Below, one piece after another: positions 1 through 46,727 of a DNA stretch of 46,727 nucleotides. Source of the DNA: a virus; the IMG/VR virus record IMGVR_UViG_3300036715_000202, positions 1 to 46,727 of that record; one strand, written 5' to 3'. Every line of letters starts with the position of its first letter. Within the stretch, counting starts at the first letter, position 1. The notes under the pieces are model-generated. The model did no database searches, was not told the origin of the DNA, and saw only the letters and a list, made by a program, of their open reading frames with translations. The position numbers and the translations under genes are program-made.

Positions 1-127
1 GGCCATCGGGGCTGAGCGCCAAAAAGCGGTTCGGTCTGTTGCCACTGTGTTCGGTGATAGTGTCATCGAGCTTCAAGGTCGCCATCTGACTCGTGATGGT
101 GTTCACCCTACAGGGCCCGAATACAAG
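1..127. repeat. Left copy of the 127-bp end overlap
   Basis: This stretch is identical to the last 127 bases of the window (46601-46727). A length of exactly 127 equals a common maximum assembly k-mer, so it most likely marks a circular assembly rather than a physical terminal repeat. One reading frame runs unbroken through the join, which supports circularity. Confidence 0.95.
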
Positions 128-163
128 CGGATCGCCCTGGACGTCAAAGGAGATCAACCATGA
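2..163 (+). CDS. SGNH/GDSL-type hydrolase, C-terminal part (gene cut by the circular join)
   Basis: This is the 3' part of a gene that starts at 46350 and is continuous through the join; the joined protein is about 137 residues. The part here carries the C-terminal catalytic block, DGVHPTGPEYKRI, with the Asp-x-x-His of SGNH hydrolases. The other blocks (GDS and GSND) lie in the 46350-46727 entry. Its stop overlaps the ATG of the next gene (ATGA, 160-163), so the two are probably translationally coupled. The enzyme probably acts as an esterase or deacetylase; its substrate cannot be read from the sequence. Confidence 0.85.
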   Translation, partial: AIGAERQKAVRSVATVFGDSVIELQGRHLTRDGVHPTGPEYKRIALDVKGDQP

Positions 164-345
164 ACTGGCCTGTTATTTTCGCCTGTCTGACCAATCTCGC
201 CCTCTGGGTTGCTGCGTACTTCGCAATGCAATTCATATTGACTGCTCATCTGATCACCGCTGGCTGGGCGATCATTATCATCTTCATCATTGGTGTCTCG
301 GTGGGTCTGGCGATCCGTGGCACTCAGCCGCCTAAGGGGGCGTGA
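160..345 (+). CDS. Small two-span membrane protein
   Basis: This 61-residue protein is almost entirely hydrophobic. It has two predicted membrane segments, at roughly residues 4-25 and 31-52, and ends in a short polar tail (RGTQPPKGA). Its ATG overlaps the stop of the SGNH hydrolase gene by four bases. Size and topology would fit a holin-like or host-membrane-acting phage protein. However, it lies far from the lysis cassette at 19-21 kb and in the opposite arm, so I do not call it a holin. I recognise no family. Confidence 0.7.
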   Translation: MNWPVIFACLTNLALWVAAYFAMQFILTAHLITAGWAIIIIFIIGVSVGLAIRGTQPPKGA

Positions 346-387
346 GACTAACATCCTGATAAACCCTCTAACACAAGGCTTACCTCA

Positions 388-813
388 ATGAATAAGCTCT
401 CTTGGTTGTTCTACATCGGTGACCTGTCCTCCAACCTCAGTAACCTTGCCTGCTTACTTAGCTTCGTCTGCTTTCTACTGGCGCTTGGCGTGTTCGTCGC
501 CTGGTGTTGCCAGCAGGATGGTGCGACGGAGTACATCAAGTACAACCACGAATCCAATCGTGAGAACTTCAAAAAATTCCTCAAGTTCCCCACCTTCAAG
601 TTCTCTGTCTGCCTGTTCCTGATGGCCTTCCTGGGGATTTTAGGCTGTTTCCTGCCGTCTCAAGCCACCGTGTACGCCATCGCAGCGTCTGAGATGGGTG
701 AACAAGCCATCAAGACACCTCTGGCCACCAAGGCTGAAAAGGCATTGGAGTTTTGGCTCGATCAACAGATCAAGCGCGCCCAGCAGGATGGGAACACAGA
801 AAAACCCCAGTGA
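388..813 (+). CDS. Membrane protein of unknown function
   Basis: The protein has 141 residues with two hydrophobic segments, at about 20-45 and 72-98. They are separated by a polar loop, and an amphipathic charged tail follows (KAEKALEFWLDQQIKRAQQ). The weak ribosome site AAGG lies upstream at 375-378. It is the last gene before a consensus promoter (818-845), so it closes the operon that begins with the KTSC and SGNH genes. The two-span layout with a large C-terminal domain could place it at the inner membrane. No catalytic motif is visible and no function is proposed. Confidence 0.75.
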   Translation: MNKLSWLFYIGDLSSNLSNLACLLSFVCFLLALGVFVAWCCQQDGATEYIKYNHESNRENFKKFLKFPTFKFSVCLFLMAFLGILGCFLPSQATVYAIAASEMGEQAIKTPLATKAEKALEFWLDQQIKRAQQDGNTEKPQ

Positions 814-817
814 CGGG

Positions 818-845
818 TTGACAATTCTGAATTCTCCTGTATAAT
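818..845 (+). promoter_or_regulatory. Perfect-consensus sigma-70 promoter (P1)
   Basis: The -35 hexamer TTGACA (818-823) and -10 hexamer TATAAT (840-845) both match the sigma-70 consensus exactly, with a 16-base spacer. It fires rightward into the amide-ligase block, whose first ATG is at 896. Just downstream lie two palindromes, ATCTAGAT (846-853) and CCCTACAGGG (859-868), placed where a repressor or roadblock protein could bind. The 840-869 stretch recurs, inverted, at 12614-12643. Confidence 0.88.
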
Positions 846-895
846 ATCTAGATCGGTGCCCTACAGGGGTATAACCTCAAACAGTTGAGATCACA

Positions 896-1732
896 ATGGA
901 TAAGCTGGACGTCATCAAGAGGGTTGCTCATTCATCTAACGCCCTCACCCCTGGGAGACCGTGTGTGTACGGTGGTTGGAGTAATGACGATATTCATGTC
1001 TTTGTCGACCTCAACCCCCCTTGCCATGCAAGCTTGGAACGTCAGGGGTCCAACCTGTACGACCACTACGTCACGTCGTATCACATGTGGCCTAATGCGA
1101 AGCTCGGTGTCGCCTACTTCAATTTCATGAAGTACCACCTGTACAAGGAGTGGAAAGAGTACATCCACCTCGAGTATTTCGACAAGCTGCCGTACATTCA
1201 CATCTCGGACTGCTCTAAGATTCCGGCCAACGTGTTCTACAACCTGTCGATCTGTTCGAGGGTGCCGGTGGAGTGGCGTAACGAGCTCAAGACGTGGTAC
1301 ATCCTCACGCTTGAGGGTGTCAATCCGGGTCTCGCGTACCTGATCGCCTTCTGTCCACTGGACCAGCAGCTTCTCGAGCCCGGTGGCAGGCGGCTTCTGC
1401 GTCTTCGAGACCCGAAGGGTCGGTTCACCGGTGAGGTGCGAGAAATCCTCGATCCGGTTGATCACCGTAACCGGCTCAACAAAATCTACCTCCTAGGACC
1501 ACCAAACTTCGCTGGTCATCGGTGCTTTGATCCGGGTCTCATCGTCAAGCGTATGATCGATGGGGCTCCCATTAGCAACCATAAGTCGTGGAAGGAAGAG
1601 GCCACCGCATGTCGTCCCACCAACAGAATCTGGGGCGAGTCACAAGACACCCGGCATTGGTCCGGTAAAACTATTCGTCAGCTCATTGACGAGTACACTC
1701 CCCAACCTGCAAACAAGGAAGCAGTAGCATGA
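896..1732 (+). CDS. Unknown protein, first gene of the amide-ligase block
   Basis: This 278-residue soluble protein is rich in aromatic residues and histidine and resembles no family I can name. The start at 896 lies about 44 bases after the predicted transcription start of P1. Its stop overlaps the ATG of the class I glutamine amidotransferase at 1729 (ATGA), so the two are translationally coupled. Position and coupling suggest it belongs to the same pathway, perhaps as a substrate-binding or recognition protein, but that is inference. An antisense frame within it is a shadow of codon bias. Confidence 0.82.
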   Translation: MDKLDVIKRVAHSSNALTPGRPCVYGGWSNDDIHVFVDLNPPCHASLERQGSNLYDHYVTSYHMWPNAKLGVAYFNFMKYHLYKEWKEYIHLEYFDKLPYIHISDCSKIPANVFYNLSICSRVPVEWRNELKTWYILTLEGVNPGLAYLIAFCPLDQQLLEPGGRRLLRLRDPKGRFTGEVREILDPVDHRNRLNKIYLLGPPNFAGHRCFDPGLIVKRMIDGAPISNHKSWKEEATACRPTNRIWGESQDTRHWSGKTIRQLIDEYTPQPANKEAVA

Positions 1733-2403
1733 AGTTCTATTCTATCGGTGACTTTGGAGGCTATGATAGCGTCCACAAGCTCTTCACGGATTCTTTCGGC
1801 TGGTCTTCCGTTATGAAGCCCGCTGACGCTGACGTGATCGTCTGGAACGGTGGCGCTGACATCGGTACGGAGATTTACGGCGAGAAGTCCGTCATGTGTG
1901 GTGTTCCCGAGCGCCAGTCCTACCGAGATCAGATGGAAATCGGTATGTTCGAGGACTTCAAGAACTCCGGCAAGCTGAAACTCGGCATCTGTCGTGGTGC
2001 TCAGCTCCTCAACTGTCTGAACGGCGGCAAGCTGTACCAGGATGTGAACAATCACACCAATTCTCACCTGATGCTTGACGTCAGGACTGGTGAAGAGATT
2101 CAGATCACCTCCACCCACCATCAGCAGATGCGGGCTGGCCAGGACGCCACCATCATCGGTATCGCCAACGACAGCACCCGGAAGACCTCTGAGGAGGGCA
2201 CCGTCACCCACGCTCAAGCCCCCTCCATAAAGGATGGCAAGGACCTTGAGATCGTGTGGTACCCCGACACGCAGACTCTCTGCATCCAGGGACACCCCGA
2301 GTACGTCCCCGGTTCACGGTTCGCTAAATACACCTTGGAGTTGATCACCAAGTTGTACACCCCAGTTGTGTCCTTTATTGGAGAACTCGAATGTGTGGAC
2401 TAG
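1729..2403 (+). CDS. Class I glutamine amidotransferase / gamma-glutamyl hydrolase-like (peptidase C26 type)
   Basis: The protein has 224 residues. The nucleophile elbow LGICRGAQLLN places the catalytic Cys at residue 88. QGHPEY supplies His189 and Glu191, completing the class I triad. The GG-x-L-x-QD pattern after the elbow resembles the PuuD/gamma-glutamyl-GABA hydrolase branch. Members of the fold hydrolyse glutamine to free ammonia or cleave gamma-glutamyl bonds. Here it could feed ammonia to, or deprotect products of, the ligases that follow. It overlaps the class II amidotransferase gene by 13 bases. The substrate is unknown. Confidence 0.88.
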   Translation: MKFYSIGDFGGYDSVHKLFTDSFGWSSVMKPADADVIVWNGGADIGTEIYGEKSVMCGVPERQSYRDQMEIGMFEDFKNSGKLKLGICRGAQLLNCLNGGKLYQDVNNHTNSHLMLDVRTGEEIQITSTHHQQMRAGQDATIIGIANDSTRKTSEEGTVTHAQAPSIKDGKDLEIVWYPDTQTLCIQGHPEYVPGSRFAKYTLELITKLYTPVVSFIGELECVD

Positions 2404-3512
2404 TCGGTGTTGCTGGGGCGATCGACCCCCAAGCCCGCAGTATCTTCAATGAGCTGTTGCTCGTTGGTGTTGTTCGCGGCCACCATTCCACTGGTGTTGC
2501 CGCTGTGGAGCGGGAGAATAACAGCGAGATTTCTCTCGCCAAGATGCCCGGCCCCAGCCAGATTCTGGTGTCTTCCGACCTCTACCAGAAAACGGTGAAC
2601 AGGGCGGCTCTGAAATGCCTCATCGGGCACAACCGATACGCCACCGTCGGTGACAAGACAGTCGAGAACGCTCACCCGTTTGCCTTCGAGAACCTCGTGG
2701 GTGCACACAACGGCACCATCGACCGCTGGGTCCTTAGCCGTTTCGATGGTACCTTCGGGACAGACTCCGAGACCCTGTACAACGCCATCCACAGTCTGGG
2801 TGTCAAGGTGGCAATCGGGAAGCTCAACGAGCAGTCTGCGTGGGCTCTGACGTGGTACGACAAGACTGACAATACGATCAACCTCTTACGTAACAGCAGG
2901 CGGCCTCTGACCTATTGCTACTCTGAAGACCGGCGTCAAATGTTCTGGGCTTCCGAACCCGCCATGCTTGAGTGGGTCATGCGTCGCAATGGGCTCAAGC
3001 CTGAGAAGGATTCGTTCTACGAGTGTGAGTCGAACATGCTCTACAAGTGGACACTCCCGGAGAAGGCCCTCGACAAGTTCGAAAAGCCTTTGTGCACTGA
3101 GGTCAAGCCCGCGCCTTTTTTGTACCAAGCGCCTCCGCGCGTAAAAGACTACGGCGGCTTGTGGGCAGATGTTGGCCCATGGGACGGGGTGGTGGGTGAC
3201 TACCGCAACCATCGATCCAACGTGACTTATCTCCCTAGCAATAAGCAGGCATACGTCCCCGACAAGAAAAGCAATCGGATTGACACGACCAAATTCCGTC
3301 CTCCATACAAGAACGGCAAGGGCGGGGTACTGACCAAGCCTCAGTTCATGGCTCTCACAAAGCACGGCTGTGCCTTTTGTGATGACAACAGCTCTACTTG
3401 GGGGGAGTTTATTCACATCCTCAAGGACGACTACGACGGGCGGCAGACTTACCTATGTGAGTCCTGCTATAACGACGACGACATCCATCAACTAATCGAG
3501 AACATCGCCTAA
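2391..3512 (+). CDS. Class II (Ntn-type) glutamine amidotransferase with a C-terminal zinc finger
   Basis: The 373-residue protein begins MCGLVGVAG, so removing Met would expose Cys2 as the Ntn-hydrolase nucleophile. RGHHSTG and the later HNRYAT and HNGTID segments follow the glutaminase domain of GlmS/PurF-type enzymes. The expected role is glutamine hydrolysis and ammonia delivery. No sugar-isomerase or phosphoribosyl domain follows. Instead the C-terminus carries CxxC pairs at 327/330 and 356/359, likely a zinc-binding module. A ligase partner must therefore use the ammonia. A phage carrying both class I and class II glutaminases side by side is notable. Confidence 0.9.
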   Translation: MCGLVGVAGAIDPQARSIFNELLLVGVVRGHHSTGVAAVERENNSEISLAKMPGPSQILVSSDLYQKTVNRAALKCLIGHNRYATVGDKTVENAHPFAFENLVGAHNGTIDRWVLSRFDGTFGTDSETLYNAIHSLGVKVAIGKLNEQSAWALTWYDKTDNTINLLRNSRRPLTYCYSEDRRQMFWASEPAMLEWVMRRNGLKPEKDSFYECESNMLYKWTLPEKALDKFEKPLCTEVKPAPFLYQAPPRVKDYGGLWADVGPWDGVVGDYRNHRSNVTYLPSNKQAYVPDKKSNRIDTTKFRPPYKNGKGGVLTKPQFMALTKHGCAFCDDNSSTWGEFIHILKDDYDGRQTYLCESCYNDDDIHQLIENIA

Positions 3513-3523
3513 GGAGCGAAAAC

Positions 3524-4336
3524 ATGCGTAAGATTCTTATAGGTGCAGACCCTGAGTTGTTTATGCGTAATCCCAACACTGGGTCTTTCGTGTCTGCTCA
3601 CGGTCTGGTCCCCGGCACCAAGTACGCCCCGCACAAGGTTCCATTCGGAGCCGTTCAGATCGACGGTACTGCTCTTGAGTTCAACATCGATCCTGCGTCA
3701 ACTGTTGATGAGTTTCTTCACAACATCCAGTCAGTGAAGCAAACTATCTCAGACTACGTACCCGGCTACAACGTGGTTGCGGAACCTGTCGCTCTGTACG
3801 AACAGGACTATTTTGACTGGGACGTCCCGGGCGAGGCCAAGGAGCTGGGTTGTGAACCCGACTTCAATGCATGGACCCTCGATAAGAACCCCCGACCAGA
3901 CCCCGGCAATCGTCCGTTCAGAACCGCTTCCGGACACATTCACATCGGCTGGACCAAGGACATGGACCCGTTCGACGACATGCACTTCCAGGAATGCGCG
4001 GCTGTTGCCCGACAGATGGACTACTATCTGGGTATCCACAGCCTGCGCTGGGACAAGGATGGCACTCGTCGCGAACTCTACGGCAAGGCTGGGGCGTTCC
4101 GTCCGAAGCCCTACGGCATGGAGTACCGAGTTCTCTCGAACCGCTGGCTGTCTAGCCCCACGCTGATCCGCTGGGTCTACAATCAGGCCATCAAGGGCAT
4201 GAACTCTCCCTCTGCGTACCAGCAGTACGGTGATATTGCCCAGAAGATCATCGACAACAATGAACTCGACTGGCAGTCCAAGCATCGGCTGGACATCGTG
4301 GTTGAAGAGCTGCCCAAGGAGGTGCTTGCAGCATGA
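3524..4336 (+). CDS. Glutamine-synthetase-fold amide ligase (COOH-NH2 ligase type 2, phiEco32-like)
   Basis: This 270-residue protein matches the family described in phage phiEco32. It has an N-terminal GADPELF (acidic metal-site residues Asp9 and Glu11) and QIDGTALEFNIDPA. SGHIHIGW supplies a paired-His motif and MEYRVLSNRWLSS the conserved Arg region. The family is predicted to join a carboxylate to an amine using ATP, as glutamine synthetase does. A ribosome site (AAGGAG, 3511-3516) precedes the ATG. It follows the class II glutaminase by 11 bases and overlaps the next gene by four, consistent with one pathway. Confidence 0.88.
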   Translation: MRKILIGADPELFMRNPNTGSFVSAHGLVPGTKYAPHKVPFGAVQIDGTALEFNIDPASTVDEFLHNIQSVKQTISDYVPGYNVVAEPVALYEQDYFDWDVPGEAKELGCEPDFNAWTLDKNPRPDPGNRPFRTASGHIHIGWTKDMDPFDDMHFQECAAVARQMDYYLGIHSLRWDKDGTRRELYGKAGAFRPKPYGMEYRVLSNRWLSSPTLIRWVYNQAIKGMNSPSAYQQYGDIAQKIIDNNELDWQSKHRLDIVVEELPKEVLAA

Positions 4337-4941
4337 AGATCATCTATGACAATCTGGAAGACTCACGCCAGAAACTGATCGGAACGTACTGTCTCTACGA
4401 CGGTAAAGCTGTCATGATCAAGAATGTTAATGATGATGACAATGCGGGTCCAGCGAAGTACAAGGTCTCGGCCAGTACAATCTTCAATGGGCGGATGGCC
4501 CACTTCGAGTTGGCCGACCCTAAGTTCAATTTCCAGAACTTGAATATCGGCTACGTCGCACGTGCGGATGGCTTCGCCGCTATCTGGTACTACCGAAAGC
4601 CTCTTCGACAGTATCGTCAAGGGCTTCGGTCTGACCAAGTTGGCATGAAGTTCAGCAGCCGTCGCTTTGCTGATGTTGGTTTCAACGACTACAAGAGCGT
4701 TGCGGCCATGCTGGAAAACAAGTACCCCAATTTCAAGGAGGTCAGCGACCGGCTTCGTGCTAATGAAATCATCATCGGTGCATTTCATAAAAACTTTGCC
4801 GCGTCATTCGATGACATCCACGAGGATGTGATCATTGAGTACAAGGGTGTTCGTGTCGGACATTCCACCCACCCTTCCAAGTTCCAACTTGTTCCGAACT
4901 ACGAGTTCTTGAAGGAACATCTGCAGGAGGCTATCGCATGA
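4333..4941 (+). CDS. Unknown protein inside the amide-ligase block
   Basis: The protein has 202 residues, is soluble and has no motif I recognise. Its ATG overlaps the stop of the type 2 ligase by four bases, and its own stop overlaps the start of the second ligase. It is therefore locked between two ligase genes and almost certainly co-translated with them. The N-terminal half looks beta-rich (for example YCLYDGKAVMIKNV). It might be an accessory or substrate protein for the ligases. That is inference from position only. Confidence 0.82.
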   Translation: MKIIYDNLEDSRQKLIGTYCLYDGKAVMIKNVNDDDNAGPAKYKVSASTIFNGRMAHFELADPKFNFQNLNIGYVARADGFAAIWYYRKPLRQYRQGLRSDQVGMKFSSRRFADVGFNDYKSVAAMLENKYPNFKEVSDRLRANEIIIGAFHKNFAASFDDIHEDVIIEYKGVRVGHSTHPSKFQLVPNYEFLKEHLQEAIA

Positions 4942-6071
4942 TCGTGATGAATTCGCGATTGGCAGACGTATTCCCCGGTATGTGGGCGGTTGACCCAGAC
5001 CCCAACTTGTTCGGGGTTGAGGTTGAGCTCGAAGGCAGGGAGATCATTGACCGGACTGGGGTGCTCGGTAAATACTGGTCGGCACATAATGATGGCAGTC
5101 TTCGACAGCTTCGCCCCGGTGATCAGGCCATCGAGTACGTCCTGAACAAGCCCACCAACTGGGAGAATACAAAGTTCGCTGTCAACTTGCTTTGTAAGTT
5201 CCTCACCTTGCCCGACAAGAAGGTGTATGACAGCTACCGGACTTCGATCCACGTGCATGTCAACTGCTTGCAGGAGACCATGGGCACCATCTACAACTAC
5301 ATCACCCTCGCCACGATCTTCGACGAGCTGCTGGTGAGCCAGAATGGTGAGCACCGTATCGGCAATAACTTCTGTCTCCGCATGAAGGACGCTGAAGGTG
5401 TTATCCACGATCTGATGGAGTCCATCGCCAACCACGGTAATGTCAACGGTATTCACCAGAACAACCGATACTCCTCGGTTAACATTGGCAGCCTACTCAA
5501 GTTCGGTACGATTGAGTTCCGGTCCCTTGAGTGCACGACTGACGCTAATCGTATCCTTCACTGGATTGAGACGTGTCAGGCGATGAAACAGGCTGCGCGT
5601 GAGTACGCAAACCCGCGGGAGATCATCACTCAGTTCAGTCAAGAGGGTCCAGCCCAGTTTCTGGTACACATTCTTGGCCCTCTAGCTGAGAAGTACACCA
5701 ATGTCCCTGATATGCAGCGGATGTTGTACACTGGGGCTCGCCTTGCTCAGGACTTGGCGTACTGCTCCGACTGGAAGGCCAATGCTGCGGCTAAGCCCCC
5801 GCCCAAGCCGCGGAAAAAGGTTGACCCTAATGCAGCCTTTCGCATCTTGGACATTGAACCGGTCAGACCGGACTGGCCACCGGGCAACCCTCCCGTACCG
5901 CAGGTTGTGGCACGGGCACTAGGGAATGGTGATGAATGGGATGTAGCTCCGCCGCCCCCGCAGAACATATGGGCTAACCCCCTTCTGGTACCTATCGTAG
6001 ACGATGACGAAGACTTCGTTGACCTTGCAGAGGATGAAGACGATGATGATGAAGAAGAAGAAGAATTTTAA
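4938..6071 (+). CDS. Amidoligase (PF12224-like) with a proline-rich linker and polyacidic C-terminal tail
   Basis: The 377-residue protein shows the amidoligase signature: FGVEVELEG (Glu28, Glu30, Glu32), HNDGSLR, SIHVHVN and GTIEFRSLE. These are the metal- and ATP-binding elements of a glutamine-synthetase-like fold that forms amide bonds. After about residue 285 the domain ends. A proline-rich linker (KPPPKPRKK, later PPPPQ) leads to a run of about twenty Asp/Glu residues ending in EEEEEF. The tail is encoded by GAT/GAA/GAG repeats that also encode the start of the ATP-grasp gene in another frame. The tail could dock partners or be a modification target. Confidence 0.87.
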   Translation: MIVMNSRLADVFPGMWAVDPDPNLFGVEVELEGREIIDRTGVLGKYWSAHNDGSLRQLRPGDQAIEYVLNKPTNWENTKFAVNLLCKFLTLPDKKVYDSYRTSIHVHVNCLQETMGTIYNYITLATIFDELLVSQNGEHRIGNNFCLRMKDAEGVIHDLMESIANHGNVNGIHQNNRYSSVNIGSLLKFGTIEFRSLECTTDANRILHWIETCQAMKQAAREYANPREIITQFSQEGPAQFLVHILGPLAEKYTNVPDMQRMLYTGARLAQDLAYCSDWKANAAAKPPPKPRKKVDPNAAFRILDIEPVRPDWPPGNPPVPQVVARALGNGDEWDVAPPPPQNIWANPLLVPIVDDDEDFVDLAEDEDDDDEEEEEF

Positions 6072-6816
6072 GCCCCGTGCCCCTCTCCTGTGGGTTGACA
6101 CGGGAGATCGCCCCTCTAACAGTGCAGCAGAGCTGTCCCGTCAAGAGGGTTTCCGACGTAATCGTACCTCGAAGTTCATCCGCGAGGCCGACACGATCAT
6201 TAACTGGGGTTCCACCGCTGAGGGTGACTACAAGAATGCTCATCGCGTTCTGAACAAGCCCGCAGCGGTGGCTGTTGCTGTCAACAAGCTCAGTGCCTTC
6301 AACGTCCTGAAGGCGGAGGGGTTGTCTATTCCTGCATTTACCACCTCTAAAGCTGAAGCTGTTGCTTGGAATCGTACATTCCTTGCACGAACTAAGTTGA
6401 CAGGGCACTCAGGAGAAGGTATTATAGTGGTTGATAAGGGGACACCGATTGCAGATGTCCCTGATGCTCCGCTGTATACTCTCTACATCTACAAGGTGCG
6501 AGAGTTCCGTAACCATGTGGTCAAATGCCAAGTGGTGGACTATCAGCAGAAAATTCGTGACCCTAATCGGGAGCCCAAGACGTGGAAAATTCGATCTCAT
6601 GAGAATGGTTTCATCTTTGTTCGTGAGGGCTTGGACAACGATCGTGCTCGTGACCGGCTTTGTGTGGAAGCCGTGTCTGCTTTGGGCCTGGATTTCGGGG
6701 CGGTGGACGTCATTGAAGATAATGAGGGGCACTACTATGTCTTGGAAATCAACACCGCCCCCGGACTTGAAGGACGCACAGTCACCTCTTACGCAAAGGC
6801 GTTCCATGACTATTAA
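6043..6816 (+). CDS. ATP-grasp ligase (RimK-like)
   Basis: This is an ATP-grasp enzyme of 257 residues. A Lys-containing NKLSAFNVLKAEGL segment and a GHSGEGI loop bind ATP, and YVLEINTAPGLEG holds the Mg-binding Glu and Asn. Such enzymes activate a carboxylate as acyl-phosphate and join it to an amine, often adding amino acids to peptides or cofactors. The frame stays open up to 6004, but I chose ATG 6043 because GAGG precedes it by nine bases. That gives a start MMMKKKKN overlapping the acidic tail of the previous gene by 29 bases. It is the third ligase of the block. Confidence 0.87.
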   Translation: MMMKKKKNFKPRAPLLWVDTGDRPSNSAAELSRQEGFRRNRTSKFIREADTIINWGSTAEGDYKNAHRVLNKPAAVAVAVNKLSAFNVLKAEGLSIPAFTTSKAEAVAWNRTFLARTKLTGHSGEGIIVVDKGTPIADVPDAPLYTLYIYKVREFRNHVVKCQVVDYQQKIRDPNREPKTWKIRSHENGFIFVREGLDNDRARDRLCVEAVSALGLDFGAVDVIEDNEGHYYVLEINTAPGLEGRTVTSYAKAFHDY

Positions 6817-7156
6817 GTGCAGGTACAAATTCACCCAGCACATCCCATTCCAGCTAGAGAGCCGACTGGTCTATCAATATGGCTTTAGGGTCATGAGTAG
6901 GAAGCAGGGTGAGTGGGTCATTCTTGAAAAAGAATTGCGTCTCACGAAGCCCAAGGACTTTGTAACTGAACTCAGTGATCACGACCAGATGCGTCTCATT
7001 AAGCGCTGCAATGCTGTGATGGATTACTACAACGACCCCGATGAATATGCTGATGATATTCGACGGAGGCTCCACAACATGGCTCAAGCCTCCCCAATGG
7101 TAGAAGGACTATTCATCCGCAATTGGGCGGAGAGAAACGTAGGGAAAGCATTTTAA
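6806..7156 (+). CDS. Unknown 116-residue protein after the ATP-grasp gene
   Basis: The open frame extends upstream to 6431, but that part lies inside the ATP-grasp gene in another frame. ATG 6806 gives a compact protein beginning MTIKCRYKFTQHIPFQ that overlaps the previous stop by 11 bases. The sequence is charged and mostly helical, without membrane segments or recognisable motifs. It is coupled on both sides, and its stop overlaps the next ATG at 7156. It probably belongs to the same pathway; no function is proposed. Confidence 0.75.
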   Translation: MTIKCRYKFTQHIPFQLESRLVYQYGFRVMSRKQGEWVILEKELRLTKPKDFVTELSDHDQMRLIKRCNAVMDYYNDPDEYADDIRRRLHNMAQASPMVEGLFIRNWAERNVGKAF

Positions 7157-7326
7157 TGCACTGCCCGATTTGTGATAAAGACTCTGACAGCGTGACATTG
7201 GTCAAGCCGTGTTCCGAATGTCAAGAAGCAATCCAAGAATGCTTGGACGGATATCCCCGAGATGATACGGAAGACAATGATGATGAAAGCGAGGTACTAG
7301 ATGAGTCATGGGACAACTTCAATTGA
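7156..7326 (+). CDS. Small zinc-ribbon protein with acidic tail
   Basis: This 56-residue protein has two CxxC pairs, CPIC near the start and CSEC about 18 residues later, forming a probable zinc knuckle. A strongly acidic tail follows. Its ATG shares a base with the previous stop (TAATG), and its 3' end overlaps the start of thyX by 26 bases. Small zinc-ribbon proteins often bind nucleic acid or act as adaptors. The role here is not known. Confidence 0.72.
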   Translation: MHCPICDKDSDSVTLVKPCSECQEAIQECLDGYPRDDTEDNDDESEVLDESWDNFN

Positions 7327-7960
7327 GTGGGCGACCCCAGACATCGACGAACGGATTGCTTACATGGCTCGGGTGTCTAATCCAGATGCTAAGCCCGATG
7401 ATCCGTATGAGAGGCTGATCAAATATCTGATCGACCACAAGCACTGGTCTCCGTTCGAGATGGCTTCGATCTGTGTCAAAATTACCACAACTCGTGACAT
7501 TGCTCGCCAGTTGCTGCGACATCGGTCGTTCCACTTCCAAGAGTTCAGTCAGCGGTACGCCGCAGTGGATCAAGAGAAGCCAGTTCTGTCTCAAGCCCGT
7601 CTGCAAGACACCAAGAACCGCCAGAACTCGATTGCAACTGATGACCCAGACCTGCAAAAGTGGTGGACCAATGCTCAGAACTTCACTTGGTCTGATGCTC
7701 AGACTCGGTATCAGCAAGCTCTGAACTACGGTGTGGCCAAGGAGGTGGCTCGCAAGCTGCTCCCCGAGGGTCTTACTACCACTCATCTGTTCATGTGTGG
7801 AACAGTCCGTGACTGGTACCACTACCTCAACGTCCGTACTGGACCTGAGACCCAGCTCGAACACCGGGAACTGGCCGAGCAAATCCTCGCTCAAGTCGGT
7901 GAGATTGCTCCATCCACGTTCGACACTCTCCTCGCTCCCGCCCTTCCGTATGGTGCATAA
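7301..7960 (+). CDS. thyX: Flavin-dependent thymidylate synthase
   Basis: The 219-residue protein carries the ThyX signature RHRSFHFQEFSQRY (RHR-x7-S form). It also has the N-terminal ARVSNP and HWSPFE elements that contact FAD and dUMP. It converts dUMP to dTMP with methylene-tetrahydrofolate and reduced flavin, raising the thymidine supply for phage DNA. GAGG seven bases upstream supports ATG 7301. It follows the amide-ligase block without a gap, and its stop overlaps the HAD gene start (TAATG). It fits with the nrdAB and dNTP diphosphohydrolase genes downstream. Confidence 0.95.
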   Translation: MSHGTTSIEWATPDIDERIAYMARVSNPDAKPDDPYERLIKYLIDHKHWSPFEMASICVKITTTRDIARQLLRHRSFHFQEFSQRYAAVDQEKPVLSQARLQDTKNRQNSIATDDPDLQKWWTNAQNFTWSDAQTRYQQALNYGVAKEVARKLLPEGLTTTHLFMCGTVRDWYHYLNVRTGPETQLEHRELAEQILAQVGEIAPSTFDTLLAPALPYGA

Positions 7961-8451
7961 TGAGTAAGATTATCTTTATCGACATCGACGGACCACTGAT
8001 CCCGGGGCGTGCGTACATGCTGCCCCGGAGCTACTTGCCCCTCCCGTTTGTCATGGATTTCGACCCAGTTGCGGTGAGTCTGCTCAATGATCTCGCTGCA
8101 ACTCGTGGATGGCAATTCGTTATCCACAGTTCATGGCTTCAGGTCTATGGCCCTGAGAAAACCCTTGAGCACTGCATCAAGGAAGGCCTGAAGGCGGAAT
8201 ACTTTGCGGAAGCTTCGTTGTGCGATGAGACTTTGTCTTGGCGCTACGACAGGGTGAGCAAGTATCTGGTGGACCACCCCGAGGTTACGGACTACGTTAT
8301 CATCGATGACGAACCGTACTCGGCAAGCGACAAGTACGAACACGTCAAGGACGTGAAGCAACACCTGCTACTCATCGACTTTGATGAGGGTTTTCTGTTG
8401 CGTAACTATCGACAGATCAAGGATGGAAAATGGAACAGAATGATCAACTAA
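7960..8451 (+). CDS. HAD-family phosphatase (HAD_SAK-like)
   Basis: The 163-residue protein opens with IIFIDIDGPL, the DxDG nucleophile motif of HAD hydrolases. HSSWLQ (motif II, Ser) and YVIIDDEP (motif IV, paired acids) follow. The overall pattern resembles the HAD domain found with RNA-repair proteins, which is common alone in phages. It probably removes a phosphate from a nucleotide or nucleic-acid end. It is coupled to thyX by a one-base overlap and overlaps the next small gene by 22 bases. Confidence 0.85.
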   Translation: MSKIIFIDIDGPLIPGRAYMLPRSYLPLPFVMDFDPVAVSLLNDLAATRGWQFVIHSSWLQVYGPEKTLEHCIKEGLKAEYFAEASLCDETLSWRYDRVSKYLVDHPEVTDYVIIDDEPYSASDKYEHVKDVKQHLLLIDFDEGFLLRNYRQIKDGKWNRMIN

Positions 8452-8642
8452 CGATTCATGACTACACCTTCCTGAAAGGTGATCCGGTTTACTGGCCACA
8501 CTGGGGGGCCAGCTATAGTTATGTCTCTACTTGGGTCCACAACAAAGGCTATGGGGGATTTGGCGACCCCACTGCCGCGGGCCTGATCGCCATGGACGAT
8601 TACGAGTTTCGAAACAGGGAGGAGGACCAAAGTGAGTGGTAG
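8430..8642 (+). CDS. Unknown 70-residue protein
   Basis: This small soluble protein is rich in Trp, Tyr and Gly (for example KGDPVYWPHWGASYSYVS). It overlaps the HAD gene by 22 bases and the phosphoesterase gene by 11. The start context GGATGGAAAATGG supplies a plausible ribosome site. No motif is recognised. The tight overlaps on both sides are the main evidence that it is expressed. Confidence 0.65.
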   Translation: MEQNDQLTIHDYTFLKGDPVYWPHWGASYSYVSTWVHNKGYGGFGDPTAAGLIAMDDYEFRNREEDQSEW

Positions 8643-9150
8643 GACTTGGGTCTGTGCCGACCACCACTTCGGGCACGCAAATATCCTGAACTTTGAAGAC
8701 GCTCAGGGTAACAAACTGCGTGGTTCTCGATTCAAGTCTGTCGAAGAACACGATGAACATCTCATAAAGGTCCACAATGAACTCGTCAGCCCACTCGATC
8801 GCGTTTACCTTCTGGGCGATGTCTGTATTAGTCGCCGGAGTATTCATACCCTGGGTCGATTGGCAGGTAGACTTGTCTTGGTTCGTGGTAACCACGACAT
8901 CTTTAAGCTCGAGGACTACATCCCTTACGTAGACGACGTGAGGGCGTATGTGGTTCAGAAAGACAAGGACGGGAACAAGGTTATCCTGTCTCACATCCCC
9001 ATCCATCCCGATTGTTTGGGTCGGTTTGGTACGAATATTCATGGGCATCTACACCAAAACAAACTGGATGATACTCGTTACAAGTGTGTAAGCTTGGAGC
9101 ATACAGATTACAAACCCATCCAGATTTTTGAAGCACTTAAGCTGCGCTGA
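8632..9150 (+). CDS. Calcineurin-like metallophosphoesterase
   Basis: The 172-residue protein shows all metal-site motifs of the family in order: DHHFGH, GDVCIS, RGNHD, SHIPIHP and GHLH. These bind two metals and hydrolyse phosphoesters; phage members act on nucleotides or nucleic-acid ends. The start is GTG at 8632, preceded by a strong GGGAGGAGG ribosome site. The gene overlaps the primase-helicase start by 23 bases. Its substrate cannot be read from the sequence. Confidence 0.9.
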   Translation: MSGRTWVCADHHFGHANILNFEDAQGNKLRGSRFKSVEEHDEHLIKVHNELVSPLDRVYLLGDVCISRRSIHTLGRLAGRLVLVRGNHDIFKLEDYIPYVDDVRAYVVQKDKDGNKVILSHIPIHPDCLGRFGTNIHGHLHQNKLDDTRYKCVSLEHTDYKPIQIFEALKLR

Positions 9151-10744
9151 GTGCGGAAGTAAAGACGCCAATAGTCTCTACGATGATGGCCACACTCATT
9201 GTTTTAGCTGTGGAAAAACGACGTTCCCTAATGATAAGGAGGTGGAGGGCCGTAAGATAGCTACTGACATCACACAAATCCGTAAGGATTACAAAGACTT
9301 GACTGACCGCCGAATCAGTCGTGCTTCTGCAGAGAAGTATCAAATTTGGAGAAACGAGGAGAATGGCCAAACATATTTTCCGTACTACCACGGGGACGGC
9401 AGGACGCACCTTTCTAATAAGGTCCGATACCCGGACAAAGAATTTTCTGTCGAGGGTGATCTTAAGCATAGCGGACTCTTTGGACAACAACTCTTTCCAG
9501 CAGGTAGCGCCAAGTTTGTCACCCTTGTCGAGGGAGAATACGATGCGCCTGCTGCGTTCGAGCTCATGGGATCAAGGTGGCCTGTCGTCTCTGTCCGTAA
9601 CGGAGCTGATGGCGCTACTCGTGATGTTGCGGACAATTTCGAGTACCTCAACTCTTTCGCAAACATCGTAATCTGCTTCGATAAAGATGATGCAAAAATC
9701 AACCCTAAGACAGGCGAGATACGATATCCCGGACAGGAAGCTGCTACTGCCGTGGCTGGCATGTTCCCCATCGGGAAGGTCAAAATTCTTACTCTTGCAG
9801 AAGGCAAGGACCCGAACGACTATCTTAGGGCTGGTCTTCGTGAAGCGTTCAACCGCGAATGGTGGGCGGCACCGGGATTTACTCCTAGCGGTCTTAAGCT
9901 GGGCCGTGAGATGTGGGATGAAATCTCGGAACCCAAGAATTATGAGACAGTTCCCTACCCTTGGAAAGGACTTAACGATCAGACGTATGGTGTCCGATTG
10001 TCAGAACTCGTCGTCGTCACAGCAGAAACGGGTGTGGGGAAGACGTCTGTACTCAAAGAGATTGAACACTTTGTCCTCAAAAATGTACCCAAACATGGTA
10101 TTGGACTCCTTCATCTCGAAGAACCGAACGCGGACACTGCTCTGGGATTGATGAGTATCGAAGCTAACCGCCCACTACACCTACCCGACGTGCGGGAGAT
10201 GACGCCCAAGGAGGAACTCCGTGGATACTTTGATGCTGTTATCAATACTGATCGGATCGTTATTTGGGATCACTTTGGTTCGAACAGTATCCAAGAGGTC
10301 CTCAATAAAGTACGGCACATGCATAATCTTGGGTGCAAGTACATCATTCTTGATCACCTTTCTATTGTCGTTTCTGATCAAAATGGTGATGAACGAAAGC
10401 AGCTAGACGAGATCAGCACCAAGCTGAAGACACTATGTATGGAGCTTAACATCTCCGTCATCTGTGTTATCCACCAGAACCGTCAGGGCCAGATTCGCGG
10501 CACTGCTGGGGTGGAACAGCTTGCTAACATCGTACTGAAGCTCAATCGTGAGCGGATGTCTGAAGACCCGTGGAGACGCAACGTCACCAAGATCATCGTG
10601 GAAAAGAATCGTTTCTGCGGTCGTACCGGTCCCGGTTGTTATCTTCACTACAACGAGCACACTGGCCGTCTCAACGAGCTCAATGAAGAGCAGATCAAGG
10701 CGTACAATGCTGGTGGCACAGCCGACATTGAGGTGTGGGCGTGA
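9128..10744 (+). CDS. T7 gp4-like DNA primase-helicase
   Basis: The 538-residue protein has an N-terminal zinc knuckle (CAEC then CFSC), followed by TOPRIM elements LVEGEYDA and CFDKDD. The RecA-type helicase follows, with Walker A ETGVGKTS, Walker B YIILDHLS, and motif IHQNRQG. Order and length match T7 gp4, so it should prime and unwind DNA at the fork beside the polymerase encoded next. TTG at 9128 is the best start because the zinc knuckle begins six residues later and no ATG lies upstream of it. There is no clear ribosome site, so translation may depend on coupling. Confidence 0.93.
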   Translation: MKHLSCAECGSKDANSLYDDGHTHCFSCGKTTFPNDKEVEGRKIATDITQIRKDYKDLTDRRISRASAEKYQIWRNEENGQTYFPYYHGDGRTHLSNKVRYPDKEFSVEGDLKHSGLFGQQLFPAGSAKFVTLVEGEYDAPAAFELMGSRWPVVSVRNGADGATRDVADNFEYLNSFANIVICFDKDDAKINPKTGEIRYPGQEAATAVAGMFPIGKVKILTLAEGKDPNDYLRAGLREAFNREWWAAPGFTPSGLKLGREMWDEISEPKNYETVPYPWKGLNDQTYGVRLSELVVVTAETGVGKTSVLKEIEHFVLKNVPKHGIGLLHLEEPNADTALGLMSIEANRPLHLPDVREMTPKEELRGYFDAVINTDRIVIWDHFGSNSIQEVLNKVRHMHNLGCKYIILDHLSIVVSDQNGDERKQLDEISTKLKTLCMELNISVICVIHQNRQGQIRGTAGVEQLANIVLKLNRERMSEDPWRRNVTKIIVEKNRFCGRTGPGCYLHYNEHTGRLNELNEEQIKAYNAGGTADIEVWA

Positions 10745-12570
10745 TGTTAAAGTATTTACCCACACCAAATGAGTACCATAAGTATTGGTACATCGATATC
10801 GAAGCGGACAGCCTCACGCCCACTCGGGTTTGGGTCCTGTGCGCTTCGCGGATGGACAGAGATGAGGTCCTGTCTTTCGTAGGACACGAAGAGATCAGGA
10901 GATTCTTCAATGAAAGTGACAAAGACTCAGTGTTCGTCGGGCACAACATACTCAGTTATGATGGACCCAACATCAAACGGCTGGTCGGACCTGAAGTCTC
11001 AAGCTCAAATTCTGTGGACACTCTTGTTCTATCTTATCTTTACAACCCTGCTCTTCCTGGCGGGCACTCTCTGGGTGCTTGGGGTGATCGTTTTAACTAC
11101 CCTAAAGGCAACTTCGCAGAGTTTGATCGGTACAGTCCAGAGATGGATAAGTATTGTCAGCAAGACGTACGGCTCGGTAAGAGAGTCTTCAAAGGTCTAG
11201 TTCAACGTATGTTGCGTATGGGCTTCAGTGAACTCTCGTGCAAGATTGAACACGAGATTAGAGAGGTAATTGATGAACAACAATCTAATGGATGGTACTT
11301 CGATATCGCCGGAGCACAAGCTCTTGTTGGACGACTGCGTGGCGAACAGAGCGATCTCGAGCGCCCTATTCGAGAACTATTTCCTCCACGTCTTTCCGAA
11401 GTTGGCACTTACCGGAGGCGCCAAAAAGCGGATGGAGGAGAGTTTGCAAGTTATCTCCGACATCTTGCGCAATTCCCCGACGTACGAGATAATGGGGATG
11501 GTACATACAGTACGTTTGACTGGGAAGAATTCAACATCGGAAGCCCTAAGCAGCGGGTCGAGCGACTCCTAGGGATCGGCTGGGAGCCCTCTGACTTCAC
11601 CGAGAAGGGTTTCCCCAAGGTGGATGAAGAAAGCCTCCTAGCGTTCGCTGAGAGCTCTGGAAGACCCGAAGCGCAGGCGATTGCAGAGTGGCTCGTACTA
11701 CAGGGTCGTGCCAGTATGATTGACGGTTGGCTAAATAACGTCAACTACGACGACCATTGTATGCACGGGCGGGTAATGACTTGTGCTGCCACTACACGGC
11801 GCATGATTCACAACTCCCCCAACACTGCAAACATCCCTAAGGCAAAAAAGAAAGTCAAGTATGGCATCGAATGCAGACGACTTTGGAGAGCAAGACCCGG
11901 TAGAAAAGAGGTTGGCTACGATGCCAGTGGTCTTGAGATGCGCATGTTTGCTGAATATCTTGCAAATGACGAGGCAACTCTCCTATTTACCACCGGAGAC
12001 CCCCATCTTCTCAACACTCGCAATCTCGGGCTTGCGGATGAGATGCGCGATCTTACCGTCAAGAATGGTTTTTATGCGTATCTCTATGGAGCAGGGGACC
12101 CTAAACTCGGACGCACCCTTAAACCTGAGCTTCAAGGGGGTGAAGCTGGACGATATGGGAAGGAAGCTCGTGCTATCCTTGAAACAGGCACACCCGGACT
12201 GGCAAAGCTGGTGGCCGAAATACAAGATGAGTTCCGCGCAAATGGAGGGGTGCTTAAGACGATCGATGGAGGGTTCGTACGATGTGGATCGACTTCTGCA
12301 GCACTCAACTATAAACTTCAGTCTGCCGGAGCTATCGTGATGAAGCAAGCTGCCATTCATGCACGAGATGAAATCAGAAAGCGTGGACTGGATAGCTTGC
12401 TTGTTGGTACAATTCATGATGAAGGACAACATGATGCCAAGACAGAAGACGCCGACGAAGTCGGACGAGTGTGTGTGCAAGCCATCCGGGACGCTGGGGA
12501 AACGCTTGGATTCAGAGTTCCGCTCGATGGTGAATACAAAGTCGGGGACAGCTGGGCGGAGTGTCACTAA
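10744..12570 (+). CDS. DNA polymerase I-type (family A, T7 gp5-like)
   Basis: The protein has 608 residues from ATG 10744, which shares a base with the preceding stop. The 3'-5' exonuclease has Asp18/Glu20 in YIDIEAD, GHNILSYDGPN and YCQQDV. The polymerase has motif A YDASGLEMR (Asp393), motif B YAYLYGAGDPKLG and motif C IHDEGQ (Asp559). The YLYGAGD segment is characteristic of T7-type enzymes. It replicates the genome with the primase-helicase. GTG codons at 10735 and 10741 are alternative starts. A consensus promoter on the opposite strand (12638-12665) points into its 3' end. Confidence 0.96.
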   Translation: MLKYLPTPNEYHKYWYIDIEADSLTPTRVWVLCASRMDRDEVLSFVGHEEIRRFFNESDKDSVFVGHNILSYDGPNIKRLVGPEVSSSNSVDTLVLSYLYNPALPGGHSLGAWGDRFNYPKGNFAEFDRYSPEMDKYCQQDVRLGKRVFKGLVQRMLRMGFSELSCKIEHEIREVIDEQQSNGWYFDIAGAQALVGRLRGEQSDLERPIRELFPPRLSEVGTYRRRQKADGGEFASYLRHLAQFPDVRDNGDGTYSTFDWEEFNIGSPKQRVERLLGIGWEPSDFTEKGFPKVDEESLLAFAESSGRPEAQAIAEWLVLQGRASMIDGWLNNVNYDDHCMHGRVMTCAATTRRMIHNSPNTANIPKAKKKVKYGIECRRLWRARPGRKEVGYDASGLEMRMFAEYLANDEATLLFTTGDPHLLNTRNLGLADEMRDLTVKNGFYAYLYGAGDPKLGRTLKPELQGGEAGRYGKEARAILETGTPGLAKLVAEIQDEFRANGGVLKTIDGGFVRCGSTSAALNYKLQSAGAIVMKQAAIHARDEIRKRGLDSLLVGTIHDEGQHDAKTEDADEVGRVCVQAIRDAGETLGFRVPLDGEYKVGDSWAECH

Positions 12571-12613
12571 AGAAACTCCATGGACTGATAATGTTCTTGA
12601 GTATATAAGCTAT

Positions 12614-12643
12614 CCCCTCTAGGGCACTGATCTAGATATTATA
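12614..12643 (-). repeat. Inverted copy of the P1 promoter-proximal element
   Basis: Read on the minus strand, this 30-base stretch matches 840-869 at 28 of 30 positions. It begins with TATAATATCTAGATC and ends with CCCTAGAGGGG. Both copies keep the palindromes ATCTAGAT and CCCTANAGGG just after the -10 hexamer. Such conservation outside coding sequence suggests a shared operator or RNA leader. Confidence 0.88.
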
Positions 12644-12665
12644 TCATAGATTTCAGTTCTGTCAA
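12638..12665 (-). promoter_or_regulatory. Perfect-consensus sigma-70 promoter facing leftward (P2)
   Basis: On the minus strand, TTGACA (12665-12660) and TATAAT (12643-12638) are separated by 16 bases, as in P1. A transcript would start near 12631 and run antisense into the DNA polymerase gene. No minus-strand gene lies downstream nearby, so it may make a regulatory RNA or a replication primer. Confidence 0.82.
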
Positions 12666-12700
12666 GCCCAATTAAAATAGGAGAATATGTCAAGATTGTA

Positions 12701-12728
12701 TTGACTATATGCCAGATTATGTTATACT
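12701..12728 (+). promoter_or_regulatory. Sigma-70 promoter for the SSB operon (P3)
   Basis: TTGACT (12701-12706) and TATACT (12723-12728) are near-consensus with a 16-base spacer. The promoter lies back-to-back with P2 in the 219-bp AT-rich gap after the polymerase gene. It would drive the SSB gene at 12790 and the nuclease and nrd genes beyond it. Confidence 0.75.
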
Positions 12729-12789
12729 ATCATATCGACATGGTTACAAACACTAACTACATTACAAATCCAAAAGGAATAAAAACATA

Positions 12790-13227
12790 ATGTTGATTCA
12801 AGGCAAGGCTAAGTGGGCTAAGATTATCGGCGACCCTGCGTGGGGTTACGAGAACAAGTTCAAGGAATGGTCCATTGACGTGTACGTCGAAGACGAGACC
12901 GTTGCAAAGCTGAAGGCTGAGGGTCTTGGTCCGAAGATCAAGGACAAGGGCAATGGCCAGTACATTACGTTCAAGCGTAAGGAACTGAAGGCCGACGGTA
13001 CACCTAACCATCCGATCCGTGTTGTCGATCATCACGCCCAACCATGGGATAACCGTAAGATTGGGAATGGTTCGACGGTCAACGTCAGCTTCCTGATCAA
13101 CGAGTACAAGCCCGGCCAAAACAATGCTAACATCCTGAGCCTGCAGGTTTGGGACCTGGTCGCTTACGAGGGCAATGAGTTCCCCGTAAAGGACAGTGAC
13201 GACAATTGGGAAAAGGAAGTTAACTAA
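12790..13227 (+). CDS. Single-stranded DNA-binding protein, T7 gp2.5-like
   Basis: The 145-residue protein begins LIQGKAKWAKI. Its layout of short beta strands with a GNGSTVNVSF core and acidic C-terminal part resembles T7 gp2.5-type OB-fold proteins. Such proteins coat single-stranded DNA and contact polymerase and helicase through an acidic tail; here the tail (DSDDNWEKEVN) is acidic but ends with basic and polar residues. The gene has its own promoter (P3) and ribosome site (AAAGGA), in keeping with a need for high expression. Confidence 0.8.
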   Translation: MLIQGKAKWAKIIGDPAWGYENKFKEWSIDVYVEDETVAKLKAEGLGPKIKDKGNGQYITFKRKELKADGTPNHPIRVVDHHAQPWDNRKIGNGSTVNVSFLINEYKPGQNNANILSLQVWDLVAYEGNEFPVKDSDDNWEKEVN

Positions 13228-13415
13228 TGTTTGCAATGATTATTGACATCGCTCTGGTCGTGTTGCTGTCTTATGACATCTACCTCCACCTGAAGTCTTC
13301 TGCCGTGGACAATGCCGCAACGTCTTTTTTGGACAATGCGATCCAGACGATCCAAGCCGCTGAGGCAGACGCAGCCACTGTGATCCAAAAGATCACCGCC
13401 CATAAGGCATCGTGA
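13227..13415 (+). CDS. Small single-span membrane protein
   Basis: This 62-residue protein has one N-terminal hydrophobic segment (residues 2-20) followed by a polar, alanine-rich helix (residues 30-60). Its ATG shares a base with the SSB stop, and its stop overlaps the GTG start of the nuclease gene (GTGA). The layout would anchor a short cytoplasmic helix at the membrane. No family or function is recognised. Confidence 0.68.
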   Translation: MFAMIIDIALVVLLSYDIYLHLKSSAVDNAATSFLDNAIQTIQAAEADAATVIQKITAHKAS

Positions 13416-14263
13416 TAGCGGCGAAACACCCCCTTGTTGAGGACATATATCGAGTCGTAGTTGAAGGCTGCGAGGTTACTGAAGAGGCTGCCAAGGAATT
13501 CGGAAGCACACTCGGTAATCTCATAGCCGACCGGCTACGGGAGACGAAGCGGGGTAAGCGTGAGTTTACTCTGCGAATGTCCAACATCGGCAAGGGCGCA
13601 AGACAACTGTGGTATGACAAGCGTTATGGTAAGGAAGAAGAACTCCCGGGTCCAACACTTATTAAATTCATGTTCGGCGACATCATTGAACAGCTTGTTC
13701 TATTCCTCGCCGAGCACGCGGGCCATAAGGTTACATCTCGACAAGCTGAGGTTTCAGTCGGCGGTGTTAAGGGCCATATCGATGCAGACATCGACAACGT
13801 CACCGTCGACGTCAAGTCTGCTTCAAGCTATGCGTTTAAAAAGTTTGCTGACGGGACGCTAGTAGACAACGACGCCTTTGGCTACATCGAACAAATCGCT
13901 GGGTACAGCAAAGCACGTGACACTGACGGTGCGTTCCTGGCGGTCGATAAGGTCAGTGGGCATCTCGCCTATCTACCGTTCACTAAAGAGGAGCTTGGTG
14001 TCTTTGACGTCGAAGGACGTATTGAGTACATCAAGAAAGCCATTGAGCAACCAACGGAACCAGACCGTTGCTACCCTGATGAAAAGATGGGTGAGGCTGG
14101 TAACCGGAAGCTCGGGGTAAACTGCAGCTACTGTTCTCATAAAGCACGGTGCTGGGCTGACGCTAATGGCGGCGTTGGTCTTCGAACATTCTTGTACTCC
14201 TCCGGTCCTGTCTTCCTCACAAAGGTAGTCAGCGAACCTAAAGTGTACGAAAAAACATTTTAA
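13412..14263 (+). CDS. PD-(D/E)XK exonuclease, Cas4/RecB-like, with a putative Fe-S cluster
   Basis: The 283-residue protein has the nuclease core GHIDADID (Asp124) and VDVKSAS (Asp133-x-Lys135), with Glu93 in GDIIEQ. Near the C-terminus a C-x17-C-x2-C-x5-C pattern (DRC, NCSYCSHKARC) matches the [4Fe-4S] cysteine layout of Cas4 and AddB nucleases. It probably resects DNA ends for recombination or degrades host DNA; it sits where T7 has its gene 6 exonuclease. The start is GTG 13412, overlapping the previous stop. Confidence 0.87.
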   Translation: MIAAKHPLVEDIYRVVVEGCEVTEEAAKEFGSTLGNLIADRLRETKRGKREFTLRMSNIGKGARQLWYDKRYGKEEELPGPTLIKFMFGDIIEQLVLFLAEHAGHKVTSRQAEVSVGGVKGHIDADIDNVTVDVKSASSYAFKKFADGTLVDNDAFGYIEQIAGYSKARDTDGAFLAVDKVSGHLAYLPFTKEELGVFDVEGRIEYIKKAIEQPTEPDRCYPDEKMGEAGNRKLGVNCSYCSHKARCWADANGGVGLRTFLYSSGPVFLTKVVSEPKVYEKTF

Positions 14264-14278
14264 TAAAAAGGTTAAAAG

Positions 14279-14551
14279 ATGAACGACGACAACAACAATA
14301 TCATCCAACTGGTCAGCAAGAGCACCAATACTACTGTGGAAGCTGACATGGCCACTCCGGTTCACGACTATGCGATCTATGACATCGGTGGCCTCACTCA
14401 CCTTGCAACGGGCTTCCTCCTGTTCACTTCTCATCATGTGGCTGTGATGCGAGAGACTCCCCACGGTGCTCTCCCGGTCTTCATGCTACCTCTGACTGAA
14501 CTTCGTTTCGTTAAACTCACCGAGAACAACGAAGAGGACGCCCCCTTCTAA
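14279..14551 (+). CDS. Unknown 90-residue protein
   Basis: The protein is soluble with a central hydrophobic stretch (GGLTHLATGFLLF), probably a folded core rather than a membrane span, and an acidic end (NNEEDAPF). A clear ribosome site (AAAAAGG) precedes ATG 14279. Its stop shares a base with the endonuclease I start (TAATG). Lying between two DNA nucleases suggests a role in DNA metabolism, but no motif supports a specific function. Confidence 0.72.
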   Translation: MNDDNNNIIQLVSKSTNTTVEADMATPVHDYAIYDIGGLTHLATGFLLFTSHHVAVMRETPHGALPVFMLPLTELRFVKLTENNEEDAPF

Positions 14552-14928
14552 TGGCTTTTAAAAGTGGCTTCGAGAGAACCGTTGCCGCTAATCTCAAATC
14601 TCGGGGTGTAGACTTCGAGTATGAAGGTCTAGAGTTCCCTTATGTCTTGATGGGTACGTACCACCCAGACATTCAACTTGTGCGTAACGGTATCGTGATC
14701 GAGCTCAAGGGAATTCTAGATCGAGAGAGTAAGCGAAAGATGGCAGCCGTCCGTAAACAGTATCCAGACCTAGACATTAGGTTCTTGTTTATGGATGGCA
14801 GTAAACGAATCCCGGGAACTAAGCAAACCCACGGCCAATGGGCAACCAAAAACGGCTTTCAATGGGCAGAGCGTGAAATCCCTCAGGAGTGGCTCGATGA
14901 GCGACAAAACAATAACAATATCTCTTGA
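14551..14928 (+). CDS. Endonuclease I, T7 gp3-like Holliday-junction resolvase
   Basis: The 125-residue protein follows T7 endonuclease I closely. FKSGFE holds Glu8, YHPD Asp40, and IELKG Glu51 and Lys53. These correspond to the T7 catalytic residues Glu20, Asp55, Glu65 and Lys67. The later DLDIRFLF and PQEWL segments also align by eye. It resolves branched DNA and helps break down host DNA. It lacks about 12 N-terminal residues compared with T7, which do not carry the active site. Confidence 0.93.
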   Translation: MAFKSGFERTVAANLKSRGVDFEYEGLEFPYVLMGTYHPDIQLVRNGIVIELKGILDRESKRKMAAVRKQYPDLDIRFLFMDGSKRIPGTKQTHGQWATKNGFQWAEREIPQEWLDERQNNNNIS

Positions 14929-15058
14929 CAAATACGAGGACCTCGTAGCAGATTCTGATTGGCTTCGCTGTCTCGAACAAGCTGGGGTCGATGACTGGGA
15001 GGGTGTGGATTATGCAGCCCAACTCTTCCGAGAGATGGGACAGACCGAAGATGAATAA
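14897..15058 (+). CDS. Small acidic protein of unknown function
   Basis: The frame is open from 14795, but that part lies within endonuclease I. ATG 14897 gives a 53-residue acidic protein beginning MSDKTITISLDKYEDL, with a CAGGAG ribosome site just upstream (14884-14889). It overlaps endonuclease I by 32 bases and the exonuclease gene by eight. The N-terminal strand followed by helix resembles small phage regulators, but no family is recognised. Confidence 0.65.
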   Translation: MSDKTITISLDKYEDLVADSDWLRCLEQAGVDDWEGVDYAAQLFREMGQTEDE

Positions 15059-15761
15059 ACGAATCCTCTATATTGATATTGAGTGGAAGCCCGCAACCGC
15101 ATACGTGTGGAAAATGTGGGACGAAAACATCTCCCCCGACCAACTGATTGATGAGGGCGGACTGCTTTGCTTCTGTGCCCACTGGGACGGGTCCAAGACC
15201 TTTGAGTTCTACAGTGAATGGGACGACGGAGTCCAAGGTATGGCCGAAGCGGCACTCCAACTCTTGAATGAGGCGGACGCTGTGGTGACGTACAATGGTG
15301 ACAAGTATGACATCCCCAAGCTTCGCGGTACAATTATCCTTGCTGGTCTACAGCCCCCGGGCCCGGTCACTAGCATCGATCTTATTAAGACCGTAAAGAA
15401 ACTGGGGTTCGTCATGAACCGTCTCGCTTACATCGGCCCACTGTTGAAGGTGGGTAGCAAGATGAAGCATGAGGGCTTCCGTCTTTGGCGGTCTGTTCTC
15501 GAAGGAGACGTCAAGGCACGAAACCGGATGAAGAAATATTGCATCCAAGATGTAAATGTTCTTAAGAATCTCTACAATCGTGTCAAACCTTTCATCGTTA
15601 ATCACCCCCACCTTGGAGACGAGAAGGGTGCTTGCGGTTCTTGTGGGTCTAATCACGTGCAGCTCCAAGGCTGGCGTCGATCTAAGTTCTTCAAGACACA
15701 ACGAATTCGATGTCAAGACTGTGGCTCATGGTCACTTGGAACGAGAGTTAAAGTCGGCTAA
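15051..15761 (+). CDS. DEDD-type 3'-5' exonuclease with a C-terminal zinc ribbon
   Basis: ATG 15051 gives 236 residues. The exonuclease motifs are YIDIEW (Asp9, Glu11), TYNGDKYDIPKL, and YCIQDV, the DnaQ/PolB-like arrangement. The C-terminus has CGSCGSNH and CQDCGSW, a zinc ribbon likely to hold nucleic acid. The polymerase already carries an intact exonuclease domain, so this second one probably serves repair, recombination or RNA trimming. It is coupled to its neighbours on both sides by short overlaps. Confidence 0.85.
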   Translation: MNKRILYIDIEWKPATAYVWKMWDENISPDQLIDEGGLLCFCAHWDGSKTFEFYSEWDDGVQGMAEAALQLLNEADAVVTYNGDKYDIPKLRGTIILAGLQPPGPVTSIDLIKTVKKLGFVMNRLAYIGPLLKVGSKMKHEGFRLWRSVLEGDVKARNRMKKYCIQDVNVLKNLYNRVKPFIVNHPHLGDEKGACGSCGSNHVQLQGWRRSKFFKTQRIRCQDCGSWSLGTRVKVG

Positions 15762-15907
15762 TGTTGATCGAGGACATAAGATACATGATCTGTGATCGTT
15801 ACACACCCGAGGAGTTGATTGAGCTTCTCGGGGTCACAGTTGAAGAGGTGTTTGATAGGTTTCAAGACGAAGTAATGAATCTTGATCTTGAGGAAATTCT
15901 ATTGTGA
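15761..15907 (+). CDS. Small acidic helical protein
   Basis: This 48-residue frame starts at ATG 15761, sharing a base with the previous stop. It ends at 15907, overlapping the GTG start of the next gene (GTGA). The protein is acidic and helical, with a TPEELIELLGVTVEEV segment that looks like a small helix-turn-helix unit. That similarity is weak. The perfect coupling on both sides is the main evidence for a real gene. Confidence 0.6.
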   Translation: MLIEDIRYMICDRYTPEELIELLGVTVEEVFDRFQDEVMNLDLEEILL

Positions 15908-16239
15908 GTGAAGAGAATGTCAAGAAAGCCACCAATCCAGGGGCTGTCAAGTACGATGCAGGCAAACCTACTCTCCTTAAGGGAGGACTTACGTACTTCC
16001 CAAGAGCAATTGCGCTGGTTTCTGCCGTCTCACATTTCGGAGCAAATAAATACGCTTGGGATGGATGGCGGGACGTCGATAATGGATTCGATAGATACTC
16101 TGAGGCAATGGTACGACACCTTGTCGAAGAGGGATCAGCTAATCCTTTGGACCCTGATAGTGGATACCCTCACATTGGGCACACCGCATGGAACTCGCTC
16201 GCGAGGACGGAGCTTTATCTGATCAATGTCGGGTATTAA
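15904..16239 (+). CDS. dATP/dGTP diphosphohydrolase-like protein (DUF5664, MazG-type helical)
   Basis: The 111-residue protein matches the phage DUF5664 family: KYDAGKPTLLKGGLTYF, then FGANKYAWDGWRD, DRYSEAMVRHL, and a closing HIGHTAWNSLARTEL. Acidic and His residues in the helices form the metal site of all-alpha NTP pyrophosphohydrolases. Relatives trim dATP or dGTP to monophosphates and in some phages shape an unusual nucleotide pool. No PurZ-like synthetase for 2-aminoadenine is seen here. The start is GTG 15904. Confidence 0.83.
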   Translation: MSEENVKKATNPGAVKYDAGKPTLLKGGLTYFPRAIALVSAVSHFGANKYAWDGWRDVDNGFDRYSEAMVRHLVEEGSANPLDPDSGYPHIGHTAWNSLARTELYLINVGY

Positions 16240-16408
16240 TAAATATATGTATAAGGATCGTAGGCGACAGCGGTTGAGAAACCATGTCGCTCGCGACCTT
16301 CATAAGTCCAAGTATCACCAACGAGTGATCCCAAATAAAAAGAAACACCGCGAGGATTACGACGATTACACAGACACCACAGATACTGACACCCAGTCTT
16401 GGGTATAA
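16226..16408 (+). CDS. Small basic/acidic protein before nrdB (separate gene or NrdB N-terminal extension)
   Basis: This 60-residue frame has a strongly basic N-terminal half (MYKDRRRQRLRN) and an acidic Thr/Asp-rich end (DYDDYTDTTDTDTQ). It overlaps the previous gene by 14 bases. It stops at 16406-16408, exactly where the conserved NrdB homology (KPFRYPFAY) begins in the +1 frame at 16407. It may be an independent small gene, or it may be joined to NrdB by a +1 shift at the GTA TAA A site. I cannot choose between these from sequence alone. Confidence 0.5.
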   Translation: MSGINKYMYKDRRRQRLRNHVARDLHKSKYHQRVIPNKKKHREDYDDYTDTTDTDTQSWV

Positions 16409-17372
16409 ACCTTTTAGGTACCCATTTGCATACAAGCACTGGAAGCAACAGCAACGAGTGCACTGGCTACCTGAAGAGGTGCCACTAGCGGAAGACGTGA
16501 AAGACTGGGCCACCAAGCTCTCTGCAGCAGAACGGTCCTTACTCACTCACATCTTCCGCTTTTTTACTCAGTCCGACATTGAAGTACAAGACAACTACAT
16601 GACTCGGCTAGGAGCCCTTGAATGGCCAACGGAAGTGAAGATGATGCTGGCGAGTTTCGCAAACATGGAGACAATTCATATCGATGCGTACAGCCTGCTG
16701 ATCGAAACTATCGGGATGCCAGAGACGACGTACAGCCAGTTCATGGAGTACGACGCTCTCAAGGACAAGCACGAGACGTACAAGTCTTTCAATACTTCTA
16801 CTGCCGAGGATGTGGCCAAGACACTAGCGATGTTTGGCGGGTTCGCCGAGGGAGTACAACTGTTTGCTTCCTTTGCGGTACTGATGAACTTTCCCCGCTT
16901 CAATAAGATGAAGGGGATGGGACAGATAGTTAGCTGGTCTGTCCGGGACGAGAGCCTTCACTGCGAGGGTATCACAGATTTGTTTCGTACGTACACCCAA
17001 GAGACTGGTGTCTTAACCCGCGGGCTCAAGCGGGAAATCTATGATATCGCTGAGCTTGTAGTGCAGCAAGAGGACAAGTTTGTTGAACTGATGTTTGAAG
17101 CTGGGCCTGTTGAGGGCATCACAGTTGACGACATGAAGAGCTACATTCGGTACATGTGTGACTTCCGTCTCCGTGGTCTCGGGCTCAAGCCGATCTTCAA
17201 GACTGGCCGAAAGCATCCGCTACCTTGGCTGACGCCTTTGCTGTCTGGACCCGAGCACGCGAACTTCTTCGAGACTCGATCAACAGAATACAGTAAGGCT
17301 GCCACACGAGGCGACTGGTCACAAGTATGGGACGATATGGCATTGCGGGGATATGAGTTTAATGCTGACTGA
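16365..17372 (+). CDS. nrdB: Ribonucleotide reductase small subunit (class I); start codon uncertain
   Basis: The protein supplies the radical for deoxyribonucleotide synthesis. The ETIHIDAYSLL segment holds a Glu-x-x-His iron site and the radical Tyr. A second Glu-x-x-His is in WSVRDESLHCEG. FTQSDIEVQDNY and a clear family N-terminus, KPFRYPFAYKHWKQQQ then HWLPEEVP, are present. That N-terminus begins at 16407, upstream of the first GTG (16458), and no ATG, GTG or TTG lies before it in frame. I give ATT 16365, which has GAGG nine bases upstream, as a provisional start. CTG 16386 or a shift from the 16226-16408 frame are alternatives. Confidence 0.87.
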   Translation: MTQTPQILTPSLGYKPFRYPFAYKHWKQQQRVHWLPEEVPLAEDVKDWATKLSAAERSLLTHIFRFFTQSDIEVQDNYMTRLGALEWPTEVKMMLASFANMETIHIDAYSLLIETIGMPETTYSQFMEYDALKDKHETYKSFNTSTAEDVAKTLAMFGGFAEGVQLFASFAVLMNFPRFNKMKGMGQIVSWSVRDESLHCEGITDLFRTYTQETGVLTRGLKREIYDIAELVVQQEDKFVELMFEAGPVEGITVDDMKSYIRYMCDFRLRGLGLKPIFKTGRKHPLPWLTPLLSGPEHANFFETRSTEYSKAATRGDWSQVWDDMALRGYEFNAD

Positions 17373-19050
17373 TTTTGGTAAATCAACACTAGCAGATCGC
17401 TACTACTGGCGTGATGAAAAGACACCAGACGATCTGTTCCGGCGAGTTGCCAAGGCGTACAGCTCTAACGAACCTCACGCTGAAAGGATTTACTCCTACC
17501 TCAGCAAGCTCTGGTTCATGCCAGCAACTCCCATTCTTAGCAACGGTGGCACTGACCGCGGTCTTCCCATCAGTTGTTTTCTCAACACTGTCGAAGATAG
17601 CATGGAAGGCATAAGGAACACTTGGGATGAAAACATTGAGCTCAGCCGACTTGGTGGAGGTATTGGAACGTATTGGGGAAATGTCCGCAGCGTCGGCGAA
17701 TCTATTGCGGGTTCGGGAAGTACCTCTGGAATTATCCCGTTCATCAAAGTCCAAGATAGTCTCAGCCTCGCAATATCTCAAGGAAGTCTTAGACGAGGTT
17801 CGGCGGCGGTATATCTAGATGTCGACCACCCTGAGATTGAAGAGTTCCTTGAGCTACGAAAACCGACAGGAGACGTCAACCGCCGAAGTCTCAACCTACA
17901 CCATGGAGTCAACATCCCAGACACCTTTATGTGGGCCCTCAAGACTGGCGCCCCTTGGTACCTGTTCAGTCCAAAGACAGGTGAAGTTGTCAAAGAGGTC
18001 GACGCTCGAGAAATTTGGCAGCGTATTCTGGAACTTCGTCTTGAGACCGGAGAGCCTTACATCAACTTTATCGATACGGTCTACTCCGCCCTACCTGATG
18101 AGCAAAAGGAGCTAGGTCTTCGTGTCCGGCAATCTAATCTTTGTACCGAAATTACTCTCCCAACTGGCCCAGACCGTACCGCTGTTTGTTGCCTGGGAAG
18201 TCTCAACGTTGCTAGGTGGGACGAGTATAAGACAGACATTGATCAGGTTGTTCGGGACGTCACTGAGTTTCTTGATAACGTCCTTACTGATTTCATTAGT
18301 CGTACAACGGTTAAGCGTGCTGCCTATTCCGCAATGAGAGAGCGAGCAATCGGTCTTGGAATTATGGGATTGCATACATACTTCCAGCAGCACATGTTGC
18401 CATTTGAGTCTGTGATGGCTAAGGTGCACAACAAGAAAATCTTTAAGGAGATCAAGCGCGCCGCAGACAAATCTAGTAGAGAGCTTGCGGAAGAACGTGG
18501 TTCGTGCCCAGATGTACCGGGAGAACGCTTCTCGCATAAACTCGCTGTTGCGCCGACAGCTAACATCAGCATCATCTGCGGAGGAGTTAGTGCAGGCGTT
18601 GAACCTATCCCGGCAAATGTGTACGTCCACAAGACTCTGTCTGGATCATATGTCATCCGCAACCAACAACTTGAAGAGCTTATCGGCTCTGATGGAGACC
18701 TCTGGGACGACATCCTCAAGCATGACGGATCGATCCAGCACCTAGACATTGACCAAAACATCAAGGACGTTTTCAAGACAGCATTTGAAATCGACCAGCG
18801 ATGGATTGTTGACTTGGCTGCTGATCGTGCAAAAGACATCTGTCAAGCTCAGAGTATCAATCTGTTCCTTCCACCTGACATTCATAAGCTGGCGCTTCAT
18901 GACTTGCATTGGAGGGCATGGCTTGGTGGTGTCAAGTCCCTGTATTACGTTCGGTCTAAAACCTTGCAGCGAGCCACCAACACGGTGACTGATGGGTATC
19001 TTGCTGGTACACTTCAGCCTAACACCGATGAGTGTCTTAGCTGCCAATAG
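17353..19050 (+). CDS. nrdA: Ribonucleotide reductase large subunit (class I)
   Basis: The 565-residue catalytic subunit reduces ribonucleotides to deoxyribonucleotides. Active-site elements are all present: Cys75 in PISCFL, Asn262/Cys264/Glu266 in SNLCTEI, Cys279/280 in CCLGSLN, and the radical-path Tyr pair 531/532 in SLYYVRS. The terminal ECLSC dithiol is re-reduced by a thioredoxin-like partner. There is no N-terminal ATP-cone, so activity control by dATP is probably lost, as suits a phage. It overlaps nrdB by 20 bases and is the last gene before the convergent terminator. Confidence 0.96.
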   Translation: MSLMLTDFGKSTLADRYYWRDEKTPDDLFRRVAKAYSSNEPHAERIYSYLSKLWFMPATPILSNGGTDRGLPISCFLNTVEDSMEGIRNTWDENIELSRLGGGIGTYWGNVRSVGESIAGSGSTSGIIPFIKVQDSLSLAISQGSLRRGSAAVYLDVDHPEIEEFLELRKPTGDVNRRSLNLHHGVNIPDTFMWALKTGAPWYLFSPKTGEVVKEVDAREIWQRILELRLETGEPYINFIDTVYSALPDEQKELGLRVRQSNLCTEITLPTGPDRTAVCCLGSLNVARWDEYKTDIDQVVRDVTEFLDNVLTDFISRTTVKRAAYSAMRERAIGLGIMGLHTYFQQHMLPFESVMAKVHNKKIFKEIKRAADKSSRELAEERGSCPDVPGERFSHKLAVAPTANISIICGGVSAGVEPIPANVYVHKTLSGSYVIRNQQLEELIGSDGDLWDDILKHDGSIQHLDIDQNIKDVFKTAFEIDQRWIVDLAADRAKDICQAQSINLFLPPDIHKLALHDLHWRAWLGGVKSLYYVRSKTLQRATNTVTDGYLAGTLQPNTDECLSCQ

Positions 19051-19124
19051 CGTCTGCCCCAGTCTCACAAGAGTCTGGTACGTACACGAGATAGTCTTTC
19101 CTCTAGCAGACTAACAGACAAAAG

Positions 19125-19158
19125 AAAAGCCCCTAAGGAGAAATCCCTAGGGGCTTTT
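19125..19158. terminator. Bidirectional rho-independent terminator between the converging arms
   Basis: AAAAGCCCCTA (19125-19135) pairs with TAGGGGCTTTT (19148-19158), giving an 11-bp stem with a 12-base loop. Runs of T follow on one strand and runs of A on the other, so it should stop transcription from both the nrdA side and the lysis side. Confidence 0.92.
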
Positions 19159-19161
19159 TAT

Positions 19162-19371
19162 TTATTGTGGTGTGCTTCGTGGGAAGTTCGGATAACCTGA
19201 ACTCTTCTTCTGCCCCTTAGCACCTGGGGTGCGAGCATCAGTGAACTGGTTGTGGTCTATCAGAAACCCGTTACCACCGGGTGCACGGGGTTGTGACATC
19301 GGGATGGCCCCACCAACAGCCTCAGAGCCTGCCTGAGCCTTACTAGCAGCTTTCATGGGTTTAGTCTTCAT
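19162..19371 (-). CDS. Small basic protein at the end of the leftward arm
   Basis: This 69-residue Gly/Pro/Lys-rich protein starts at 19371, overlapping the spanin gene by 11 bases, and ends just before the terminator. It has no signal peptide or membrane span. The sequence (PMSQPRAPGGNGFLIDHN) looks disordered. It could be a minor virion component or a lysis accessory, but nothing specific supports either. Confidence 0.62.
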   Translation of the reverse strand: MKTKPMKAASKAQAGSEAVGGAIPMSQPRAPGGNGFLIDHNQFTDARTPGAKGQKKSSGYPNFPRSTPQ

Positions 19372-19960
19372 GTAGATGTTCCTTGAGCTTCAGCGCCCAT
19401 TCGTGGGCCGCCTGTAGGCGTGCAGTATTAACCGCACAAATATCAGCATCGTCCATACTAATAGTTACTTGGTCAGGAATTTGGGAATCTTTACCGGGTC
19501 CGTCAGGACTTTGGGCGGGATCGCTGTGTTCACCAAGAGTGGGTCCGCTGCTCGTACTGCCAGAGGCTTTGTAGCGCAACAGGCTAGACTGATACTTAGA
19601 GTACAGAGTAGAATAGTTTTCATCAGCCGCATTAGCTTTAGCCTTACTTGAGTCGATGAGGATTTGTTTCTCTGCCACTGCCTTTGCTAGTGCGTCGGCT
19701 TGGGCTTGCTTGTACGCTTTGATGTCAGCCGCATGGGCTGCCACTTCAATCGACAATGAACTTACGTTCCGCTGCCATTCGGCATAAGACAGAAGATTTC
19801 CCGCCACTAAGACAGCAATCAAATAGTATTGCCAGTATTTAACGACGCTCGCCGCGACGGCTTGAAGCTCGTTGAAGACAGCAGTAAGCAGGGTGTTAAC
19901 ATCAATCCCTGTGAAATACTTCCCGATTGGTCCCAGCAGCGCTAGGAGATTACTTAGCAT
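19361..19960 (-). CDS. Rz-like inner-membrane spanin subunit
   Basis: The 199-residue protein has one membrane segment (about residues 42-62) followed by a long Ala/Lys-rich helix (residues 66-130), which should form a coiled coil in the periplasm. It ends with VNTARLQAAHEWALKL, a pattern seen in Rz proteins. Rz links to the lipoprotein Rz1 to disrupt the outer membrane at lysis, and an Rz1 candidate is embedded at 19465-19632. It follows the endolysin with an 11-base overlap. The N-terminal stretch ahead of the membrane segment is longer than in lambda Rz. Confidence 0.82.
   Translation of the reverse strand: MLSNLLALLGPIGKYFTGIDVNTLLTAVFNELQAVAASVVKYWQYYLIAVLVAGNLLSYAEWQRNVSSLSIEVAAHAADIKAYKQAQADALAKAVAEKQILIDSSKAKANAADENYSTLYSKYQSSLLRYKASGSTSSGPTLGEHSDPAQSPDGPGKDSQIPDQVTISMDDADICAVNTARLQAAHEWALKLKEHLHED
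19465..19632 (-). CDS. Rz1-like outer-membrane spanin lipoprotein, embedded in Rz
   Basis: This frame lies wholly within the Rz gene in another frame. From ATG 19632 (AAGG nine bases upstream) it encodes 55 residues. A basic start (MRLMK) leads to a hydrophobic segment ending SLACC, which resembles a lipoprotein cleavage site at Cys18 or Cys19. The lipobox is imperfect because Ser sits at -3 of Cys18. The mature part includes a Pro-Pro and further Pro residues (AIPPKV, DPVKIP), as in Rz1. ATG 19623 is an alternative start. Confidence 0.78.
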   Translation of the reverse strand: MRLMKTILLCTLSISLACCATKPLAVRAADPLLVNTAIPPKVLTDPVKIPKFLTK

Positions 19961-20438
19961 TTGGAACTCCGATTCCTGTCAGACAAAGCTGGCGTTCTTC
20001 CACTCGTCTACTATGTAGACCCTTGGAATGCTTACCACCAGCAATGTCATACTTTAGAAGATCATTGCAACCTGCGACAAAATCACCGCGATCAAAATCA
20101 CGACGAACAGAACTACGCTCATACGTGCCAACTCCCACATTGTAACTGAAGCTAATCGCTGCTGCCAGGATGTATTTGTGTCCAGCCAATTGAGGGCTGT
20201 ACTTAAGCACACCTTGAGCAGCGATAGTAGCGTCTCGGACAGTGAGGGCCTGACACTCTTTAGGGCTATAGACTTTATTAACGACAACATCTGGACCTGT
20301 GTGCCCAGAACAAATAGTCAAGACTTGCCCAATGTCAGGGTAGGCTCTGTATCGCGTACCTTCGAATTTTGTAATTAGTGGTACAGCAGTTATTAAAGCT
20401 GCTGACACTACCGCTCCTATCATTGGGCCTCGTCTCAT
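19950..20438 (-). CDS. Endolysin: GH24 lysozyme with signal-anchor (SAR) N-terminus
   Basis: The 162-residue protein has the GH24 triad spacing Glu26-x8-Asp35-x5-Thr41. It cleaves the glycan strands of peptidoglycan. Residues 6-23 form a weakly hydrophobic Ala/Gly/Thr-rich segment with no signal-peptidase site, typical of SAR endolysins. These are exported by the host Sec system, wait tethered in the membrane and are freed when the membrane is depolarised. The gene lies between the holin candidate (overlap one base) and the spanin. A Cys at position 43, next to the active site, could take part in activation. Confidence 0.9.
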   Translation of the reverse strand: MRRGPMIGAVVSAALITAVPLITKFEGTRYRAYPDIGQVLTICSGHTGPDVVVNKVYSPKECQALTVRDATIAAQGVLKYSPQLAGHKYILAAAISFSYNVGVGTYERSSVRRDFDRGDFVAGCNDLLKYDIAGGKHSKGLHSRRVEERQLCLTGIGVPNAK

Positions 20439-20731
20439 TAGAGGTGTCCTCGGTTCAAGAGACCAGAAATAGTGGTAATGAATCCGATGATACCCGTGCT
20501 GATTAGAAGACCCACAAGCCAGAAAGCTCCTAGGCCTTTTTGTTTCAGGGTGATCAACTCGTCTAGTTTGAACTTAATATCGTCCAAGTCTTCCGTCAGG
20601 TGATCAAACCTTGTTTCTAGAATAGCAAGTCTTTCCTGGGGGCTCAACGAGCGATCCCCAGAATTGACATGGTTGGTTACAGGGCTATGGCTCGGTGTGT
20701 TGCCGAAAAGATCGAAGTTAGCGTTTTGCAC
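20438..20731 (-). CDS. Holin candidate (pinholin-like, single membrane span)
   Basis: The 97-residue protein has a soluble N-terminal half with a heptad-like segment (residues 32-64, ERLAILETRFDHL). One strong membrane segment follows at about residues 68-90, with a short tail. It lies directly before a SAR endolysin gene and overlaps the ejection-protein gene by 14 bases. In such cassettes the holin makes small holes that collapse the membrane potential. The call rests on position, size and topology, since holins share little sequence. Confidence 0.68.
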   Translation of the reverse strand: MQNANFDLFGNTPSHSPVTNHVNSGDRSLSPQERLAILETRFDHLTEDLDDIKFKLDELITLKQKGLGAFWLVGLLISTGIIGFITTISGLLNRGHL

Positions 20732-23700
20732 TAGACTGGCTCCTTAGATTATCCAACTGTTCGCCGGTAAGCCAGCCTTCCTTTTGGAGAAGAGCATCCC
20801 GGACTTCTTGCTTAGCTTGCTTTTGGATGTCTCGGACGTAGATTACTTTGTCTTTGTCAGACATTTTATCCCACTCCCCAGACTGTTGTTGTTCTCGTAC
20901 TGCCTGAGTGATCGTTTGTCCAGTGTAGTGCTGATACTCTTCGAACTGTGCAGAGTTTAGGCGAACCTTCATACCATCAGCGTTGACAGTATGTTGAACC
21001 GGGGTGACAATTGCCGCGGTGGTAAGATTGGCTAGACGAGAAAGTTCTTTTTCTGCAGGGTCATTAGTTTCAGTAGTATGATTACCCCCGATCCACGGAA
21101 CATGCATTCCCTGAACTGTCGCACCAGTCTCTTCCTCATTCCCATACACACTCTGTTTTCTGGGCAGAGTCTGACTCAGACCGGGAACCGCATCCTTCAC
21201 CACATTTGCAGCAGTCTCTAGCGGGTTGTCCGACTTGACGTCTCGTTTGCTCGTGTCAAAGAACGTGTTGTTAGTTTGAGTAAGGAGGTTCGGTACAAAC
21301 GTCTTAGCCTGTTCCCCGACAACCTTAGCAGCCTTCTGTCCCATTGTGTCATGGCGATCTGTAAGAGCGTCAATAGTGGGCGCCAGATCGTTCACAAAGG
21401 TTTCATTGGCCAAGCCGTGCATGATGTGGTTAAATGCCAACGTCACGCCAGTTGCAAGGTTCTTGGTGTCTCGACCCTCTTCATACGCCTGACGCATTCC
21501 TGCAATCATAGTGGCGATCTGATTATGGGTGTCGAAAGGGTTAAGACTTATATTGAGGTTACTCGTCTTCTGATAGGTGTTACCATCATGGACTGAGTTC
21601 GGACTGTAGCCACCAGCAATCTTCTCTTGAAGCTTGTTGTAGTTACTGTCAGCATCACCCTTGATCTTACCGCTGTCTGAGTTCGATTGGTTCCAGTACA
21701 TCACCATCAATGCAGTCCCCATCAGGGTTCGGGCAATAGCAATGTCACGACGAGCACCACCAGCAGCCCAATCATCCCTAGTCTTCTTGTCTAGGAAAGA
21801 CAGAGGAGATCGGCGGATGATTTGGTTCTGCAATGCGTTGGCACCAATCCGAATAAACGGAGTCAGCAGGTTTACAACAAACGAACCAACTTGTTGGCTG
21901 CCAGTCATGTTGGGACGAATGACTCGAGCCTTGTCAATCAGTTCATTAATAGGTGAACGATTAAGCAGGATCGTATTTTCTGTCATGTCCCGAGCGGCTT
22001 CCAGGAGTTCAGGGGTGGGGGCACGTGCGTACGCAGCACCCTTGGTCCTTACGTCGTCCCAGCTAACCTTACCCTTGCCAGCAGACTTCAACTCTGAATA
22101 CGCCTTACGCGTACCAAGAGCGTACAGGTTAGCATTATCCAAGACCGAACGGAAAAACGTGTCCTGTGCAGACACCAAGTCCGTTACCTTACTGACAATC
22201 GGAATGTGGGGGTCAGCGATGTTAGCATAACGAGGAGGTGCTATGGACTTACCCCCGAGGGCATTAGCAGTGTCGCTCCACGTCTTACCTTCAGTCGCAG
22301 CCCGGATCAGTCCGTCCAGACGAGCGGCCAGTTCAGTCGGATGCACTCCATGTTTAACATTAACACCGAGAGCTCTCAGACCTTCACGGACAGCAGACCC
22401 CGGGAGAGCCAGTGCAGTTTCTTGAATCTCCCGGCCAGCCATAGTCGCCATGTCCATAGTGGACTTAAGGTGAGTAGACAGACCAGAGAGCATCATGTTC
22501 TGACGGAACGTCAGCAGATACTGCCACCAGTAAGGCTTGCTAACAGTGGACAGCATGTGTCCAGCACCAGCAGGGTTACCGCTATCTTGCATATTGAAGT
22601 AACGCCGAAGAAACTTCTGCATGATTTCAGGGTCGGTAAGGGCTTCCATATTGGTCCCTTCCGCTTCCAGAGCAGCCTTCAGTGCGGTCAAGTTGTTCCG
22701 ACTAAACCGAACAGCTTTCATTGCATTCAGGCCACGTGCGATCTGCCTAGCGTCATTCTCGAGACGACCCAACACGTAGTTGAAGTGGGCTGCAGTCTCA
22801 ATAGCTGCTGCATGATCTTCCGGTGCAAGGACACCATCAACAGCTCGTGAATGAATTTCACGCAGCTTATCATTGGCCTCCTTAGCAGCAGCATCGTAGA
22901 CGAAAAGCTTTCTGTCTAGATTACCAACTGCCCGACTCTCCTTGACCATCTCTGGGCTCAGAGGAGTATCATCAGCAAGACGCTTAGTTTGCTCCCACGT
23001 ACGCTTAGAAGGAGTGTACGCGGCATTCAGTCTATCATACGCTTCCTCTGCAACGTCCTTGGGCTCCATATTAGACCGACGCATAAAGCGGTTATCAGTT
23101 TCTTGGGCCGCTTGTAGACGAGTCTTAAATGGCTCAGTACTGATCATGTTGTCAGGATGTACACCCTCACTTCCGTAAGGATCATTGTACATCCGTTCAT
23201 CATGGGTCATGTCTCGGCGAGCTTCAGTAGACCTAGCTTCGATCTCTCCGAGACTCCGTCTGTACTCATCTGATCCAGCAGCCATGGTCGCACCGTTGGG
23301 ATGGTCCTCATAGTGCTGAACAGCATGTTGTACTTCATGAAGAACACTGCCGAACCGGTCATTACCATGAACATCAATACCGATGGTCTTTGTCCGGGGG
23401 GCGTAGAAGCCACCAAGACGACCTTCAGTATCCACACCGACGACCTTCTGATCTTGCATATGTGGATACTCATTGTAGAGTTCCGGGTGATGCAAGATTT
23501 CTTCTAGACGGTACTCTCGCCCAGACCGAATAGGTTGTATGATACGAGCTTCATGATCTGAAATCTCGTTTCTTATCCGTCCATCAGGTCCAGTAAAAGC
23601 GGTAGCGCTAGACGGGTCAAAGGTGGTGCCTCGCTTACCAGTGAACATAAACTTATTCTGACTGGTGGGAGACCCAGCGTCCGAGTGTGCCCCGAACCCT

Positions 23701-25319
23701 TGATTAGTAATACGGAATCCATTACCACGAACATCGCGATCTGGCCCTGCAATCACAGCCTTGTGAGCCATAGCAAGAATGTTACGGACTTCAGCATCGT
23801 TGTACTTCAGGTCCATGCCCATAGCACGACCGAACCGACGAACATGCCCAGACAGAGCGTCCATCAAGCTAGGCTTCATGACACCCTTCTCGGACATCTC
23901 AGCAAGAACTTCTTCACCAGCTCGGACACGATCCCCGTTGTAAGCGTCGGGGTTTTTCTTCTGCCACTCGTCAACAGCTTTCTTGAACTGACTGACGTTG
24001 TTGGCATCCAAGCTTTTGATTACCCGATCCAGCGAGTCTCCGAATTGTTGAGACAGACCGTGGTGACCAAGAGCCTCGTGATAGATGATAGCGTGAAGGG
24101 TTTCCTCGGGGTTCACTTCACCAAGCTTATTAGCAAAGACCCGAACCTTTCCGTCTTTCCCATAGAACCCTAGAGCGTCTGGGTCATCCGCATTATCAGC
24201 CTTAGCCTGTGCTCGAACTTCCGGGTCTTGAATGTCATCAGTGTGATTGATAATTTCAATATCCGGCTTGTTCTTCCAGTTCTTAGTAATACGCTCAACA
24301 TACTCTTGAACCGCTGGCCGCAAGTCAACTGGACTGGGAGCGGGGTGGAACATTTCATCGGCGTAGTCAGACGGCGCAATGCCATTGTTGACAGCGTCTC
24401 GACGTTGAACCCATTCGTGAATGTCCGTGTGTGAGGGCGCAGAGACATTACGATCATTGAAGAAGTTGTAGATGTCTTGCTCATTACCGGTCTGCAGCAA
24501 GCTGTGGTACTGTGCAGTCTCTTCAGGATTCAGACCCTGACCGGTTAGTGGAGTCACCACACCTCTGGGGTCTTGAGCCGGAAGGGTGTCGACCCCACGT
24601 TCTTTAAACAGCCCCTTGACAAACGGACTGACCCCAGGCTTAGCCACATGGTACGCACCACCAAGACCACCTATCACACCCATTTGAGCAGCAGCAGTCA
24701 AGTTGCGCTGCCAGTCGAAGTCTTTTTGCAGTCCGTCTACGATATCAGCACCCTGATACGCAGCGTCAACAGCTGACCCATAAGCAGCGTGAGCAGCAGC
24801 ATTACCACCGATGTGAACACCAGTCGCTGCCAAACCCTTAGCACCCACTTTAGCAGCTAGACCACCAACACCAGGAACAGGAATAAGCATAGTGGGGTCA
24901 GCACTACCGACCAGCCCAGAGGCGAGCTGGGTGGGGTTGAACTTGCCCAATGGCGTCTTGACTTCGACAGCTCCACCATGACTAGCCTGATCAGCCGCTT
25001 CATTCCGCATTTGCTGAATGGTTTGGTCGATGAGTTCTTTATGCTTGGCTGCGTACCATGCGTCTGTCTGACCCGGGTAAGCGGCTTGGACTTTATCCAT
25101 TCCATACCCAGACCATTCATACAACTTACGCGCAGCAAGACCGGCAAAGCCATTCATCACGGCACTGTTATAGCCGCCTTGAATGTCATTGCCGAGCTTC
25201 TCAGCAAAGCTCCCTTCAGGTTTAGCTGTGTTAGGATCGAAACTAGGCGCACCAATAGGCTTAGCGCTAGCCGGATCAAAACCTGCAGCAGGTTGTGCAC
25301 TGTTGGGGTCAAATGCCAT
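20718..25319 (-). CDS. Giant ejection/polyvalent virion protein with zinc-protease-like motifs
   Basis: The protein has about 1533 residues from ATG 25319. The N-terminus repeats FDPNSAQP, FDPASAKP and FDPNTAKP. YHEALGHHG near residue 411 and LHEVQHAVQH near residue 662 resemble zinc-peptidase sites; the second is a true HExxH. A later NMMLSGLSTHLKS segment near residue 940 resembles the LPD38 domain of phage polyvalent proteins. In P22-type particles the last, largest ejection protein occupies this spot and enters the host with the DNA. GTG 25334 is an upstream alternative start. Confidence 0.83.
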   Translation of the reverse strand: MAFDPNSAQPAAGFDPASAKPIGAPSFDPNTAKPEGSFAEKLGNDIQGGYNSAVMNGFAGLAARKLYEWSGYGMDKVQAAYPGQTDAWYAAKHKELIDQTIQQMRNEAADQASHGGAVEVKTPLGKFNPTQLASGLVGSADPTMLIPVPGVGGLAAKVGAKGLAATGVHIGGNAAAHAAYGSAVDAAYQGADIVDGLQKDFDWQRNLTAAAQMGVIGGLGGAYHVAKPGVSPFVKGLFKERGVDTLPAQDPRGVVTPLTGQGLNPEETAQYHSLLQTGNEQDIYNFFNDRNVSAPSHTDIHEWVQRRDAVNNGIAPSDYADEMFHPAPSPVDLRPAVQEYVERITKNWKNKPDIEIINHTDDIQDPEVRAQAKADNADDPDALGFYGKDGKVRVFANKLGEVNPEETLHAIIYHEALGHHGLSQQFGDSLDRVIKSLDANNVSQFKKAVDEWQKKNPDAYNGDRVRAGEEVLAEMSEKGVMKPSLMDALSGHVRRFGRAMGMDLKYNDAEVRNILAMAHKAVIAGPDRDVRGNGFRITNQGFGAHSDAGSPTSQNKFMFTGKRGTTFDPSSATAFTGPDGRIRNEISDHEARIIQPIRSGREYRLEEILHHPELYNEYPHMQDQKVVGVDTEGRLGGFYAPRTKTIGIDVHGNDRFGSVLHEVQHAVQHYEDHPNGATMAAGSDEYRRSLGEIEARSTEARRDMTHDERMYNDPYGSEGVHPDNMISTEPFKTRLQAAQETDNRFMRRSNMEPKDVAEEAYDRLNAAYTPSKRTWEQTKRLADDTPLSPEMVKESRAVGNLDRKLFVYDAAAKEANDKLREIHSRAVDGVLAPEDHAAAIETAAHFNYVLGRLENDARQIARGLNAMKAVRFSRNNLTALKAALEAEGTNMEALTDPEIMQKFLRRYFNMQDSGNPAGAGHMLSTVSKPYWWQYLLTFRQNMMLSGLSTHLKSTMDMATMAGREIQETALALPGSAVREGLRALGVNVKHGVHPTELAARLDGLIRAATEGKTWSDTANALGGKSIAPPRYANIADPHIPIVSKVTDLVSAQDTFFRSVLDNANLYALGTRKAYSELKSAGKGKVSWDDVRTKGAAYARAPTPELLEAARDMTENTILLNRSPINELIDKARVIRPNMTGSQQVGSFVVNLLTPFIRIGANALQNQIIRRSPLSFLDKKTRDDWAAGGARRDIAIARTLMGTALMVMYWNQSNSDSGKIKGDADSNYNKLQEKIAGGYSPNSVHDGNTYQKTSNLNISLNPFDTHNQIATMIAGMRQAYEEGRDTKNLATGVTLAFNHIMHGLANETFVNDLAPTIDALTDRHDTMGQKAAKVVGEQAKTFVPNLLTQTNNTFFDTSKRDVKSDNPLETAANVVKDAVPGLSQTLPRKQSVYGNEEETGATVQGMHVPWIGGNHTTETNDPAEKELSRLANLTTAAIVTPVQHTVNADGMKVRLNSAQFEEYQHYTGQTITQAVREQQQSGEWDKMSDKDKVIYVRDIQKQAKQEVRDALLQKEGWLTGEQLDNLRSQSSAKR

Positions 25320-26518
25320 TATTGGGGAATCCACTTACCTTTAGAATATTTGGCTTTATTGCCATGAGCGTCTTGGTAAACTTTGCCCTCTTGGAACTGC
25401 GAGGCTTGAGGAGCACCACCCCCACCCTTAGGGGTTAGACCCGGAATGTTAAGTGTGTGTCCACTAGCTCCACCACTAGTGTGACGGAACTTCGCCAAGT
25501 TGGCAGCTTCTCCGTCAGTCAGCGGAGGTCCGCCATTAGCTGCATTGGCTTCCTTCTGAGTTAGCTGTTGGAGATACGCTCCATTGGTTGCAGCAGTTCG
25601 AGCCTGAGCGGTACCAGCAGCGATCCCTTGACCACGCCTGGTAGTTGCGTCTCGCATCTGGGCATCTTGTTGGGCGATCTGTCCGCGGCTGTACTGCCCA
25701 GCAGTCATCCCGTACCCAGCATTAAACTGAGATCGGTCGCCAGTCAGACCGGGCTCCAGGTCCGGGTTGAAGTCTTTGATGTACTTTTTACCGAGAGCTG
25801 TGGCTTGGGCTTGCGCCGTAGACCATGCGTTCTTGCCATTACCGTTTGCACCAGCAGAGAGGATAGCGCCCATCTGAGCACGAGCCCTCGCTTCCAGTTG
25901 CTCTTGCTTGTACGCTGCAGTTGTGTCAGCATTCTGGTGAGCAACGTCCATCCTATCTTGGCGATAAGTGTTGTTTGCTTCTTGCTGGTCTTTGTGCAGG
26001 TTGTACGTCTGTGCAGTGTTGTACATGTTCGTAGCATCTTGCAGAGACCCGGGAGCACCAGTAGCAGCAATCCGTGCAGCAGCTCCGGACGGGTCTGTGT
26101 CGAACCCTGCAGCAGCATTAGCAATCTGTTCGTTGTACCGTTGCTGAGCGTGGATAGGTGCGTGACCAGACTGAATGAGGAATGCGTCCCCGAGAGTGCC
26201 GAGGATATTCCGCAGAGTACCAGCGCCGGGCATAGCGTCCGGGATCATATTAGACAGACCCAAACCCGAACCAACGGAACCAGTCGGATACTTGGCAGCC
26301 ACATTTTTAATGGCCGCCAGTTCTTCCGAGTTGTCGTAGCCGCTTTTCTTTTTGCCAGCTACAGACACTTGTTCAAGATTGTTAGGGTCGCTAGCCGCAG
26401 GCGGTAGATTCATATGGTCTGGCAGAAACGCCGAATACGGGGCCGCTGCAGACGCTTGAGCAGGTGTGAGCCCCAGTGCCGCCCCACCTGCATCCAGAAG
26501 ACCAGACAAAATTCCCAT
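25319..26518 (-). CDS. Ejection (DNA transfer) protein, P22 gp20-like by position
   Basis: The 399-residue protein is rich in Ala, Gly and Gln. A central helical region (about residues 160-230, with DQQEANNTYRQDRMD) could form a coiled coil. It has no catalytic motif. Composition, size and place between a gp7-like and the giant ejection protein match the gp20 slot of P22-type phages, whose products form a channel into the host. One-base overlaps couple it to both neighbours. Sequence similarity to gp20 is not evident by eye. Confidence 0.72.
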   Translation of the reverse strand: MGILSGLLDAGGAALGLTPAQASAAAPYSAFLPDHMNLPPAASDPNNLEQVSVAGKKKSGYDNSEELAAIKNVAAKYPTGSVGSGLGLSNMIPDAMPGAGTLRNILGTLGDAFLIQSGHAPIHAQQRYNEQIANAAAGFDTDPSGAAARIAATGAPGSLQDATNMYNTAQTYNLHKDQQEANNTYRQDRMDVAHQNADTTAAYKQEQLEARARAQMGAILSAGANGNGKNAWSTAQAQATALGKKYIKDFNPDLEPGLTGDRSQFNAGYGMTAGQYSRGQIAQQDAQMRDATTRRGQGIAAGTAQARTAATNGAYLQQLTQKEANAANGGPPLTDGEAANLAKFRHTSGGASGHTLNIPGLTPKGGGGAPQASQFQEGKVYQDAHGNKAKYSKGKWIPQ

Positions 26519-27036
26519 TACAGTAGTGCTCCGATAAATCCGCCAATGCCATTGCCATTGCTAGAAGAGCCACTTTTAGTGCTATGACCAGTGCTGCTAG
26601 AACTGGATTGATTACCCGCACTACCAATGATACTAGCCGCTTGGTTCCCGCCAGAGAGCAGAGACTGCAGTTGGTTGGCGTAATTACCATACTGTGTATT
26701 AGCGTAGTTCTGTCCGAACGTATTTAGACCACGGAGGGTTGCTCCACTATTGAGGAGCCCCTTAGTCGCAGCATTCTGAGTAATAGCTTGGCCACCTTGG
26801 TCTAGACCGAATTGATAGCCAGTGCTATTTTGAAAGTTCTTAAAGCCCGCTTGAGCCGCAGCTTGGTCCCCACCAACGCCGAGCAGACCGGAGAGTGCAT
26901 TGCTAGCATTAGTGCCATTAGACACCTGACCGCCCAGTGCTTGAGACAGCATGGGATAGGCTTGGTTCCCCGATTGGCTCTGGCTTTGGGTAGTTTCGCT
27001 ACTTTGTTCTTTTGAGCCACCAAAAATAGAACTCAT
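26518..27036 (-). CDS. Ejection protein, P22 gp7-like by position
   Basis: The 172-residue protein is of low complexity, rich in Gly, Ser, Asn and Gln, and probably disordered at both ends. A middle part has repeated Ala/Asn/Tyr segments (NTFGQNYANTQYGNYANQL). Such composition is usual for small ejected proteins that must unfold to pass the portal. It lies where P22 has gene 7, before the other two ejection proteins, and shares a four-base overlap with the GNAT-like gene. Confidence 0.7.
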   Translation of the reverse strand: MSSIFGGSKEQSSETTQSQSQSGNQAYPMLSQALGGQVSNGTNASNALSGLLGVGGDQAAAQAGFKNFQNSTGYQFGLDQGGQAITQNAATKGLLNSGATLRGLNTFGQNYANTQYGNYANQLQSLLSGGNQAASIIGSAGNQSSSSSTGHSTKSGSSSNGNGIGGFIGALL

Positions 27037-27434
27037 TCTTTATACTCCGTGTAGTGCATGATAAACAGCTCGCAAGGTTCTTTGGTTGTCCGAACGACAC
27101 CGTAGGATTTAAACCCTATATGGCGGCTCATCCATCTTGCACCTAAGTTTGTGAGTGGGGTAAGACCCTTGATTGATTGAACTCCTAGACCGAAGACTTC
27201 AGCGAGGAATTCTTTAGCAGCTTGTATAGCGGGTTTACCCCGGGACCTGAAGTAGTAGTGACCGGTCACGCCACGTAAATTCTTTTCATGTTCAAACAGA
27301 GCGACGTCACCAAGGGAATTGATCAGCATGATATTGTCTTGATCGGAAATCCACTCGATGACGTCGAAATCTGGTTGAGCTTTAGTTAGGGTCTGGATAG
27401 CCGTGTAGGCGATATAGGAATCATAAGTTCTCAT
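27033..27434 (-). CDS. GNAT-fold-like protein (DUF2824-type, P22 gp14 position)
   Basis: The protein has 133 residues from ATG 27434, with AGG five bases upstream; GTG 27440 is an alternative. The C-terminal part, LTPLTNLGARWMSRHIGFK, resembles the end of the acetyltransferase fold, and the middle HYYFRSRG strand fits its beta sheet. P22-type phages carry a related protein here, involved in particle assembly. Whether it binds acetyl-CoA is unclear, since the usual pyrophosphate loop (Q/R-x-x-G-x-G/A) is not obvious. Confidence 0.65.
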   Translation of the reverse strand: MRTYDSYIAYTAIQTLTKAQPDFDVIEWISDQDNIMLINSLGDVALFEHEKNLRGVTGHYYFRSRGKPAIQAAKEFLAEVFGLGVQSIKGLTPLTNLGARWMSRHIGFKSYGVVRTTKEPCELFIMHYTEYKE

Positions 27435-27452
27435 TCTCACCTACACTGTTTG

Positions 27453-29189
27453 TTATTGGATAACTCTGGCCATCACAGTACACTTAGTTGCGTCATCAGA
27501 AGCCATGTAGATGGTAACAGTACCAACCATTTGAACGGATGTGTCTCCACGAGTAACCTGTGTAATGTACCAATCAGCCTCGCCGATAATGGCATTAGAC
27601 AGGGAAGCACGAGCATTCACAATCAGCTTGATCCGTGGTCTGCCTGCGTACGTGTTGTCTGAACTAGACCCCGAAGCAGTGAACGGCGTGTTCGTCCCGC
27701 CAGAATAGCGGTAGAGCACGAGGTTGCCGTCACTTTGATTAGACATGTGATACGCATCAGTACCATTAGTAGATGCGTATATACGGGAGTCTGAACTAGA
27801 CGCTGACTTGTACACATATCCTTCGATTTCAAGACGCTGACCAGCGGCGAGCGCGAATGTCGGGGAAGCGGTATAGAGAGACTGACCAAAATGAGCTGAC
27901 GTTGTTGGACTGAATGATAGTTGAGTCCAAGCTCCGCCAGGTACTGTACTGCCACCCGAACCCGCCGCTGCAACAATTCTTATTGCAATAACGTAGTACC
28001 CGCTACCCGCAGCCGCAAAGTTAAAGGTAGGAGAAAGTGCTCCTGAGCTTGCCGGGGTTCCGGCGTTAAGTGTGGCGCTAGCATTACCTGCTCCCGTTAC
28101 CTGCAAAGAGGTCCCTAGCGTTTCACTACAGGCTACGTTAGCACGGGTACCTCCAAAATAAACCATTAGGTCAGACGTTGTTGGAGTAGTGTCTGTCGTT
28201 AGTCCAACGGAAGTTGAACCGGAGCTGCTGCGCGAAGACACAAAAGTTCCAACACCGGAATACGTGCCACTTTTGATGGTGACCGCGGAGATCACTCCAT
28301 CAAAACTTCCGGCAGTTGTAAGTGCAACACTACCTGCCGTAATATCAGCAGCATCCATAACCTTCCACCATGCGGCACCATTAAAGTTGGAGCCTGCTTG
28401 ATTATCAATTACAGACCAGCCAGAAGGATTGTTAAAATTATAACCGTGCCCTCCGACAATAACTACAAGGTCACCTGCTGAGGTACCCGATGGCCATGTA
28501 ACAGTGTAAGAACTATTAGATGACACCTGAATATTACTACTGCGAACAACAGGTATTGTTGAAGTACCCCCACCACCACCACCGCCGCCACCTCCGACAG
28601 AGGAAATAACCCCACCAGAAATAGTGATAGTTGTTCCATCTGGTTTGACTAGACCCAAAATAGAATTGGTTGCAGTCGGAACTGAGATCAAACCGGCAGA
28701 GATTGTAATTGTACTGTTGTCTGGTTGAACCAAACCAAGAGAGCTTATCGTTGCAGTTGGTACAGATAGTATACCACTTATTGAAGTGATTGTCAAGCCA
28801 TCATTTTTAAAAATACCAAATTGTGTGCTTGACCCCTTCTGAACAGCGGGGCTGGCGTCTGATCTCATAAACGTGGTGGCTGTCCCGTTGCTCTGAATGT
28901 CAGAAAGAACGGAACTGGGGTCTGCACCAATAGGGCTTACCCTGATGTAGCTACCACTGTACGCCACGTAGCTGATATAAGGGCTATGGCTTTGATCAAA
29001 GTAGACCGAACCGTCTGAGACAGTCGAGGTCGCCACAGGCACACCAGACCCGAAGGACGTGGGAGTGATCAACGATGTGTTGTTCCGGTTGGAATTCCAT
29101 CTACGCTGGAACTCTGGACTTGGCCGCCCTTGACTATCCGTGATAGACACACGCCAGTCAAGAGGGCCAATATCAGTTACATCAGTCAT
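27453..29189 (-). CDS. Tail fibre-like protein with polyglycine hinge
   Basis: The protein has about 578 residues. After an N-terminal part (about 1-110) come near-repeats built on LISVPTATNSILGLVKPDG and TITISGG. A run of eleven Gly near residue 210 follows, then Ser/Thr/Gly-rich beta domains. This architecture suits a trimeric fibre or receptor-binding protein with a flexible hinge. The frame is open to TTG 29225, but I chose ATG 29189, which overlaps the previous stop by eight bases; ATG 29198 is also possible. I see no enzyme motif. Confidence 0.7.
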   Translation of the reverse strand: MTDVTDIGPLDWRVSITDSQGRPSPEFQRRWNSNRNNTSLITPTSFGSGVPVATSTVSDGSVYFDQSHSPYISYVAYSGSYIRVSPIGADPSSVLSDIQSNGTATTFMRSDASPAVQKGSSTQFGIFKNDGLTITSISGILSVPTATISSLGLVQPDNSTITISAGLISVPTATNSILGLVKPDGTTITISGGVISSVGGGGGGGGGGTSTIPVVRSSNIQVSSNSSYTVTWPSGTSAGDLVVIVGGHGYNFNNPSGWSVIDNQAGSNFNGAAWWKVMDAADITAGSVALTTAGSFDGVISAVTIKSGTYSGVGTFVSSRSSSGSTSVGLTTDTTPTTSDLMVYFGGTRANVACSETLGTSLQVTGAGNASATLNAGTPASSGALSPTFNFAAAGSGYYVIAIRIVAAAGSGGSTVPGGAWTQLSFSPTTSAHFGQSLYTASPTFALAAGQRLEIEGYVYKSASSSDSRIYASTNGTDAYHMSNQSDGNLVLYRYSGGTNTPFTASGSSSDNTYAGRPRIKLIVNARASLSNAIIGEADWYITQVTRGDTSVQMVGTVTIYMASDDATKCTVMARVIQ

Positions 29190-30057
29190 CCTGTCCATCC
29201 ACTCCGCTATCTGCGCCAGAGCCAACTGTCAAAACAGTGTCAGCGCCATCAAGTCTGATGGGCCCACCGTAGTCGGTGATTCTGAACACCCGTCCGGGAG
29301 CTGAGAAAGACCCCAGTGCGTTCCAGATTAGCCGTTGACTACCCACATCTGTCAGAGTAATTGGGAACTCTTCGCTGTATGTGACTCCATTGTCATCACT
29401 GAAAGACAGGGAGATCGGAGACGCGATAGACGCCTCGTCACCCACACTTGCAGTCAGAGTGAAGTTAGCCACACCAACAGAGTTACGGGTCCTAAGAGGA
29501 ACACCCCCAGTTACCATGTGTTCCACTGGACGGAACCCATCATCAAAAGGCTGAGAAGGGTCGAGTTCCAGTAGCACCGGATTGAGACTATCACCGCCCA
29601 TAACTCGCATATCCCACATCACACCATGAGTGAAATTGATGCCATAGAAACCTTGTGTCTGTAGCTCAGTCCATTCTTTAGTGGTTGTGTCGTACGCCCA
29701 ATCTCCTTCGACACCAAGCGGCAGCACATAGAACCTATGGCCGTCCATGATGAAGGTCCAGGTGTCTGACCGGGAGGTGGCTGGGGTACTGGTTGCGTAC
29801 GCCATGTACGCTCCGTACTGTGTAACTTTAGCGGTCACGTTAGTTGTACCCCCAGTTGCTGCGACAAGTTCGATCATAGCACTCATGTCTACCTGAGTAG
29901 ACGCCGGAGGGCCGTAGGCTAGGTACAAGCCAATTTGAGGTACCGTAACCTTCGGAACACCTTGAGTACCAGCTAGTACAACGTTTGTAGAAACGCGACC
30001 AGCGGGTTTTCCAACCACGCCAGCCAACGCTCCATATTGTGATACTAGACCAGTCAT
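29182..30057 (-). CDS. Tail-associated structural protein with short internal repeats
   Basis: The 291-residue protein opens with three short near-repeats: VSQYGALAG, VPQIGLYLAY and VTQYGAYMAY. These are often seen in phage tail proteins. The C-terminal half (SFSDDNGVTYSE, RVFRITDYGGP) resembles the closing region of gp10-like tail factors. It lies between two fibre-like proteins and is probably part of the tail tip or an adaptor that joins fibres. No enzymatic motif is present. Confidence 0.68.
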   Translation of the reverse strand: MTGLVSQYGALAGVVGKPAGRVSTNVVLAGTQGVPKVTVPQIGLYLAYGPPASTQVDMSAMIELVAATGGTTNVTAKVTQYGAYMAYATSTPATSRSDTWTFIMDGHRFYVLPLGVEGDWAYDTTTKEWTELQTQGFYGINFTHGVMWDMRVMGGDSLNPVLLELDPSQPFDDGFRPVEHMVTGGVPLRTRNSVGVANFTLTASVGDEASIASPISLSFSDDNGVTYSEEFPITLTDVGSQRLIWNALGSFSAPGRVFRITDYGGPIRLDGADTVLTVGSGADSGVDGQDD

Positions 30058-30060
30058 GCA

Positions 30061-32253
30061 TTATGCCGTCCGATTGATTTGAAGTTTACCGTTGATGATT
30101 GTTGCCGGTGTAATGCTGGACGACGTGTCAGGATCAGTTTCAAAGATGTCATTGTAGTAGCCAGCATTAGTAGCCACAGCATGAGTTGAACCCGCTGCCG
30201 TACCACCAAGACCACCGATCAGAGTGGGCTGGATCGTACAAGTTCCCGAGTCAGTCTTGTACCCCCGGATGAGGGACTGGACTGCAGAGATAACTGTAGT
30301 GTTGGCAGGAGGAGACTGAAGCTTGAACGCACTGGGCCCAGGAATGTTAGCACCGCCAGACAGGGTAGTCCCGCCCCAGCTAGCTGCCGTTCCGGTCTTC
30401 GTGCTAGCGATAGCATTACCACCAGTACCAGCAACGTTGGCTGTAACTTGAATCTGACCCGCGGGAAGACCGCTAGCCGTCACGTCGTAGTTAGCCAAAG
30501 TACCAGCACCATACTTAGTCCCGATACCCGTTCCAGCATTGATAGCATTCATCAGGTTGGTTAGCGTCAACTGAGCAGTGGTATCGATCAAGACATCGTA
30601 CGCAGAGGCGAGAGTCGTCTTGAAGGTGTACACAGCAGCAGTGATACCGTTCGTAGTACCAACAGTAACCGTGTCACCATTAGACGGCTGCACAGTCATC
30701 GTCAGGATACCAGTGGCAGCGGTAAAAGCGGCAGACAAGAAAGTGTTATCGTCGGGGATAGCTTTATTGACTGTGCTGTATTTACCGATAGCTGGACCAT
30801 CATTCGGAGTGAATTGACTAGCACCCGCTTGGATGCTGATAGAACGCCCGTAGGAGCTCTCGTCAGCGATGTTTGTGTCATATCCACAAAGGAGTGCCAC
30901 TTGAGACCAATGGCTGTCTGAGCCCGCTCCACGGGGGAATGCGGTGGTGGTTGGAGTGAACGATGAGGTGTAGCGAGCAAACCCGTTAGTGAATCGAGTT
31001 TCGTCGTACATACCTACGAGGTAAGAGTTGCTTACCAGACCACCACTACCCCATTCGGCACCCCATGAAAACACATTAGAACCACCACCAAAGAACGTGG
31101 CAGAGCAGGCAATCGGAAGACCCATCTGAATCCCATTCACAAACAGCAGAAGCTGGTTGGACGACCGTACAATGGCAATGTGATACCATTGATTCAGGAC
31201 AGGGGTGAAAGGATATTGGATTGCCGTATGGCTTCCAGACACAGTGCCATCAGTACTGTAGTCAAACTGCAGTGAACCCGAGTTGAAAGACGTACCACCA
31301 AGGATTAGACGGTAGGATCGCTGATTACCGGACTGGTCCCAGCGGTTGAAGATAGTTGCGTACGAAGTGGCACCTGGGAGCTGTTCGAACCGGACAAAAC
31401 TTTCCAGCGTGAAGTCAGATGCCCCAGTGTCCAGAGCAGTTGCAGTACCAACGTAGAGGGACGCATTTTGATTTACCGGTGTAGTTGTGTTAGTGGGCAG
31501 AGTTGCAAGAGCCAGAACACCTGTGCCAATTTCTTGGTAGTAGTTGGCTGTCCAACCAGTTAGGGCCGTATCGGCAGCGGGCTGCAGCAAGGTAATCCGG
31601 CGATCACCCAGCCACGTGTTATTCACAGTACCGCTGCTGTTACGAATAAAGAGATCGTCCCAGTACGCTTGAGGATAGCTCGCCCACCGAGAATCAAGAC
31701 CGAAACTCATAACGAAGAACCCGTTAGCCGAAGACGCAATCCCACTTGAGACGGTCAGGACGGGGGTATTAATAGCTTGTGCGTCATCAACTCGAAGAGT
31801 AAACTGGCTACCGGTGTAATCCATCTTCAACTCTAGAAAGTGCCAGGTCGAAGCCCGGATCACTGTACCAGACGTAGTGCCAAGAGCAGTACCACTACTA
31901 TTGTACAGCGTGACAGAGCCGTTGGCATTAAGTGTCAGGTAGTGTTGCATCGCGTTGCTGGCATTACGGAACTCGCAGATATTGATTGCGCTGCCCGCGG
32001 GAAGGAAGTCCACAGCAAAGCCGAATGAAGCAAACATTACTGCGGGAGAACCCGGAACAACGATGCTAGCCGACTTGGCCTGTGAGGTGAGCTGAGCTCG
32101 AAGACACCCAGTGCCAGTACGCGCAGTGCCCCACGCGGGGGCGGTTACTGAGAAAGACGAGTCGACCGAAGCCCATACGCCATCAAGCATATTAGCAACA
32201 CCAGCAGAGCCAGTGCCGTAGTGGTCGAAACCTTCAAGAATTAGTGCAGTCAT
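30061..32253 (-). CDS. Large tail protein with LamG/concanavalin-like domains
   Basis: The 730-residue protein contains two jelly-roll-like regions. One is near residues 20-200 (WHFLELKMDYTGSQFTLRVDD) and another near 250-440 (QWYHIAIVRSSNQLLLFVNG). The wording 'WYHIA-x-R-x3-L-x-L-F-V-N-G' is typical of LamG folds that bind glycans. Residues about 505-640 carry a GTGGNAIAS-containing module also found in the gp10-like protein. It probably binds host surface sugars. It overlaps the gp10-like gene by four bases. Confidence 0.78.
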   Translation of the reverse strand: MTALILEGFDHYGTGSAGVANMLDGVWASVDSSFSVTAPAWGTARTGTGCLRAQLTSQAKSASIVVPGSPAVMFASFGFAVDFLPAGSAINICEFRNASNAMQHYLTLNANGSVTLYNSSGTALGTTSGTVIRASTWHFLELKMDYTGSQFTLRVDDAQAINTPVLTVSSGIASSANGFFVMSFGLDSRWASYPQAYWDDLFIRNSSGTVNNTWLGDRRITLLQPAADTALTGWTANYYQEIGTGVLALATLPTNTTTPVNQNASLYVGTATALDTGASDFTLESFVRFEQLPGATSYATIFNRWDQSGNQRSYRLILGGTSFNSGSLQFDYSTDGTVSGSHTAIQYPFTPVLNQWYHIAIVRSSNQLLLFVNGIQMGLPIACSATFFGGGSNVFSWGAEWGSGGLVSNSYLVGMYDETRFTNGFARYTSSFTPTTTAFPRGAGSDSHWSQVALLCGYDTNIADESSYGRSISIQAGASQFTPNDGPAIGKYSTVNKAIPDDNTFLSAAFTAATGILTMTVQPSNGDTVTVGTTNGITAAVYTFKTTLASAYDVLIDTTAQLTLTNLMNAINAGTGIGTKYGAGTLANYDVTASGLPAGQIQVTANVAGTGGNAIASTKTGTAASWGGTTLSGGANIPGPSAFKLQSPPANTTVISAVQSLIRGYKTDSGTCTIQPTLIGGLGGTAAGSTHAVATNAGYYNDIFETDPDTSSSITPATIINGKLQINRTA

Positions 32254-33560
32254 GGAGTTAGTCCCATCTCTCTTCGGGTCTGTTTTCGAATTCGTTCTTC
32301 AATACCGTTGTCAGAAATACGAGCAACACCCCAGCCAGCATCAGTTGTGTCACCGGACTGAGACCCAATGGAGTACACACGACCGTCGTCACCCACGATA
32401 AAGATGCTCTGGTCGATCACTGTGGCTGTGCCAGTTAGTGCCCCACGAGCGTACACTCGGCCCTCAATCGGGGCAAAGGGGGACAGACTGTTTCCGGTGG
32501 CGTACCAGTTCTCAAAAGACTTCTCTCCGATGATCCCCACCTGATCGCCGATAGCGCGCAGAGCGGTAATGTTGTCGGGGGACGATTCTTTAGACGCAAA
32601 GTTCAGTGGGTCAATTGTGGTCTCACCCGGATTGATCCAATAGAACTTCTGGGTGTCTGCAATACTCAGCAGAACATACGAACTGGTCTGAGTGATTGAC
32701 AGCGGTACTTGTCCGTCTGGAACAGTACAGCCAGTCAGTGCGTCAACCCCACCATTCTGTAGAGTGGCGTGAGCAAAAGACAGAGCAGTACCGCCAGTGA
32801 CCACAGTTGCAATTGAGTTACCGCCTGTACCCTGAGTATTGGCTGTGAAGATCACAGATAGCGTTGCAGGAAGGGTGTCACCCGCTGCAGCATTGACGAG
32901 TATGTTTGCACCAGTAAGCGTGGAGCTGTAGTCTGTTCCAGGAACACCCCCCGCATTTACTGCGAGGATCAGTTGCCCCATTGGGTCTAGTGGGCCGGTA
33001 ATTTTATTGGGGTTGACGATCCATGGATGAGCAGAAGTACCAGCGTCAGACGGGGAGAAAGACGTGCCCCATGTGTAATACACACCACCCACATTGATTG
33101 CGTCAGTGCCGTTAACAATGGTTCCGGTCTTGGTTAGAGTGCCCGTGGCGTAGGTCGTACCGCTGTAATACTGCAGCAGCAAGCCATCTACAATCCACAG
33201 TCGTTCATAGCCAGCACCCTTTTGCCACGCAATCTCGGGGTGGCCAGTGCCATTAATAACCCCAGAGATCGTAGTGACAGTCATATCTTTATTGATACGA
33301 TAGAGCTGGGTACCACAGACAACAAATAGACTGTCGTCAAAAAGACCCGAGAGACTGTACTGACCTCGCATGGGTCCGGTTGCAGTCCAAGTTCCGGGGT
33401 TTAGGGTCTTAATAGGTGTAGTGCCCGGACGCCCAAGAACACTGGTACCCTCTCGGAGATTAGTCGGGTTAGCTTCAAGCCAACGATTAAGTAGACGGAC
33501 TTCAGGGGCACCAGCGTATTCACGCCTATACGCGCCTTTACCGAGAGGAACGGATGTCAT
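32250..33560 (-). CDS. P22 gp10-like tail factor (packaged DNA stabilisation protein)
   Basis: The 436-residue protein begins like the gp10 family (PLGKGAYRREYAGAPEVRLL, then NWYAT and VGDDGRVYSI towards the end). Gp10 binds under gp4 and keeps the DNA inside. Residues about 150-275 hold a module with TANTQGTGGNSIATVVTGG that interrupts the beta-propeller-like pattern and is shared with the 730-residue tail protein. It sits in the right order after gp4. It overlaps both neighbours by four bases. Confidence 0.83.
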   Translation of the reverse strand: MTSVPLGKGAYRREYAGAPEVRLLNRWLEANPTNLREGTSVLGRPGTTPIKTLNPGTWTATGPMRGQYSLSGLFDDSLFVVCGTQLYRINKDMTVTTISGVINGTGHPEIAWQKGAGYERLWIVDGLLLQYYSGTTYATGTLTKTGTIVNGTDAINVGGVYYTWGTSFSPSDAGTSAHPWIVNPNKITGPLDPMGQLILAVNAGGVPGTDYSSTLTGANILVNAAAGDTLPATLSVIFTANTQGTGGNSIATVVTGGTALSFAHATLQNGGVDALTGCTVPDGQVPLSITQTSSYVLLSIADTQKFYWINPGETTIDPLNFASKESSPDNITALRAIGDQVGIIGEKSFENWYATGNSLSPFAPIEGRVYARGALTGTATVIDQSIFIVGDDGRVYSIGSQSGDTTDAGWGVARISDNGIEERIRKQTRREMGLTP

Positions 33561-33820
33561 TGATCAATCAACTCTTTCATGTAAGCATGAGACCAGTGTC
33601 CCAGCGGAGTGATCCCTTTAGCACGGAGCTGTTCTTCAAGTTCTTCTTGAACGTAAACGGGTGGGAGCTCAGGCGGAACAAATACTTGTCCGGGCTTAGC
33701 TACCCACCCGTAAGGAACATCAGACTCACATTGAAAAATCTCCGCTTCCCCATTGGGTCCGTAGCGCCACGAAGGCCAGAAGACTTTGGGTGTGCGAGGT
33801 TGTCTCATTAGTAAGGCCAT
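33557..33820 (-). CDS. Small virion-associated protein between gp4- and gp10-like genes
   Basis: The 87-residue protein is rich in Pro, Trp and Glu (VFWPSWRYGPNGEAEIF, then PPELPPVYVQEELEEQL), with a helical acidic end. A small gene of this kind lies at the same place in many P22-type genomes. It overlaps the gp4-like gene by 13 bases and the gp10-like gene by four, so it should be made with them. Its role in the tail is not known to me. Confidence 0.7.
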   Translation of the reverse strand: MALLMRQPRTPKVFWPSWRYGPNGEAEIFQCESDVPYGWVAKPGQVFVPPELPPVYVQEELEEQLRAKGITPLGHWSHAYMKELIDQ

Positions 33821-34587
33821 CCTGAGTTAAAGTAATCAGAAGGATCACCGTATTGACGGTTCGCAAAGCGACCATAAAAGCGGTAGTAGTTAGTTAGATA
33901 CAGAAGACCATCTTCCGACGGCATCTGGATATTGTCTTGAGCGTAGCGAGCAGAGAACTTACGCATAGCAGCTTTGAGGGCTTCCATGCTAGCGGGGTGC
34001 ATGATCTGACCATAACGCGGGTTGAGGCGCATAGCCAGCATAATGATAAACATATCATCAAACTCAGGAGGCCATGGCATATTCCCCAGCGGGTCGAGAG
34101 GCGTCACCACCACCCAGTTCCCTAGGTCTTCTCGATACAGCCATTCCCGGACCTCACCATCAGTTATGTACGTCATGTCCGGCTCACCTTCAATGTTACG
34201 ACCATTGCCGTAGATTGTCAGCGGGTTGGTACTGAAGTTATGACTGACGTCGACAATGCCCATACGAGCACCATCATGAGGCTTAGGGTGAAGATTGACA
34301 TTACCAGGACCTGTCAGGTTACACATAATTCGTGTGTTAACCTGAAGGAAGATATTCCCGGGGAGCTCATTACTCCACCAGGGATATCCACTAGGACTGT
34401 TAATGTCATTCTGGCCGAGGGGGAATGGGTGAAGCTGTTCGCCGCCCTCATTCCCCAACACGCCCGCCACAATAGTCGACAAGAGACCGAAGGCTTCCGT
34501 GGTCTGTGCAGTCGAAGGGGACGTACCCAACGGCAGCAGGTTAGTTTCGCGGAGAGCACTTTGGATAATAGAGGCTACTGTGGTCAT
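33808..34587 (-). CDS. P22 gp4-like tail accessory factor
   Basis: The 259-residue protein begins with TVASIIQSALRETNLL, the helical start of the gp4 family. It continues with segments that suit that family (WREWLYREDLGNWV-like pattern, MPWPPEFDDMFIIMLA). Gp4 is the first protein added under the portal after packaging and builds the short tail. Position right before the small protein and gp10 supports the call. There is no sign here of the active-site residues needed to say whether it also cuts peptidoglycan. Confidence 0.8.
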   Translation of the reverse strand: MTTVASIIQSALRETNLLPLGTSPSTAQTTEAFGLLSTIVAGVLGNEGGEQLHPFPLGQNDINSPSGYPWWSNELPGNIFLQVNTRIMCNLTGPGNVNLHPKPHDGARMGIVDVSHNFSTNPLTIYGNGRNIEGEPDMTYITDGEVREWLYREDLGNWVVVTPLDPLGNMPWPPEFDDMFIIMLAMRLNPRYGQIMHPASMEALKAAMRKFSARYAQDNIQMPSEDGLLYLTNYYRFYGRFANRQYGDPSDYFNSGWPY

Positions 34588-34595
34588 GGTAGTCC

Positions 34596-36854
34596 TTAGC
34601 TAACGGCTTGAACGCCGATGTTAGAGATCGTGTACGCACCAGCCGAATACGCCGCAGCAGTAGTCACCTGAAGACGGACAAACTTGTAAGCCACGTTAGC
34701 CACAGTTGCAGCGTAAGTGCCATTGCCTGCAGCAGTAAGGGTTGCACCAGAGATGATGACAAAGTTCGTACCGTCCATAGACCCCTGCACGGTGACCACG
34801 GGTTGGGTCGTCACAGTGGGCGCACCAGCCAGAGTCATAAATGCGGTCAGCACTTTCGAGCCTTCCACATACATCGGAGTCGTATTGGTCGAGATCGTAC
34901 TCAGAACAAAGTTCGAGGCGGCCAGAGCGGCATTGTTGTAGACCAGAGCAAATGGGTTGGCCGCTGCGAAGTAGTCACGCATTTGACGGATCAAAGGAGT
35001 GGCCATAGGGGGCAGTTCGAGGGCCGTGATCGTCACAGTAACAGTGGTGGACGTACCACCCATGTTGAAGAACGACCAACGACGACGACCGTTTACCGGG
35101 ATAGCAGGCATCGAGACGATACTGGCAGCGGTAATCGGATCAGACACCCAGATGTCAGTGAAGTTCGTACCACCACGGCTTTCTTGTAGGACTGCAAAAC
35201 AAGCGGTTGCAGTGCCAAGAGTCAGGGCGGACACGTTGATTTCAGCAGACACCCAAGCACCAGAACCGGCTGCCGAGGCAATCACAGTACCATTCACCCG
35301 ACCAGCACCCGCAAAAGCACCCGCAGACACGTCAGTCTGGGCAATGGCCGAAGCCACGCTAATACCGAGTTCTTTGTTGGTCGAGCCATTGGCACTGTTC
35401 ATCTGAGGAACAGCAGTTGCGATCTGAGACAGCGAAGTTACCGTACCGCTGTAAATAACAGCTTCAACAGCAGACCCGTACGCGGACAGGTTGACAACCG
35501 CACCAGACCGAAGAGTCACACCTTGTACAGTCAAGACAGTACCCGTAGTGGTGACTTGGACGCGATACCATTTGTAACCTGCAAGCACGGCACGGTAAGT
35601 ACCAGCAGCAGTAATAGTAAGCACACCACCATTCTGTGACTTAACTTCCTGAGCGGGAATGGTGTCCCAGGTCGTTTGAGTCAGATCGTTGGTACCTTGA
35701 ACAGTCAGGACAGTCGTGGTGATAGCTGAGATTTGCAGATACACTTCAGTGAAACCGTTGGTGTCCATTGGTCCGACTAGCGTCTGGCCAGCAGTCACAG
35801 TGTAAGTCCAAGGAGCGGGAACAACAGCATTCACCCCACCGGGAGTCAGAGTCGCGTACACAGTACCAGACGTGTAGGCGGTCATATTTGCCCGGAGATA
35901 CAGAATACCATTACCAGTACCCGTGGGTAGATTAATACTGAAAATACCAACTGCAGTGGTGCTAGACGCAGCCTGAGCAGTAGCGCTCGAGAGCGGCACA
36001 CCATTGACGCTATTCCAAGTCGTCCCGTTAGTTGAATACTGGAAGGTCACAGTACCGACAAACTGAGCAGTAGCACCGGGGCCGTTAGTCAGTGAGAGAT
36101 AGTGGGAACATCCGGGTTCAACCTGCCACTGAACAGTAGCATTCAGTGCAGCCATCGAGATTACAGAAGGCTGAGCCAGGAGCTGAGGGGTATTGGAATT
36201 AACAGCGATTTCAGACGCTGGAAGCGGGACAGTCAGGTCCGTGTGAAGTTGCGATAGACTGGTATTTATGGTCGTCTGAAGAGCCGAAGTGGCGGCACCA
36301 GACGGGAGGGCCGAAGAACTAACAGACACAGCACCCAGTGGGGCAGTCGTATAGTCAGTTGCAGGGGGTGTGCCAGCAAGCTGCGTACCAGTGGTCATAT
36401 TGATCCAGAAATTACCAACAATCCCGGAACCAGTCGGGTCAGCATTGATAATGTGAACCAGTTGGTCACCAATAGAGTAGCCAGTACCGGCTGCAGTAGC
36501 CTGGAAGTATTGAGCGCCTTCAGCGTAGGCAGTACCGCCACCACCACCACCACCAGAGCTGGCAGCAAGAGTAACCACATCAAGGCGAAGAGAACCTAGG
36601 CCGTCAGTCGAACTCGCAACAGCGTTGGGGACACGTACGTACCAGGTTTGGATGTCATTGACATTTGCCCAGAAAGCCTTATGGCAGACAGCAATCCCGC
36701 TAACCATGTCAGTCGGTGGGCTAGTGCCCTTATGGACATAAAAAGTGTGCGTATGGGGATACGCGGAAATTCGGATAAAGCCGATGCTACCGGTCGACAC
36801 TGCGACCCAACCATCTTCAGGCTTGATGTAGTAGTTGATAATTTGGTTAGCCAT
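34596..36854 (-). CDS. Large fibre- or decoration-like structural protein, repeated beta domains
   Basis: The 752-residue protein is unusual between coat and gp4 genes, since P22 has no gene of this size there. The N-terminal 100 residues end in a Gly run (ASSGGGGGGGTA), a likely hinge. At least three later segments share a pattern of VTFQYSTNGTTWNSV, VQGTNDLTQTTWDTI and VQGSMDGTNFVII, typical of beta-sandwich repeats. It could decorate the head or form a collar fibre. An AAAGGA ribosome site precedes ATG 36854. Confidence 0.75.
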   Translation of the reverse strand: MANQIINYYIKPEDGWVAVSTGSIGFIRISAYPHTHTFYVHKGTSPPTDMVSGIAVCHKAFWANVNDIQTWYVRVPNAVASSTDGLGSLRLDVVTLAASSGGGGGGGTAYAEGAQYFQATAAGTGYSIGDQLVHIINADPTGSGIVGNFWINMTTGTQLAGTPPATDYTTAPLGAVSVSSSALPSGAATSALQTTINTSLSQLHTDLTVPLPASEIAVNSNTPQLLAQPSVISMAALNATVQWQVEPGCSHYLSLTNGPGATAQFVGTVTFQYSTNGTTWNSVNGVPLSSATAQAASSTTAVGIFSINLPTGTGNGILYLRANMTAYTSGTVYATLTPGGVNAVVPAPWTYTVTAGQTLVGPMDTNGFTEVYLQISAITTTVLTVQGTNDLTQTTWDTIPAQEVKSQNGGVLTITAAGTYRAVLAGYKWYRVQVTTTGTVLTVQGVTLRSGAVVNLSAYGSAVEAVIYSGTVTSLSQIATAVPQMNSANGSTNKELGISVASAIAQTDVSAGAFAGAGRVNGTVIASAAGSGAWVSAEINVSALTLGTATACFAVLQESRGGTNFTDIWVSDPITAASIVSMPAIPVNGRRRWSFFNMGGTSTTVTVTITALELPPMATPLIRQMRDYFAAANPFALVYNNAALAASNFVLSTISTNTTPMYVEGSKVLTAFMTLAGAPTVTTQPVVTVQGSMDGTNFVIISGATLTAAGNGTYAATVANVAYKFVRLQVTTAAAYSAGAYTISNIGVQAVS

Positions 36855-36882
36855 TGATTTTCATATCCTTTGGCGAAAGAGT

Positions 36883-36909
36883 GGGGAGAGCCCACAATGA
36901 ACTCTCCCC
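36883..36909 (-). terminator. Hairpin after the coat gene (weak or partial terminator)
   Basis: GGGGAGAG (36883-36890) pairs with CTCTCCCC (36902-36909) around an 11-base loop. In the leftward direction only ACTCTTTCG follows, not a full T run, so it may slow or partly stop transcription, or protect the abundant coat mRNA. Confidence 0.55.
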
Positions 36910-36917
36910 TAGAAGTA

Positions 36918-38255
36918 TTACTGACCGTTAATCCGAACCAGACGACGCCGGTCGATGACGGAAGCCGTGAGGGCCACGTCGAATCGAACTTGGTGTTCGC
37001 CGGTATTGAACACGGAGTTCTGCCACATACGGACAGTCAGCGGCACCTTGGTCAGCGCCTTACGCGAACCGATACCGGTCGCAGGCATGATCAGGTCCGC
37101 GGTGTTCACGACGATTGCACTCTTGTCGAGGATCGCACGAGGCTTAGCCAGAGCAGACGCGGTGGTCACCCAGGTCACAGAAGCACCGTCCGTAGGGGCA
37201 ACGTTAACAGTCGCGTGAGCGGTGTTGTTGTTGATCTGCGGATTCACAGTGCTGAAAGCAGACGGGATAATCATCGCAGGGAAAATCCGTACGCCAGTCA
37301 CAGCACCACCAGTGGCAGTGTAGTTACCGATCACGCGGAATTGCTGCAGATAAGTCTTACGGGCTTGCAGACGGTTGTCGTACGCATACACACCAGCGAT
37401 GGTAAACACTTCACCGTCATTGATGGTTTGAGTACCAGCACCGATGGACATCGAGATCGTCTGGGTCATGAAGTTACCAGGAGCGCCCGAGATGGCCACA
37501 TCGGAGTAGTTCACATTCGTACCACCAGAGGCGGTGAAGGTGGACGTACCATGGGTACCAGCCTGCAGAGACGGGAGTTGCTGGGTGAACAGCGTGGGAA
37601 TACCCGCGATGGAACCATCCCAACCGTTGCGGTACACGCCCTCACCGATACCCGGCAGAGAGGCGTTACCCGAAGCGGCATTGAGGTTCTGGTTCACGAC
37701 TTCCGAACCCAGGGACTGCTTGTCGCCATAGGTCATGACAGCTCGCAGGTCACCATCCATAACACCTTCTTCCTTCAGACGAGTATAGCCAGAGGCCACG
37801 TCGTCATAGGCGGCAATGTTATTACCGAAAGTGCCCAGATAGTTGTTGGACGCATTAACGGCGAAACCCAGGATGTACGCATCGATCTGTTCCGCGAGGT
37901 TCAGAGCAACACCCTTCAGGGCTTCAGACTCACGAGCAGCACCGATATCGCGAATCTTCACGAAATCTTGCCAGCCCATGGACGCACCGAATACGTCTTG
38001 CACCTTGTGTTGTTCAGACCCGAAGACGGTATTCTGAGTACCAGCAGCGGACAGGTCTTGAACGCCAGAGGTCGTACGAGTCACAACGTAACGAGGCACG
38101 ACTTGCTCGACGATAGTCAAAGCATTTCGGTCATTCATTTCATTGTCAAACTTACGCCACGTAACGAGTTCCGAAGCGGTCAGGTTATTTTGGAAAATAG
38201 AGGCAAACGAGTTGAGGACAAGCTTTGCCTGATCAACGGTAACAGTACCGGACAT
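36918..38255 (-). CDS. Major capsid protein, P22 gp5-like coat
   Basis: The 445-residue protein shows the family layout of P22-type coats. It has an N-terminal arm (VDQAKLVLNSFASIFQNN), a WRKFDNEMNDRNAL segment, and a long HK97-fold body ending RRLVRINGQ. Its position after the scaffold and its size match P22 gp5 (about 430 residues). The segment at residues 240-300 (TASGGTNVNYSDVAISG) probably forms the surface insertion domain. It should be the most abundant virion protein. Confidence 0.9.
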   Translation of the reverse strand: MSGTVTVDQAKLVLNSFASIFQNNLTASELVTWRKFDNEMNDRNALTIVEQVVPRYVVTRTTSGVQDLSAAGTQNTVFGSEQHKVQDVFGASMGWQDFVKIRDIGAARESEALKGVALNLAEQIDAYILGFAVNASNNYLGTFGNNIAAYDDVASGYTRLKEEGVMDGDLRAVMTYGDKQSLGSEVVNQNLNAASGNASLPGIGEGVYRNGWDGSIAGIPTLFTQQLPSLQAGTHGTSTFTASGGTNVNYSDVAISGAPGNFMTQTISMSIGAGTQTINDGEVFTIAGVYAYDNRLQARKTYLQQFRVIGNYTATGGAVTGVRIFPAMIIPSAFSTVNPQINNNTAHATVNVAPTDGASVTWVTTASALAKPRAILDKSAIVVNTADLIMPATGIGSRKALTKVPLTVRMWQNSVFNTGEHQVRFDVALTASVIDRRRLVRINGQ

Positions 38256-38283
38256 TGATTAGGATTCCTTTATGAGTGATATA

Positions 38284-39267
38284 TTATTTGCGTTTCGACT
38301 TGAAGAATTCGCGTTCGAACGCTTCCAGGTCGTCGGTGTCTGGGGCCACTGAAGGTGCGGCACCACCAGTTCCGCGTGCAGTTGCACTGGGCGGGGGTGG
38401 GGCTTTACTGATCTTGGGCTTAGCCACCAGTTTTTGAGCTTCAGCCTCAATGAACTTAGCTTCGATCCGACCTAGGGCGAGGGTCGCTTTTTGTGCGCCA
38501 CTATTTACAATCGTGCGGGCTTCACTGGGGTTGCTAGACAAGTAGTAGAGGACATCTGGTCCGTGGTCCATAGACTGCAGAACAGTTGCGAGGTAGTTTG
38601 CATAGTCCGGCGGAAGGTCAGCGAAACCATTCAGTAGAACTTGACCCTTTTCAACCAGATCGGGGTAACGTTCTTTAGCGCTTTCCACTTTCGTGGTCCA
38701 AGACTCTTGCAGTTGTTGAGCACGAATGTTTTGTTCTTGAACTTTGCGTTCTTCTACCGCCCGTGCGTTGGCCGCTGTACGCTCTTGTTCAAGCGTAAAC
38801 CGGGTCAGGTCGCGGATGTAGGACGGGTCGAATTCCCCAAGAGCGTATTTGGGGGAGCCATCAGCGTTGAGTGCGTCAGGGCTCGGCTCTTCAGACGTGG
38901 GAGTCTTCACTTCCGCGGGCTTTAGTGCGGCCAGCTTGTCTTCGAACTCTTTACGCATAGCTTCAAGTTGACGATCGGACTCACGCTTGATTTCCTCGCG
39001 TTGCCGTACCAACTCATCGATACGTTCTTGAACTTTTGACTTCGGCTTAGCGAGTTCGATCTCGGCTTCGCTTTCATCTTGATCCGTCAGTTCACCGGAT
39101 TGGGCTTCGGTCGACTCCGACTCCGTCTCAGCTCCTTGTTCTTGTTCCGCTCCCGGCTTGGCGTCCGGCTCGGCTACTTTAGTTCCGCCAAAGAACTCAG
39201 TAGCAAAAGCGTCAAGATCATCAGTAACATCAACAGTAGCTTCGGTAGTAACTTCGGTTCCACTCAT
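38284..39267 (-). CDS. Scaffolding protein
   Basis: The 327-residue protein is acidic and coiled-coil rich. An Asp/Glu/Ser-heavy N-terminal half (EQEQGAETESESTEAQ) leads to long charged helices (RERIDELVRQREE-like). The end is basic, EFFKSKRK, as in P22 scaffold where the basic C-terminal helix pair binds the coat. It lies between portal and coat genes, the usual place. It guides head assembly and is expected to leave the finished particle. Confidence 0.85.
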   Translation of the reverse strand: MSGTEVTTEATVDVTDDLDAFATEFFGGTKVAEPDAKPGAEQEQGAETESESTEAQSGELTDQDESEAEIELAKPKSKVQERIDELVRQREEIKRESDRQLEAMRKEFEDKLAALKPAEVKTPTSEEPSPDALNADGSPKYALGEFDPSYIRDLTRFTLEQERTAANARAVEERKVQEQNIRAQQLQESWTTKVESAKERYPDLVEKGQVLLNGFADLPPDYANYLATVLQSMDHGPDVLYYLSSNPSEARTIVNSGAQKATLALGRIEAKFIEAEAQKLVAKPKISKAPPPPSATARGTGGAAPSVAPDTDDLEAFEREFFKSKRK

Positions 39268-39304
39268 TTAGGTTTTACGGTCCTTCAACCGGATGCCACC
39301 CCAT

Positions 39305-41542
39305 TTATTGCGATGATTGTTGACTAGCTGGTGTGGTCATGCCACTAGTCTTCATCGAAAGTCCCTTAAGAGCAATTTCTTGTTGCCCTTCCAGTTGCTT
39401 CTGCTTTTGCTCATGAGCCTTGTAGTCCATGGTAGCAGAGTGGGTCAACTGAGCTCGTTGGATATCATGTTCATCTAGCTTGGCAGAACCGTCTAGCATC
39501 TTGCTAAGGGCCTGTAGCTCGAAGTTCTTTTCGTTTCCACGGTCTTGGGCGATAGCCGCGATCCGCTTCGTTTCCGAATCATAAGACATCAATTCAAGTT
39601 TCTTGAACTCAAGTGTCTTATCTGTCTTCAACATTTGGTTTTCTTGTTGAAGCTGTTGTATTGCTTGTTGTGCCTCAGCCTGCATTTGCTGCACTTGGGC
39701 GGCGGGGACAGGAGGAGGACCACCATCGTCTTCGTCGTCGAGAAGCGCAGGCGGAATGGTTTTCTTAAGACGGGCAGCGAGCTCTTCAGCCCCGGGCCAG
39801 TCTTGTGCCTTAGCAACCAGGTCACCAGCAACACCCATCAACTGCGGCCACACTTGGATTGCATCCATCATGGCTTCAGCGGCTTCAACACGCCGTGTGG
39901 TGTAAGACGTACCAGTAGTCAGAGCCACATCAAACTTGCCAATACCGAGGTCAACTGCCTTCGGGTCCATGGGGTCGTTGATGCGCTTGAACTTAACCGA
40001 TTCATCTTGTCCCACCAATCGAATGACACGGGTGCCATCGTAAATCTGCGGGATAAGCTGATTGATTACGTCACCGGCTTCGAGAAGAGCGGCGTCAGCG
40101 TTGTCGTAGTACGTCTGTGAGGCGACATCGCCTTCATGTTGACGCGACATAATCGCCTTACCGGACGTCTCGTTAGACCGAATACCCAGGCTTGCGTCTT
40201 GAATACCGCTGACATCTTTCATGTCCTGGGTATTCATAGTCACTTCCTGGAAGATCGCTTGCTGAGGTGCAGGCGGCTCAATTCGCTGAATGTTCTGGCC
40301 AATAACGGCTTCGTCATTGACAATCAGCAAGGGGTCACGGGTCAAGTGTGCCTTTCGGAACGCTTCCTGTCTCCCTTCGACAGCCGACTGAGTTGCCAGC
40401 CATTGAGCCTTAGGTGCATACCCAAGTTGCTCGGCGGCAATGGAACGCCAGAAGTTCTTCAGTCGGGCAGGGTCCTTCATAAATCGGACCAGACCGTAGC
40501 GGACTCGACGCCCAGCTACGTTAACAATACGACCAGACATACGAATGATCGGCAAACGCTTCAGCCGATACTCGAACGGACCAGCCAGAATGTCGAAACC
40601 AGTGCAATAATGCATTTGAGCATAACGACACCAGACCAGACGAGTCTTTACCGGGTTGCCGTTGGCTTCAAGAATGCTATCCATATTGCTGTCGTCAAGT
40701 TCAAACACCTTGCCGTTGTCAAACAGGGCAAGAACCTTCTGACGCTCGATCATGCGCCAGTATTCAGTTACCCGATAAGCTTCTTCATCCATCCAACCAG
40801 CCATCGTAACCCGATCAATCTTGTCGGTTTCAGTGAGGTTGGAGCCACCAGCAGCGTTGGGCCACTTACGCGTGAATTCGTCCTTCGGGATGCGGTCATC
40901 GACAAAAACACGCTGTGCATCGCGCCCAGTTGGATCGACCGAGAACCGGTCCCACACCACTGCCATGGCGTCCTCAATTGGGCGGATAAAGATGTCTTGG
41001 TCGAACACGTCATCTTTGGCATACTCGACGGCGACTTTGAAAGCGGCATCCCCGCACTGGATCATACTTTCAAAGGCTTGGTCATAAGAGCGGTCAGCTC
41101 GAGACTCCATCTCGATGTTCCGCACCAAGTCTTCCCGGATAGACGCAACGTCAGTGTCACCGTCTTCAGACGGAACAATCTTAATTGCCTTCCGGCTTTC
41201 CCGCCAGTCACCGACCAACTGAGCCGTGAACTGGGGGATGGTATTGACTACCAGACAGGGAAGACCCTTGCGTTGCAGAAGCACTACAGGGTCCCATTGC
41301 TCACCAGCAGCAAACCGTAGGTCGTCGATAGCTTCGTACCGGTTGATGCGGTCATAGTCCACATCGTGCTGGTAGTTCTGCCTCATGTCCTTGAGGAACG
41401 CTTCCTTACTATCAAAGCCTTCCGGGACATAGTTCTTGTTGATGGGCTCAGCATCAATTAGATCAGGGCGGCGAAGATTCTGAGTCTTCTTACTGACCTT
41501 CTCCATATTGATATTGTCGGCTCTCGACATTAGGCCATCCAT
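39305..41542 (-). CDS. Portal protein, P22 gp1-like
   Basis: The 745-residue protein follows the P22 portal layout. It has an N-terminal segment with RYEAIDDLRFAAGEQWDP, a central GDAAFKVAVEY and IRPIEDAMAVVWD region, and PARLKNFWRSIAAEQLG. A Gln-rich helix near the end (VQQMQAEAQQAIQQL) matches the long barrel of P22-type portals. Twelve copies form the DNA entry ring at one vertex. It overlaps the terminase gene by 13 bases. At 745 residues it is close to P22 gp1 in length. Confidence 0.92.
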   Translation of the reverse strand: MDGLMSRADNINMEKVSKKTQNLRRPDLIDAEPINKNYVPEGFDSKEAFLKDMRQNYQHDVDYDRINRYEAIDDLRFAAGEQWDPVVLLQRKGLPCLVVNTIPQFTAQLVGDWRESRKAIKIVPSEDGDTDVASIREDLVRNIEMESRADRSYDQAFESMIQCGDAAFKVAVEYAKDDVFDQDIFIRPIEDAMAVVWDRFSVDPTGRDAQRVFVDDRIPKDEFTRKWPNAAGGSNLTETDKIDRVTMAGWMDEEAYRVTEYWRMIERQKVLALFDNGKVFELDDSNMDSILEANGNPVKTRLVWCRYAQMHYCTGFDILAGPFEYRLKRLPIIRMSGRIVNVAGRRVRYGLVRFMKDPARLKNFWRSIAAEQLGYAPKAQWLATQSAVEGRQEAFRKAHLTRDPLLIVNDEAVIGQNIQRIEPPAPQQAIFQEVTMNTQDMKDVSGIQDASLGIRSNETSGKAIMSRQHEGDVASQTYYDNADAALLEAGDVINQLIPQIYDGTRVIRLVGQDESVKFKRINDPMDPKAVDLGIGKFDVALTTGTSYTTRRVEAAEAMMDAIQVWPQLMGVAGDLVAKAQDWPGAEELAARLKKTIPPALLDDEDDGGPPPVPAAQVQQMQAEAQQAIQQLQQENQMLKTDKTLEFKKLELMSYDSETKRIAAIAQDRGNEKNFELQALSKMLDGSAKLDEHDIQRAQLTHSATMDYKAHEQKQKQLEGQQEIALKGLSMKTSGMTTPASQQSSQ

Positions 41543-42957
41543 CCTAGCGGGGTTTCACGTACAATCTCGTACGTCTGAATTTCTTGTCGTGTTTTATCGA
41601 TTACGTTGGGGTCTTCAGACACAATCCGTCGACCCGTAATCTTGTCAAATATCTTGGTCAGACCCCAAACCAGTGCGTCAACGCGGTCAGGCGACCCATT
41701 GCTGATAGACCGAATATTGTCTATCGAGAACATGCACATTTGGTCTTCTAGGGCGTCGAAACGTCCCACATGGTGAATCCGCCCCTGCTCATAAAGAGCA
41801 GAGATAGGTTCAGCACGCACAACCTTGCCGCGGCTAGCGTGGACGAGTTCCACAGGAATAGCTCTATCCACGGCTCGCAGAGTGCTAAGCACCATATCTC
41901 CACCTTGGTTCTTTTCTGCGACAATCTTGTCAGCAGACCAGAAGCGATAGAGGCTAACTGCTTTACGGGCCCAGTCTTCTGGTGACCCCCGGATCGTTCC
42001 ATCTTCTAGTACGTACCCTCGTGCGTATCCATCTTTGTCGCGGGCCAGACCCACAACAACAATCCCGTGCTCATCCGACCCTTCATTATTACTGACGGCG
42101 GGGTCGACTGCAACGTACACTCTTTCCAGGTCCGTCGGGACCTCTTTGAGTCGGGTGGCGTCGATTGAATCCCGATTCCAGAGCGCCCCGGGGATGTCCC
42201 CCAGAATCTCACCTTCCAACTCTTGGCGACCGAGACGAGTCCCCCCGTACCTGTCGTAGAGCTGCTTGACTGTGTTGGTTGCGAGGTTGGACTTATTGTC
42301 CAGTGTGGAGCCTCGGGTGACCACTGTGTCTTTATCCGCCATCAATTTCTTGATGAGGGGCAGGGGTCGGGGTGTGGTTGTAACTAGCGCCTGTGGGTGC
42401 TCGCCAAGGCGAAGACCGAATTGAAGCTGATCCCACGTTTCTTGCATGTAGCGGAACTTGGCCAGCTCGTCAACCCATGCAGCATGATGCTGGGGACCAC
42501 GAAGCTGATCGGGCTCGGTAGCGTTGTACACCCACGCCTTTGCCCCGTTGGGCCAGGTTAGACACCTATTGGTGGGTGACCATTCGGGGCGGTACTCTTT
42601 GGGGTGGCAGGCGAGGATACCGCTGTCACCAAGGACCATAACGTCTCTGGCGTCAGCGGCGGTTTCAGCGACGAGGGCGATCCGGGCCCACTTGGCGGGG
42701 CTACTTGACATTGGTGTTGATCCACAGACATTCTCTCGAATCCACTCCGACCCCATTCGGGTCTTGCCAAATCCACGACCGGCCAACACGAGCCAGTTAT
42801 TCCATTCACCCTCTGGGGAACGCTGGTTGGGTCTAGCCCAGAAGTCCCAGTGCCACCGAAGCTCAGCTAGCTCCGCCTCGTTCAGGGAACTCAAGAACGT
42901 TTGACGTTCCGTTTCGCTTAGCGAGGCTAGCAATTCTGCTGGTGAAATCTGCGACAT
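41530..42957 (-). CDS. Terminase large subunit
   Basis: The 475-residue packaging motor has Walker A GRGFGKT (Lys65) and Walker B AAWVDELAKF. A C-terminal RNase H-like nuclease carries VAVDPAVS, VAEKNQGGD and the closing Asp in DRVDALVWGL. It moves DNA into the head and cuts it. It overlaps the small subunit gene by 95 bases, longer than usual, with the conserved start LSETERQTFLSSL inside the overlap. Being P22-type, it probably packages by headful. Confidence 0.95.
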   Translation of the reverse strand: MSQISPAELLASLSETERQTFLSSLNEAELAELRWHWDFWARPNQRSPEGEWNNWLVLAGRGFGKTRMGSEWIRENVCGSTPMSSSPAKWARIALVAETAADARDVMVLGDSGILACHPKEYRPEWSPTNRCLTWPNGAKAWVYNATEPDQLRGPQHHAAWVDELAKFRYMQETWDQLQFGLRLGEHPQALVTTTPRPLPLIKKLMADKDTVVTRGSTLDNKSNLATNTVKQLYDRYGGTRLGRQELEGEILGDIPGALWNRDSIDATRLKEVPTDLERVYVAVDPAVSNNEGSDEHGIVVVGLARDKDGYARGYVLEDGTIRGSPEDWARKAVSLYRFWSADKIVAEKNQGGDMVLSTLRAVDRAIPVELVHASRGKVVRAEPISALYEQGRIHHVGRFDALEDQMCMFSIDNIRSISNGSPDRVDALVWGLTKIFDKITGRRIVSEDPNVIDKTRQEIQTYEIVRETPLGWMA

Positions 42958-43423
42958 TTTCTCTCACTTGCTGTTCGTGTTTGATTGCCTCCCCGTCTGG
43001 GCCAGAGATTTCCTGACGTTCTTTCCAGAGGGCAATTGATTTACCTGCAAGCTCAATAGCGCGGAGACACGCTTGAGGGTTGTCGGCTTGGGTGTCTTCG
43101 ATGATATTCATCAATTTGGTGATCAGATACTCAGCCTTCACCTCGGCCTTTTCAGACCGCTTGGCGAGACGTTGTGCGATCTCTGCACGGATCAGGGGAT
43201 GTTGCATCAACTCTGTTGCGTGGCGGGTCGGATTTACTGTCTTATAAGACCCCAATTCAACGGCCTTAGTGGCATTCATATGTATCATGTACAGGTCTAC
43301 AAACTCAACCATTTTTGGAGTGAGTTTCTTACCCTTTGTCCCGCGGCTTACGGCACGACCATCAGTTACAGACAGAAAAGGCAATTTTGCGGGCTCCCTT
43401 CGGGGATAGACACCAAACGTCAT
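42863..43423 (-). CDS. Terminase small subunit
   Basis: The 186-residue protein has a DNA-binding N-terminal part (LTPKMVEFVDLYMIHM then NATKAVELGSYKTVNP, a helix-turn-helix). A helical oligomerising region follows (HPLIRAEIAQRLAKRSEK). It recognises the packaging site and hands the DNA to the large subunit. The start lies only about 11 bases after the predicted start of the nearby promoter (43441-43469), so the leader is very short; ATG codons about 38 and 48 residues in are alternatives. It is the first gene of the leftward arm. Confidence 0.85.
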   Translation of the reverse strand: MTFGVYPRREPAKLPFLSVTDGRAVSRGTKGKKLTPKMVEFVDLYMIHMNATKAVELGSYKTVNPTRHATELMQHPLIRAEIAQRLAKRSEKAEVKAEYLITKLMNIIEDTQADNPQACLRAIELAGKSIALWKERQEISGPDGEAIKHEQQVRENVADFTSRIASLAKRNGTSNVLEFPERGGAS

Positions 43424-43440
43424 CCAATCCCAGTATTAGT

Positions 43441-43469
43441 ATTATACTCTATTTAGACACAAAAGTCAA
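43441..43469 (-). promoter_or_regulatory. Leftward sigma-70 promoter next to the terminase gene (P5)
   Basis: On the minus strand TTGACT (43469-43464) and TATAAT (43446-43441) are 17 bases apart. Transcription would start near 43434, about 11 bases before the terminase small subunit ATG. Confidence 0.8.
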
Positions 43470-43508
43470 CAACTAAATTCAATATCAGCCGCGCAGCGGC
43501 TATGTTAC

Positions 43509-43536
43509 TTTAAAGTGTCTCTTAGAGAGATATAAT
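43509..43536 (+). promoter_or_regulatory. Possible rightward promoter
   Basis: A perfect TATAAT lies at 43531-43536, with a weak -35, TTTAAA (43509-43514), 16 bases upstream. The palindromic arm TCTCTTAGAGAG (43518-43529) lies between them. It is the only candidate found for starting the rightward arm here. Confidence 0.4.
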
Positions 43537-43595
43537 ATTATATGTTTTGATTATATTGTTTATAATTATAGCTCTTTAACAGACTCTCTAAGAGA
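43518..43595. repeat. Inverted repeat TCTCTTAGAGAG flanking the divergent promoters
   Basis: TCTCTTAGAGAG (43518-43529) and its exact reverse complement (43584-43595) lie 54 bases apart. Each copy touches a TATAAT hexamer, and each contains the palindrome CTCTTAGAG. The layout suggests paired binding sites controlling both arms. Confidence 0.82.
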
Positions 43596-43596
43596 T

Positions 43597-43625
43597 ATTA
43601 TACTACTTTCCCCCGCCAATGTCAA
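43597..43625 (-). promoter_or_regulatory. Perfect-consensus leftward sigma-70 promoter (P4)
   Basis: On the minus strand TTGACA (43625-43620) and TATAAT (43602-43597) are separated by 17 bases. The transcript begins within the inverted-repeat arm at 43584-43595. It lies upstream of P5, so the late arm has two tandem promoters. Confidence 0.87.
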
Positions 43626-43923
43626 GAGAAATCGTACGGAAAAACACGGAAATGTACACTCCCGCCCCAAATATTTTATAAAATCAGAAAGATAGCTATG
43701 GTCACCGCTAGAGTCACCGCGACTTCATGGGCCCCCCGGGGACCCCCCCATATATACATGGGAAGGGGAACAGAACGGGAACAGATAACAGAAGCGTGAT
43801 AGCTGAAAAAAGCGCTTGCAACCCCGAACAACATGGGGTAGCTTGTGATGGTCAAGCCGAGATAGGCACTGACCTAGTAGGGCCATCAGGACCACTAGAG
43901 CGTAACGCAAGGGGACACGTGAG

Positions 43924-44316
43924 ATGGGCAAGCGCCTTAATCCACAACGCCGACGCGAGCTTAAAGAGCGCCAATTGCTCTTGGCTATCCGCAATGCTGT
44001 CAACCCATCGTCATACGATGAGACGGTACGGATACGCAGCGCGGGCCTTCCGACGGCCTTGTGGGGTTCATCCGCAGGTCTGGAACGTGGCTTACTTCAC
44101 GGTGAAGCGAATATGGTGACATATAAGCAACACAAGCGGAGAAAGCCCACGCCAAAGGGCGGAGTAGTCAGCAAGGCGGGTATAGACGTTGCATTCCCGC
44201 ACACGATACCCGACAAGGTGTCAGCCACCGCCATCCCCGCGTCTAAAGACGTGAGGCGCATTAGTCGGCCAAATAAAGTCGTCCCCAAGACGAAAAAGGT
44301 CTGGTCAGCCTCTTGA
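43924..44316 (+). CDS. Unknown basic protein, first gene of the rightward arm
   Basis: The 130-residue protein is strongly basic: MGKRLNPQRRRELKERQ at the start, HKRRKPTPKGG in the middle, and KVVPKTKKVW at the end. It could bind nucleic acid. AAGGGG lies nine bases before ATG 43924. Codon use looks like coding sequence, but base composition is less typical than in neighbouring genes. An inner ATG at 44113 would give a 67-residue version. No family is recognised. Confidence 0.52.
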   Translation: MGKRLNPQRRRELKERQLLLAIRNAVNPSSYDETVRIRSAGLPTALWGSSAGLERGLLHGEANMVTYKQHKRRKPTPKGGVVSKAGIDVAFPHTIPDKVSATAIPASKDVRRISRPNKVVPKTKKVWSAS

Positions 44317-44719
44317 CGCTAGGTTCAAGATGGGTCATACTTCGAGTGTGATCCATAATGAGCTTATCGCTCTAAAACATAATTAAACTGGGTCCATTAG
44401 GACTACGGCCGGAGGCATTCGCACCTTTGGTGACCGACACGGGGTCAGTAACCGACAGCTCGCATTGCGGGTCTAGGTGAACGCCTCTACAGGTTGGTCA
44501 TCAGTAGGGCTTCGGTGAAGGGGGCATGTGCTAGGCCCGGCGGATTTATACAATCCGTTGGTTCCCCTGGCAGTAGCACGCCTGGGGTCTAACAAGCCAC
44601 AGGTGTGTGTCAAACGTGCCGGAAGTCGTCGGTAAGGACCAGTCCGCGAGGATACTAAGGACCGACGCAAAGTAACACGTTAGTGTTACGTTGAACGGCT
44701 CTCTACAGGAGTACGTTCA
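44317..44719 (+). other. Gene-free structured region, likely RNA leader or small RNA
   Basis: No convincing gene lies here. On the plus strand it can fold into several strong hairpins. The first is 44330-44356 (11 bp, loop TTCGA), the second is CGGATT/AATCCG near 44550, and a third has a long-range 7-bp stem CGTCGGT/ACCGACG at 44627-44667. The last two are GTAACAC/GTGTTAC (44672-44689) and TTGAACG/CGTTCAA (44691-44720), whose loop holds the next gene's ribosome site. An 18-codon frame from 44330 is probably not used. Confidence 0.6.
44330..44356 (+). promoter_or_regulatory. Strong RNA hairpin
   Basis: ATGGGTCATAC (44330-44340) pairs with GTGTGATCCAT (44346-44356) over 11 bp, two of them G-U. 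The loop is TTCGA. No T run follows, so it is not a standard terminator. It lies 13 bases after the stop of the 43924 gene. Confidence 0.7.
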
Positions 44720-44884
44720 ATGAACCCATATCGCACATACAAATTCGCGTTGTCCGGTGACGCTCAGAACTTCTGGCGTAACTTGGAGTCCAGTGGTTAC
44801 AAAGCCACTGATATGTCCACTCAATGGACTAAAACCCACATTTACATCCACATCTGGGTCGAGTGCCCTAGTGTGTCCGCATGA
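44720..44884 (+). CDS. Tiny protein of unknown function
   Basis: This 54-residue frame begins MNPYRTYKFALSGDAQNFW and ends VECPSVSA. CAGGAG lies seven bases before the ATG and sits in the loop of a hairpin (44691-44720) whose stem includes the start codon's first base, so translation may be controlled by RNA folding. Its stop overlaps the next ATG (ATGA). The alternating polar and aromatic pattern suggests a small beta-rich domain. No family is recognised. Confidence 0.68.
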   Translation: MNPYRTYKFALSGDAQNFWRNLESSGYKATDMSTQWTKTHIYIHIWVECPSVSA

Positions 44885-45042
44885 CAACGAATGTTCGTCT
44901 GTTGATCGTCTATCGCGAAAAGCCGGATAGCAAACTACGCTACATTGGCCCTTTCGCGTCTCAGACCTACGTTGATCGGTGTCTGGCAAAGCTGCCTCCC
45001 GGTCACTTCTCCGCAGTCAAGCTACTTGAGCAATGGCAATAG
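44881..45042 (+). CDS. Tiny protein of unknown function, coupled to the previous one
   Basis: This 53-residue frame (MTTNVRLLIVYREKPDSKL, then YIGPFASQTYVDRCL) starts within the stop of the previous gene. It looks like a compact alpha-beta domain, with a beta strand followed by a helix. Frame-perfect coupling and protein-like composition support it as a gene. Its function is unknown. Confidence 0.68.
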   Translation: MTTNVRLLIVYREKPDSKLRYIGPFASQTYVDRCLAKLPPGHFSAVKLLEQWQ

Positions 45043-45086
45043 CCACAACCCTGGGAGCCGTTCTACGCAACACTAACGTTGCGAGT

Positions 45087-45106
45087 GACATCTTCGACAA
45101 GATGTC
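45087..45106 (+). promoter_or_regulatory. Perfect hairpin in the leader of the 45133 gene
   Basis: GACATCTT (45087-45094) pairs fully with AAGATGTC (45099-45106) around the loop CGAC. A second hairpin (45066-45083) precedes it. No T run follows. The start codon lies 27 bases downstream, so it could protect the mRNA or control translation. Confidence 0.75.
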
Positions 45107-45132
45107 CATTGGAACCTCGAAGGGAACCTCAA

Positions 45133-45810
45133 ATGGCTGTCAATCTCAAGAATGAAAATGCCGAAGCTGACCTGGTCCTCCTGTCCAAGGAAGTGATCAA
45201 GTCTAACCAAGACATCATTCGGACCAATGTCCTCAGTCTTGATCGCCTTGTCCATGACAATGCGGTTCAATGTCTGCTGCATTGCTCTATTCACGGTGAC
45301 ACGTCTCTGATGACCCGTCTGCTGACCGATATCATCGACAGTAAGACTGGCTATCGGCGTCAGGGTCTCATTAACTGGATGCGCAAGTTCAGTCCGATGG
45401 AACTTGACGGCAAGAAGATCGTTCTGTCTGGTACGGACGGTCAAGGCAACAAGCGCCCGTTCAAGATCGCCGAAGCCAATGCCACGCCGTTCTGGACTGA
45501 CAAGGACAACAACGAGCGCGTCGCCAAGCCAGTCTTCAAGGACACACTCATGTCCAAGATCGACACCGCCTACAAGGAATTTATGGCGGCTATCGAGAAC
45601 ACTGCCAACGGCAAGGCCATCGACGTGTCCAAGCCGTTCTACGACGGTATTCACTCGGACAAGATGACCGATTTCTTCACCGCCATCAAGTCCATGCGGG
45701 ACGAACTGCCCGCGGATGAGACTCTGGCTGTCCGCAAGGCGCAAGCCAAGCAGCAAGAGCTGGCGGAGTTCGTGAAGGCCAACGGTCAGTCGGTCAACAT
45801 CGCCGCCTAA
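45133..45810 (+). CDS. Unknown abundant-looking early protein
   Basis: The frame is open from 45079, but ATG 45133 has an AAGGGA ribosome site eight bases upstream and starts a normal protein (MAVNLKNENAEADLVLLSKE). It has 225 residues, is soluble and largely helical, without recognised motifs. Strong codon bias, a good ribosome site, a hairpin-rich leader and its own terminator (45826-45856) suggest high expression, perhaps as a host-takeover or DNA-binding protein. That is inference. Confidence 0.8.
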   Translation: MAVNLKNENAEADLVLLSKEVIKSNQDIIRTNVLSLDRLVHDNAVQCLLHCSIHGDTSLMTRLLTDIIDSKTGYRRQGLINWMRKFSPMELDGKKIVLSGTDGQGNKRPFKIAEANATPFWTDKDNNERVAKPVFKDTLMSKIDTAYKEFMAAIENTANGKAIDVSKPFYDGIHSDKMTDFFTAIKSMRDELPADETLAVRKAQAKQQELAEFVKANGQSVNIAA

Positions 45811-45825
45811 CCCCTAACGTATTAG

Positions 45826-45856
45826 CGCCCATCAATTAGCGTTGGTGGGCGTTTTT
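45826..45856 (+). terminator. Rho-independent terminator
   Basis: CGCCCATCAA (45826-45835) pairs with TTGGTGGGCG (45842-45851), with one T-G wobble and a six-base loop, followed by TTTTT. It closes the unit ending at 45810. Confidence 0.9.
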
Positions 45857-45881
45857 ACAGACTCACTCAGTTTCGGTCTGT

Positions 45882-45942
45882 ACTCAATTAGGCACACCCA
45901 CACGCTTTCAGAGCCCCGGTGAGTGGTTGTGTCTAATTGAGT
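45882..45942 (+). repeat. Long imperfect inverted repeat in the gap before the KTSC gene
   Basis: ACTCAATTAGGCACACCCAC (from 45882) pairs with the reverse complement ending at 45942 (about 19 of 22 positions), loop about 17 bases. A smaller hairpin ACAGAC/GTCTGT lies just upstream (45857-45880). The rest of the gap to 46092 repeats GAGTCCTG and holds no clear promoter or gene. Confidence 0.75.
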
Positions 45943-46092
45943 GCAAGTCTGCGCCCTCATTGGTAATTTAGGCTCGGTGAGTCCTGCAGTGGCCATACGC
46001 CTATAAGGTGTTGGTCGAGTCCTGGTAATTCCGTAGCTCGGTTACAATACGGCTAGAATACTTGCACTCAACTCAAAAGGAGTCTAAGTAAA

Positions 46093-46353
46093 ATGGAACA
46101 ACGCAAGCTCGATTGGTGCAACGTCAAAAGTTCCAATGTTGACGCTGTTGCCTACCACCACCCAACGGGCACTCTGTGTGTCAAGTTTCGGTCTGGTGGA
46201 CTGTACTCATACTCTAACGTGCACCCGACAGACTTCACCAATCTCGTTGGTGCTGACAGCGTTGGTCGCTACATGAACAATGTGATCAAGGCGTTGTATG
46301 AGTATCAGCGGTTCGAGGTCGAGGACGACTTGCTTCGGTCTCTCAGCATATGA
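46093..46353 (+). CDS. KTSC-domain protein
   Basis: The 86-residue protein matches the KTSC domain: VKSSNVDAVAYHH, then TLCVKFRSGGLYSYSNV, and ADSVGRYMNNVIK. The domain is known fused to lysyl-tRNA synthetases and alone in phages, where it may bind RNA; its role is not settled. AAAGGAG precedes ATG 46093. Its stop overlaps the SGNH hydrolase start (ATGA, 46350-46353). Confidence 0.85.
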   Translation: MEQRKLDWCNVKSSNVDAVAYHHPTGTLCVKFRSGGLYSYSNVHPTDFTNLVGADSVGRYMNNVIKALYEYQRFEVEDDLLRSLSI

Positions 46354-46727
46354 TTCCGTGTCTGATACTCGGAGATAGCATCGCACAGGGGGTCGCTCAA
46401 CAGCTTCCGCTATGCAATAGCCATGCGATCAAAGGAGTGGCCTCAGCGGCCTTCCTACGAGGCTGGCGACCCCCTCAGGAGCCAGTTGATCTGGCAGTTA
46501 TCAGCTTGGGCAGCAATGACGACCCGCCAAAGCATTTAGCGGACAATCTTACTGCCCTTCGCAGAGAGTTTTCAGTGGCTCGTGTGGTCTGGATCATTCC
46601 GGCCATCGGGGCTGAGCGCCAAAAAGCGGTTCGGTCTGTTGCCACTGTGTTCGGTGATAGTGTCATCGAGCTTCAAGGTCGCCATCTGACTCGTGATGGT
46701 GTTCACCCTACAGGGCCCGAATACAAG
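46350..46727 (+). CDS. SGNH/GDSL-type hydrolase, N-terminal part (continues at 128 through the join)
   Basis: This part begins MIPCLILGDSIAQG, with the GDS nucleophile Ser (block I). ISLGSND supplies block III (Gly-x-Asn-Asp). The final DGVHP block V is also reached before the window ends. Joined to 128-163 the protein has about 137 residues, short for the family, so it is a minimal domain. SGNH enzymes remove acyl or acetyl groups, for example from surface sugars. It is coupled to the KTSC gene upstream and the small membrane protein downstream. Confidence 0.85.
   Translation, partial: MIPCLILGDSIAQGVAQQLPLCNSHAIKGVASAAFLRGWRPPQEPVDLAVISLGSNDDPPKHLADNLTALRREFSVARVVWIIPAIGAERQKAVRSVATVFGDSVIELQGRHLTRDGVHPTGPEYK
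46601..46727. repeat. Right copy of the 127-bp end overlap
   Basis: The stretch is identical to 1-127. It lies inside the SGNH hydrolase gene, whose frame reads on correctly at 128, as expected for a circular contig. Confidence 0.95.

What the first reader, a model, noticed from the sequence alone, without database searches (positions are those of the whole stretch)
896..7326. Compact phage pathway for amide or peptide bond formation on an unknown substrate
Seen: nine coupled genes under one consensus promoter, including a class I glutaminase, a class II glutaminase with zinc finger, two glutamine-synthetase-fold ligases of different families, an ATP-grasp ligase and four unknown proteins. 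Known: these ligase families are predicted to join carboxylates to amines, and relatives occur in phages such as phiEco32. Inference: five catalytic genes in a 46.6-kb genome imply a valuable product, such as a modified nucleotide, a peptide tag on host or virion proteins, or a small molecule. ThyX follows without a gap, which keeps a DNA-modification role possible.
Basis: partly seen in the sequence, partly recalled or inferred. Interest (0 to 1): 0.82.

Follow-up and report, generated by a model that had tools for sequence, protein, structure and literature searches.

The report
Phage glutamyl-amide ligase gene module
This virus carries a fixed set of seven early genes that probably build and then trim unusual glutamate-linked bonds on an unknown target; the gene set is already known from hundreds of phages and its function has apparently never been tested, but comparing relatives shows that a glutamyl-removing enzyme is always present and that one unnamed protein keeps a single cysteine and a single arginine.

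Summary
Behind a perfect sigma-70 promoter (818-845) lie overlapping genes for an unknown protein (g1), a class-I fold amidase, a class-II glutamine amidotransferase, two GS-fold ligases, an unknown protein (g5) and a RimK-like ATP-grasp ligase, all enzymes with conserved catalytic residues. The module is not new: it was published as a putative phage "peptidoglycan modification" module, and one ligase alone has relatives in 317 phage records.

New here, from 111 non-redundant relatives: (1) the class-II amidotransferase, both ligases and the ATP-grasp occur together in 111/111; g5 in 104. (2) The "class I glutaminase" is nearest to gamma-glutamyl-GABA hydrolases, so it probably removes gamma-glutamyl groups; relatives without it carry an unrelated gamma-glutamyl cyclotransferase, so 111/111 have one or both. 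(3) g1 belongs to a module-restricted family with an invariant Cys and Arg (152/152) despite 9% identity and no PDB fold match. (4) ThyX (12/111) and the last two small genes are lineage extras; no DNA-hypermodification gene was found.

Best reading: an early, host-directed pathway that makes and trims glutamyl amide/isopeptide bonds. The target (envelope precursor, protein or metabolite) is open.

The parts
818..845 (+). sigma-70 consensus promoter TTGACA-N16-TATAAT, about 50 nt upstream of g1
   Evidence: 12/12 match; one of three exact sites in the window, 0 expected in shuffles
896..1732 (+). g1: unknown 278-aa protein, founder here of a module-restricted family with invariant C43 and R122
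   Evidence: 152/152 C and R with about 9% median identity; AF2 pLDDT 82; no PDB fold match; viral fold matches that carry names lie in module-carrying phages; no Pfam/PHROG hit for the window copy
1729..2403 (+). g2: class-I GATase-fold Peptidase_C26, probable gamma-glutamyl-amide hydrolase (PuuD-like), triad C88/H189/E191
   Evidence: PF07722 2.5e-13; triad 83/83; nearest solved structures Lin1909, probable glutamine amidotransferase 7d4r, PuuD 6vtv, ahead of CPSase/GMPS
2391..3512 (+). g3: class-II (Ntn) glutamine amidotransferase, Cys2, with C-terminal four-Cys zinc-knuckle-like site
   Evidence: GATase_6 9.9e-16, phrog_4736 2.8e-65; N107/G108/D125 conserved, C327/C330/C356/C359 in 99-100 of 102; nearest solved PurF/GlmS
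3524..4336 (+). g4: GS-fold COOH-NH2 ligase type 2 (PF14395)
   Evidence: phrog_3815 6.6e-81; E11, E52, H138, H140, R182, E200, R202 conserved in 103-104 of 104
4333..4941 (+). g5: conserved 202-aa protein, usually between the two ligases; predicted SH3-like/beta-barrel protein, weak EF-P/eIF5A-like fold match
   Evidence: phrog_11055 3.9e-25; present in 104/111; AF2 pLDDT 92.7; best PDB hits EF-P/eIF5A/HEX-1, E about 1e-3, TM 0.2-0.3
4938..6071 (+). g6: GS-fold Amidoligase_2 (PF12224) with an acidic C-terminal tail
   Evidence: 8.4e-12, phrog_7469 4.8e-61; E28, E30, E66, H105, H107, E193 in 100/100, E32 in 99/100
6043..6816 (+). g7: RimK-like ATP-grasp ligase (start 6043, 6046 or 6049)
   Evidence: phrog_2599 1.3e-69; nearest solved alpha-L-glutamate ligase/RimK; K95, E167, R169, K183, D235, E248, N250 in 104/104 (numbering of ORF 6004)
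6806..7156 (+). g8: small lineage-specific protein, not a core module gene
   Evidence: relatives in 15 of 263 loci, all close relatives of the window
7156..7326 (+). g9: 56-aa CxxC..CxxC zinc-ribbon-like protein, accessory
   Evidence: relatives in 40 of 263 loci, 23 of 111

Best explanation
The locus is a complete copy of a widespread phage amidoligase module, probably expressed early from a host-type promoter, that forms and then trims glutamate-based amide or isopeptide bonds. Proposed steps: g3 hydrolyses glutamine and supplies ammonia (and glutamate). The GS-fold ligases g4 and g6 activate a carboxylate as acyl phosphate, most likely the gamma-carboxyl of glutamate as PuuA, GS and GCS do, and join it to an amine or ammonia. 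The RimK-like ATP-grasp g7 adds an amino acid, probably glutamate, by an alpha-amide. g2 then hydrolyses a gamma-glutamyl amide; in relatives without g2 a gamma-glutamyl cyclotransferase does this. A gamma-glutamyl group is therefore put on and later taken off, as in PuuA/PuuD putrescine use. g1, with its invariant Cys and Arg, is either an unrecognised enzyme of the pathway or its carrier or acceptor; g5 is an accessory or scaffold. The target is most likely host-side, with an envelope precursor the leading but unproven candidate. Shown: gene content, linkage, conserved active sites, the constant presence of a gamma-glutamyl-cleaving family, the g1 family. Inferred: every reaction, the timing and the target.
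For: Class-II amidotransferase, amidoligase and ATP-grasp are present in 111/111 non-redundant ligase loci and g5 in 104/111, usually in the same order ahead of the primase/helicase. Catalytic residues are conserved. g2 is nearest to gamma-glutamyl-GABA hydrolases. C26 or GGCT is present in 108/111 loci; the three exceptions encode GGCT elsewhere in the genome and no C26. Ten of ten C26-type genomes lack GGCT and ten of ten GGCT-type genomes lack C26. Simulated independent evolution on the ligase tree gives no 'neither' genome with probability about 0.01. Location next to replication genes with an exact host-type promoter. The Puu precedent is described in PMC9397018. The ligase is nearly virus-only: of 84,980 species genomes, 11 hits, all in MAG contigs.
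Against: No reaction or product has been demonstrated for any module member in the papers held here. The sign test on independent pairs is underpowered (5 pairs, p 0.25). Only the 'neither' cases were rescued by a whole-genome search, which favours the pattern; without that it is 28 of 31. C26-fold proteins also include amidotransferases and other hydrolases, so gamma-glutamyl specificity rests on nearest-relative evidence. Neither GS-fold ligase has a solved relative detectable by sequence.
Confidence: 0.58

Rival explanations
1. Published reading: the enzymes build unusual peptide linkages into peptidoglycan stem peptides or precursors, altering the wall to exclude superinfecting phages or to prepare lysis.
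For: This is the interpretation of Iyer 2009 and Hardies 2013 as reported in PMC11945000, PMC5498523 and PMC10580990. Glutamine amidotransferases with ligases do amidate stem peptides in Gram-positives (general knowledge: MurT/GatD, AsnB/LtsA). A gamma-linked D-Glu exists in stem peptides.
Against: No gene of the module is specific to muropeptides: no Mur ligase was recognised among the core families. g2 is PuuD-like, not GatD-like. The papers held cite the prediction, not a test.
Confidence: 0.35
2. Peptide or amino-acid tag on a host or phage protein; g1 (invariant Cys) or g5 (EF-P-like barrel) would be the substrate or adaptor and the RimK-like ligase the tagging enzyme.
For: The nearest solved relatives of g7 are RimK protein-glutamate ligases. 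g1 diverges far faster than the catalysts (9% against 46% median identity for g4) yet keeps one Cys and one Arg in all 152 members. The g5 fold search is dominated by EF-P/eIF5A, proteins modified on one side chain.
Against: The g5 resemblance is weak (TM 0.2-0.3, no sequence support). No conserved acceptor Lys in g5. Fast divergence is common among early phage proteins and was not compared with a background set.
Confidence: 0.25
3. Nitrogen or amino-acid economy: a gamma-glutamyl cycle or polyamine route that reshapes glutamate/glutathione/polyamine pools during infection.
For: The same gene set (GATase, amidoligase, 'glutathione synthase', GGCT) in Phage-ZRK32 was read as nitrogen-metabolism genes (PMC10945688). 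GS-fold ligase plus C26 hydrolase is the PuuA/PuuD pair (PMC9397018).
Against: The oxidase, dehydrogenase and transporter of the Puu route were not found in the module. Three ATP-consuming ligases plus a glutaminase spend rather than save glutamate. The ligases are nearly absent from cellular genomes, unlike typical auxiliary metabolic genes.
Confidence: 0.2
4. DNA hypermodification, suggested by the adjacent thyX.
For: ThyX starts inside the last small gene (-26 nt).
Against: ThyX is present in only 12/111 relatives, carries the ordinary RHRX7S motif and accompanies NrdA/NrdB, which fits dNTP supply. No dUMP/dCMP hydroxymethylase, base kinase or deazaguanine gene appeared in the PHROG scans, though not every small ORF was scanned.
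Confidence: 0.04

Closest known systems
Phage 'putative peptidoglycan modification module' (phiRIO-1, LUZ24/PaP3-like, PA11, phiEco32, Salmonella phage 7-11)
   Same: Same two GS-fold ligases, ATP-grasp and class-II amidotransferase, with g5, next to replication genes
   Different: The window has the PuuD-like C26 instead of GGCT and one g1 copy; phiEco32, LUZ24-like and 7-11 phages have GGCT and two unknown proteins in the g1 position. PA11 and other Zobellviridae-like phages share the C26 arrangement
PuuA/PuuD gamma-glutamyl-putrescine pathway (E. coli; Spu/Pau in Pseudomonas)
   Same: GS-fold gamma-glutamyl ligase paired with a C26 gamma-glutamyl-amide hydrolase; g2 is nearest to this hydrolase group
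   Different: No oxidase or dehydrogenase; a second GS-fold ligase, an ATP-grasp and an Ntn amidotransferase are added; the phage ligases are not PuuA orthologues
RimK / MptN ATP-grasp alpha-glutamate ligases
   Same: Closest profile and solved-structure relatives of g7, with conserved ATP-grasp residues
   Different: Bit scores far below the curated cut-offs for RimK or MptN; acceptor unknown
Butirosin-type gamma-glutamyl protection (ATP-grasp ligase plus GGCT-type remover BtrG; own knowledge)
   Same: Logic of adding and later removing a gamma-glutamyl cap with an unrelated remover
   Different: No carrier-protein thioester machinery recognised; no aminoglycoside genes

Membership tests
Phage amidoligase ('peptidoglycan modification') module | PF14395 COOH-NH2 ligase and PF12224 amidoligase together | tested here: met
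   both together in 111/111 relatives
Phage amidoligase ('peptidoglycan modification') module | ATP-grasp ligase and class-II glutamine amidotransferase in the same cluster | tested here: met
Phage amidoligase ('peptidoglycan modification') module | GGCT (listed component, not universal: PMC5498523 counts PA11 in the module, and L090, taken as PA11 from its 49,639-bp length, has C26 and no GGCT) | tested here: not met
   no PF06094 match in the window genome; L090 gene list. Not treated as defining, because published members lack it
Phage amidoligase ('peptidoglycan modification') module | Actual modification of peptidoglycan | not testable with these tools
   needs muropeptide analysis; no test found in the papers held
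Peptidase C26 / gamma-glutamyl hydrolase (PuuD-like) | Cys-His-Glu triad with ICRGxQ, HHQ and QxHPE motifs | tested here: met
   C88, H130/H131/Q132, H189, E191 in 83/83
Peptidase C26 / gamma-glutamyl hydrolase (PuuD-like) | Hydrolysis of gamma-glutamyl amides | not testable with these tools
   only nearest-structure evidence
Class-II (Ntn) glutamine amidotransferase | N-terminal Cys after Met, conserved Asn-Gly and Asp | tested here: met
   MCGLVG; N107, G108, D125 conserved
Phage DNA hypermodification system | Base-precursor hydroxymethylase, base kinase or deazaguanine genes, linked across relatives | tested here: not met
   none in PHROG scans of about 30 ORFs; ThyX linked in only 12/111
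EF-P/eIF5A (for g5) | Full-length fold match or sequence-profile match | tested here: not met
   TM 0.2-0.3; no profile match to PDB chains or Pfam

The most novel reading that the evidence does not exclude
g1 is the founding member of a new protein family whose invariant cysteine is catalytic or is itself the acceptor or carrier of the glutamyl chain, so that the module is a phage-specific tagging or carrier-bound peptide system, with C26 or GGCT as the releasing step, rather than a wall-modifying pathway.
Probability: 0.15. Interest if true: 0.82.

Novelty: new member of a known kind. Interest (0 to 1): 0.5.

Why it matters
The module has been reported since 2009-2013 with a cell-wall function repeated in annotations but, in the papers held, never tested. 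The constant presence of a gamma-glutamyl-cleaving enzyme with two unrelated solutions predicts the chemistry (a gamma-glutamyl linkage that is made and removed) and gives concrete assays. The unrecognised g1 family adds a core component that earlier annotations leave as hypothetical. If the product were identified, it would explain a gene set carried by hundreds of phages, including phages of Pseudomonas aeruginosa and Escherichia coli, and would name a host process that phages repeatedly alter early in infection.

Tried and rejected
DNA similarity search with the whole region found no named phage. Clean mutual exclusion of C26 and GGCT was my first idea; it failed, because 21 of 80 C26 loci also have GGCT in the wide sample, so the claim was reduced to 'at least one is always present'. 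The independent-pairs sign test had too few pairs. Solved-structure searches with g1, g5, g4 and g6 profiles gave nothing usable (the PPR hits for g1 are short matches of about 17 residues). PADLOC found no defence-system match. Linking the LUZ24-type unknowns (phiIBB-PAA2 orf18/19) to g1 by profile comparison failed; they share only a short Cys-Phe-Gly motif. My first search with g8 and g9 used the wrong frame and wrongly gave no relatives; corrected. A test of whether an exact promoter precedes the module in relatives was negative (5 of 108, 2.8 expected), so the promoter is not a conserved feature of the module. ThyX and DNA modification were considered and rejected.
Full report
WHAT IS THERE. 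The window is a 46,727-bp virus record. On the + strand, after an exact sigma-70 consensus promoter at 818-845, nine ORFs overlap or nearly touch: g1 896-1732 (unknown), g2 1729-2403 (class-I GATase fold, Peptidase_C26), g3 2391-3512 (class-II glutamine amidotransferase with four conserved Cys near the C-terminus), g4 3524-4336 (COOH-NH2 ligase PF14395), g5 4333-4941 (phrog_11055, unknown), g6 4938-6071 (Amidoligase_2 PF12224), g7 about 6043-6816 (ATP-grasp), g8 6806-7156 and g9 7156-7326 (small), then ThyX 7301-7960. Replication genes follow, and ribonucleotide reductase lies at 16458-19050. The late genes run on the other strand with a P22-like portal.

ALREADY KNOWN. The g4 family alone has 317 records among named phages and more than 470 matching stretches in one IMG/VR scan. 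The literature names the set in LUZ24-like phages, PA11, phiEco32, 7-11, RIO-1 and others and calls it a putative peptidoglycan modification module that may prevent superinfection (PMC11945000, PMC5498523, PMC10580990), resting on predictions by Iyer 2009 and Hardies 2013, neither of which is held here. One paper reads the same genes in a Planctomycetes phage as nitrogen-metabolism genes (PMC10945688). I found no biochemical or genetic test in the papers held.

LINKAGE. I collected 263 loci, the window included, by ligase scans of viral and genome contigs and from annotated phage records. After removing ligases at or above 90% identity and requiring 5.5 kb on both sides, 111 remained. The class-II amidotransferase, amidoligase and ATP-grasp are in 111/111, g5 in 104, C26 in 80, GGCT in 49, a g1-family protein detectable in 86, ThyX in 12. 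Gene order is largely conserved ahead of the primase/helicase. g8 is in 15 and g9 in 40 of the 263 loci, so they are lineage extras. The selection is by the ligase, so these counts describe ligase-carrying loci, not each gene's distribution elsewhere.

ACTIVE SITES. Columns conserved across 83 to 104 sequences include the C26 triad C88/H189/E191, class-II amidotransferase N107/G108/D125 (Cys2 nearly invariant), GS-fold acidic and His residues in both ligases, and the ATP-grasp K, D, E and N residues. Nothing suggests decay.

THE CLASS-I ENZYME IS PROBABLY NOT A GLUTAMINASE. Its profile hits Lin1909, the C26 proteins 7d4r/7d53/7d50 (deposited as probable glutamine amidotransferase; from memory P. 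aeruginosa SpuA) and E. coli PuuD well ahead of carbamoyl-phosphate or GMP synthase subunits, and its best partial NCBIfam match is a gamma-glutamyl-CDP-amidate hydrolase. PuuD hydrolyses gamma-glutamyl-GABA in the pathway that begins with PuuA (PMC9397018; that PuuA is GS-fold is general knowledge).

A GAMMA-GLUTAMYL REMOVER IS ALWAYS PRESENT. Of 111 loci, 59 have only C26, 28 only GGCT, 21 both, 3 neither. The three, and Proteus phage 3H10_20, encode GGCT elsewhere in the genome and no C26. Ten C26-type genomes, including the window, have no GGCT anywhere; ten GGCT-type genomes have no C26. Uncorrected association p = 7e-10. Allowing for descent, simulated independent evolution of GGCT on the ligase tree leaves no genome with neither in about 1% of runs, while the paired sign test is underpowered. 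C26 and GGCT are different folds with different reactions (release of Glu versus 5-oxoproline; established knowledge); what they share is cutting a gamma-glutamyl bond. I infer that such a bond is formed and must be removed.

THE g1 FAMILY. g1 had no family assignment. Iterated profiles link it to the proteins upstream of the ligases in CVT22, RIO-1, 172P1, 7-11, phiEco32 (phi32_87 clearly, phi32_88 weakly) and LAh_6. Across 152 members, C43 and R122 never change, while median pairwise identity is 9%, against 22-46% for the other module proteins in the same genomes. A model of fair quality (pLDDT 82, weak at 158-204) has no PDB match, but a blind search of viral models returned, among its best named hits, proteins of CVT22, CW02, 3H10_20, GAP52, LAh_8, LAh_6 and 4_4572. 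All but 4_4572 either gave ligase hits here or are listed in the literature as module carriers, and GAP52 and LAh_8 each return two. LUZ24-type, crAss-type and Rhizobium-phage unknowns in the same position share only a Cys-[Phe/Tyr]-Gly-like motif and are not shown to be homologous.

g5. Usually adjacent to the ligases, predicted with confidence (pLDDT 92.7), mostly beta. The best PDB hits are almost all EF-P/eIF5A/HEX-1, but at E about 1e-3 and TM 0.2-0.3 and without sequence support. I take this as an SH3-like barrel and a lead only.

MECHANISM. The common denominator is glutamate chemistry: a glutamine hydrolase, two GS-fold acyl-phosphate ligases, a RimK-like ligase and a gamma-glutamyl remover. 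The best-supported account is an add-then-trim pathway that yields an amidated or isopeptide-linked product. The position before the replication genes and the host-type promoter point to host takeover rather than virion assembly. What is modified is not determined. Envelope precursors (published), proteins and small molecules all remain open; DNA is unlikely, because ThyX is neither linked nor unusual and no base-modifying gene was found in the ORFs scanned.

SCORE. The module is a new member of a known kind. The two comparative results make an old open question testable, hence interest 0.5.

Noticed in passing
window 39305-41542 and 896-12570: The portal is P22-like (best named relatives about 35% identical, e.g. 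Vibrio phage VvAW1) while the ligase's closest named relatives are mostly Zobellviridae, suggesting a mosaic podovirus with no close named relative.
   Followed up: partly
window 12638-12665 (-) and 43597-43625 (-): Two further exact TTGACA-N16/17-TATAAT sites, both on the minus strand; the second lies just upstream of the small terminase gene.
   Followed up: no
window 7960-8451 and 8632-9150: A small protein of phrog_1818 (unknown; starts like a HAD phosphatase) and a calcineurin-like phosphoesterase sit between ThyX and the primase/helicase; the phosphoesterase recurs in up to 38 loci and phrog_1818 in 12.
   Followed up: partly
window 5960-6068: The amidoligase ends in a low-complexity acidic tail (AEDEDDDDEEEEEF) whose DNA also encodes the start of the ATP-grasp gene in another frame.
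   Followed up: no
L021 (MT135025.1, Vibrio phage V07): A 349-kb record classed as Straboviridae carries a module with the same gene lengths and order as podovirus IME234; possibly a mis-assembly or chimera.
   Followed up: no
L103-L113: In 84,980 bacterial and archaeal species genomes the g4-type ligase was found only in 11 contigs, all from metagenome-assembled genomes and several of phage length, including Patescibacteria, Dojkabacteria and Parcubacteria bins.
   Followed up: no
L034, L036, L039, L069, L072, L086 and others: A subgroup of relatives carries both C26 and GGCT, with GGCT upstream of g1; the two cleavage enzymes may act on different steps or products.
   Followed up: partly
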